Source: Acidobacteriota bacterium
Lineage (GTDB): Bacteria; Acidobacteriota; Terriglobia; Bryobacterales; UBA6623
Direction of reading: 5' to 3'
Length of the DNA: 35,904 nucleotides
Assembly: GCA_027592785.1 (NCBI GenBank)
Contig: JAQCLD010000042.1
Location: 1 to 35,904, forward strand
This document shows positions 1 to 35,904 of this stretch, one piece after another. The position numbers and the translations under genes were made by a program. A model generated the notes under the pieces. That model did no database searches. It was not told where the DNA came from and saw only the letters and a program-made list of their open reading frames with translations. The stretch's first letter is position 1; every line of letters begins with the position of its first letter.

Positions 1-2
1 CC

Positions 3-62
3 CAACGACTTGCCCGCGAGTGGAAGCCGAAGACGTGGGAAGAGTTGAAGGCAACACAGTAG
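3..62 (+). CDS. C-terminal tail of a Sel1-type protein (partial, cut by window edge)
   Basis: The first 60 bases read in frame as a 19-residue tail ending at TAG (60-62). Its core, QRLAREWKPKTWEEL, is also found at the C-terminus of the next gene, so a paralogous Sel1-repeat lipoprotein gene lies immediately upstream, mostly outside the window. The stop shares one base with the GTG start of the following gene, so the two are probably translationally coupled tandem duplicates. The last residues differ (KATQ here, KPKD in the neighbour). Confidence 0.7.
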   Translation, partial: QRLAREWKPKTWEELKATQ

Positions 63-601
63 TGAAATATCTGGAGCACGCTCTGCGGAAGTTGTGGCTG
101 ATCGCGGTTTGTCTCATTGCTGCTGGGTGTTCGTCGCCGAGTGTCGTAGACCACACGGCGCAGGAAGCGAACGAGACCGCCGACCAGATCGCGTTCGTCG
201 AACCGGAAGCCCTTAGACGCGTGAGGGTAGCCGCCGAGCAAGGTGACCCCAACAGTCAATATGAATTAGGGCAGGCCTGCGCCGAAGGTAAAGGCGTTGA
301 GCCGAATTACCAAGAAGCCGCGAAGTGGTTGCGCTTTGCGGCTGAGCAAGGGGAACCCCGGGCGCAGTTCGATCTCGCTGCCATGTACGACGCCGGCACC
401 GGCGTGCCTCAGGACTTCGTGTTGAGGCACAAGTGGCACATCCTTGCGGCCTCGCGCGTTAGCGGTGAGAGGCAGCGACAGTTTGCTCATATCAGAGATC
501 GATTTGGAGCGGAGTTGCCCGTGGGACAGGAAGCCGAAGCGCAGCGCCTCGCCCGCGAGTGGAAGCCGAAGACGTGGGAAGAGTTGAAGCCGAAGGACTA
601 G
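62..601 (+). CDS. Sel1-repeat lipoprotein
   Basis: Predicted 179-aa exported lipoprotein. A basic N-terminus and hydrophobic stretch lead to a lipobox (IAAGC, Cys23), followed by a Ser-rich linker. Two Sel1-like helical repeats follow, visible as AAEQGDPNSQYELG and AAEQGEPRAQFDLA with the GKGV and GTGV turns. Sel1/TPR-like repeats normally mediate protein-protein contacts, and this protein has no catalytic motif. GTG at 62 is preferred over ATG at 20 because it gives a normal signal peptide and overlaps the stop of the upstream paralogue (TAGTG). The ATG at 20 would lie inside that paralogue's coding sequence. The partner is unknown. Confidence 0.8.
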   Translation: MKYLEHALRKLWLIAVCLIAAGCSSPSVVDHTAQEANETADQIAFVEPEALRRVRVAAEQGDPNSQYELGQACAEGKGVEPNYQEAAKWLRFAAEQGEPRAQFDLAAMYDAGTGVPQDFVLRHKWHILAASRVSGERQRQFAHIRDRFGAELPVGQEAEAQRLAREWKPKTWEELKPKD

Positions 602-942
602 AGGGCGTTGGGGCCTCGCCCTAAGCTCGGCTCACAACTTCCCGCGCCAGAACCGCAAGGTCCTTCGCCTCGTCAGGCGTCAGGAGGCGTGCTCCCCGCG
701 CCGCGCGCAAGGTACGTCGATCATCCGAGTGTGACCGCGCCCGGCGGGCAATGGCACGCCTGACGCACCGCCTCGCTGGCGCGGGGTTTGCCGAAAGAAA
801 TGGCGTGCGGCGACGATTCGGGATTGGTAATCTAAAGGCGACCGATACCCGACTTAACCGGCTTGCGATTTGCGGACACCACGCGGACACAGGCCAAATC
901 GGAATCAAGCACTACATCGTAAGTGATTGATTATACAAATTC
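602..942. other. Intergenic stretch without a convincing gene
   Basis: This gap lies between the Sel1 gene and the tRNA. A minus-strand open frame (621-908) exists, but its composition is Arg/Pro-rich as expected from GC-rich non-coding DNA. Only its last 20 codons look protein-like, so at best it is a gene remnant. No clear terminator or promoter was found. Confidence 0.5.
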
Positions 943-1019
943 GGGCGCGTAGCTCAGTTGGTTAGAGCGCCTGCTTCACACGCAGGAGGTCCCCAGTTCG
1001 AGTCTGGGCGCGCCCACCA
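943..1019 (+). tRNA. tRNA-Val (anticodon CAC)
   Basis: A full cloverleaf can be drawn. The acceptor stem GGGCGCG (943-949) pairs with CGCGCCC (1009-1015), followed by discriminator A1016 and an encoded CCA (1017-1019). The D-stem is GCTC/GAGC (952-955/965-968). The anticodon stem CCTGC/GCAGG (970-974/982-986) frames the loop TTCACAC with CAC at 977-979, which reads GUG (Val). The T-stem is CCCAG/CTGGG (992-996/1004-1008) with loop TTCGAGT. A recombinase gene ends 7 bases downstream, so this tRNA is the likely integration target. Confidence 0.96.
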
Positions 1020-1025
1020 TTAGAA

Positions 1026-2048
1026 TCAAGAAGTTAGCTCCTTGGAAGTCCCCGAAGGGGTTCCACTAAGGGTTCCATTAACCCAGCCATAGGCCTCGAT
1101 TTGGCCTGCATCAGCGTCTTCTGCATCGACGTGAGAGTAGACGTCCAGAGTGATCTGGACCGAGCTATGTCCGAGTTGATCGCGCATCGTTTCCGCCTTG
1201 ACGCCAGCCCTCCGACCCCACGTGGTGAACGTGTGGCGGAAGTCGTGCCAAGACATCAGCGGAATGCCGAGCTTGACACAGGCCGGCTTGACGTGACGGG
1301 ACACGGCGTTCTTCAGGTCAATGGGACTGTTGGTCCTCACGCCAAAAACGAAGTCATCCGGTCCGGTGAACTTGGCCTTATCTCGCCAAGACTCCAGCGC
1401 TAGTTGGACGCCATTCCCGATTGTGGCCCGGCGTATTGACTTCCGGGTCTTTGGGCTTCCGAGCCTACCCTTGTAGACAGCCTCATCCACCTTGATACGA
1501 CCGGGTTCTATGTCATTCCAGCGAAGGGCTGCAATCTCGCCCTTTCTCATGCCGCTGAGACCCGCCAACATCACTATCGTGCTGTAGGGCTCCTCAAGAG
1601 CCATCACGAGGTTCTGGAACTGCTCCGGTTTGATGATTCGCTTTGTGCGCGTCGGCTCACGCCTCGGCAATGTCAGATTCCCTCGCACTGGATGGACTCC
1701 GCGTTGAAGCCAGCCCCAGTCCTCAGCGGTTGATAGAAGCCCGCTGAGGCGGTTCTTGAGGTCATAGACTGACTCAGGAGCCAACTCCCTCGCCGAAGCC
1801 GTCAGGAACGCTTGAACGTCCGCCTTTTCAATCTCTGATACAGGCATCGGTCCAAAGCGAGGGATGATCCTCTTCAGCCCCCACTCGTAGCTCTCCTGAG
1901 CGGAAGGCTTCAGACTCGGCTTCACGTCCCTTCGCCAGCGATGAATCAGTTCGTTCAAGGTTCTCTCCGCGTGCTCAATCCCCGGTTCAACATCGTTGAT
2001 CGGTTGAAGGAACAGATCGCGTTCCTTCTTCGCCTCGGTGAGGATCAT
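1026..2048 (-). CDS. Tyrosine recombinase / phage-type integrase
   Basis: Site-specific recombinase. Numbering from the TTG at 2099, the N-terminal core-binding (SAM-like) domain spans about residues 45-130 and the catalytic domain about 155-325. All catalytic positions are present: Arg185 (GMRKGEIAALRW), a Lys near 217, His285 and Arg288 (HDFRH), His311 (LGHSS) and nucleophile Tyr321 (DVYSH). The reading frame opens at TTG 2099. ATG at 2048 is preferred because GGGAGAG lies about 8 bases upstream and nothing conserved is lost. The gene points away from the tRNA-Val and its 3' end abuts it, the classic layout of an island integrated in a tRNA gene. It looks intact. Confidence 0.93.
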   Translation of the reverse strand: MILTEAKKERDLFLQPINDVEPGIEHAERTLNELIHRWRRDVKPSLKPSAQESYEWGLKRIIPRFGPMPVSEIEKADVQAFLTASARELAPESVYDLKNRLSGLLSTAEDWGWLQRGVHPVRGNLTLPRREPTRTKRIIKPEQFQNLVMALEEPYSTIVMLAGLSGMRKGEIAALRWNDIEPGRIKVDEAVYKGRLGSPKTRKSIRRATIGNGVQLALESWRDKAKFTGPDDFVFGVRTNSPIDLKNAVSRHVKPACVKLGIPLMSWHDFRHTFTTWGRRAGVKAETMRDQLGHSSVQITLDVYSHVDAEDADAGQIEAYGWVNGTLSGTPSGTSKELTS

Positions 2049-2201
2049 GTCCTCGACTCTCCCAAGGCACTTGGTCTTCTTGACTTCTAGCAAAATCAAT
2101 AACTCGTTTCTGATGCAGTTGGGCGTTCGTCAGGGCGTGCATGTCGATTCTCGGGACTTGGTATTCCCGACCAGTAATTGAGGAGCAAGAGCCGAGAGGG
2201 C

Positions 2202-2747
2202 TCAGCGGTTCGGGTTCGGGGGCAAGCTACGGACCCACTGCATTTGCTGGCCTTTGCTATCTAGGAGTGGGTCTACGCCAAAGCTCTTCTTAATCGAGGC
2301 GGCCCAACCCAGCGGCCTTGGCTTCGCCAGCCTTTCCTGTCCGAGGAGAGCGAATATCCCGTCGTGTGTGCGGCCCTTTATCCGTGGAGCGAGCAGGCCG
2401 AAGTACCGAATGTTGTGGCGGTAGTGGTCAGGAATGTGATCGGCCAGTGCAGTCAAGAACTCAGCGGGTGAGTAGGTGGTTTCGACTGTCTTCTTGGTGC
2501 GTGTGTCTTTCGTCAAGAATCGGATCTCCCGAGAATCGATCCTTTGAAATCGGTGCTGAGCGATCGGCGGGCGTCGTACATACCTTCCGGCGTATCCGAG
2601 GAACTGCTTCTTACTGTGGAAGCGTTGGATGTTGATGTTCCACCAGCGTTCGTACTGTGTCTTCAGCAGAGCCCGCAGAGTGCGCTTGGACATGTCTGTG
2701 ACGACGATGTTAGCGTTGGCGGCGTTGGCGGCTTGACAGAAGGCCAA
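2202..2747 (-). pseudogene. IS91-type (Y2) transposase, N-terminally truncated
   Basis: The product resembles the C-terminal half of Y2_Tnp/IS91-family rolling-circle transposases. It has the paired tyrosines in GYAGRYVRRPPIAQHR (Tyr-x-x-x-Tyr), then PDHYRHNIRYFGLLAPR and the distal FGVDPL block. The zinc-finger region and the HUH metal-binding motif that normally precede the Tyr pair are missing. The frame starts only at a TTG beside the junction with the truncated dehydratase, so it cannot transpose by itself. The family assignment rests on these motifs from memory of the family. The 3' end looks complete. Confidence 0.82.
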
Positions 2748-3486
2748 GCTTGCGGACGAGCCGCTCTGGCGATTTCTGGGAGGGTGCGACCCTCGGGTAA
2801 AGATTTACGCCGGCGGTATCGACCTCCTCACGCCCATCGAAGAACTCTGTGAGCAAACCCACGCCAATCTGGAACGAGGCATTCGCGCAATCCAAATGAA
2901 GGTCGGACGGGAGCGGCTTTCCGAGGATGTCGAGCGGGTGACGGCGCTGCGGGAACTGCTCGGCCCCGAGTTCCCGCTTATGGTGGATGCCAACATGTGT
3001 TGGAGTCCGGCGCACGCGACCCGCGCGGCGCGTGCTTTGCGCGAGCTGGACATCTACTGGTTGGAAGAGCCAACGACGCCGGATGACGTCGAAGGTCATG
3101 TGCGGATCGCCCGTGACGGCGGCGTCCCGATCGCAGCCGGCGAGAATCTCCACACGATCTACGAGTTCCAGAAGGCGATCGCCTCGGGCGGGATTGCCTT
3201 TCCTGAGCCCGACCTCGCAAACATCGGAGGCATCACGGGTTGGATGAAGGTGGCACACCTGGCCGAGGCACACAACCTGCCAGTCACGACGCACGGCGTC
3301 CACGATTTGCAAGTGCATCTTCTCGCGGCAGTTCCGAACGCTTCCTATCTCGAAGAACATGGGTTCTCTGTTGCGAAGTATCTACAACATCCCATGCAGA
3401 TTGAAGACGGAATCGTCATCGCCCCTGATCGGCCAGGTCATGGCGTCCAGTTCGACTGGGACGCGCTTGAGGCCCTACGCGCGTGA
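2737..3486 (+). pseudogene. Mandelate racemase/enolase-superfamily dehydratase, N-terminus missing
   Basis: From 2737 the frame reads as the end of the N-terminal capping domain (PLWRFLGG) and a nearly complete TIM barrel. Visible superfamily residues are a Lys in IQMKVG, Asp in MVDANMCW, Glu in WLEEP and AAGEN (metal ligands), and the His of TTHG after PDLANIGG. Typical members have about 370-400 residues. Only about 250 are here, and an in-frame stop (2734-2736) sits just upstream next to the IS91 remnant, so roughly the first 130 residues were lost at a rearrangement. An internal ATG at 2896 would give a 196-aa protein without the lid, probably inactive. Its stop overlaps the start of the transporter gene. 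The substrate (a sugar acid in many relatives) is unknown. Confidence 0.85.
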
Positions 3487-4805
3487 CGGCAATGTCGATC
3501 CAGCCTCCGCCAACCACTTTGTGGGGGGCCCTCAAGAGGATCGGCCCCTCGCTGATCCTCACCGCCAACATCGTCGGCTCCGGTGAACTCATCATGACGA
3601 CGGCCCTCGGAGCCTCCGTTGGATTCGTCGCACTGTGGGTCATTCTGGTTAGTTGCGCCGTGAAGGTCGTCGTTCAACTTGAGTTCGGCAAACACGCCAT
3701 CAGTTCCGGCGAAACTACCCTCGAAGCGTTCAACCGCCTACCCGGCCCTCGCTGGCGGGGCGTTTCGTGGTCCATGCCGGTCTGGTTCACCGTAAAATTC
3801 ATTCAGCTGATCCAGTACGGCGGAATGATTGGCGGCGTCGCCCTGGCTATGAATCTCGTTGTTCCTAGTGTGTCCGTCACCGCTTGGGCATGGGCCTGCG
3901 GACTTACTGCCTCCGCCCTGGTGAGTTGGGGAGGTTACCGTTTCATCGAACGGACGGCGGTGGGCCTGACCGTCTGTTTCACGTTCCTAACATTGCTCTG
4001 TGCGCTCTTACTACAGTGGACGCCCTACCGCGTCACGTTGGGCATGTTGGCAGAAGGTCTGTCGTTTGAACTGCCGGCCGCAGCAGTAGGCGTGGCAATT
4101 GCCGCCTTCGGCCTGACGGGCGTCAGCGCCGACGAGACAATCTCCTATCCCTATTGGTGCCTGGAGAAAGGCTATGCCAAGTTAACCGGCGTTCGCGATG
4201 GCTCGCCGGAATGGACGGCTCGTGCCCGCGGTTGGATTCGTGTGATGTATGTGGATGCGATCGTCTCGTTGTTTATCTACACCACGGCGACAGCGGCCTT
4301 CTACGTGCTCGGGGCGGCGGTACTGCATGTGCGCGGCGAGGTGCCCGAAGGGCCGGAAGTAATCGCAGTGCTATCAAGAATCTACACAGAAACACTGGGC
4401 CCGGCGGCCATGGGGCTATTCATCGCCGGAGCGGTTGCGGCGTTGTTTTCCTCCGTCTTCGTGGCCTGCGCATCCAGCACCCGAATGTTCACCGATGGCT
4501 TCGCTCAGTACGGCCTGATGGATTATTCCGACGAAGCTGCCCGCAAACGCTGGTTCCGGGTGCTGGCCTGGTTGCTGCCGACGATCTGGGTGTTCTTATT
4601 CCTGTACTTTCGATCACCGGTATTCATGGTTACCGTCGGTGGGTTCGTAATCGCGATCCTGCTGCTGTTGGTCGCCTTCGCGGCCTATCATTTCCGCTAC
4701 AAACGCTTGGTTCCCGAGCTGAAACCGTCCCGCATCTACGACGCCTTCCTTTGGGTTAGCATCGCGGCGATTCTTGCCGTGGGACTTAAGGCGATCGTAT
4801 CCTGA
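3483..4805 (+). CDS. Nramp-fold (LeuT-type) transporter
   Basis: Integral membrane protein of 440 aa with about 11 hydrophobic segments and overall Nramp-like architecture (SSVFVACASSTRMF and the long TM1-TM2 region are recognisable). The classical Nramp metal-site signatures are not visible. TM1 reads LTANIVGSGE where DPGN is expected, and TM6 reads GLTGVSADETISYPYW where a Met-Pro-His motif is expected. It is therefore a divergent Nramp relative and its substrate should not be assumed to be Mn2+ or Fe2+. The GTG start (3483) overlaps the TGA of the upstream dehydratase by 4 bp, with GAGG about 10 bases upstream; ATG at 3492 is the alternative. The coupling suggests an ancestral transporter-catabolic enzyme operon. 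Confidence 0.82.
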   Translation: MTAMSIQPPPTTLWGALKRIGPSLILTANIVGSGELIMTTALGASVGFVALWVILVSCAVKVVVQLEFGKHAISSGETTLEAFNRLPGPRWRGVSWSMPVWFTVKFIQLIQYGGMIGGVALAMNLVVPSVSVTAWAWACGLTASALVSWGGYRFIERTAVGLTVCFTFLTLLCALLLQWTPYRVTLGMLAEGLSFELPAAAVGVAIAAFGLTGVSADETISYPYWCLEKGYAKLTGVRDGSPEWTARARGWIRVMYVDAIVSLFIYTTATAAFYVLGAAVLHVRGEVPEGPEVIAVLSRIYTETLGPAAMGLFIAGAVAALFSSVFVACASSTRMFTDGFAQYGLMDYSDEAARKRWFRVLAWLLPTIWVFLFLYFRSPVFMVTVGGFVIAILLLLVAFAAYHFRYKRLVPELKPSRIYDAFLWVSIAAILAVGLKAIVS

Positions 4806-4936
4806 CGAGAAAGCTGGAGCCTCGCGTCCCCTTACTCGACCTCGATGGTCCGCTGCTCCGATCAGGCGCCAGCGGCTACGGTCCGAGCCCCCCAACATTG
4901 GCCAAAATCGTCCGATAACAACAAGGCTTCGATAAC

Positions 4937-4954
4937 CGTGCGTCAGCACGTTTT
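4937..4954 (+). terminator. Possible weak intrinsic terminator after the Nramp-like gene
   Basis: CGTGC (4937-4941), loop GTCA, GCACG (4946-4950), then TTTT. The stem has only 5 bp and the T-run is short. An overlapping alternative pairing, GTTTTG (4950-4955) with CAAAAC (4962-4967), would compete with it. It lies about 130 bases after the stop codon. Confidence 0.35.
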
Positions 4955-5037
4955 GCAGTAACAAAACAGACGACGCGGCGTATGCAGATCTCCCTGACCT
5001 TTGTGATACTCTTACGGTCTGCGAAGGGTCCGCGTAC

Positions 5038-5442
5038 GTGAGGCAACCTAACCTATATCCGCGCCATTTCCTCTGGTTGGGCACGGCACTCGCGATCACC
5101 GCGCTGGCGCTCGTTGCCCCGCTATCGGCCGCGACCATCTCACATCGGGCCCGGGCTGCCCACGTTCGGAGTCAGCTAGGCCGAGGCGTTCAGACGTCGA
5201 GACTAGGTATTTCAGGCGACGCGATTGAGGGTGGCAGGGTTGATGCAGCCTGCTCTGGCGTCCTTTTGCGCGCCGCCATCGATCACAATGCCGCTCCGCC
5301 AGTGCATGCGTCATGTGGCGTCAGTCCCCGCGTACCGGGGAGCGAGTTCTCGGCGTTTGTCGGGATTGCCGCGACGTTTCTTCTACCTGTCCGAAAACAC
5401 CTGATCTCCCGTGCTGCGCCGCGCGGACCTCCGACCACCTAG
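5038..5442 (+). other. Doubtful exported-protein ORF or degraded gene
   Basis: A GTG-initiated frame of 134 codons. The first 35 residues look like a signal peptide or membrane segment (LGTALAITALALVAPLSAA), but the rest has no recognisable motif. The same frame stays open after the TAG at 5440-5442 and there encodes another hydrophobic stretch (AILAIAGATWLLVRQL), ending at a TAG near 5615. This could be a decayed small membrane-protein gene or chance. There is no family match and no clear ribosome-binding site. Confidence 0.25.
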
Positions 5443-5600
5443 GCGTCAAGTACCGCTATACTCGCCATCGCGGGGGCAACCTGGTTGCTCGTCCGCCAGC
5501 TGCGAACGCCAGAAGGGCTATTCCTTCATGACGAAACTGCGCTAACGGCTTCAACGTGCCGCTCTGCGTCTGACTTGGCTGCAAACTCTCGGAGGCTATT

Positions 5601-5726
5601 GTGTTCGACCAGATAGACCTATCCTCAATCCCATTCTTTGCCGCCCAGTTGGTGGTGTCCGGTCTGGACTCTTGGGACATTACCCGGAATCCTGATTCGA
5701 CTTGCTGCGGTTCTCTAACCTCATGA
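5601..5726 (+). CDS. Small ORF / possible leader peptide (41 aa) of the SulP-Dab-Mrp operon
   Basis: GTG start preceded by GGAGG (5591-5595) at 5-base spacing, the best ribosome-binding site in the region. It encodes 41 residues, mixed hydrophobic (SSIPFFAAQLVVSGLDSWD) with two adjacent Cys near the end and no known family. Its TGA (5724-5726) overlaps the ATG of the SulP gene in an ATGA junction, so ribosomes finishing it would be positioned to start SulP. It may be a translational-coupling leader or a genuine micropeptide. It is unusual enough to record but unproven. Confidence 0.4.
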   Translation: MFDQIDLSSIPFFAAQLVVSGLDSWDITRNPDSTCCGSLTS

Positions 5727-7360
5727 GCGTCACGACGACACCTGTTCCTAAGGGCACTATCGAGGGACTTCGCAGCTATTGGACCGCTGACCTGCTCTCG
5801 GGCTTTCTGGTGTTCCTCATCGCCCTGCCCCTGTGCCTCGGCATATCTCTCGCTTGTGGTTATCCGGCCATGGCGGGCATCTTCACCGCCATCATTGGTG
5901 GAGTCCTGTCGACATTTATTAGCAACTCGGAGCTGACCATCAAGGGCCCCGCGGCCGGACTGATCGTCATCGCGATCGGATGCGTCACGGACTTCGGTTT
6001 CACTGCCGGCACGGACCCCGCAGCGGATATGCAGGCCTATCGGCTTGCGCTGGGCGTCGGCGTCGCCGCTGGGGTTATTCAGATCCTCTTCGGACTCTTC
6101 CGAGCCGGCATTCTGGGCGAGTTCTTTCCATCGGCGGCAGTGCACGGCCTGCTCGCATCCATCGGCATCATCATCATCGCCAAACAGTTTCCAGTCACGT
6201 TGGGCTTGAGTTCGCAAGGGTCGCCGCTGGAACTGCTGGCGAAGATTCCCGAGTTCGTAATGACCATGAATCCGTACGTGGCGGTGATTGGGATTATCAG
6301 TTTGGCGGTGATGTTTGGGCACCCGTTCCTCAAGATAGGATTCATCCAGAAGATACCGGCCCCGATGATCGTACTGCTGCTCACGGTTCCGCTCGGGATG
6401 TACTTCGAGATGAGCCAGTCGCGAACGTATTCATACGGCGGCAGTGAGTTCGCTCTGGGTCCGCAGTTTCTGGTCGATGTTCCACTGAACATGTTTAGCG
6501 CAGTCGCATTCCCTGACTTCTCCGGTGTGGCGACGATGATCGGCTTGAAGTACATCGTGCTGTTCGCCTTGATAGGCAGCCTAGAATCTCTGCTTAGTTC
6601 GAAAGCGATCGACCAAATTGATCCTTGGAAGCGACGGACGGACCAAGATCGTGATTTGCTCGCGGTTGGAATCGCCAACACTGCTGCGGCCATGGTGGGC
6701 GGCCTGCCGATGATCTCCGAAATCGTCCGCAGCAAGGCGAACATCGACAATGGCGCGAAGACACGCTTCGCAAACATGTTCCATGGCCTCTGTCTACTTG
6801 CGTTTGTCGCGTTGGCCCCCGCTCTGATCAATCAGATTCCTCTCGCGGCGCTCGGAGCGATGTTGGTTTTCACGGGATTCCGGCTGGCGTCACCCAAAGA
6901 GTTCATCCACATGTATCACGTGGGGCGCGAACAGCTGATCGTGTTTGTGGCAACGATCATTGGCGTCCTAGCAACCGACCTTCTTGTGGGTATCGGGATT
7001 GGAATATTCGTCAAGGTCGTGATTCACCTTGTGAACCGAGCGCCCTTCGGGTCGCTTGTCCGACTGAATGCGCAGGTGGAGCGTGAAGGGACGGAGAGCG
7101 CTCGAGTCACGGTTCAGGACTCGGCGGTCTTCAGTACCTGGATCGGCTTAAAGAAGAAACTCGAAAACGTCCGGGACTGCAAACGAGTTGTCCTCGATCT
7201 GTCGAGCGTGGCTCTCGTCGACCACACGGTGATGCACAAACTCGAAGAAATGGAGGAGGAGTTCCAGGAACACGGCTCTACGTTGGTCGTCGAAGGACTG
7301 GACCAGCACACCAAGTTGTCGGACTATCCAACGGCGGCTAGGATAAAGGGAGCCCCATAG
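5723..7360 (+). CDS. SulP-family anion (probable bicarbonate) transporter with STAS domain
   Basis: A 545-aa SLC26/SulP transporter. The N-terminal membrane domain (about residues 10-430) contains the conserved ITIKGPAAGL-type loop (here TIKGPAAGLIVIAIG), and LVFTGFRLA lies near its end. A C-terminal cytoplasmic STAS domain (about 450-545) shows VVLDLSSVALVDHTVMHKLEEM. SulP proteins carry sulfate, bicarbonate (for example cyanobacterial BicA) or other anions. Its place one base before dabA favours bicarbonate. ATG at 5723 is chosen because it overlaps the small upstream ORF and starts at the normal N-terminus; a TTG at 5702 would only add seven residues. The stop TAG is followed after one base by the dabA ATG, implying a shared transcript. 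Confidence 0.93.
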   Translation: MSVTTTPVPKGTIEGLRSYWTADLLSGFLVFLIALPLCLGISLACGYPAMAGIFTAIIGGVLSTFISNSELTIKGPAAGLIVIAIGCVTDFGFTAGTDPAADMQAYRLALGVGVAAGVIQILFGLFRAGILGEFFPSAAVHGLLASIGIIIIAKQFPVTLGLSSQGSPLELLAKIPEFVMTMNPYVAVIGIISLAVMFGHPFLKIGFIQKIPAPMIVLLLTVPLGMYFEMSQSRTYSYGGSEFALGPQFLVDVPLNMFSAVAFPDFSGVATMIGLKYIVLFALIGSLESLLSSKAIDQIDPWKRRTDQDRDLLAVGIANTAAAMVGGLPMISEIVRSKANIDNGAKTRFANMFHGLCLLAFVALAPALINQIPLAALGAMLVFTGFRLASPKEFIHMYHVGREQLIVFVATIIGVLATDLLVGIGIGIFVKVVIHLVNRAPFGSLVRLNAQVEREGTESARVTVQDSAVFSTWIGLKKKLENVRDCKRVVLDLSSVALVDHTVMHKLEEMEEEFQEHGSTLVVEGLDQHTKLSDYPTAARIKGAP

Positions 7361-7361
7361 T

Positions 7362-10241
7362 ATGCCGCCTGTAGGGGCCTCAATGGCGCCGAATTCGACG
7401 ATGCGTACGTTATCCGCTGAAGAGCGAGACGGCGTCCGGCAGCAGGTCGAGGAAGCCTGCCAACCAGTCGCACAGTTGTGGCCCCTACGGACGTTCGCGT
7501 ATCGCAGCCCAGTTCGAGGGTACGAATACTTGCCTTTTGACGAGGCTGTCCGAGCGGCGCATCACACGCTCGGAGGCGTCGGCTATCTCCCTAACCACGA
7601 GTACCGCGGCTTCTACCAAGAAGGCCGCATCAAGGACGAAAACGTTGCGCGCGCGCTGACTCGAATGGGGCCGAGCGTGGACTCCGACGCAGTGGTCACG
7701 GTCGGTTCTCGAAGGATCACGGCGGCGGAAGTGTTGCGGATTCACTTGCTCTCAGGAATCGAAGCGCTAGAGCCAAAGCTGTTGGAGTGGACGCTAAAGG
7801 CTGAAGGCCTGATGAACTCGCTGACGACCGACGTACCGGGCGGCGATCTGTGGAATGCCATCCTGTCTGTGCTCGATGAAGACAGGCTAGTTGCTGTGCA
7901 CCAGGACTCGACCTTGGGCGAGGAATCCTTAGGTTTGCGGACACTTGGCGACTGGCTCGACGCTCGGGGAGGCGCCTCAATTGTCGAGCAAGTGAACGGC
8001 GAGATGATCAAATGGAGCGCGGCCTTTCTTGATGAAGGGCTAGCTGGTTGGGGCATGCCCGACCGATCGCAAGGGTTCTACCGATCCTGGCGGGAACTCG
8101 CAGCGCACGATGCTTCGGGCCGACTGCTAGGAGTCCGAGACTTTGGTGCGAAGGTGAGAGCGCTGCCTGACGCGCCCGAAGATGCGGTGGCTTGGTGCTT
8201 GAACACGCTCGAGGTGCCGGAGGCGAACTGGAAAGACTATCAGTCGCGGCAATTTGCGCAATTGCCCGGTTGGACAGGGTTCGTGAGATGGCGCGGTGAG
8301 AACCCCGAGTATCCGAGCCAGCAGGAGTATCCAATCGACTTGGTTGAGTACCTAGCGGTTCGGCTGTTCTACGAAGTTGTATTGGTCAACGCATTTTGCA
8401 AAAGGGCGTGGGGCATCCCCGGGACGCTGTCTGCGATCAAGCCGAAGCTCGCTGAGACGGAGACCCACGAGGAAGCCCCCCGCACGGTGATGTTGTGCCG
8501 AAGCGCGTGGCGTCTTTTCCGGCTCAGCCAACACTTGGAGCTTGCGGCCGAGGATGTAGCACGACTGTCTGAAGCCGACGTGCGTACGCTCCTCGGTTGG
8601 CTGGATGCGTTCCCCGCCGAGGACCATGGGCGGGTTTGGCTTGAGGCCTACGAAGACGCTTACCGCGACGGTCTCGTCGGAAAACTTTCGGCGCACGAAA
8701 GCATGGTGGCGAAAGCGGAACGTCCTCGCGCACAACTGATCTTGTGCATCGACGCACGTTCGGAGCCTTTTCGTCGGCACATTGAAGCAAGCGGGTCCTA
8801 CGAGACTTTCGGGTACGCTGGGTTCTTCGGCGTTCCGATGAGCCACCAAGCATTCGACAGCGCCGAGCGCCTCGCGCTCTGTCCTGTCCTGCTCAAACCT
8901 GGTCATGCAGTCGCTGAGACCTTCCGGCCTGGCGAGCCCGGCCCCATGCAGGCCTATGCGTCTGGGACCCGTTGGCGGCGGTTAGGCGACGATTTGTTTC
9001 ACGACCTAAAGCAAAACCTGTTGACTAGCTTCATGTTGGTCGACGCACTGGGGCTATTGTTCAGCATCGGGCTCACCGGAAAGTCCGTGTTTCGCAAGAC
9101 GTTCGTGAACAGCCGAGCCTGGCTGCGACGTGGATTCAAGCCTGCGCTGAATACCCACATACCGTTTGCGAGGACGGACCAGTCGGCGTCGGACAACGGA
9201 TTGCTGCACGGGTTCACGCTTGAGGAGCAGGCCGCGTTCGTCGGCGGCGGCCTGCGAGTCATCGGCCTAACCAAGCGGCTGGGCAAGTTCGTCGTTGCTT
9301 GTGGGCATGGCGCGATCTCGGAGAACAACCCTTACGCGGCCGCCTACAACTGCGGCGCTTGCGGTGGCGCCCACGGCGATCCGAATGCCCGCGTATTCGC
9401 GGCGATGGCAAATCGCCCCGAGGTTCGTCGCAAGTTAGCGGAAGCCGGGCTCGTGATCCCCGACGACACTTGGTTCTTGGCCGCCAAGCACGATACGACA
9501 GCGGACAGCGTGGCGTTCTATGACGTCTCCGACGTGCCCGCAACTCATACGGACGATTTCCGGCAGCTGACGCGCGACCTAGCGGAAGCAGGGGCTATCC
9601 AAACAGCGGAACGTTGTGCCCACTTACCCGGCTCTCCCAAAGGCATGTCGCCCAAAGCGGCCTTTGAGCACGCTCAATCCAGGGGCAGCGATTGGGCCAA
9701 CGTTAGACCCGAATGGGGCCTGTCGGGGAATGCGGCCTTCATCATCGGCCGGCGGCAGATTACTGCAGGCCTCGACCTTCAGTCACGGGTTTTCTTGCAT
9801 TCGTACGATCACGCTTCGGATCCGGAAGGAGCTCTGCTTGAGAAGATCATGACGGCCCCGCTGATTGTCGGCGAATGGATCAATATGGAGTACTACTTCT
9901 CCGCCGTTGATCCTTGGTTCTACGGCAGCGGCAGCAAGGTGATCCACAATGTGGTATCAGCGGGCGTCATGCTCGGGAGCCAGAGCGATCTCCAGGGCGG
10001 GCTTCCCTTGCAGGGCGTCAACAACGGCGCGAAGCACTATCACGAACCTATGCGTCTGCTAGCGATCATCGAGGCGCCGATGGAGCGAATCGCCTCCACC
10101 ATCGCCAAGCACGCCATTCTCCAGCAAGTGTTTCACAACGGGTGGATGAACCTATTGGCGTTCGATCCGGAGACGGGGCTTTTCCATCGCTACCACGCCG
10201 ATTCCAGTTGGGAGGTGATGTCGCAGCCGCGGGCCGCTTAG
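7362..10241 (+). CDS. dabA: DabA (DUF2309) inorganic-carbon accumulation subunit
   Basis: A 959-aa soluble or peripheral protein of the DUF2309 family, the catalytic half of the DAB (MpsB-type) systems, proposed to hydrate CO2 to bicarbonate vectorially with its membrane partner. The zinc-site residues are all visible: Cys462 and Asp464 in LCIDARSEPF, then His649 in CGHGA and Cys664 in NCGACGG. Cys-x-Asp and the 15-residue His-to-Cys spacing match the characterised Halothiobacillus DabA site (C351, D353, H524, C539, from memory). Arg466 completes the CxDxR dyad. It is flanked by SulP and by mrpE (22 bases). The usual neighbour, a lone dabB, is replaced by a whole Mrp-like membrane arm. Length and domain appear complete. 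Confidence 0.96.
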   Translation: MPPVGASMAPNSTMRTLSAEERDGVRQQVEEACQPVAQLWPLRTFAYRSPVRGYEYLPFDEAVRAAHHTLGGVGYLPNHEYRGFYQEGRIKDENVARALTRMGPSVDSDAVVTVGSRRITAAEVLRIHLLSGIEALEPKLLEWTLKAEGLMNSLTTDVPGGDLWNAILSVLDEDRLVAVHQDSTLGEESLGLRTLGDWLDARGGASIVEQVNGEMIKWSAAFLDEGLAGWGMPDRSQGFYRSWRELAAHDASGRLLGVRDFGAKVRALPDAPEDAVAWCLNTLEVPEANWKDYQSRQFAQLPGWTGFVRWRGENPEYPSQQEYPIDLVEYLAVRLFYEVVLVNAFCKRAWGIPGTLSAIKPKLAETETHEEAPRTVMLCRSAWRLFRLSQHLELAAEDVARLSEADVRTLLGWLDAFPAEDHGRVWLEAYEDAYRDGLVGKLSAHESMVAKAERPRAQLILCIDARSEPFRRHIEASGSYETFGYAGFFGVPMSHQAFDSAERLALCPVLLKPGHAVAETFRPGEPGPMQAYASGTRWRRLGDDLFHDLKQNLLTSFMLVDALGLLFSIGLTGKSVFRKTFVNSRAWLRRGFKPALNTHIPFARTDQSASDNGLLHGFTLEEQAAFVGGGLRVIGLTKRLGKFVVACGHGAISENNPYAAAYNCGACGGAHGDPNARVFAAMANRPEVRRKLAEAGLVIPDDTWFLAAKHDTTADSVAFYDVSDVPATHTDDFRQLTRDLAEAGAIQTAERCAHLPGSPKGMSPKAAFEHAQSRGSDWANVRPEWGLSGNAAFIIGRRQITAGLDLQSRVFLHSYDHASDPEGALLEKIMTAPLIVGEWINMEYYFSAVDPWFYGSGSKVIHNVVSAGVMLGSQSDLQGGLPLQGVNNGAKHYHEPMRLLAIIEAPMERIASTIAKHAILQQVFHNGWMNLLAFDPETGLFHRYHADSSWEVMSQPRAA

Positions 10242-10263
10242 GCTTCGATTGCGATTTCCAGCT

Positions 10264-10758
10264 ATGAACGCCGCCCACTCCAACACGTTGCCGCTACGGA
10301 CGCTCGCACTGTTCGTCCTGTGGCTGCTTCTATCCGAGAGTTACACCTTGGGTCACATGGCGATCGGGTTCGCCGCGGCGCTCAGTGTGGCGTTCTGGAA
10401 TTCAAGCTACCTGTCGCGCTCCGAATACCAGGTGCGCTGGGTCCAGGCATTCGCGTACCTTCCCTGGCTGTTTGGCCGGATTCTCGCCAGCGGCGCCCAT
10501 TTGTCGTATCTGATCCTCCATCCCAAGCTACCCATCGACCCTAAGATGATTCACCATCGCCCTCGATTGTCGAGCGAAACGGCGCTTGTGATTCTCGGCA
10601 ATTCTATTACGCTGACTCCGGGCACCATCACCCTCGAAGCGAGTTCGGACGAGCTCGTCGTGCACGCGATGGACGATGAGTCGACGATGGATGTCGTGAA
10701 CTTGCGGCTTGAGAACAAGATTTCCGGTCTATTTGTACGGAGGGCTTCCCGCCAATGA
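10264..10758 (+). CDS. mrpE: MrpE/MnhE-like (MbhA-like) antiporter subunit
   Basis: A 164-aa MrpE-family protein. Two N-terminal membrane segments (ALFVLWLLLSESY, AIGFAAALSVAFW) are followed by a further helix and a cytoplasmic domain with the conserved ALVILGNSITLTPGTIT block. In Mrp-type Na+/H+ antiporters this small subunit caps the end of the complex. Translation probably starts at ATG 10264; the frame is open from 10249 but lacks an initiation signal there. The stop TGA overlaps the mrpF ATG (ATGA). It is the first subunit of a run that follows the order E-F-G-(D/E fusion)-B-C-D. Confidence 0.92.
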   Translation: MNAAHSNTLPLRTLALFVLWLLLSESYTLGHMAIGFAAALSVAFWNSSYLSRSEYQVRWVQAFAYLPWLFGRILASGAHLSYLILHPKLPIDPKMIHHRPRLSSETALVILGNSITLTPGTITLEASSDELVVHAMDDESTMDVVNLRLENKISGLFVRRASRQ

Positions 10759-11021
10759 CCGGATTCAGCCTAGTGGTCCTGGATGTGTTGGCAGTGCTGA
10801 TCGTTGTCTACCTGTACCGTGTCGTACGCGGACCGACTGTATACGACCGAATCTTGGGACTGAACGGGATCTCCACTAAGGCGATCATCCTCCTGGTGGT
10901 CATTGGTACGGTCTACGAACGGGTCGCAATGTTCGTCGATATATCTACTGGCTACGCTTTGCTCAATCTGGTAGGCGCGTTGGCGCTGGCCAAGTATTTG
11001 GAACAGAGAGGAGCTTTGTAA
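10755..11021 (+). CDS. mrpF: MrpF/MnhF-like (MbhB-like) subunit
   Basis: An 88-aa protein with three hydrophobic helices and the family core RVVRGPTVYDRILGLNG, including the conserved Asp-Arg after the first helix. This is the normal size for the family. The start overlaps the mrpE stop by 4 bp and GGAGGG lies about 9 bases upstream. TAA (11019-11021) is directly followed by the ATG of mrpG. It is a membrane subunit of the cation/proton-translocating arm. Confidence 0.94.
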   Translation: MTGFSLVVLDVLAVLIVVYLYRVVRGPTVYDRILGLNGISTKAIILLVVIGTVYERVAMFVDISTGYALLNLVGALALAKYLEQRGAL

Positions 11022-11321
11022 ATGGAATACGTTGGCGCAGGGCTGATGACCGTTGGCCTGCTCTTTATGGTCGTTGCTGCAGTCGGCATGGTCCGCCTGC
11101 CCGACGTCTATACGCGGGCTCATGCCGTCGCGTTGACGGATTCTCTGGGTGCGGTGTTTCTATTGGCCGGTTTGGCAGCGCAGCAAGGATTCAGCCCGAA
11201 TGCGCTGAGAATTCTTGTAGTCCTCTCGCTGCTCTACATCCTGAACCCCGTAATCGCCCACGCAACAATTCGAGCGGCGCGGCGGTCGGGCCTGAGGCCA
11301 TGGACCAGGGAGAAGCCATGA
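11022..11321 (+). CDS. mrpG: MrpG/MnhG-like (MbhC-like) subunit
   Basis: A 99-aa protein with three hydrophobic helices and the MrpG signature MVRLPDVYTRAHAVALTDSLG, close to the family's RLPDxYTRxHA. It is preceded by AGAGGAG. The C-terminal tail is basic and the TGA overlaps the next start (ATGA at 11318). It is a structural subunit of the Mrp/Mbh-type membrane arm. Confidence 0.94.
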   Translation: MEYVGAGLMTVGLLFMVVAAVGMVRLPDVYTRAHAVALTDSLGAVFLLAGLAAQQGFSPNALRILVVLSLLYILNPVIAHATIRAARRSGLRPWTREKP

Positions 11322-11848
11322 GCTATTCGTTCGAGCTGCCGCTGTTGATCCTACTTATTCTGACAGCTGGCGGAGCCATCGTCGTAAAGGACCTAATCAG
11401 TTCGGTCCTCATTCTGGGTTCTTACAGTTTCTTTCTGGCGCTTGTTTGGGCGTGGTTGGGGGCAGTCGACGTCGCCTTCGTTGAAGCGGTGGTCGGAGCC
11501 GGGCTGGCGACTGTCTTCTTCCTGTTAACGCTTTTCCGGATGGCTCCCGAGCATATATTGATTCAGCGTTCCCCGCCGCCAATCAGTGCGGTCATTGCCC
11601 TGCCTTTGCTGGGACTGTTGCTGCTTTATGCGGCGTCGGACCTTCCCGCGTTCGGCGATCCCCAGTCGCCGGCAAGTTCCCACATATCGCCGTACTACTT
11701 GGAGAATAGCCTCCGTGAAACGCAGACTCCTAACGTCGTCACGGCTGTTCTGATGGACTATCGAGCCCTCGACACGATGCTCGAAACGGGAGTGATCTTC
11801 ACGTCCGGCATGGCCTGCTGGCTCTTGCTGGGGAGGAAACACTCGTGA
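11318..11848 (+). CDS. Stand-alone MbhD-MbhE-like fusion (MrpA C-terminal/DUF4040 type)
   Basis: A 176-aa membrane protein equivalent to the region that in classical Mrp operons forms the C-terminus of MrpA. The first half (about residues 1-75: AGGAIVVKDLISSVLILGSYSF, DVAFVEAVVGAGLATVFFL) is the DUF4040/MbhD domain. The second half (about 115-176: SPYYLENSLRETQTPNVVTAVLMDYRALDTMLE-type block) is the MbhE/MnhB-N domain. It is a separate gene here, not fused to the NuoL-like protein. ATG 11318 is chosen over 11300 because it gives an ATGA overlap and has GGGAGAAG upstream. The conserved Glu/Lys residues of the MbhD helices are thought to form part of the ion pathway. Confidence 0.88.
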   Translation: MSYSFELPLLILLILTAGGAIVVKDLISSVLILGSYSFFLALVWAWLGAVDVAFVEAVVGAGLATVFFLLTLFRMAPEHILIQRSPPPISAVIALPLLGLLLLYAASDLPAFGDPQSPASSHISPYYLENSLRETQTPNVVTAVLMDYRALDTMLETGVIFTSGMACWLLLGRKHS

Positions 11849-12294
11849 TCAATACGCCACATGACAGCGTAATCGTGCAGAGTTCCGGGCGGTTCTTGAT
11901 TCCTCTGATTCAGCTATTTGGGCTCTATGTTCTGTTCTTTGGGCAGTACGGACCTGGCGGAGGTTTTGTAGGAGGCGTCTTGCTGGGTGCAAGTCTCATC
12001 GCCGGCCTGTTGATCTTTGGCCCCGACGGAACGTCGTCGGAAACCGCCAGAAGGGTGCTAAAGATTGACGGGTTCGGCTTGATCATCTTCGCCGGCATCG
12101 GTGGCTTGTGCCTGATCGGAGGCGGCGAATTCCTGAACTACTCGAGCTTCTCGATCCCCGGCATCGATGATTCCACGCGCCGCCATGTCGGCATTATCGT
12201 GGCTCAGATCGGAGTCGCCCTCGACATCGCGGTAGCGGCGGTGTCCATCGTCTACAGCCTATCTGACCAAGGCGAGGATGGCTCTGATGCTTGA
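11845..12294 (+). CDS. mrpB: MrpB/MnhB-like (MbhF-like) subunit
   Basis: A 149-aa MnhB-domain protein with four hydrophobic helices and the family motif QYGPGGGFVGGVLLGASLI. The GTG start overlaps the preceding TGA (GTGA) and follows a strong GGGGAGGAAA site. The C-terminus is short and acidic. It is a subunit of the cation/proton-translocating arm. It overlaps the beginning of mrpC. Confidence 0.94.
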   Translation: MINTPHDSVIVQSSGRFLIPLIQLFGLYVLFFGQYGPGGGFVGGVLLGASLIAGLLIFGPDGTSSETARRVLKIDGFGLIIFAGIGGLCLIGGGEFLNYSSFSIPGIDDSTRRHVGIIVAQIGVALDIAVAAVSIVYSLSDQGEDGSDA

Positions 12295-12661
12295 CGTCAT
12301 TGAGGCGTTGCTACGTCGACCGAACTTCGTCGCCTTCGTGACTTTGTTCTTGTGGGGCCTCTACATCACGGTCGTGCATCACAACCTCGTCAAGAAGTTG
12401 ATCGGCCTCTACCTGGTACAGACCAGCGTTATCTTCTTCTTAGTCACGACCAGCGTGAAGTCGGGAGCAACCGTGCCGATCGTGGATCTTGCTGCAGGCA
12501 CGGCCCCTGAGGTGTATATGAATCCTCTGCCTCACGCCCTGACGCTGACCGCCATCGTTGTGCAGGTGGCGACGCTGGGCGTCTCCTTGGCCCTAGTGGC
12601 GGCCATCTATCGCCGATTCGGTTCTCTCGATGAGAACGAGATCTTGAAGCGACTAGAATGA
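12287..12661 (+). CDS. mrpC: MrpC/NuoK-like (MbhG-like) subunit
   Basis: A 124-aa NuoK/MnhC homologue with three hydrophobic helices. The family block is LVKKLIGLYLVQTSVIFFLV, and the second part ends in the PLPHALTLTAIVVQVAT stretch typical of MnhC. The open frame begins at ATG 12278. ATG 12287 is preferred because GGCGAGG (12271-12277) is then correctly spaced, while it would touch the earlier ATG. It overlaps the mrpB stop by 8 bases and the mrpD start by 4. Confidence 0.93.
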   Translation: MLDVIEALLRRPNFVAFVTLFLWGLYITVVHHNLVKKLIGLYLVQTSVIFFLVTTSVKSGATVPIVDLAAGTAPEVYMNPLPHALTLTAIVVQVATLGVSLALVAAIYRRFGSLDENEILKRLE

Positions 12662-14136
12662 CTCAACATCTGCCAGCACTAGTATTCCTCATACCGTTTT
12701 TCGCCGCCATTAGTCTTCCTCTAGTGGCGATGCGTGATGAGCGGCGTGCTGGGTCGATCGCGTTGGCGGCTCTGTGCGCCATGTCCGCGGCGGCAATAGC
12801 AAGCCTGTGGACCATTTTGGACCAGGGAGTGGTTCGCTACGACTTCGGTGGGTGGGCCGCCCCAATAGGCATCGAATGGGTGGCTGACGAAGTGGCCGCG
12901 ATCATGGCGGTTGCGGCTAGCCTGCTGGCACTGGTGTGCGTCTTCTACGCGGCCTCTTTGCCGACAACGGCGATCGAAGGAAGAATGATTCCGTTCTACG
13001 CGATCCTTCTTCTCTTGATTTCCGGACTCGCTGGAGTAATCTACGCTGGCGATCTATTTAACCTCTTCGTCTTTTTGGAAATCGTCGCGCTGTCGGCTTA
13101 CGCACTGGTGGCCGTGCCCGGAGGCAGGGCCCTGGTATCAGCGTTTCGATACCTCATCATGGGCGCCCTCGGAGCCTCCTTCTATCTGCTCGGAGTCGCC
13201 TACTTCTACGCGGCTACCGGAACGCTGAACATAGTGGATCTTGGCCAGCGAATCCCACAGCTCTTGGAGTCGAAAGCGGTCATCGTGGGGCTGCTCTTCA
13301 TGTTCTTGGGATTGGGCATCAAAACTGCCCTGATGCCGCTGCACGCCTGGCTGCCTGACGCCTACTCTGACGCCCCAGATTCCGTTTCGCCGATCATCGC
13401 GGCTTTGTTAACCAAGGTTGCCCTATTGGCTTGGGTCCGCGTCTTGTTTTGGGTAGTCGGTGCAGGAGGCGGGTCCCAGCCAGCCGTCGTATTCTCGCTG
13501 GTGTGGTCGCTGGGCGCGCTGGCTGCGGTGGGCGGCGCCGTTCTCGCGCTGAGCCAGACGGGATTGAGGCGAATGTTCGCCTACGGCGGCATCGCTCACA
13601 TTGGGCTGATTCTGGTCGGCGTAGGGCAAGCGAGCCACACCGGGTTAGCTGGAGGGCTCTTCTATTTGATCAATGACGCCGTGATGCAGTGCGTCTTGTT
13701 CATCTGGGCCGGCGTACTGGCCCATCAGTATGGCGTTCGGACGATCGAGGATCTAAAGAACGCCCAAGTCCGGAACCCTTGGATTCTCGGGTCATTCCTT
13801 GTAGTCACCATCGGCATGATCGGCCTGCCTCCGACCGGCGGTTTCTTTGGAAAGTGGTACATCGTCCTAGCCGCGGTTGAGAGCCAGAACTATATTGCCT
13901 TAGCCGCTGTCGTCGTGACCACGTTGCTCACCCTCGCGTACTTCGTTCGCGTCTTGGAGAAGCTCTACCGAGGGGCCCGCGATACCGGCACGAGCAGCTC
14001 GGTCGCCGAGCCCGTGATGTCCCTATCGTTTCGCGTGGGCATCGCTGTGCCCACGGCGGCGATCATCGGCCTTGGTTTGTTCAGCGACCGTATCGTCACC
14101 ATTTTGTTAGCAGCGACTAGCGGGTTGGGTCTATGA
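12658..14136 (+). CDS. mrpD: MrpD/MbhH-like proton/cation antiporter subunit
   Basis: A 492-aa, about 14-helix protein of the Proton_antipo_M family (NuoN/MrpD type). Expected charged residues for ion transfer are present: Glu in FVFLEIVALSAY, Lys in GLGIKTALMPLHAWLPDAY and Lys in ALLTKVALLAW, then a GLPPTGGFFGKWY discontinuous helix. ATGA overlap with mrpC. In Mrp and Mbh complexes this subunit carries an ion channel across the membrane. Together with the two following homologues it would supply three such half-channels. Confidence 0.95.
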   Translation: MTQHLPALVFLIPFFAAISLPLVAMRDERRAGSIALAALCAMSAAAIASLWTILDQGVVRYDFGGWAAPIGIEWVADEVAAIMAVAASLLALVCVFYAASLPTTAIEGRMIPFYAILLLLISGLAGVIYAGDLFNLFVFLEIVALSAYALVAVPGGRALVSAFRYLIMGALGASFYLLGVAYFYAATGTLNIVDLGQRIPQLLESKAVIVGLLFMFLGLGIKTALMPLHAWLPDAYSDAPDSVSPIIAALLTKVALLAWVRVLFWVVGAGGGSQPAVVFSLVWSLGALAAVGGAVLALSQTGLRRMFAYGGIAHIGLILVGVGQASHTGLAGGLFYLINDAVMQCVLFIWAGVLAHQYGVRTIEDLKNAQVRNPWILGSFLVVTIGMIGLPPTGGFFGKWYIVLAAVESQNYIALAAVVVTTLLTLAYFVRVLEKLYRGARDTGTSSSVAEPVMSLSFRVGIAVPTAAIIGLGLFSDRIVTILLAATSGLGL

Positions 14137-14175
14137 GCTACCGCGGGAATATTGCTATGAGGGGGGAGCGATAGT

Positions 14176-16203
14176 ATGACGGTCTTCGCGCTCATCCCGC
14201 TGCTGCCGCTGCTGGGTTTCTTTGTCATTGCCTTTGGCGGCAATCGCCTTGGTGAGGTCAGCCACAGGATTGGCATTCCCGCGGTAGGCCTGTCTGCGGC
14301 GCTTTCCTTTGTTGCCTTCTACTACGTGGCGGTCGCGGGGCCGATATCGATCCCGCTTTACACGCTGATCGATGTTGGCGCCGTCTCCGTTGCCGTGGAT
14401 CTCTACATCGACCAGCTCACCGTTCTGTTGCTGTTGCTGGTGACGGTCGGCAGTTTCGTCGTTCACGTCTACTCATCGAGCTACATGATCGGCGACCCGC
14501 GATACAGGCGTTTCTTCGCGGTAATCGGGCTGTTTACGTTCGCGATGGTTCTATTGGTGATGAGCAACAACTTGCTCGTGACCTACATGTGCTGGGAGGT
14601 CATGGGGATCTGTTCCTACTTGCTGATCTCGCATTGGGCTCACCGCGAGTCGGCTGCCAAAGCCGCGACCAAGGCATTCTTAGTTAACGCTGTCGCCGAT
14701 GTCGGTCTTGGCTTTGGAGTCATCTTCACTCTTGCTACTTACGGCACGCTGAACATTCAAGAGATCCTGGCGGCTGTTCCGAGCATGGCCGGGTCCGACA
14801 TCAATCTGCTCGGTTGGCTTGGATTCGAATGGTTGATTGAGCGTAATACGCTGATCACGTTCTGTCTGCTGTCGGGCGCACTGGGCAAGTCCGCTCAGTT
14901 CCCGCTTCACATTTGGCTGCCTTTCGCCATGGAAGCGCCAACGCCGATATCAGCTCTGATTCACGCCGCGACAATGGTCAACGCAGGGCCATTCCTATTG
15001 GCTCGCATGAGCCCTCTCGTGTTGTCCGCGCCTTCAGCAATGGCGGTCATCGCGATCGTAGGAATGACAACCGCTGTGTACGGCGGCCTGGTCGCGCTAA
15101 CCCAGTCGGACATCAAGAAGTCGCTGGCCTATTCCACCATCAGCCACATCGGATTCATGATTTTCGCGTGCGGAGTCGGCGCTTTTGTCGCGGCGATCTT
15201 CCATTTGCTGGCGCACGGATTTCTCAAAGGTTTCTTGTTCCTTTCGACAGGCAATGCGCTTGAGTCGGCAAGCGCACACGGGCACGCCAAGAGTAGCGGA
15301 CGAGTTTCGGGTTCACTGGCGGCCGGGGCCCTGTTGCTCGCTCTGATTCCGGCGGTGGTGATCTTCTCGGGACCGTATGAGCAGATGTGGACCGCACATC
15401 AGACTCCCGCGGCTCAAGTCGCGTTCTTTTTTCTAGCTCTCGCCACAGTCTTTTTGACGGGGATGTACATCTTCCGTGCTGTGAGTTCGCTGTTTGGGCA
15501 TCAGGTCGGCAACTCCGGCGTTCTGCCGAATCTGTTCGCGCCCGCCTATCTTGCGGGAGTCGGCGTTCTAGTGGCCGCCGTGGGATGTCTCCTCGTTTTC
15601 GTGTGGACGTGGTTTGCCGCCTTCTTAGGGCCAGCCCTAGGCGCCCAACCGCCGCTCGCGGCCGGTCCGGCCTTCTCGCCGTGGCTCGTGGCGGCGCTAT
15701 TGGCAGCGGTCGCCGGATGGGGTTTCGCGCGTCAGTTCCAGCCCAGCCCGACGTTTGCGGGCGCTTGGACCAAGATGGCTTACGTGGCTCTGTTGAACCG
15801 ACTTTACGTCGACGAAATCTTCGACGCTTTCGTCGTCGGGCCCTTCATTCGGTTCTGTGATTGGTTACAAGGAACAATTGAGACTCTCGGCTTGGACAAC
15901 TTAATTCAGACGACTGCCAGAGTCGTGATGGTGCTGTCGAACTGGCTTTGGACCGTGCTGGAAGTCAGAGGCCTGGACCGTGGGCTCGGCGGTGGAGCGG
16001 ACTCGTCCGTAGCCTTGTCGCGCTGGCTTTGGCGAGTGGTAGATCTTCGTGGCGATGCCATGGTCGAGGGGCTCGGACGCGCCAGCGATGAGACCGGCGA
16101 GATGCTGCAGAGAATCGAACCCCGCACATTGCAGCATCACTTGTTGGTCGTTGTTTTTTGGCTGATGTTGGCAATAGCTCTGTCGTATTGGTTAATCCTG
16201 TGA
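14176..16203 (+). CDS. NuoL/DabB-like membrane subunit
   Basis: A 675-aa NuoL-family antiporter subunit with about 15-16 helices and an amphipathic C-terminal extension ending in a last helix (LLVVVFWLMLAIALSYWLI). Key residues are Glu in MCWEVMGICSYL and Lys in GALGKSAQFPLHIWLP. The usual LPDAM is LPFAM here. The segments ATMVNAGPFLLARMSPL and GFMIFACGVGAFVAAIFHLLAH resemble DabB (MpsA) more than complex-I NuoL, so it is the best candidate for the direct docking partner of DabA. It lacks the DUF4040 tail of MrpA, supplied by the separate gene at 11318. GGGGGGAG precedes the ATG. It lies 39 bases after mrpD. Confidence 0.9.
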   Translation: MTVFALIPLLPLLGFFVIAFGGNRLGEVSHRIGIPAVGLSAALSFVAFYYVAVAGPISIPLYTLIDVGAVSVAVDLYIDQLTVLLLLLVTVGSFVVHVYSSSYMIGDPRYRRFFAVIGLFTFAMVLLVMSNNLLVTYMCWEVMGICSYLLISHWAHRESAAKAATKAFLVNAVADVGLGFGVIFTLATYGTLNIQEILAAVPSMAGSDINLLGWLGFEWLIERNTLITFCLLSGALGKSAQFPLHIWLPFAMEAPTPISALIHAATMVNAGPFLLARMSPLVLSAPSAMAVIAIVGMTTAVYGGLVALTQSDIKKSLAYSTISHIGFMIFACGVGAFVAAIFHLLAHGFLKGFLFLSTGNALESASAHGHAKSSGRVSGSLAAGALLLALIPAVVIFSGPYEQMWTAHQTPAAQVAFFFLALATVFLTGMYIFRAVSSLFGHQVGNSGVLPNLFAPAYLAGVGVLVAAVGCLLVFVWTWFAAFLGPALGAQPPLAAGPAFSPWLVAALLAAVAGWGFARQFQPSPTFAGAWTKMAYVALLNRLYVDEIFDAFVVGPFIRFCDWLQGTIETLGLDNLIQTTARVVMVLSNWLWTVLEVRGLDRGLGGGADSSVALSRWLWRVVDLRGDAMVEGLGRASDETGEMLQRIEPRTLQHHLLVVVFWLMLAIALSYWLIL

Positions 16204-16288
16204 AGCTAAACGATATCAGCGATCCTGTGGCATCATGGTGCGGCTGTGCTGAGCGCTGCCTCACGGCTTTGAAGTTGAGGTGCCTGGA

Positions 16289-17791
16289 ATGAGTACGATT
16301 CTCGCCGATCATTTGATTAGCTGCCTGATCGCAGTCCCGTTCTTGGGCATTGCCTTGTTGGTTCTTGCGAAGAGCGACGAGTGGGCTCGACGCATTGCGT
16401 TATTGGCCACGTTCGCCGCGCTTGGAGTAGCAATTACGGCGCTGCTGAGTTTTGACCCCGGCCAGTCAGGTATGCAGTTCGTTGAGCGTGCGGAGTGGAT
16501 GCCCACCTTCAACATTCAGTACGCCGTCGGACTTGACGGCATCAGTATGCTGCTAGTCCTGTTGACGGCGCTGCTATCGCCCATCTGCGTTTTGGCTTCA
16601 TGGAAGTCGATCGACAGCAAGGTCAAGGCTTACATGGCGCTGATCCTCTTGGTCGAAGGGGCCATGATCGTCGTCTTTACCGCCCTGGACCTGTTTCTGT
16701 TCTTCATGTTGTGGGAAGTCACGATGATTCCCATGTATTTCATGATCGTGATCTGGGGCGGGCCTGGCCGCATCGCCGCCGGCATCAAGTTCGTGCTTTA
16801 TAGTCTGACCGGCAGCCTTCTGCTACTTGTCGGCATTCTCGGACTTTACCTGGAGGGCGGTCGGACATTCGACATCCTGGCGCTGAGCGGGCAAACGTTC
16901 AGCGACGATGTGCAGTTTTGGATCTTTCTGGCGCTCCTACTCGGATTCGGCATCAAGCTCCCGATGATCCCGTTCCACTCCTGGCTTCCAGACGCGCACT
17001 CAGAAGCCCCGACCGCCGGCAGCGTTATCCTCGCCGGAGTGCTGTTGAAGCTGGGCGGTTACGGGTTCTTGCGGATCTGTCTTCCGATTCTGCCGGACGC
17101 TTCCGTGGTCTTTGCTCCCTTGATGGTATGGCTGTCCGTCGGGGCGATCTTGTACGGAGCGTGTCTCGCACTGGCCCAGACTGATCTCAAGAGACTAGTG
17201 GCCTACTCGTCGATTTCTCATATGGGCTTCGTGACACTGGGAATCTTCGCGTTCAATGAGCAGGGGGTTCAGGGCGCCATTCTGCAAATGTTTAATCACG
17301 GCATCACGACCGCAGCGCTGTTCTTGGCCGTAGGGCAGCTATACGATCGGACTCACAGCCGTTCAGTCGACGATTATGGCGGCCTGCACAAGCAGATGCC
17401 GCGGTTTGCCGTGGCGCTTTCGTTCTTTTCGGTCGCGTCCTTCGGTTTGCCTGGGACGGCCAATTTCATCGGCGAGTTCCTCGTGTTGGTCGGCGCTTCC
17501 TATACGAGTTTTGCGAGAGTCTTGCTCGCGATGCTTGGAATCGTTCTGGCTGCGGCCTACATGCTGTGGATGCTTCAACGTGTGGTTCTCGGGAAAGCCT
17601 TGACCCGGGCGGCAGCCGCGCTTCCTGACCTCAGTACCCGCGAGATGGCGACGCTCGTTCCGCTTGCCATCATCATTTTCGTTGTAGGCGTATACCCAGG
17701 TCTTCTGATGGAGTTAATGGACGCGAGCGTCATCAACCTTGTAGAGCAGGCGCGGGTCGGGCTGCCAGCCGATATGGCGGCGCTGGACTAG
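16289..17791 (+). CDS. NuoM-like proton-translocating subunit
   Basis: A 500-aa NuoM-family (complex-I chain 4) protein with about 14 helices. It shows Glu in MLWEVTMIPMYFM, Lys in GIKLPMIPFHSWLPDAHSEAP and in LLKLGGYG, and LPGTANFIGEF. It closely resembles genuine complex-I NuoM, yet no other nuo peripheral-arm gene is nearby, so it probably belongs to the Mrp-Dab assembly. ATG 16289 is preferred to GTG 16280 because a GAGG-type site is correctly placed. The gap of about 85 bases after the NuoL-like gene is the largest inside the operon. TAG ends the operon; no strong terminator follows. Confidence 0.92.
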   Translation: MSTILADHLISCLIAVPFLGIALLVLAKSDEWARRIALLATFAALGVAITALLSFDPGQSGMQFVERAEWMPTFNIQYAVGLDGISMLLVLLTALLSPICVLASWKSIDSKVKAYMALILLVEGAMIVVFTALDLFLFFMLWEVTMIPMYFMIVIWGGPGRIAAGIKFVLYSLTGSLLLLVGILGLYLEGGRTFDILALSGQTFSDDVQFWIFLALLLGFGIKLPMIPFHSWLPDAHSEAPTAGSVILAGVLLKLGGYGFLRICLPILPDASVVFAPLMVWLSVGAILYGACLALAQTDLKRLVAYSSISHMGFVTLGIFAFNEQGVQGAILQMFNHGITTAALFLAVGQLYDRTHSRSVDDYGGLHKQMPRFAVALSFFSVASFGLPGTANFIGEFLVLVGASYTSFARVLLAMLGIVLAAAYMLWMLQRVVLGKALTRAAAALPDLSTREMATLVPLAIIIFVVGVYPGLLMELMDASVINLVEQARVGLPADMAALD

Positions 17792-18035
17792 CAGGGAAGC
17801 CCAACCGGACGCTCCCGTCCTCTGACGAACGGCGGAGGCGCCCTCACAGTATCTGCGGCGGACTCAGTCGCCCGAACACGGCAGGATACACGAAATCTCC
17901 GTCTACATACTTCCAGTGTTTTCAATAACTTGCCTCCGTTTTGTCGTGGTAAGCGCCGTCCAGGAACACAACGAGGTACACTCCGTCTCGGGTAACCGCG
18001 CCCTTACAGGGGCCGTCATTCCCATTACTAGGCTG

Positions 18036-19076
18036 ATGAGTTTCTACGTTCGTTTGTTATCGCTCACGCTGCTTGGCGGATCCCTGCTTTGGGGACAGTC
18101 CAGCGACCGCTTCACTCAGGCGGTTTTGCCGTTCCTTGCGCAGAACTGCTACGCCTGTCACGGCTCCGACGACGCCGTCGGCAAGTTGAACATCGCGCGG
18201 CTGGACTCGCCGCAGTCGCTGCAAGAGCACCGCGCGCAATGGGCAGCCATGGCCGAGAAAATGGCGTCGGGCGAAATGCCGCCTGCGGGATTTCCGCAAC
18301 CGCCGGCAGAACAGCGGACAGCTGTCGTCGAATGGGTCACGGCGGAGCTGGCGCGCCTCGACGATCTCGTCGCCCCGAACCCGGGCCGTGTGACCGCGAG
18401 CAGGCTGAATAGGGCCGAGTACGACAACACGGTTCGCGACCTACTCGGCGTCCGATTCCGCCCTGCCGACGACTTTCCGCAAGACGATTCCGGCTACGGC
18501 TTCGACAACATCGGCGACGCTTTATCGCTGTCTCCCGTACTGATGGAGAAGTATCTATCCGCAGCGGAGGCAGTATCGCGGACCGCCATCTTTGGCGTAA
18601 AAGAGTTGCAGCCCGCCCTCACGCGTTTCGACCCAGCCTTCATGAACTTCGATGAGAGCCAAGATGCGCCGTTCACTTACGACGAGACCGGCCTGAGTCT
18701 GCCGAGCGCGCTCCACGTGTCCCATCGCTTTCTCGCGGATGGCGATTACGACTTCACCGGGTTGATTCGAGGCTTCCGCCCGCCGGGCTCCGAGCCGATC
18801 CCAATGGCTTTCTGGATCGACGGCGAGATGGTGGAGGCCGTCGACGTCGAAATACCTTCAACGGGCGAACTCTCCGGCCAGATAGCGATGATCCGTCATC
18901 ATGTGACGGCGGGCGATCATTGGTTGGCCGTCTCGTTCCTGAAGCTCTATCACGGCCTTCCGCACGAATACAGCGGACCGGAACCATCCAAGCTTCCGCC
19001 CCCGCCGCCTGCCGATCCCGATGAGCTGTTCCGGCCCCCGCCTGGTGCGACGCCCGAAGAGATCACCGAACTCTAG
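18036..19076 (+). pseudogene. Cytochrome c/DUF1587-DUF1592 protein, N-terminal part (gene broken by TAG)
   Basis: First part of a large secreted haem protein of the Planctomycete-cytochrome/DUF1587-1592-1588-1585 type. ATG 18036 begins a signal peptide (LLSLTLLGGSLLWGQ). A cytochrome-c site CYACH (Cys38, Cys41, His42) follows, with a likely axial Met in GEMPPAG, then the DUF1587 block RLNRAEYDNTVRDLLGV and a beta-rich, carbohydrate-binding-like region. The frame stops at TAG 19074 and continues open afterwards in the same frame to a second TAG at 19287, then to the normal end at 20519. Without the two stops the protein would be 827 aa, a normal family length. The N-terminal piece alone is probably non-functional. 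Confidence 0.85.
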
Positions 19077-19289
19077 GCCCGCAAAGAGCGTTTCCTCGCT
19101 CGCCGGGCGCGACAGGCAGACGCCGGCAATGCCGACGCGCGCCGGCGTGCTTCGGCTGGCTTCTTCATGAGCAACCTCGACGTGACTGGCCCTTACAACC
19201 AGAAGCTAGGCCCGTCTGAAGAAAGCAAGAAGCTCATCTATACCTGTGGGCATTCCGACGGCGTACATAACCTAGCTTGCACCCGATAG

Positions 19290-20519
19290 ATCGTCTCCAA
19301 TCTGGCGACACACGCCTACCGCCGGCCAGTCGCCGAAGCCGAAGTGCAAGAACTCATCGGCTTGGTGGAGATGGTCCAGCGGACAGGCGACCCCTTCGAA
19401 GAAGGCCTCGCCCTGGCCATGCAGCGCCTCTTAATCTCGCCCAACTTCCTGTTCCGCATTGAGCATGGAACGGAATTGCCCGGCAAGCCCTTCCAAGCCG
19501 TCGCCGACTACGAACTCGCCTCGCGGCTTTCCTATTACTTGTGGAGCAGCATGCCTGACGACGAACTCATGCGGCTCGCCGGCGAGGGCCGTCTGCGGGA
19601 CGAAGCTGTTCTCGATGCGCAGGTGCACAGAATGCTGCAGAGTCCTAAAGCGCAGGCTCTTGTGAAGAACTTTGGCGGGCAATGGCTTCAGTTCCGGGCC
19701 CTGGAGTCCATCAAGCCCGACCGGGACGTATTCCCAGCATTCCAAGAGTATCTGCGCAAGTCGATGGCAGAAGAGACCGAACAGTTCTTCGCCTACATCG
19801 TCCAACAAGACCGTCCGATTACAGACTTCATCGCTGCCGACTACACATTCCTCAATGAGAAGTTGGCCAATTTCTACGGCATCCCCGGAGTCAAAGGAAA
19901 CGAGTTCCGTAAGGTGGACCTGGCGGGTACGCCCCGCGGCGGCGTTCTGACCCAGGCCAGCATCCTGACGGTGACCTCCTACGCCAATCGAACCTCTCCT
20001 GTATTGCGTGGCAAGTGGGTTCTCGAGAATATCTTGAACGCGCCGCCTCCGCCGCCTCCGCCCGGCGTACCGCCGCTCGAAGAATCCTCGGTTGGTCCGA
20101 CGGCATCTCTAAGGAAGAAGATGGAAGCCCACCGCACCAACACGACCTGCGCTTCCTGCCACGCCCGCATGGACCCGCTCGGATTCGGGCTAGAGAACTT
20201 TGATGCAATCGGAGCCTGGCGAACCAAGGACGGTGAGCACGACATCGACGCTTCCGGGAAATTGCCCGATGGCCGATCGTTCAATGGGCCAACGGAATTG
20301 CGCGAGATCTTGACCGCTGACCGCGATGCGTTCACTGTTGGTATGACAGAGCGCATGCTGACCTACGCCCTAGGCCGTGGCCTTGAGACTTACGATCGCC
20401 GGACGGTTCGCTCGATTGCGCGCGAAACTGCTGAGAACGACTACCGCCTCTCAAGCCTTGTTGCTGGAATCGTGAAGAGCCTGCCGTTTCAGCATCGCCA
20501 AGAGGGAGAAAACCAATGA
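19290..20519 (+). pseudogene. DUF1592/DUF1588/DUF1585 C-terminal part of the same broken gene
   Basis: Continuation of the preceding gene in the same frame. Just before the second TAG the frame reads HSDGVHNLACTR, then IVSNLATHAYRRPVAEAEV, matching the family's CARxI...AYRRPV junction, so the TAG replaces one normally coded residue. DUF1592 (about LLISPNFLFRIEHG to FGGQWLQ), DUF1588 (NRTSPVLRGKWVLENIL, PPPPPPGVPPLEE) and DUF1585 follow, with a second CxxCH (CASCHARMDPLGFGLENF). A restart at GTG 19344 or ATG 19371 is possible. The TGA overlaps the ATG of the DUF1552 partner. The cellular role of this family is not established; a role in secreted electron transfer or polymer breakdown is usually guessed. 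Confidence 0.85.
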
Positions 20520-21859
20520 CGCTGGTATCCAAGAAGAGCTTGCACCGACGTACGTTGCTGCGCGGAGCCGGCGCCGCTATTGCGCTGCCGTTGCTGGACG
20601 CCATGCAACCGGCATTCGCCGCCGCGGCCGCGAAGTCGCCCGTGCGACTCTCTTTCTCTTACGTGCCGAACGGCATCATCATGGATCACTGGAAGCCGAC
20701 CGGCGAGGGCGCGAACTTCGCCCTGGGCCGCATCATGCAGCCGCTGGCGCCCTTTAAGAAAGATTTGCTGATCGTCTCTGGTCTGGCTGATCACAACGGC
20801 AACGCGCTTGGCGACGGCGGCGGTGATCATGCTCGCGCCGGCGGCAGTTTCTTGACTTCATCGCATCCCAAGAAAACGGGCGGGGCCGACATTCACGCCG
20901 GCATCTCGATCGATCAGGTCGCCGCTAATCAGCTCGGCCAGAACACGCAGCTACCCTCTCTTGAACTCGGTCTCGACGACGCCCGCACAGTCGGGAATTG
21001 CGATTCCGGTTATAGCTGCGCTTACACAAATAGCCTCTCTTGGCGCGCTCCTTCTTCTCCGCTGCCGCCTGAGTACAGCCCCAGGCGCGCGTTCGAGAGG
21101 TTGTTCGGTACCGAAGACGTGACGTTGGACCCCGAGACACGGGCTCGCCGCGCCGTTTATCGCAAGAGCATCCTGGACCTTGCGCAAGAAGACACCAAGA
21201 AGCTCATTAGTACGCTAGGCGCCTCCGATAAGCGCAAGATCGACGAGTATCTTTATGCGATTCGCGAAATCGAAAAGCGAATCGCCAATGCCGAAAGGGA
21301 CGCCAGCGGATTTCGGCCCAGCATCGAGAAGCCGACCGGCATTCCCGTATCCTTCGTCGATCACGCCAAGCTGATGTACGACTTGCAGGTCATGGCCTTC
21401 CAAGCGGATCTAACCCGCATCGGAACGATGGTCATCGGTCGCGAAGGCAGCGTGCGAACCTACCCCGAGATCGGCGTTCCCGATCCGCATCACCCGTTGA
21501 CCCACCACCAAAACAATCCCGAACGGATTGAGCGCGTGACCAAGATCAACGAACTGCATGCTGAGCTGTTCGCCTACTACCTCAAGCGGCTCAAAGAGAC
21601 GCCCGACGGCGACGGCTCGCTGCTCGATCATTCCTTGGCGCTCTACGGCAGTGGACTTTCAGACGGCAACCGCCACCTGCACGAAGATCTGCCGATCGTC
21701 ATCGCCGGCCACGGCAACGGCTCGCTGAAGACTGGCCGCTACCTCGCCTTGCCGGAGCAAACGCCGCTGTCAAACCTTTTCCTGGCCATGCTCGATCAAG
21801 CCGGCGCCCGCGAAGAGCAGTTCGGCGACAGCACGGGCAAGCTCGACTTGGGCGCATAA
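20516..21859 (+). CDS. DUF1552 protein with Tat signal
   Basis: A 447-aa exported protein of the DUF1552 family. The N-terminus HRRTLLRGAGAAIALPLL is a Tat-type signal (Arg11-Arg12). The mature part starts near KSPVRLSFSYVPNGI and has the family's ALYGSGLSDGNRHLHEDLPIV region, recalling the sulfatase/phosphatase-like DUF1501 and DUF1552 proteins. It is coupled to the broken DUF1592 gene by an ATGA overlap. The same two-gene arrangement occurs again at 27488-30726. Biochemical function is unknown. It appears intact although its partner is not. Confidence 0.9.
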   Translation: MTLVSKKSLHRRTLLRGAGAAIALPLLDAMQPAFAAAAAKSPVRLSFSYVPNGIIMDHWKPTGEGANFALGRIMQPLAPFKKDLLIVSGLADHNGNALGDGGGDHARAGGSFLTSSHPKKTGGADIHAGISIDQVAANQLGQNTQLPSLELGLDDARTVGNCDSGYSCAYTNSLSWRAPSSPLPPEYSPRRAFERLFGTEDVTLDPETRARRAVYRKSILDLAQEDTKKLISTLGASDKRKIDEYLYAIREIEKRIANAERDASGFRPSIEKPTGIPVSFVDHAKLMYDLQVMAFQADLTRIGTMVIGREGSVRTYPEIGVPDPHHPLTHHQNNPERIERVTKINELHAELFAYYLKRLKETPDGDGSLLDHSLALYGSGLSDGNRHLHEDLPIVIAGHGNGSLKTGRYLALPEQTPLSNLFLAMLDQAGAREEQFGDSTGKLDLGA

Positions 21860-21864
21860 GCGCG

Positions 21865-22941
21865 TCAGAGTTTGACGGGTCTGCGCTCTCGCTGGGAGCG
21901 GTAGATCGCCTGCGCCATCTCGACGACGATGCGTCCGTCCTCGCCCGTGACCGCGGGTGCGCGCCCTTCGTTGATCGCCGTGAGGAAGTCGTCGATTTGC
22001 AGCGCGTGATAGTACTGCATGACGTCTCGGTCGCTCGCTAGCGCCCGGTCCTCGGATTCGAACTTGGCGAGCAAATCTTCCTCGCCGGGAATCGTCCACA
22101 GATCATTCAGCGGCGGATCCGCTACCCCGCTCGATACTCCGGCTACAAAAGTGGCGCCGTGATCCGTCTCGACGCCCACCGAAGCGCCATTGGATCCATG
22201 GATGTGGACTTTGGTGTAGATCCCAGGCTTCTGCGAGACGCTAGCGATGATCGACCCCAGCGCGCCACTGCGAAAGCGAACGACCGCGACCGCCGTGTCG
22301 TCGACTTCGATCGATGGATGATTCAAAGTCCCCCAATAGCCGCTGATCTCTTCGATTGGACCCATCAGCCATTGCAAGATGTCTAGCTGGTGCGGCGACT
22401 GATTCACCAACACGCCGCCGCCTTCCCCGTCCCAAGTTCCGCGCCAGGGATCGGATTGATAGTAGGCCTCGTCGCGCCAGCTGTACATCTGGAACACGCC
22501 TAGAATTGGCTTGCCGATCTTGCCCGCGTCAATCGCGGCCTTCATGCGCGTCACCGGTTCGTAGAAGCGCCGCTGACTCACAACTCCTAGCTGCACGCCG
22601 GCTTTCCGTGTTGCCTCGATCATGCGGTCGCAGTCTTCGAGACTCGCGGCCATCGGCTTCTCGACCAGCACATGCGCTCCGGCCTCCGCGGCGGCGACGG
22701 TTGCCTCGGCATGCAACGGATGGGGCGTACAGATCACCACGGCATCGGGGCGCGCCTCGCTCAGCAGTGCAGCTAGATCGGTGAACGGGGCGCCGCCGTA
22801 CTTCGTCGCGAATTGTTGGGCGCGAGAGGCGTCTTTGTCGCAAACGCCGACCAGTTCCGATGCGCCAGAAATTCTCAGCGCTTCCGCATGAATGCCCGCG
22901 ACCTTGCCGCAACCGACCAGGGCCGTCTTTACACGCTTCAT
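21865..22941 (-). CDS. Gfo/Idh/MocA-family NAD(P)-dependent oxidoreductase
   Basis: A 358-aa oxidoreductase. The N-terminal Rossmann fold has the dinucleotide loop GCGKVAG (residues 10-16) and the family EKP motif at 94-96. The C-terminal alpha/beta domain contains VNQSPHQLDILQWLMG with the putative catalytic His and Asp. Relatives oxidise or isomerise sugars, polyols or inositols using NAD(P)+. It is preceded by 2 bases by the TIM-barrel gene on the same strand, forming a two-gene operon. It converges with the DUF1552 gene, stops 5 bases apart. The exact substrate cannot be told from sequence. Confidence 0.93.
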   Translation of the reverse strand: MKRVKTALVGCGKVAGIHAEALRISGASELVGVCDKDASRAQQFATKYGGAPFTDLAALLSEARPDAVVICTPHPLHAEATVAAAEAGAHVLVEKPMAASLEDCDRMIEATRKAGVQLGVVSQRRFYEPVTRMKAAIDAGKIGKPILGVFQMYSWRDEAYYQSDPWRGTWDGEGGGVLVNQSPHQLDILQWLMGPIEEISGYWGTLNHPSIEVDDTAVAVVRFRSGALGSIIASVSQKPGIYTKVHIHGSNGASVGVETDHGATFVAGVSSGVADPPLNDLWTIPGEEDLLAKFESEDRALASDRDVMQYYHALQIDDFLTAINEGRAPAVTGEDGRIVVEMAQAIYRSQRERRPVKL

Positions 22942-22943
22942 CG

Positions 22944-23843
22944 CTACTCCCCGAAGTGCTTCGCGACCATTGCCGCCAAGAATTCCAGCGACTCGCGCAT
23001 CTCGCCCAGGCCGTTCATGCCGTCCTCGATGCTGATCCAGCCCGAGTAGTTCTGGGCGGCAAGAATTGAGAAGATTGCGTCGTAGTCGTTGAGTCCCTGC
23101 CCGGTCACGCCGTGCCGCAGATCGGCGGAATAGCCGAGAGTGCCGTCACTCTGACGTAAGCCTTCGAGCGTCGCGCCTTCCGCTAAGTAGCGATCGCTGG
23201 CGTGCATGCTGACGACGCGCGGCGCTACCTGCCGGAGCAGTTCCACCGGGTCGTCTCCGGCGACGATCGCATTAGACGGGTCGTACTGCACGCCGAAGTA
23301 AGTCCTTTCTTCAACGCGGCTCAATAGATCCAAGAAGACGTCTTGCTTTTGAGCAAACTCCGGATACTTCCAGAATCCGTCCTTGTAGTGGTTTTCGAGA
23401 CCCAGCACGATGTCTTGCTCGCGCGCTGCGGCCAGCACGTCTTCGATGCATTCGCGGCACCACTCCAGTCCTTGCTCTCGTTCGACCTCGGGGTAGCGCT
23501 GACCGCTCAGCACGCGGCACACAGCGCGTGGGCCGCCTAGCCTGCGCGTAACGCCGATCATCTTGACTTCGTGCTCGATCGCCCGCTTTCTGGCATCGGC
23601 GTCTGGGTTGGTGAAGTCGGGAGAACAGCACAACATCGGCATGGCGAATCCGGCCGAGGAGATGGCCTCTCCGACGCTGTCTAGGTAAGAGGGTTCGAGG
23701 CTGGTGAAGAACCCTTCGTACATTTCCAGTCCCTCGGCCGGAAGATCTCGGGCCATTTCGACCCAGTCGAAAACGGACATCGAACGCTCGCCGGCGATGG
23801 CGTCGAGGTAGCACTTGGGGAAGGCCGATAGCTTGGGGGTCAC
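22944..23843 (-). CDS. Sugar phosphate isomerase/epimerase-like TIM-barrel protein (AP-endonuclease-2 family)
   Basis: About 299 aa with a xylose-isomerase-like TIM barrel. The metal-binding residues typical of D-tagatose-3-epimerase/hydroxypyruvate-isomerase relatives are visible: Glu in LGLENHYKDG, Asp in VQYDPSNAI, His in VVSMHASDR and Glu in WISIEDGM. GTG 23843 (starting TPKLSAFPKCYLD) is preferred because this family normally begins right at the first strand; the frame is open to 23882. With the downstream oxidoreductase it forms a small carbohydrate or polyol catabolic operon. Substrate unknown. Confidence 0.88.
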   Translation of the reverse strand: MTPKLSAFPKCYLDAIAGERSMSVFDWVEMARDLPAEGLEMYEGFFTSLEPSYLDSVGEAISSAGFAMPMLCCSPDFTNPDADARKRAIEHEVKMIGVTRRLGGPRAVCRVLSGQRYPEVEREQGLEWCRECIEDVLAAAREQDIVLGLENHYKDGFWKYPEFAQKQDVFLDLLSRVEERTYFGVQYDPSNAIVAGDDPVELLRQVAPRVVSMHASDRYLAEGATLEGLRQSDGTLGYSADLRHGVTGQGLNDYDAIFSILAAQNYSGWISIEDGMNGLGEMRESLEFLAAMVAKHFGE

Positions 23844-23921
23844 CCGACTAAGATAGCGCCGAACAGCGTTCAACGGTCCCACTCGATCGGCCGAAGTTAG
23901 GTTGTTTTAACACCCCATCGA

Positions 23922-23977
23922 CAGGTCTAAACCTGAGTTTTTGGGCGACAAATTGGACTTAATCAGCCACTTGGCTG
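23922..23977. promoter_or_regulatory. Two short palindromes in a divergent intergenic region
   Basis: CAGGT-CTAA-ACCTG (23922-23935) and CAGCCA-CT-TGGCTG (23964-23977) lie between the minus-strand isomerase operon and the plus-strand gene at 24119. Perfect arms of 5 and 6 bp suit operator sites. The first is followed by a T5 run, but no plus-strand gene ends there, so a terminator is unlikely. Operator function is an inference. Confidence 0.3.
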
Positions 23978-24118
23978 TAGCCTCCTAGAAGGGGAGCGAT
24001 TTGCGTCCGCGACCAGGTCCTTAGCCCTGTGTGCAGCCCTTAGGCCCTCATCTGCCGGCTCGAGAGATGAGCTATGTGGTTGGCGCGGCTCCCCGCCGAT
24101 TCGGAACAGTAGAAACCT

Positions 24119-25549
24119 ATGAACGCTGAACGTCAAGAGATCAACACCCACCAGAAAGCCCTGCAAATCAATCTCGATCCGTCGCGCTACGGCACTTTCG
24201 CCGAGATCGGGGCCGGGCAGGAGGTCGCCCGCTGGTTCTTCAAGGTCGGTGCAGCAGCGGGAACGGTCGCCAAGACCATGTCGGCGTATGACATGGCGGT
24301 GTCCGACGCGATTTACGGCAAGTGCGATCGCTATGTTTCCCGCCAGCGACTGCAGAGCATGCTCGACTACGAGCACGATCTCAACCTCGAGCGGCTGGTG
24401 CCTGTTCGTGGCGACAGTACCTCGTTTTTCGCCTTCGCTGACACCGTCTCGGCCCGCAACTTCAAGGGCACCAACGAGTGCCACGGCTGGATGGGCGTCA
24501 AGTACCAGGCCCACCCGCGCGACGAAGACAGCCAAATTACCATCCACGTCTGCATGCTCGACAACGAGAACGGCCTGCAGCAGGAAGCGCTAGGCATTGT
24601 CGGCGTGAATCTGTTGTACGCGGCGTTCTTTCTTCACCACAAGCCGGAGGAAATGGTGGAGTCGCTTCTCGACGGTCTTTCCACCGATCGCATCGAGGTC
24701 GACATGATCGAATTCTCCGGTATCGAGTTTCGCCACGTCGATAACCGCGTGATGAGCCTCAAGTTGGTCCAACTGGGGCTGAGCGACGCCGCCCTGTTCG
24801 GCCCCGCCGGCGAGGTCCTACAGCCCTCTGAGGTCCTGCGCAAGAAACCCGTATTGGTTGAGCGCGGCAGCTTTCGCCCGGTGACGAAAGTCAACATCGA
24901 CATGATCGATACCGCGCACCAGCTCTTTGCCGAGGAGTTGGGCGCCTCAGACGGCGAACAGATCGTCGAACTCATGGAGATTACGATGCGAAATATCCTG
25001 TCGGCGGGAGAGATCGACCTCAAGGACTTCCTGGCGCGAGCGGATGTTCTTGCCGCGGCAGGCAAGATCGTCTTGATCTCAGACTACTTCGAATACTACC
25101 GGCTGGCCGCCTATCTGGCGCGCTACACGCACAAACCGATCGCCGTAGCGCTAGGCCTGGCGAGCCTGATGGACCTTTTCGACGAGCAGTACTACAGCGA
25201 GCTGGAGGGAGGCATTCTCGAAGCGTTCGGCAAGCTCTTCACCACGAATCTGCGTATTTACGTGTATCCGCTGCTTGATCCAGAGACCGGGACCTTACGG
25301 ACGATCGATAACCTCCAAATGACCCCCGAACTTGAGAATCTGTACAAGTACCTGCTCAGTCGGGGCCTGCTCAAGCAGTTGCACGGCGTCGACGAGAGTC
25401 TGCTGCACATCTTCTCTAGAGATGTCCTCAAGAGGATCAAGAATGGCGATTCCTCCTGGGAGGCGATGGTGCCTGCCGAGATCGCCTCGGTCATCAAGAG
25501 CCGCCAGTTCTTCGGTTACGTGCCCGACAAGCAACCCACTCGGGCCTAA
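24119..25549 (+). CDS. Conserved protein of unknown function (often labelled TonB-dependent receptor or nicotinate-nucleotide adenylyltransferase)
   Basis: A 476-aa soluble protein without signal peptide or membrane segment. The N-terminus is strikingly conserved in my memory of cyanobacterial and Bacteroidota homologues: INLDPSRYGTFAEIGAGQEV, then WFFKVGAAAGTVAKTMSAYD and YVSRQRLQSMLDYEHDL. Homologues carry contradictory database names. Neither fits: there is no beta-barrel or plug sequence, and no clear (H/T)xGH nucleotidyltransferase motif is visible. The GAGQEVARWFF and AKTMSAYD blocks are the likely functional core. It is monocistronic, with intergenic regions of 236 and about 340 bases on either side. 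Confidence 0.85.
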   Translation: MNAERQEINTHQKALQINLDPSRYGTFAEIGAGQEVARWFFKVGAAAGTVAKTMSAYDMAVSDAIYGKCDRYVSRQRLQSMLDYEHDLNLERLVPVRGDSTSFFAFADTVSARNFKGTNECHGWMGVKYQAHPRDEDSQITIHVCMLDNENGLQQEALGIVGVNLLYAAFFLHHKPEEMVESLLDGLSTDRIEVDMIEFSGIEFRHVDNRVMSLKLVQLGLSDAALFGPAGEVLQPSEVLRKKPVLVERGSFRPVTKVNIDMIDTAHQLFAEELGASDGEQIVELMEITMRNILSAGEIDLKDFLARADVLAAAGKIVLISDYFEYYRLAAYLARYTHKPIAVALGLASLMDLFDEQYYSELEGGILEAFGKLFTTNLRIYVYPLLDPETGTLRTIDNLQMTPELENLYKYLLSRGLLKQLHGVDESLLHIFSRDVLKRIKNGDSSWEAMVPAEIASVIKSRQFFGYVPDKQPTRA

Positions 25550-25554
25550 TTCCC

Positions 25555-25568
25555 GCCGTTCGAACGGC
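25555..25568. repeat. Perfect 14-bp palindrome just after a stop codon
   Basis: GCCGTTCGAACGGC begins 6 bases after the TAA of the conserved gene. It can act as a 3'-end hairpin that stabilises mRNA, but there is no T-run, so it is not a classical intrinsic terminator. Confidence 0.45.
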
Positions 25569-25781
25569 CAAAGCGACGCCTCACTGCAAGGATATTGGCT
25601 TGAGCGGGTGGTCGCGCTTATCATTCACACACTGCCAGCCGATCCGAGCCCTACAGTCAGGCATGCTTGCCCTGGATTCTCCGGTAAGGAGTAGCTTGCA
25701 GCATACGGCGTCTTAGCCACGCTTTTGGCGCCATTGAGAGGGAAGTCCACCTGCGGCTCATATTTGTGCTACCATTCGACG

Positions 25782-25803
25782 CTATCTGCTTTCCTTCAGA
25801 TAG
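25782..25803. repeat. Perfect 7-bp inverted repeat upstream of the radical SAM gene
   Basis: CTATCTG (25782-25788), an 8-base spacer CTTTCCTT, and CAGATAG (25797-25803), about 90 bases before the ATG at 25892. It could be a regulator binding site or a 5'-UTR hairpin. Confidence 0.4.
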
Positions 25804-25891
25804 AAAGGTACCATTGTGCCTGATGCGCCCGGCGGACGCCCAACTGTTCGAGCGCGATCCATCTCCCGGCAGTCGCTCTTATTAACACTTC

Positions 25892-27430
25892 ATGCGCGTA
25901 TTCCTCGTTAATCCAAGTGACCGCTCGTTTGGCACGGCCATCATCACGCCTCGGTGGCTCTTCGTCCTGGCCGGTTCCACCCCAGGTCACTACGGCGATC
26001 CGATCATCGTTGACGAGACGCTGGAGCAGATGGACGTAGACCAGATTCGACCCGGAGACGTTGTCGGAATCGGGATCCACACCGGGAATGCTCTTCGCGG
26101 ATACGAGCTGAGCCACAAGGCCAAAGAGCGCGGCGCCACGGTCATCTTTGGCGGCATCCACACGACGCTTTTTCCCGAAGAAGTCTTTGAGCGAGCAGCG
26201 GTCGACTCGCTGGTCAAAGGCGACGGCGACGGTGCCTGGGGTCAACTCCTCGCCGACCACGCTGAAGGCCGGATGGAGCGCCAATACGACGGCGGCCGCA
26301 TCGACGGCGACCAGTTCCTGCCCGCAAGGTGGGACCTGCTGCCGGCCGATCGCTACATGATGGCGTCGGTCCAAACGGTTCGCGGCTGCCCTAAACACTG
26401 CTCGTTCTGCTCGGTCTGGCGCACCGATGGACAGAAGCCCCGCCAACGGCAATCGGAAGTCGTGGTCAACGAAGTCGTCGAACTGCGCCGCTTGGGCTTC
26501 CGCTTCATCGTGTTGGCCGACGACAACTTCTACCCGGTTACGCTCGAAGATATTCGGCTCGCCAAACGCCAAAACAACGAGCAGCGGCTAGCTGAACTGA
26601 TGGCGGTACGGGAAGAACGATTCGAGCTGATGCGGCGTCTGGCGGAACTGCCGAACGACATCATGTTCTTCACCCAGATCACCATGGAAGCCGCCGGCGA
26701 TGAGGAATACCTCAAGGCGATGGACAAGGCCCGGGTGCGAGGTGCGCTCGTCGGCGTCGAATCTGTTACGCCCGAGGGCCTGAAAGCCGTCTACAAAGAC
26801 TTCAACGAAACAGGCGAAGGCCTCGTCAGGCGGCTAAAGAAGTTCCGCGAGCACAACATTCATATCTTGGGCTCATTCATCTTCGGCTTGCCGACGGACG
26901 ACCAGGATACCTTCAAAGCCACTGTGGATCTCGCGCAAGAAGCCGATGCCGCGTTCGCCCAGTTCGTTATCATGACGCCGTTCCCTGGAACGGTTGACTT
27001 CTTGCGATGGGAAAAAGAGCAGGCTAAGAATCCGACGATCATCGACGGCATTCCCATCACCCGCTACTGGCTGCTGCCCGCCCACAAGCGTCCGAAGCTA
27101 GCGATGCCTCATCCGACCATGTCCGAAGAAGAGGTCCGGTCCGGCACCAACGATGCCTGGACGCGCTTTTATTCGGTTGGTTCGACCTGGAAACGCGGGG
27201 CAAGTCGGGTGACGCGGCTCCGCTCCAAGCTGATGTATTTGGTGATTTCCAAGGTGTACTTGCATATGTACGCCAAGACCGGAGTCGCCACTGACAGCGC
27301 TCGCCGCAGCAGTGCTAACGGCTGGGCCCGCTGGTTCGGCAAACGCGCCATTCCTCTGTTCAAGGCTGCTCCGATGCCGAATTTGCAGGCTCCTCCTTCG
27401 GATTCGGCATTCATGGCCGCCGGCGACTAG
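25892..27430 (+). CDS. B12-binding radical SAM enzyme
   Basis: A 512-aa class-B-type radical SAM protein. The N-terminal cobalamin-binding-like Rossmann domain (about residues 1-125) shows VVGIGIHTGNALRGYELSHKA, VIFGGIH and a VKGDGDGAW end. The His of the classic DxHxxG motif is absent, as is usual for base-off members of this class. The radical SAM core follows with the Fe-S ligands Cys166, Cys170 and Cys173 (CPKHCSFC), then FFTQITMEAAGDEEYL, GVES and GSFIFGLPTDD. The C-terminal 80 residues are basic. Relatives methylate unactivated carbons in lipids (for example hopanoids) or natural products. The gene stands alone, so the substrate is open. Confidence 0.92.
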   Translation: MRVFLVNPSDRSFGTAIITPRWLFVLAGSTPGHYGDPIIVDETLEQMDVDQIRPGDVVGIGIHTGNALRGYELSHKAKERGATVIFGGIHTTLFPEEVFERAAVDSLVKGDGDGAWGQLLADHAEGRMERQYDGGRIDGDQFLPARWDLLPADRYMMASVQTVRGCPKHCSFCSVWRTDGQKPRQRQSEVVVNEVVELRRLGFRFIVLADDNFYPVTLEDIRLAKRQNNEQRLAELMAVREERFELMRRLAELPNDIMFFTQITMEAAGDEEYLKAMDKARVRGALVGVESVTPEGLKAVYKDFNETGEGLVRRLKKFREHNIHILGSFIFGLPTDDQDTFKATVDLAQEADAAFAQFVIMTPFPGTVDFLRWEKEQAKNPTIIDGIPITRYWLLPAHKRPKLAMPHPTMSEEEVRSGTNDAWTRFYSVGSTWKRGASRVTRLRSKLMYLVISKVYLHMYAKTGVATDSARRSSANGWARWFGKRAIPLFKAAPMPNLQAPPSDSAFMAAGD

Positions 27431-27455
27431 CTGAGACGACGGAACCCTGCCGGGG

Positions 27456-27461
27456 TACAAT
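27456..27461 (+). promoter_or_regulatory. Candidate -10 box (TACAAT) for the second DUF1592-DUF1552 operon
   Basis: TACAAT lies 27 bases before the ATG at 27488. The -35 is poor (CTGAGA at 27431, 19-bp spacer). A GAGAGACTCTCTC inverted repeat directly precedes the ATG and could fold over the start. Confidence 0.3.
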
Positions 27462-27487
27462 CTGGGACGACTTAGAGAGACTCTCTC

Positions 27488-29395
27488 ATGCTTCGTGCCG
27501 GCCTCATTACTCTCGTCCAGTTGGCCTTCTGCGCCGTTGCGGCAGCCCAGACGCAAACGGCGGAGCCGCTCAATCTCGATGGCGCCAAAGGCCTGCTGAG
27601 CTCCTACTGCGGCAACTGCCACATGGGCGACTCGGCGATCGCCGGATTCAACCTAGATCAGGCCCAGGACGAAGCGAGCCTGTTATTGAGACCGCAGCAG
27701 TGGTCGTCCGCCGCGCGCCGCGTCCGTGACATGGAGATGCCTCCGCGCGGCCAGCCTGCGCCGACTCCAGACGAGAGAGAGGCGTTAGCTAGTTGGATCG
27801 AGGGCACCCTACGCGCCGGCGTCTGTGCCGTTGGACTCGATCCGGGACCACAGCCGCTGCGCCGCCTGAACCGCGACGAATACCCGCACTCCAGTGCCCG
27901 TGTTCTCGGCGTGCACTTCAACGCGGGCGCCGCACTGCCCAACGACGGCGCGGGTGGAGAAGGTTTTGACAATGCCGCCGAGACCCTGTTTCTTTCTCCG
28001 ATGCATGCGGAGAAGTACCTGGAGGCGGCTCGCCAATCATTGGACTACGGCCTTGGCGATCCGCGATCGAGAGCGGACTTTCTCATAGAACCGAGCGACG
28101 ATCTGATGGCCGAAGCTGCCGCGAAAGCGACGCTCGAGCGGTTCCTGCCGCGCGCTTTCCGGCGCCCGGTCAGCGAAGCCGAGGTTCGCCGTTACCTGGA
28201 CCTGTTCGCAGCGGCTGATCGCGATGACGCCCCCTACGATGAAGCGATCTCGTTCGCTCTTCAAGGCGTGCTGATGTCGCCCCAATTCCTTTTCCGCGTG
28301 GAACAGCCTAACGTCAATCCCCAGCCGCAGCTTGTTAGCGATTACGAGTTGGCGACTCGCATTTCCTATTTCCTGTGGGGTTCGATGCCCGATCAGGAAT
28401 TGTTCGACATGGCTGCCTCCGGCGGTCTTCGTGATCCCGATTACTTACACAACAAGGTCCTTTGCATGCTGGACGACGAACGCTCCTATGAGTTCGCCGA
28501 ACGTTTCGTTGAGCAATGGCTGGGTACGCGCGAGCTAGGACGGGACATCCAACCGGATCAGAATCTCTTTCCGGTCTATGACGACGCAGAGCTCCAGGCT
28601 GCAATTCGCCACGAGCCGATCCTGTTCTTCCAAGACGTACTGGCGGGCGAGCGTTCGTTGCTTGAGCTGATCGACTCCAATTTCACGTTTCTCAACAACA
28701 AGCTGCAGAAGCACTACGGCTTCCACATCAAAGACCTGGGGCAGAACCCGAAACGCATGGAAGTGCCCGAAGACAGCGGGCGCGGAGGTATCTTGTCGAT
28801 GGCCGCGATTCTAGCGGTCTCGTCCTATCCCCACCGCACGAGTCCGGTTTTGCGCGGCAAGTGGGTCCTCGAGAACCTCTTAGGTACGCCGCCCCCACCG
28901 CCTCCGCCTAACGTACCGGAACTCGAAGAGAATCACGGCGCCGTCGCTGCGAGGTCCCTACGGGAGCGGCTTGAGATGCATCGCCGCAACGTGGTTTGCG
29001 CCTCGTGCCACGATAGTATCGATCCGCTTGGATTCGGCCTCGAGAACTACGATGTGCTGGGGCGTTGGCGTACCAGCGATAAAGGAATGGCCATCGACGC
29101 CCGTGGCGCCTTGCCCAACGGAGTCCTTTTCGATGGACCCAAGCAGTTGAAGGCCGTGTTGCTGGAACGCAAGGATTTGTTCATTCGCAACCTTGTTTCC
29201 AAGATGCTCGGCTACGCGCTCGGACGCGGACTCACACTGACGGATCAATGCACGATCGATCGCATCGTCGACGAGCTGAAGGATGCCGACTACGATGCGC
29301 ATACGTTGATCCTCGAAATCGTGAACAGCGTTCCGTTCCGCTACCAACCGGGTACTAACCCGGAGGCTCGGGTTATACTCACCGAGGCCCCATGA
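27488..29395 (+). CDS. Compact cytochrome c/DUF1592-DUF1588-DUF1585 secreted protein
   Basis: A 635-aa exported haem protein. The signal peptide ends near AVAAAQ. A first haem site CGNCH (Cys41, Cys44, His45) is followed by an axial-Met candidate in MEMPPRGQ, and a second CxxCH (CASCHDSIDPLGFGLENY) lies near the C-terminus. DUF1587-like RLNRDEY... is followed almost directly by FLPRAFRRPVSEAEV, so the beta-rich insert present in the paralogue at 18036 is missing, which explains the roughly 190-residue shorter length. DUF1592, DUF1588 (RTSPVLRGKWVLENLLGTPPP) and DUF1585 are intact. The TGA overlaps the ATG of its DUF1552 partner. This copy is uninterrupted, so it can presumably replace the broken one. 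Confidence 0.93.
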   Translation: MLRAGLITLVQLAFCAVAAAQTQTAEPLNLDGAKGLLSSYCGNCHMGDSAIAGFNLDQAQDEASLLLRPQQWSSAARRVRDMEMPPRGQPAPTPDEREALASWIEGTLRAGVCAVGLDPGPQPLRRLNRDEYPHSSARVLGVHFNAGAALPNDGAGGEGFDNAAETLFLSPMHAEKYLEAARQSLDYGLGDPRSRADFLIEPSDDLMAEAAAKATLERFLPRAFRRPVSEAEVRRYLDLFAAADRDDAPYDEAISFALQGVLMSPQFLFRVEQPNVNPQPQLVSDYELATRISYFLWGSMPDQELFDMAASGGLRDPDYLHNKVLCMLDDERSYEFAERFVEQWLGTRELGRDIQPDQNLFPVYDDAELQAAIRHEPILFFQDVLAGERSLLELIDSNFTFLNNKLQKHYGFHIKDLGQNPKRMEVPEDSGRGGILSMAAILAVSSYPHRTSPVLRGKWVLENLLGTPPPPPPPNVPELEENHGAVAARSLRERLEMHRRNVVCASCHDSIDPLGFGLENYDVLGRWRTSDKGMAIDARGALPNGVLFDGPKQLKAVLLERKDLFIRNLVSKMLGYALGRGLTLTDQCTIDRIVDELKDADYDAHTLILEIVNSVPFRYQPGTNPEARVILTEAP

Positions 29396-30726
29396 AGAAA
29401 CTGAATCTTACCCGCCGCAGTGTCCTCCAGGGAGTTGGAGCGACGCTGGCATTGCCCTGGCTGGAAGCGATGACGCCTGCCGCCCATGCCGCCGGCGGTA
29501 AGCCGCCCGTACGCATGGCCGCGATGTTCATGGCCAACGGCGTTCGTCAGGACATGTGGACGCCTGCCGGAGAAGGCGGCGACTTCCAGCGATCACCGAC
29601 GCTGGAACCGCTGGCCGGTCTCAAGAGCGAATTGACCGTTCTGACGAATCTGTGGAACCAAGGCAGCAAGGGCGGGGAAGGCCACTACGTCAAAACGTCC
29701 GGCCTGTTGACTTGCACCACCGTAACCAAGACCGTCGGGGTCGACCTGAACTGCAACGGCGTCTCGATGGATCAAGTGGCGGCGCAACAGCGCGGCAAAG
29801 AGACGCCGCTGCCGTCTCTTGAGCTGGCTTGCGCACCGGTCTCAACGGGCGTCGACAAGAACGTCGGCTATACGCGCGTGTACGGCTCGCATGTGTCGTG
29901 GAGCGGTCCGAATACGCCCCTGGCACGCGAGACCGATCCTCGTTTGGCCTACGAACGGCTGTTCCGCGCCTCCCAGCCGGGGCATGGCTCATCTAAGCGC
30001 GATCTGCTGCTCCTCGACCGCGTTCTAGAGGACGCCAAAGACTTGCGCAAGCAAGTCGGCGTTGACGACCGCCGTCGAGTGGATGAGTACTTCACGGTCG
30101 TACGCTCCCTCGAAGAGCGCCTGGAGCGCGCTAGCGAGCCGGAGCGCATGGCCTGGAAGCCGCGTGCTGACTTCGACCCGTCAGCCAAACCCGAAGGCAA
30201 GCCCGACGCCCATGCCGATCACGTTCGGCTAATGCTCGACATCATCGCCGTCGCGTTTCAAACGGATACGACGCGCATCGCCACGTTCATGTTCGGCAAC
30301 TCGGTCAGCAATCAAAACTTCAGTTTTCTCGATGGCGTTGAAGGCTCGCATCACTCGATCTCGCACCACCAGGATGATCCCGACAAACTGCGCCAGTACC
30401 AGCTCATCAACCGCTGGCATGTTGCCCAGTACGCCTATCTGCTGCAGCGGCTCAGTGAGATGAAAGAGGGGGAGTCTTCCGTCCTCGACAACTCGATGAT
30501 CCTTTTCGCATCGGGATTGAGAGACGGAAACTCGCACAATCCTCATAATCTGCCCCTGCTGCTTGGCGGCCGCGGCGGAGGCCGTATCGACTCCGGACGC
30601 CACCTGGTCTACTCCAAAGACAGCCCCTTGGCGAATCTCTACGTCTCCATGCTCGACGCATTTGGAACCCCTCTGGAGCGCTTCGCGGACAGCACCGGAC
30701 CCTTGCCGGGTCTGCTGACTTCTTAG
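29392..30726 (+). CDS. DUF1552 protein with Tat signal (second copy)
   Basis: A 444-aa exported protein with Tat-type N-terminus LTRRSVLQGVGATLALPWL (Arg8-Arg9). It aligns along its length with the protein at 20516 (PVRMAAMFMANGVRQDMW, LASLE/SLELA, SISHHQDDPDKL, LFASGLRDGNSHNPHNLP). It is coupled by ATGA to the cytochrome/DUF1592 gene, as in the first pair. The conserved genetic linkage suggests the two products act together in the periplasm or at the outer face. The activity is not known. Confidence 0.92.
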   Translation: MKKLNLTRRSVLQGVGATLALPWLEAMTPAAHAAGGKPPVRMAAMFMANGVRQDMWTPAGEGGDFQRSPTLEPLAGLKSELTVLTNLWNQGSKGGEGHYVKTSGLLTCTTVTKTVGVDLNCNGVSMDQVAAQQRGKETPLPSLELACAPVSTGVDKNVGYTRVYGSHVSWSGPNTPLARETDPRLAYERLFRASQPGHGSSKRDLLLLDRVLEDAKDLRKQVGVDDRRRVDEYFTVVRSLEERLERASEPERMAWKPRADFDPSAKPEGKPDAHADHVRLMLDIIAVAFQTDTTRIATFMFGNSVSNQNFSFLDGVEGSHHSISHHQDDPDKLRQYQLINRWHVAQYAYLLQRLSEMKEGESSVLDNSMILFASGLRDGNSHNPHNLPLLLGGRGGGRIDSGRHLVYSKDSPLANLYVSMLDAFGTPLERFADSTGPLPGLLTS

Positions 30727-30750
30727 ACGCGAATTCAACGCCGGTATACT
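30723..30750 (+). promoter_or_regulatory. Candidate promoter of the copper module
   Basis: TTAGAC (30723-30728), 16-bp spacer, TATACT (30745-30750), overlapping the end of the DUF1552 gene. The GTG at 30761 lies 11 bases beyond the -10 box, so the message would be nearly leaderless. The match to the sigma-70 consensus is moderate. Confidence 0.4.
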
Positions 30751-30760
30751 GAAACCAGCG

Positions 30761-31117
30761 GTGACCAGTTCCTACACATCGACCGGGCCGAAGCGACTCA
30801 GCGCTCTTATCCTCGCTGTCGGCATGGTCTGTGTCTGGCTCGTGGGCGCACGTGCAGCGCTTTCGTCATCGATCTACAGCGCCAAACACGCCTGTTGCCA
30901 CAAGGAGAAGCTGGCGGACTCTTGCCGCACGCTGTGTGTGTCGGCGCACTGGACTGCAACGCCCTCTGCTGAACAAGCATCGCTCGCCCCTCTAGTTGCC
31001 GTAGTTTGGATCGAAGTCGTTCAGCCGATTTCGGTCCACTTTGGCGTCTTTGCCAAGATCGCCGCCGCTAACCATTCGCCCCCCTTGTATCTGCAGCATT
31101 CCTCACTGCTGATCTGA
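30761..31117 (+). CDS. Small exported Cys/His-rich protein next to copA
   Basis: 118 aa, GTG start. A hydrophobic signal or anchor (about residues 13-33: LILAVGMVCVWLVG) is followed by a metal-binding-looking segment KHACCHKEKLADSCRTLC with four Cys and two His close together, then a second hydrophobic segment and the tail PPLYLQHSSLLI. Small proteins with such tails commonly stand upstream of copA in related genomes (from memory), suggesting a periplasmic copper-binding accessory. No defined domain was recognised. It is 69 bases before copA, probably co-transcribed. Confidence 0.65.
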   Translation: MTSSYTSTGPKRLSALILAVGMVCVWLVGARAALSSSIYSAKHACCHKEKLADSCRTLCVSAHWTATPSAEQASLAPLVAVVWIEVVQPISVHFGVFAKIAAANHSPPLYLQHSSLLI

Positions 31118-31186
31118 TCTCCCATCCGCACTCCAAGCCTGTCGCGCGGGGCAGTTTCTGCGCGTATTGCGAATTGGAGATTCTCT

Positions 31187-33073
31187 ATGAGAACGAGACG
31201 GGACCTTCTGAGAACCGGTGCTGCCCTCGGAGCTGCCGGACTAGCCCATCAGCTGCTTCCTCCCTGGGCGTTGGGTGCCTGCACGCCCGCCGCGGCCGGG
31301 CTGACCACGCTATCGGGTACGGAGTTCGACCTGGAGGTCGACCACGCCACGGTCGCCATCGACGGCAAAGCCGGTCAGGCAATTACGATCAACGGTCATC
31401 TGCCGGCTCCGCTCTTGCGTTGGCGCGAAGGTGACGAAGTCACCCTGCGCGTCACCAACCATCTGCACGATCACGACACCTCTATCCACTGGCACGGCAT
31501 CCTATTGCCCTATCAAATGGACGGCGTTCCTGGTCTCTCCTTCGCCGGCATCCGACCAGGAGAAACCTTCACGTACAGGTTCCCGGTCAGGCAGAACGGC
31601 ACGTATTGGTACCACAGTCACTCCGGCGCTCAAGAGCAGATCGGCCACTATGGCCCGATCATCATCGATCCTCAAGGCGCCGATCCGGTGGCCTACGACC
31701 GGGAGTACGTGATCGTGCTCTCCGATTGGACGTTTGAGGATCCCCACCGCCTTTTCTCGAAGCTCAAGAAGATGAGCTCGAACTACAACTACCAGAAGCG
31801 CACCGTCGGAGACTTTTTTCGCAATCCGCTGAAGGACCGCGGCATGTGGGGGCGCATGCGTATGAGCCCCACCGATCTGGCCGACGTGACCGCGGCAGCC
31901 TATACCTACCTCATCAACGGCCATTCCGCACAAGACAACTGGACCGCACTGTTCGAGCCCGGTCAGCGAGTTCGTCTACGCATCATCAACGCCTCGGCGA
32001 TGACCATTTTTGATGTGCGTATCCCGGACCTACCGTTGACCGTTGTGCAGTCCGACGGTCTCGATGTGGAACCGATTGAGACGGACGAGTTCCGCATCGG
32101 CGTTGCCGAAACCTACGATGTCGTCGTCCAGCCCCAGAGCGCCCAGGCTTTCACGCTCTTCTGCGAAACGATCGATCGCAGCGGCTTTGCCCGTGCGACG
32201 CTGGCTCCGCGCCCCGGCATGACTGCGGAGGTACCCGCTCGTCGACCGCGCCCACTGCTGACGATGAAAGACATGGGCATGGACCACGCCGCAATGGGTC
32301 ACGAGACCCATGGTTCTATGGAGGCGGCCCCCGCGCCCGACCCACACGCCGGCCACACGATGCCAGCGGTCGCGCCCGACCCGCACGCCGGTCACACAAT
32401 GCCGGCTGCTGAGCCCGATCCGCACGCCGGCCACACAATGCCCGCTGCTGAGCCCGATCCCCACGCCGGCCACGATATGGGAGCGGCCGGCGCAGGTGAA
32501 ATGTCGGGGATGCAGGAGCACGATCATCCGACCGGGCCTGGAACCGCCGGCCGGTCCATGCAAACCAGCAGCCGACTCGCCGAGCCAGGCTCCGGATTGG
32601 AAGATGCGCCGCACCGTGTTCTCACCTACTCCCAACTGAGAAGCCGTGAATCCAACCCGGACAAGCGAGCCCCGGGCCGTGAAATCGAACTGCACCTAAC
32701 CGGCAACATGGAACGCTACATGTGGTCGTTCGACGGTAAGAAATACTCCGAAGGCGTCGAGCCGATCGTGTTGACCAAAGACGAGCGCGTTCGCCTCACC
32801 TTTGTTAACGACACGATGATGGCCCACCCCATCCACCTGCACGGCATGTTCTTCGATGTCGTCAACAGCGATGGAGACCACCGTCCGCGCAAGCACACGA
32901 TCCTCGTCAAACCGGCCGAGAAAGTATCCGTCGATCTGACTGCTGATGCACTTGGCGATTGGGCCTTCCACTGCCACTTGCTCTATCACATGCACGCCGG
33001 CATGTTCCGCGTCGTCTCCGTGCGCGAACCGGCCATGCCGATGAACCACCAGCACCAGGAGGCTCCGAGATGA
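31187..33073 (+). CDS. copA: CopA-type multicopper oxidase (copper resistance)
   Basis: A 628-aa Tat-exported (TRRDLLRTG, Arg4-Arg5) three-cupredoxin laccase-like oxidase that oxidises Cu(I) in the periplasm. Trinuclear and T1 copper ligands are all present: HWH (101-103), HSH (143-145), HPIHLH (547-552) and HCHLLYHMHAGM (595-606; T1 ligands Cys596 and His601, axial Met606). Between domains 2 and 3 is a Met/His-rich insert (residues about 360-440) containing a tandem repeat of PDPHAGHTMPA, likely to load copper. GGAG lies upstream of the ATG. The TGA overlaps copB by 4 bp. Expected to be copper-induced, though no regulator gene is in the window. Confidence 0.95.
   Translation: MRTRRDLLRTGAALGAAGLAHQLLPPWALGACTPAAAGLTTLSGTEFDLEVDHATVAIDGKAGQAITINGHLPAPLLRWREGDEVTLRVTNHLHDHDTSIHWHGILLPYQMDGVPGLSFAGIRPGETFTYRFPVRQNGTYWYHSHSGAQEQIGHYGPIIIDPQGADPVAYDREYVIVLSDWTFEDPHRLFSKLKKMSSNYNYQKRTVGDFFRNPLKDRGMWGRMRMSPTDLADVTAAAYTYLINGHSAQDNWTALFEPGQRVRLRIINASAMTIFDVRIPDLPLTVVQSDGLDVEPIETDEFRIGVAETYDVVVQPQSAQAFTLFCETIDRSGFARATLAPRPGMTAEVPARRPRPLLTMKDMGMDHAAMGHETHGSMEAAPAPDPHAGHTMPAVAPDPHAGHTMPAAEPDPHAGHTMPAAEPDPHAGHDMGAAGAGEMSGMQEHDHPTGPGTAGRSMQTSSRLAEPGSGLEDAPHRVLTYSQLRSRESNPDKRAPGREIELHLTGNMERYMWSFDGKKYSEGVEPIVLTKDERVRLTFVNDTMMAHPIHLHGMFFDVVNSDGDHRPRKHTILVKPAEKVSVDLTADALGDWAFHCHLLYHMHAGMFRVVSVREPAMPMNHQHQEAPR
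32333..32479 (+). repeat. 39-bp tandem repeat inside copA (about 3.8 units)
   Basis: Units begin at 32333, 32372, 32411 and 32450, each encoding a 13-residue Met/His module PDPHAGHTMPA plus a two-residue variable link. The last unit is partial (HAGHDM). Third-position differences show the copies are not all recent, but two are nearly identical. Copy number could vary by slippage. Confidence 0.9.
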
Positions 33074-33801
33074 GCAAAGGTTTCTTGCTGCTGCTCATCG
33101 TAGCGACCCTCTCGGCCCAACACCACGAGGGCCCAACTGCAGCGAACGATCCGGCGGCCATGGCCGCCGCCGCCGAAGCAGCCCGCCGCGAGATGGGTGG
33201 ACAAGTCATCAGCTTCGTTCAAGCCGACCGCCTGGAATATCAAACAAACGGGAACTCCGGCCGCTTCCTATGGGAAGGACAAGCCTGGATCGGCACCGAC
33301 TTCAACCGCCTCTGGATTAAGACCGAAGGCGAGCGCGTCAACGAGGGAGGGAAGACCGAGGACGCCGAAATTCAGGCTCTATACAGCCGCCCCATCAGCT
33401 CCTACTTCGACGTCCAAGCCGGCGTTCGCCAAGACTTCACCCCCGGCCAGCGCCGCACCTTCGGCGTTATCGGTGTGCAGGGCTTAGCCCCCTATTGGTT
33501 CGAGATCGACACGGCGCTATTCATTTCTCATGAAGGCGACCTTTCCGCGCGCTTCGAAACCGAGTATGACTTGCGCTTCACCCAGCGGCTCATCCTGCAG
33601 CCCCGCGTCGAAGCGAACATCGCGTTCCAAGATGTGCCCCGCCTTTCCGTCGATCGAGGCCTCGCCGCGTTCGAAGGCGGAGCCCGCCTCCGTTACGAGT
33701 TCAGGCGCGAGGTTGCTCCCTATATCGGCGTCTCCTGGGAGTACGTCGCCGGAGAGCCCAACCGGCTTTCCTTTGTGACCGGTTTGCGCCTGTGGTTTTA
33801 G
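33070..33801 (+). CDS. copB: CopB-type outer-membrane copper resistance protein
   Basis: A 243-aa CopB family protein. A signal peptide (FLLLLIVATLSAQ) is followed by a short linker and a beta-barrel-like region of alternating hydrophobic residues (FVQADRLEYQ, RFLWEGQAWIG, YFDVQAGVRQDF, APYIGVSWEYVAG), ending in Trp-Phe as outer-membrane barrels often do. It is thought to bind or sequester copper at the outer membrane with CopA. ATG 33070 is certain from the ATGA overlap with copA; the frame is open further upstream inside copA but that part is a shadow. The Met-rich N-terminus of Pseudomonas CopB is nearly absent here. Its stop overlaps the stop of the convergent dehydrogenase. Confidence 0.92.
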   Translation: MSKGFLLLLIVATLSAQHHEGPTAANDPAAMAAAAEAARREMGGQVISFVQADRLEYQTNGNSGRFLWEGQAWIGTDFNRLWIKTEGERVNEGGKTEDAEIQALYSRPISSYFDVQAGVRQDFTPGQRRTFGVIGVQGLAPYWFEIDTALFISHEGDLSARFETEYDLRFTQRLILQPRVEANIAFQDVPRLSVDRGLAAFEGGARLRYEFRREVAPYIGVSWEYVAGEPNRLSFVTGLRLWF

Positions 33802-35762
33802 TCAATCAGACCGAAGGCGACGATGTTCGGTCCCGAAGCGATCCCCACGAATTGCTTGCCGTCGACCATATAAGTCATCGGCGAAGCCTTCCACAGGTTG
33901 CTCATCGGGAAATGCCACAGCGGTTCGCCTGTTCGCGCATGGACTGCCGCCAAAGCGCCGCTGTCGTCCGCGTAGATCACCAGACCACTCGCCGTTCCCA
34001 GCACGCCGCCCCAGCTTGTGCCAGGGCCCGCCTGCGGAAGCTCCCACTTGACGTCGCCAGTTACGATATCGATCGCTCGCAGAATCTTCTGCGGCTTCTT
34101 GTCCGGTGAGTACTGCCGCGAGCCGCCGAAGTAGCCCTTGCCCGCTTCCCAATCATTGGGACGCTTGGTGAAAATATCGCAAGCCTCCAGCGTCTGCAGA
34201 TAGTACAGACCCGTGTCGTGGCTAAACGAAGTCGAGTACCAATTCGTCGCGCCCAGCAACGAAGGACAAGCTTCTTGACCTTCCGTCGACGGTTCCGTTC
34301 CCGCAACCTTCATCGGACGGCCCTTCTCATCGAGACCCGTCGCCCAGGTCAGATTGTTGACGAACTTCTTACCCAGCAAGAATTCGCCGTTCGTGCGATC
34401 GAGGACGTAGAAAAATCCGTTGCGTGCCGCATGCAGCAGCAGCTTCCGTTGTTGCCCGTCCCACAACCGATCCACCAGGACAAACGGCTGTTCGGCGTCC
34501 CAGTCCCAGACATCGTGAGGGGTGTATTGGAAGTACCACTTCATCTCGCCTGTCTTGGCATCCAGCGACAACATCGAGTCCGAGTACAGGTTGTCGCCCA
34601 AACGGTAGTCGCCGTTCAGGTCCGGCCCCGGGTTGCCAGTCTGCCAGTAAACCAGGCCCAATTCCGCATCGTAGTTGCCGGTGAACCAAGCCGCGGCGCT
34701 CGGGTGCGCAATGCCGCCGCCTTGCCACGTCTCCGAGCCCGGCTCGCCCGCCAGCGGAACGGTCCAGGTGCGCCAGACCTCGTCGCCGGTCCGTTGGTCG
34801 AAGGCTGCAACAAAGCCGCGCACGCCTTCGTCGCCGCCGGCCGTTCCGGAAACGACAAGATCGCCCACAATCAGCGGAGCCGAGGTGGCGTTGTAGTTCT
34901 GGCGCCAGTCAGCCATCTCCGTGTCCCAAATCGGCTCACCCGTAAAGCGGTTCAGAGCGACGATGTGCGCATGGTCGGTGACCATGAACAGCCGATCGCC
35001 TGAGACTGCGACGCCGCGGTTGATGCCGCCCGCCGCGTTGCCGATCAGCCCCTCGGTTCGCGGAACTTGGTAATGCCAAATCTCAGCGCCGGTGCCCGCA
35101 TCGAGCGCCCAACACTCGTTCGCGCTCGTTACGTACATCACGCCGCCAATCACGATAGGCGTCGTCTGCGACTGACCCACGTTGGGCATAGTGAATGTCC
35201 ATTTCGGCGCCAGCCTATTAACGTTGTCGTGATTTACCTGGGTCAGCGTGGTGAAGCGATTGCCGTCCAACCCGCCGTGGTAAGTCGACCAGTCTTTCTC
35301 GCTCGTCGCGCGGCGGTAGAGGTCCCCTGCCTTACGCAGCAAAACGAGGCGTCCGGAATCGTCGAGCAACTGCAGCGACCAGTTGCTTTGGTTCATTACC
35401 TCGCCGCTGAGCGTTTCGCCGCCGATCGTGCGCACCGAGATGCGCTCTCGCTCTTGCGTCGGCGGTTGAAACGTGTGCAGGTACGCCACCAGATTGGCCA
35501 AGTCCCCATCCGCCAGTTGGAACGCCGGCATGCCGCTATTGGGAAAGCCTTCGCGCACAACGGTCGACAAAGCCTCATCGTCCTTGCCCTGGACCCGATC
35601 CGTAATCCGTGGCCCCAACTCGCCGCCCATGCCCCCGCTGCCGTGGCAGCCCGTGCATCGTGTTTCGAAGACCGTTTGACCTGCAGCCACGTCCTGCGCC
35701 ATGGCCGCAGTTCCGCTGAAGAGCAGGCATCCGCCTGCAAGGATGAGCGCTGTAGTTTTCAT
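33798..35762 (-). CDS. PQQ-dependent dehydrogenase with N-terminal cytochrome c domain
   Basis: A 654-aa periplasmic quinohaemoprotein that would oxidise an alcohol or sugar and pass electrons to its own haem. A signal peptide (LILAGGCLLFSGTAAMAQ) precedes a cytochrome c domain (CTGCH, Cys36/Cys39/His40; axial Met in NSGMPAF) and an eight-bladed propeller with repeated ALDAxTGxxxW motifs. In family terms Asp420 of HDVWDWDAEQP is the catalytic base. Asp422 two residues later is the extra acidic residue found in lanthanide-dependent enzymes (XoxF-like DYD). The vicinal Cys-Cys common in methanol dehydrogenases is not seen near GNAAGGINRGVAV. The haem is at the N-terminus, whereas type-II alcohol dehydrogenases carry it at the C-terminus. 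It overlaps copB by 4 bp at the 3' ends. Confidence 0.93.
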   Translation of the reverse strand: MKTTALILAGGCLLFSGTAAMAQDVAAGQTVFETRCTGCHGSGGMGGELGPRITDRVQGKDDEALSTVVREGFPNSGMPAFQLADGDLANLVAYLHTFQPPTQERERISVRTIGGETLSGEVMNQSNWSLQLLDDSGRLVLLRKAGDLYRRATSEKDWSTYHGGLDGNRFTTLTQVNHDNVNRLAPKWTFTMPNVGQSQTTPIVIGGVMYVTSANECWALDAGTGAEIWHYQVPRTEGLIGNAAGGINRGVAVSGDRLFMVTDHAHIVALNRFTGEPIWDTEMADWRQNYNATSAPLIVGDLVVSGTAGGDEGVRGFVAAFDQRTGDEVWRTWTVPLAGEPGSETWQGGGIAHPSAAAWFTGNYDAELGLVYWQTGNPGPDLNGDYRLGDNLYSDSMLSLDAKTGEMKWYFQYTPHDVWDWDAEQPFVLVDRLWDGQQRKLLLHAARNGFFYVLDRTNGEFLLGKKFVNNLTWATGLDEKGRPMKVAGTEPSTEGQEACPSLLGATNWYSTSFSHDTGLYYLQTLEACDIFTKRPNDWEAGKGYFGGSRQYSPDKKPQKILRAIDIVTGDVKWELPQAGPGTSWGGVLGTASGLVIYADDSGALAAVHARTGEPLWHFPMSNLWKASPMTYMVDGKQFVGIASGPNIVAFGLID

Positions 35763-35904
35763 GAGGTTCTTTCCCGTTCGGCCCAGATGGTCCGTCTGTC
35801 AGTTTGATTGCTGGGGTCCCATCAAGGCAACCTTTCCCCGATCCGTTGGTAAGCGAGGAGCAGCAGCGGCGTGGGAAGCGGAGAGTCTAGTAAGCAGGGG
35901 CCGA
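35763..35904 (-). promoter_or_regulatory. 5' region of the PQQ dehydrogenase gene (window edge)
   Basis: On the minus strand GGGAAAG lies about 9 bases before the ATG and may be the ribosome-binding site. No clear -10/-35 pair or operator was recognised in the remaining 120 bases. Confidence 0.3.

Follow-up and report, generated by a model that had tools for sequence, protein, structure and literature searches.

A conserved operon joining DabA to complex-I-like and Mrp-type membrane subunits: a possible three-channel-arm CO2 hydrase of Bryobacterales and Nitrospirales

CO2 hydrases of the DabA family have been described as DAB2 (DabA2-DabB2) from Halothiobacillus neapolitanus, solved as PDB 9rd0, and as MpsAB from Staphylococcus aureus. 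The literature on these enzymes is split over the ion that they use, with H+ proposed for DAB2 and Na+ for MpsAB. Larger gene sets are also on record. In its text on these operons, the COGNAT paper lists a "clade C" of YbcC operons holding COG0659 (SulP), COG3002 (DabA), COG1009 (NuoL) and COG1008 (NuoM), and offers the idea that more membrane genes in YbcC/NuoL operons mean more ions pumped (PMC5700660). The passages on "Ca. Nitrospira alkalitolerans" (PMC7784846) and on lineage IV Nitrospirales (PMC12342949) describe Mrp genes in which mrpD is followed by two NuoL/NuoM-like genes, together with SulP. Thus, the caution of the initial annotation that an association of this kind may not be wholly new was well placed: SulP, DabA, NuoL and NuoM were published together in 2017, and Mrp, NuoM/L and BicA in 2020, separately. 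No published account of the whole set (DabA, Mrp, NuoL/NuoM and SulP) was found.

The whole set does occur in the stretch of DNA analyzed here (the "window," 35,904 nucleotides from a bacterium of the Bryobacterales, Acidobacteriota). Eleven genes fill positions 5702-17791, all on the plus strand, and each product has a Pfam match in a profile search (Table 1); the set, its order and its single strand are as the initial annotation had them. That annotation began the operon at 5601, about 100 bp too early, as the reading frame of SulP opens no earlier than 5696. The "several" 4-bp overlaps that it reported number three (E/F, DE/B and C/D). Longer overlaps join G to DE (22 bp) and B to C (17 bp), and the remaining junctions have gaps of 1, 7, 0, 39, and 76 bp. 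A scan for promoters and terminators gave counts no better than chance, and no tRNA-Val attachment-site repeat of at least 14 bases was found within the window.

Table 1. Genes of the operon, with positions in the window and the profile match of each product.
Product	Position	Strand	Profile match
SulP-family anion transporter, C-terminal STAS domain	5702..7360	+	PF00916, 183 bits
DabA, beta-carbonic-anhydrase-like catalytic subunit	7362..10241	+	PF10070, 857 bits, profile 1-747/747
MrpE/MnhE-like subunit	10249..10758	+	PF01899, 107 bits
MrpF-like subunit (MnhF)	10755..11021	+	PF04066
MrpG-like subunit (MnhG)	11022..11321	+	PF03334; TIGR01300 above cut-off
MbhD/MbhE fusion, counterpart of MrpA C-terminal part	11300..11848	+	PF13244 and PF20501
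MrpB-like subunit (MnhB)	11845..12294	+	PF04039
MrpC/NuoK-like subunit (MnhC)	12278..12661	+	PF00420
MrpD antiporter-like subunit (MnhD)	12658..14136	+	PF00361, 186 bits
NuoL-like subunit, probable DabA docking partner	14176..16203	+	TIGR01974, 424 bits
NuoM-like subunit	16280..17791	+	TIGR01972, 611 bits

By Pfam, the operon holds Mrp subunits E, F, G, B, C, and D and the MbhD/E part of MrpA, whose closest solved chains are the C-terminal regions of MrpA and the D and E subunits of MBH. The N-terminal antiporter half of MrpA is not in the operon; NuoL and NuoM sit in its place. Outside the operon, a search of the window genome gave no other antiporter-type (PF00361) gene; the genome is 94% complete, and further subunits may have been missed. 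On this result, any Mrp unit must rely on NuoL or NuoM as well for its completion.

The set is conserved well beyond this one contig. It is syntenic in all 15 genomes of the Bryobacterales-type family that carry this DabA (type D), with every Mrp gene open. Among 29 informative Nitrospirales loci, DabA is linked to the Mrp part in 28; it lies directly upstream in 24, and in four a second, inverted DAB cluster lies inside or adjoins the interval. In the one unlinked case (genome G466), DabA and the Mrp operon are 263 kb apart. A unique chance arrangement was rejected, and chance clustering is excluded, because the gene order is conserved in two phyla; these counts support conservation of the whole set as one unit. 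The initial annotation would have taken operons that routinely lack dabA at unchanged synteny as a sign of incidental clustering. Such operons, with the order E-F-G-DE-B-C-D, are indeed common in Acidobacteriota. They match the Mrp half only, as the two antiporter genes at their end fall in other clades; the kind that carries this NuoL and NuoM has DabA linked in the proportions just given.

The sequence of DabA supports a catalytically intact enzyme. In DabA2, the zinc ligands and the Asp-Arg dyad are C351, D353, R355, H524, and C539; the window protein, aligned to 9rd0, has C462, D464, R466, H649, and C664/C667, and these ligands and the dyad are invariant across all compared sequences. L787, in the motif EWGL, is the equivalent of Leu658 and replaces the canonical Gln/His; it is invariant in a 25-sequence alignment and, one unresolved residue excepted, in a wider comparison. 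A single-chain model (pLDDT 77.4) predicts a membrane finger at about 526-575, made of two helices (526-551 and 553-575). Within it, Asp561 aligns with Glu444 of the solved DAB2 complex, a conservative replacement. Asp is the residue at this position in all 15 DabA sequences of the Bryobacterales type, in 27 from Nitrospirales and in all six from Mrp-free Nitrospira. A fold search with this model, against entries released up to April 2026, gave no significant match, the best being a carboxysomal beta-carbonic anhydrase (E 0.04); DAB2 entries were absent from the matches.

The antiporter-like subunits differ in what they have lost. NuoM has invariant E144, K234, K265, and E407 (the last kept in 44/44), and MrpD has invariant equivalents of E133, K217, K247, and K395, with its TM12 Lys kept in 43/43; the proton paths of both are thus intact by sequence. 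NuoL retains E144, but its ion pair with R175 is broken, as the latter is missing in 47/47. The TM12 pair Lys399-Asp400 is likewise missing in 47/47, in an alignment whose register there is uncertain (it shifts by two to three columns between runs). An Arg lies nearby in some members, and a conserved Glu (E402) in the same region could stand in for Asp400. Since NuoL alone of the three lacks the Lys-Asp pair, for which the finger acid is proposed to substitute, it is likely to be the docking partner of DabA.

NuoL also carries a long C-terminal lateral helix. Its tail after the YxDE motif has 126-181 amino acids in all 42 Mrp-bearing cases and 83-109 in the five Mrp-free ones. This is what would be expected if the lateral helix straps additional subunits, although the contrast may reflect a single evolutionary event. 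A fold search with the single-chain model of NuoL, of moderate confidence (pLDDT 67.7), had complex-I NuoL as almost every one of its 50 best matches.

Phylogeny gives these parts different histories. The product labelled "NuoL/DabB-like" in the initial annotation scores above the TIGR01974 cut-off and is nearer complex-I NuoL than classic DabB, and in the tree it falls inside the NuoL assemblage, with the DabA-linked NuoL of Nitrospira and away from type-A DabB. The NuoM-like product is likewise nearer NuoM than classic DabB. Both are sisters of the proteins that adjoin DabA in Mrp-free Nitrospira, and their identification as stray complex-I genes was rejected, as they form DabA-linked clades of their own. 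MrpD, however, groups with Mrp operons that lack DabA. Thus, the operon is a hybrid. In the combined NuoL and NuoM tree, the Bryobacterales copies are nested in Nitrospirales diversity (98.6/99) and the Mrp-free clade lies outside all Mrp-bearing clades (98/98). A quick DabA tree differs, joining the Mrp-free clade to two Mrp-bearing loci (97); the difference bears on whether Mrp was gained once or was lost in Nitrospira.

The machine that these observations suggest would be a single membrane complex. Its arm would be complex-I-like, with NuoL, NuoM, and MrpD as three antiporter-type subunits, and its base Mrp/MBH-like, built from MrpE, F, G, MbhD/E, B, and C. DabA would sit on the tip of NuoL, which its finger would enter at the lost TM12 Lys-Asp pair, with Asp561 as the replacement acid. 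Activated via ion flow through NuoL, DabA would then convert CO2 to HCO3- at its zinc site, and NuoM and MrpD, their proton paths complete, would tie the DabA-NuoL pair to the H+ or Na+ that flows through the base. Such a complex, driving vectorial CO2 hydration, is the favored reading, at about even odds; physical assembly, energy coupling, the ion used and direction are its conjectural parts. Points against it are the one genome with unlinked parts, the Mrp-free Nitrospira, the E144 that NuoL retains, and the uncertain TM12 stretch with its conserved E402. Ion passage through all three antiporter subunits as the drive, and Na+ as the ion, are hypotheses. A fuller reading, in which the three-channel arm on its Mrp base couples Na+ as well as H+ flux to vectorial hydration, and in which one merger of DabA-NuoL-NuoM with Mrp produced this hydrase, which then spread from Nitrospirales to the Bryobacterales type, is tentative and somewhat less likely than not.

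A quite different account, doubtful on balance but to be taken seriously, puts two machines in one operon: a DAB-type CO2 hydrase made of DabA and NuoL, possibly with NuoM, next to an independent Mrp-type Na+/H+ antiporter. Here, the antiporter would maintain pH and the Na+ gradient, bicarbonate would come from DabA, and from SulP where present, and the link would be co-regulation for salty or alkaline water rather than common structure. Clusters of BicA with a Na+/H+ antiporter are so explained for Aphanothece and "Ca. Nitrospira alkalitolerans" in the relevant passages of PMC7784846. Further, many Acidobacteriota have the Mrp half by itself, with different partner subunits, the parts are unlinked in one genome, and Mrp-free Nitrospira keep DabA-NuoL-NuoM, implying that the Mrp base is dispensable for some function of the core. 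With neither the N-terminal half of MrpA nor another antiporter-type gene seen in the window genome, however, NuoL and NuoM would have to be divided between the two machines, and each locus with the Mrp half has the longer NuoL tail.

Two other accounts turn on the host, which appears to be no RuBisCO autotroph; such autotrophy was rejected because the sole RuBisCO-like match is OiaX beside OiaK, of isoapionate catabolism. The absence of RuBisCO would suit a respiring heterotroph that hydrates excess metabolic CO2 to export H+ or Na+ and conserve energy, with SulP exporting bicarbonate. An exergonic reaction was proposed to pump ions in the COGNAT discussion of YbcC/NuoL operons (PMC5700660), and the sequences of NuoM and MrpD point to intact subunits. 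Nevertheless, this reverse direction is very improbable: CO2 hydration makes little energy available, purified DAB2 shows no spontaneous hydration and is presented in PMC13144422 as a hydrase that works one way and is activated by the PMF, and autotrophic Nitrospirales with the same operon require carbon input. It is also unlikely that DabA mainly substitutes for carbonic anhydrase in serving the anaplerotic carboxylases of a heterotroph, with Mrp and SulP as unneeded passengers of a transferred block. The nested position of the Bryobacterales copies fits transfer, and a search that covered the beta class of carbonic anhydrases (PF00484) gave no match in the window genome or in three other type-D genomes. 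But 11 of the 15 type-D Bryobacterales genomes do have the beta enzyme, by which DabA as a general sole carbonic anhydrase was rejected, and passengers would hardly be expected to stay open and syntenic in 15/15.

SulP holds a looser place. Its closest solved structure is BicA (6ki1), yet it scores 121 of 880 bits with the NCBIfam BicA model and is not a BicA equivalog. As judged from sequence, it is a possible HCO3- route. An integral, parallel bicarbonate route, as the initial annotation had it, fits poorly with its optional status in Nitrospirales, where it is missing at many loci, and with the residues that differ at the BicA-type Na+ site.

Should the single-complex reading be correct, the complex-I membrane arm would be a modular engine able to power a non-redox enzyme, and the complex-I/Mrp arm would gain a third role next to redox pumps and antiporters. 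The operon is also relevant to the carbon supply of nitrite-oxidizing Nitrospirales, and the Mrp-bearing form, set against its natural Mrp-free Nitrospira sister, offers a direct comparison for the question of H+ or Na+.

Among known systems, the membrane arm of respiratory complex I and the MBH hydrogenase share with this operon a NuoL-NuoM-N-like series with a lateral helix and NuoK- and NuoJ-like small subunits. The operon, in contrast, has no NuoH, quinone, hydrogenase or other peripheral complex I module, and NuoD (PF00346), which most relatives have, was not found in the window genome. DabA-less Acidobacteriota operons (such as loci L092, L104, and L119) have the seven Mrp genes in the same order and MrpD in the same clade, but differ in the absence of DabA and in their final two antiporter genes.

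The locus reported for "Ca. Nitrospira alkalitolerans" and lineage IV Nitrospirales is probably the same operon, although the passages that describe it interpret it as a Na+/H+ antiporter that carries additional mrpA/D-like genes and leave DabA unmentioned. Clade C of COGNAT resembles the window operon in having DabA upstream of NuoL, plus SulP and NuoM, but its description there makes no mention of Mrp genes; the Mrp-free type-C loci of this analysis have DabA proteins of a distant clade in which the finger acid is missing, and shorter, divergent NuoL and NuoM. The Mrp-free Nitrospira loci (L076-L084) have sister NuoL and NuoM and a DabA 38-41% identical, whose active site and finger Asp are the same; their genomes lack Mrp genes, their NuoL tail is shorter, and SulP lies downstream.

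With DAB2 and MpsAB, finally, the window operon has in common the DabA family with its Cys-His-Cys zinc site and Asp-Arg dyad, the Leu658 equivalent, a finger hairpin that bears an acid, and an antiporter-type partner without the TM12 Lys-Asp pair. It differs in adding NuoM and seven Mrp/MBH-type genes, in a finger acid that is Asp rather than Glu, and in its partner, where a complex-I-like NuoL bearing a long lateral helix takes the place of a classic DabB. The two partners have even broken the same ion pair from opposite sides: classic DabB has lost E144 (Ile151 in DAB2), whereas NuoL here keeps E144 and has lost R175.

The operon comprises eleven genes on one strand, encoding SulP, DabA, MrpE, MrpF, MrpG, an MbhD/MbhE fusion, MrpB, MrpC, MrpD, NuoL and NuoM, exactly the order that the initial annotation had read. 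Several 4-bp overlaps had also been claimed; three were counted (E/F, DE/B and C/D). Two further junctions overlap by 22 bp and 17 bp, and the widest gap between operon genes is 76 bp. A scan for promoter-like and terminator-like patterns gave none above chance. The host genome is a 4.55-Mb draft, 94% complete, of which the window is one entire contig.

Positions of the operon and of neighboring features in the window
Feature	Position	Strand
tRNA-Val/integrase region	943-3486	
Phage-type integrase gene	1026-2099	minus
Enolase-superfamily ORF	2896-3486	
Operon, SulP to NuoM	5702-17791	plus
NuoL C-terminus, amphipathic repeat (alignment A3)	15790-16203	
Cytochrome/PSD-domain gene	17916-20519	
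In-frame TAG codons	19074, 19287	
PSD-cytochrome + DUF1552 pair, one	17916-21859	
PSD-cytochrome + DUF1552 pair, other	27488-30726	

Downstream of the operon, two TAG codons break the otherwise continuous frame of a cytochrome/PSD-domain gene (DUF1587/1592/1588/1585); a pseudogene, a sequence error and recoding are all possible. Two PSD-cytochrome and DUF1552 (HXXSHH) gene pairs flank sugar-oxidoreductase-type genes. Elsewhere, a phage-type integrase gene stands directly behind a tRNA-Val, and the enolase-superfamily ORF that comes next lacks its N-terminal part. This region resembles an integration site; no att repeat of 14 bases or more turned up in the window.

The operon is genuine and conserved: a variant of the DAB family, built from known modules, that has gone largely undescribed. 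The suspicion that the association might not be wholly new was justified. SulP, DabA, NuoL and NuoM were described together in the 2017 COGNAT work, where a multi-subunit energy-converting complex was guessed (PMC5700660). A 2020 paper on Ca. Nitrospira alkalitolerans has Mrp genes, two NuoM/NuoL-like genes and BicA, with DabA unnamed (PMC7784846). No published description of DabA and Mrp genes as one system was found in a literature coverage that is incomplete.

Here, type D denotes the window's kind, type A the classic DabB-DabA, and type C the DabA-NuoL-NuoM of Acidobacteriota without Mrp. All 15 same-family genomes with a type-D DabA, the window's included, carry every gene of the set in unchanged order; in another family member (G002), DabA is of the distant type C and comes with NuoL and NuoM and no Mrp. 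Among 396 genomes drawn from the phylum, DabA occurs in 9 and MnhE in 76, both together only in the window genome. Among 197 Nitrospirales genomes, DabA occurs in 177 and MnhE in 52. Thirty-eight Nitrospirales MnhE loci were inspected. Seven (L125-L131) are standard mrpA-G operons without DabA, and the other 31 have an Mrp half of the window's kind; two of these (L160, L164) are cut by contig ends and were left out, giving 29 informative loci. DabA lies directly upstream, on the same strand and within ~2 kb, in 24 of the 29. An inverted second DAB cluster lies in or adjoins the interval in four (G478, G474, G526 and a decayed G496), and in G466 DabA is 263 kb distant. The inverted cluster (L132, L134/L145, L146, decayed L163) holds a NuoL-like gene, a further ORF or NuoM-like gene, and a DabA with a finger Glu; it sits between type-D DabA and MrpE, or, in L163, adjoins that interval. 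Thus, the expected linkage of DabA to Mrp genes stands in 15/15 family genomes and 28/29 Nitrospirales loci, but the Mrp half also occurs in DabA-less Acidobacteriota operons. SulP is present at many of the Nitrospirales loci of this kind and absent from others, which makes DabA, Mrp and NuoL-NuoM the conserved unit. In some Acidobacteriota (L098, L099), genes like NuoH, NuoB and NuoCD come after the Mrp-type ones, in a layout similar to MBH/MBX.

Judged from its trees, the operon is a merger of two known modules, because in a tree of antiporter-like subunits its NuoL and NuoM pair, with full or near-full support, as sisters with those adjoining DabA in Nitrospira genomes lacking any MnhE, and its MrpD groups (99/96) with that of the DabA-less Acidobacteriota operons, whose order is E-F-G-DE-B-C-D plus two more antiporter genes. 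A NuoL+NuoM tree nests the copies from Bryobacterales inside the Nitrospirales ones (98.6/99), with the Mrp-free Nitrospira branch outside (98/98); this topology suggests a single merger and a later transfer. A quick DabA tree conflicts with it on the placement of two loci.

The active site of DAB2, a solved complex, relies on Cys351, His524 and Cys539 with an Asp353-Arg355 dyad and has Leu658 where a canonical Gln/His is expected; a helical finger bearing Glu444 reaches into DabB2 (PMC13144422). The window DabA can be aligned across all these sites. C462, D464, R466, H649 and C664/C667 are invariant in all type-D, Nitrospirales and Nitrospira sequences compared, as is L787 except for one unresolved residue. 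Asp561 takes the position of Glu444, and the predicted model places helices at 526-551 and 553-575 in the finger region. All 15 Bryobacterales-type DabA, 27 from Nitrospirales and all six from Mrp-free Nitrospira have Asp at this position; Glu occurs in four further Nitrospirales DabA (those of the inverted cluster) and in type-A sequences. Type-C DabA (L047, L050-L053, L055, L056, L058, L109-L112) has no acid there and an intact Zn site, and its coupling may differ from that of DAB2. SulP is often near these type-C loci.

BicA is the nearest solved relative of the window SulP by sequence, and SulP scores far under the BicA model cut-off. The Asp and Thr that we take to be the BicA Na+ site are aligned to Glu and Ser. 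DAB2 is reported to use H+, not Na+, whereas a case for Na+ has been made for MpsAB (PMC13144422). Here, the Mrp base hints at a part for Na+, and related Nitrospirales loci have been associated with saline and alkaline environments (PMC7784846, PMC12342949). As to the product, the host search for RuBisCO found none, its sole match being the RuBisCO-like OiaX, and no beta-carbonic anhydrase was found in the 94% complete genome; use of bicarbonate for anaplerotic carboxylation is therefore plausible. OiaX adjoins an OiaK kinase (L085, contig C113 of the same genome), which indicates isoapionate catabolism.

Do these genes make one complex or two? The genome, at 94% completeness, has three PF00361 genes, all inside the operon, so any Mrp unit must borrow NuoL or NuoM for the absent MrpA half. 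DabA, for its part, would need NuoL. Behind its YxDE motif, the NuoL tail measures 126-181 residues in 42/42 Mrp-bearing sequences and 83-109 in 5/5 Mrp-free ones, with lengths changing in ~28-residue steps from an amphipathic repeat (WLWRVVDxRGID...). In complex I, the lateral helix of NuoL extends along NuoM and NuoN; by analogy, a longer strap would match a longer arm. A single complex is our best guess, at roughly even chances.

The residues of NuoL bear on its probable role as the membrane partner. The Glu444 of DAB2 is described as replacing Lys399-Asp400 of NuoL (PMC13144422). Among the three antiporter-like subunits, this pair is missing only from NuoL (47/47 sequences), a count to be read knowing that the alignment register moves between runs and that a conserved Glu nearby (E402) could substitute. 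A complex-I NuoL of the same family has the pair, NuoM retains its TM12 Glu (44/44) and MrpD its TM12 Lys (43/43), both with their other path residues. Further, NuoL has lost R175 (47/47) and retained E144. In DAB2 the same E144/R175 ion pair is broken, but there by loss of E144.

Follow-up and report, generated by a model that had tools for sequence, protein, structure and literature searches.

In DAB2 of Halothiobacillus neapolitanus, a two-subunit system composed of DabA2 and DabB2 (PDB 9rd0), a finger of DabA brings Glu444 to the position of NuoL Lys399/Asp400, and replacement of this residue (E444A/Q) abolishes activity in vivo (PMC13144422). The association of DabA with SulP, NuoL, and NuoM has been on record since 2017 (PMC5700660), and that of Mrp with NuoL, NuoM, and BicA is likewise already known, from Nitrospira (PMC7784846, PMC12342949). 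Group 3 Mrp is defined by the absence of mrpA and includes the Mrp sets inside respiratory complexes (PMC8415708). Among open-access papers, no literature joining DabA with these Mrp clusters was found.

The window, a stretch of 35,904 nucleotides, belongs to the genome (G000) of a Bryobacterales-like acidobacterium, and the relatives carrying its operon are Bryobacterales and Terriglobia MAGs. Eleven plus-strand genes form one tight operon (positions 5702 to 17791), ordered SulP-DabA-MrpE-F-G-MbhDE-B-C-D-NuoL-NuoM, in which neighbors abut or overlap (intergenic spacing, -22 to +76 bases). Assignment with Pfam and NCBIfam models agrees with the gene identities and order of the preliminary description, i.e., E-F-G-MbhDE-B-C-D followed by NuoL and NuoM and preceded by DabA. 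The genes are as follows.

5702 to 7360, plus strand: SulP family anion transporter with STAS domain, BicA/sulfate permease superfamily (PF00916, E = 7e-54; best PDB match, 6ki1).
7362 to 10241, plus strand: DabA, the cytoplasmic carbonic anhydrase-like subunit (PF10070, E = 1e-257, 857 bits; DabA2 of 9rd0, E = 3e-117).
10249 to 10758, plus strand: MrpE, equivalent to MbhA (PF01899; start at TTG 10249 or ATG 10264).
10755 to 11021, plus strand: MrpF, equivalent to MbhB (PF04066).
11022 to 11321, plus strand: MrpG, equivalent to MbhC (PF03334; TIGR01300 above cutoff).
11300 to 11848, plus strand: fused MbhD and MbhE protein, corresponding to the C-terminal portion of MrpA (PF13244 and PF20501; NF009159 above cutoff).
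11845 to 12294, plus strand: MrpB, equivalent to MbhF (PF04039).
12278 to 12661, plus strand: MrpC, equivalent to MbhG/NuoK (PF00420 and MrpC models).
12658 to 14136, plus strand: MrpD-type antiporter subunit of the group 3 Mrp clade (Pfam/NCBIfam models, trees, and conserved E141, K222, K253, and K399).
14176 to 16203, plus strand: NuoL-like subunit, interpreted as DabB (TIGR01974 above cutoff, tree position with DabB, TM12 residues, and C terminus).
16280 to 17791, plus strand: NuoM-like antiporter subunit (TIGR01972, 611 bits; tree position and proton path residues).

The SulP gene, which is the first gene of the operon in most relatives, scores below the cutoffs of the NCBIfam sulP and BicA models, and the fused MbhD and MbhE protein aligns to the C terminus of MrpA in 7d3u. 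Upstream of the operon, positions 943 to 3486 hold a tRNA-Val gene and, beyond it, genes for a tyrosine integrase, a fragment of an IS91-like transposase, and an MR_MLE enzyme truncated at its N terminus; this region resembles the border of a genomic island. Downstream, the gene at 17916 belongs to an unrelated DUF1587/cytochrome set. PSCyt1/PSD3 and PSD5/PSD4/PSCyt3/PSD2 domains, which normally lie on one protein, are split there over two neighboring open reading frames (17916 to 20519), possibly through a frameshift or a split gene.

The Mrp gene order had been read in the preliminary description as that of mbhA-H rather than A-B-C-D-E-F-G. The match is real, with D and E fused, but it is not specific to Mbh. 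In a census of clusters, the order E-F-G-DE-B-C-D was found in 23 of 24 stand-alone group 3 clusters, in most redox-linked clusters, and in the Dab-linked clusters, whereas 22 clusters that begin with MrpA have the order A-B-C-D-E-F-G. The stand-alone Mrp of Pyrococcus (P. furiosus mrpEFGBB'CD) also has the former order (PMC8415708), which is therefore common to stand-alone group 3 Mrp and no Mbh signature. As in group 3, the operon encodes E, F, G, DE, B, C, and D without a fused MrpA; it has neither the leading fused MrpA of classical group 1/2 Mrp nor subunits that fall in that clade. DabA does not take the place of the hydrogenase, as had been supposed: it is encoded upstream of the Mrp genes and is partnered by the NuoL-like gene toward the other end of the operon. 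No catalytic subunit resembling a hydrogenase or NuoD was found among the gene products scanned in the window.

Phylogenies of the Mrp subunits, the check proposed for a grouping with Mbh-type arms, placed the Dab-linked genes elsewhere. In a tree of 47 MrpD sequences, some of them from solved structures of Mrp, Mbh, and Mbs, the Dab-linked sequences form one clade (100/100) that joins stand-alone bacterial group 3 Mrp (100/99); Mbh, Mbs, and classical Mrp lie outside this grouping, and a wider quick tree concurs. Six concatenated small subunits place the DAB-associated sequences inside group 3 (100/100). Both trees are midpoint rooted and sample Acidobacteriota, Nitrospirales, and a few PDB sequences. 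Approximately unbiased (AU) tests on MrpD rejected the union of the DAB-associated sequences with Mbh, either alone (P = 0.013) or together with two hydrogenase-linked loci (P = 0.004), and with Mbs (P = 6e-6). Classical MrpA-first sequences form a clade of their own (100/100) that excludes the Dab-linked genes in both the MrpD and the concatenated trees, and these trees rule out a rearranged group 1 Mrp, the outcome named beforehand as evidence against an Mbh-like arm.

Descent from an archaeal-type Mbh arm, with DabA replacing the hydrogenase, would account for a gene order and subunit set identical to those of mbhA-H. The census and the published Pyrococcus order (PMC8415708) nevertheless make that identity uninformative, and the trees and AU tests, which put the arm with stand-alone bacterial Mrp, reject such descent, which we regard as barely credible. 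The broader proposal of modular reuse is reasonable insofar as an antiporter arm is combined with a carbonic anhydrase-like partner, but its Mbh-like ancestry is not supported. Bryobacterales sequences (L030 to L039) nest inside those of Nitrospirales (L130 to L158) in the MrpD and concatenated trees, and this nesting suggests horizontal transfer from Nitrospirales to Bryobacterales. Some Bryobacterales have a second, classical MrpA-first Mrp cluster beside the Dab-linked one (L150 and L159).

The zinc site residues of DabA (C462, D464, H649, and C664) correspond to C351, D353, H524, and C539 of DabA2, and all four are kept in the DabA clade wherever the sequence covers them. D561, at the finger tip, corresponds to Glu444 of DabA2 and is Asp throughout the clade, apparently a conservative replacement that leaves the tip acidic. 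The AlphaFold model of DabA was poor (pTM, 0.35) and was not used. In a tree of antiporter-like proteins, made by a quick method and with some long branches, the window NuoL groups with DabB, including the solved DabB2, inside the NuoL family (SH-aLRT, 90; 99 with NuoL), and NuoM adjoins complex I NuoM. None of the 20 NuoL sequences examined from the operon's family retains the TM12 Lys-Asp pair (K399/D400). The replacement is P/Y nearly always, including in the window, and T/Y and P/F once each; other proton path residues are largely kept. The pair is I/A in DabB2 and is retained in Escherichia coli NuoL and cyanobacterial NdhF. The missing pair, the zinc site, and the acidic finger tip together identify DabA and NuoL, at the sequence level, as a DAB pair in which NuoL is the DabB of the system. 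The proton path residues are complete in MrpD and in NuoM (E/K/K/E), so MrpD and NuoM would each provide an intact antiporter channel, and NuoL a third channel, of the DabB type, that DabA completes.

The tree and the TM12 residues also rule out NuoL as a displaced complex I gene. NuoL lacks the Lys-Asp pair of complex I, no quinone or redox subunits are encoded nearby, and PF00346 (NuoD) had no match in the whole genome, a MAG that is 94% complete; its three PF00361 antiporter-like proteins are all encoded in the window. The genome thus shows no sign of complex I, for which an assembly gap could be responsible. NuoM is nearest to complex I NuoM and yet accompanies DAB loci. In one relative (L034), nuoN/M/L-like genes lie next door. 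RuBisCO was rejected as support for autotrophy: the single match in the genome (L183, G000:C113) keeps a KDDE motif but lies next to what is presumably a DUF1537-type four-carbon acid sugar kinase, a neighbor that suggests a RuBisCO-like decarboxylase and probably no role in CO2 fixation.

DabA is present in 15 of 17 other genomes of the window's GTDB family. All of the first 10 operon relatives checked in this family have the identical 11 genes in the same order, and in one more family genome (G002, L040) the sole DAB is a distant one that lacks Mrp. The full set recurs with its order unchanged in 14 of 14 Bryobacterales/Acidobacteriota loci of another collection, drawn from a DabA alignment scan of 84,980 species genomes, and in about 20 Nitrospirales loci with small variations. 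This conservation, read like the residue states and the phylogeny directly from the sequences, shows that the arrangement is not due to chance. Adjacency of dabA and dabB, usual in DAB but not strictly defining, is absent from the window and its relatives, where the seven Mrp genes intervene. In one genome (G656), DabA is retained about 260 kb away from the Mrp genes. Among 236 Nitrospirales genomes, DabA of this type occurs in 36 of the 39 with MnhB of this type and in 2 of the rest; one of these 2 (L172) has MrpE-F-G beside DabA on a short contig, and in the other the match is cut by a contig end. The P value for this co-occurrence (1.5e-36) is overstated because Nitrospirales genomes share ancestry, which largely explains the association.

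Nitrospirales also contain other arrangements. A second DAB type (L169, L173 to L177, L179, and L182) has a NuoL without the long C-terminal helix, followed by DabA, usually with a distant NuoM-like protein between them. Some DabA proteins are very long (1,400 to 1,480 amino acids; L163 to L167) and have no recognizable DabB/NuoL gene nearby. The scan of 84,980 genomes further recovered Nitrospira loci with DabA-NuoL-NuoM, SulP further on, and no Mrp. DabA-NuoL-NuoM lacks adjacent Mrp genes in L064, L066, L069, L071, L072, and L171, and in some Nitrospira loci, such as L069 and L072, dabA and dabB are adjacent. Mrp is thus not obligatory for this DAB type. The Mrp-less set adjoins the Mrp-linked L145 in the DabA (93/96) and NuoL (99) trees; loss of Mrp in this Nitrospira lineage would fit, subject to an uncertain rooting.

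These loci bear on two other readings of the operon. NuoL and NuoM could be additional, mnh-like Mrp subunits of a pH/salt antiporter with DabA as a mere neighbor, in line with the published reading of the Mrp+NuoL+NuoM cluster in lineage IV Nitrospira (PMC7784846, PMC12342949). This is improbable here: the tree puts NuoL with DabB, its TM12 Lys-Asp pair is missing, and it is found beside this type of DabA even in loci without Mrp. Alternatively, one operon may encode two separate machines, a DAB complex (DabA with NuoL and probably NuoM) and a stand-alone group 3 Mrp Na+/H+ antiporter, coexpressed with SulP, with Mrp exporting the Na+ from Na+-linked bicarbonate uptake and balancing the H+ released by CO2 hydration. 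Since DAB loci occur without Mrp, and group 3 Mrp occurs in stand-alone form, either half can function by itself; cooperation of SulP/BicA with Mrp has been proposed for "Ca. Nitrospira alkalitolerans" and Aphanothece (PMC7784846). Against two machines, dabA and its NuoL partner are separated by the Mrp genes wherever DabA is directly linked, NuoL and NuoM stand where stand-alone group 3 clusters have their extra antiporter subunits, and without them the Mrp set would have only one antiporter-like subunit. Separate machines are a credible alternative, held at distinctly less than even probability.

The C terminus of NuoL provides evidence on how the subunits might be arranged. Beyond a Y-x-D-E motif it consists of tandem repeats of 23 to 28 residues (type WLWRVVDLRGIDRVVVGLGxxSVxxAx; about residues 555 to 640), followed by a final hydrophobic helix; repeat number varies among relatives and reaches about 5 in L157. 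NuoL extends 132 to 187 amino acids beyond the motif in Mrp-linked loci and 89 to 142 in Nitrospira loci without adjacent Mrp, but only 29 in the second Nitrospirales DAB type, for those sequences in which the motif was found; the value for L139 (33 amino acids) reflects a spurious motif match and was excluded. Helix length as a strict ruler for antiporter subunit number (≤115 amino acids without Mrp and ≥132 with it) is contradicted by L171 (142 amino acids, no adjacent Mrp), and such a ruler is not claimed because the ranges overlap. The AlphaFold model of NuoL, of moderate quality (pLDDT, 66), contains one helix from 530 to 622 at low confidence, and a fold search with it returned complex I NuoL/ND5. 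A lateral helix of this kind spans adjacent antiporter subunits in complex I and MrpA, and the long NuoL helix accordingly favors, without proving, an array NuoL-NuoM-MrpD.

The best-supported reading, which we put at about even odds, is that the operon specifies a DAB-type vectorial CO2 hydration system coupled to a group 3 Mrp cation/proton antiporter arm. By homology to DAB2, DabA would dock on the NuoL-like subunit, and its acidic finger D561 would enter the site where NuoL normally has the TM12 Lys-Asp pair. NuoL, NuoM, and MrpD would form an array of three antiporter-like channels, and the NuoL C-terminal helix would extend over NuoM and MrpD in the direction of the sodium module (MbhDE/B/F/G/E). 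Ion flow (H+, and Na+ probably via the Mrp part) would drive CO2 + H2O → HCO3- + H+ inside the cell in one direction, and SulP might contribute bicarbonate or anion exchange. The stricter version, slightly less than an even bet, assembles about ten subunits into a single membrane complex: its group 3 Mrp arm, with three antiporter-like channels and a sodium module, would use Na+/H+ gradients for one-way CO2 hydration by DabA, and the repeat-built lateral helix of NuoL would serve as a coupling rod. We infer one physical complex, Na+ coupling, and the direction of ion flow. The reverse direction, with the array acting as a primary pump whose Na+/H+ export is powered by an exergonic DabA reaction, would suffer from the little free energy that CO2 hydration yields near neutral pH. 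It was put forward for DabA/YbcC operons containing NuoL and NuoM (PMC5700660), but DAB2 binds CO2 without spontaneous hydration and depends on membrane potential (PMC13144422), making this direction very improbable.

The relatives carrying the operon appear to be largely marine or sponge associated. For the Bryobacterales MAGs we presume this from isolate naming, and lineage IV Nitrospira is mostly marine (PMC12342949). A Na+-linked DAB would be sensible in a marine setting because a proton-only system would probably be costly at seawater pH. Counting against a Na+ arm, the authors of the DAB2 study argue against sodium coupling in their two-subunit system. The operon links two literatures that have apparently been separate so far, on DAB carbon uptake complexes and on the Mrp+NuoL+NuoM clusters that have been a puzzle in marine and alkaline Nitrospira. 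If it encodes one machine, a complex I-type ion-pumping arm would drive a carbonic anhydrase rather than a redox reaction, giving a complex I superfamily arm of Mrp size with a nonredox catalytic head. Coupling of arm and head would then be testable, as would a sodium-based inorganic carbon supply of marine nitrifiers and sponge-associated bacteria. The operon thus suggests that a membrane arm pumping sodium or protons may supply the energy for carbon capture in marine bacteria.

Among the known systems, DAB2 has the zinc site residues, the acidic finger tip, and a NuoL-like partner without the TM12 Lys-Asp pair in common with the window. The window differs in having Asp for Glu at the finger tip and a full-length NuoL with a long repeat-built helix and intact Glu144, and its operon adds seven Mrp subunits, NuoM, and SulP. 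The YbcC/DabA "clade C" operons, in which DabA precedes NuoL and SulP and NuoM are also present, share the DabA-NuoL-NuoM-SulP association, whereas the seven Mrp genes between DabA and NuoL are unmentioned in the accessible text of that 2017 description (PMC5700660). The Mrp+NuoM+NuoL+BicA cluster reported from "Ca. Nitrospira alkalitolerans" and lineage IV Nitrospira is very probably the same operon type, as Nitrospirales loci L130 to L158 carry its content. The published interpretation is a pH/salt antiporter that has additional mnh-like genes, and the accessible text leaves DabA unmentioned (PMC7784846, PMC12342949; the term "DabA" has zero matches in that of the latter); DabA was apparently overlooked in these clusters, and NuoL and NuoM were read as extra Mrp genes. 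The Mbh and Mbs of P. furiosus (6cfw and 6u8y) share the order of the membrane arm and the reuse of one arm with another catalytic part, but the window lacks their redox head, and MrpD phylogeny excludes a sister relation. Stand-alone group 3 Mrp (bacterial E-F-G-DE-B-C-D-D-D and that of P. furiosus) shares the subunit set, the order, and the phylogenetic position of MrpD and the small subunits; in the window, its two extra antiporter-like genes are replaced by a DabB-type NuoL and NuoM, and DabA and SulP are added.
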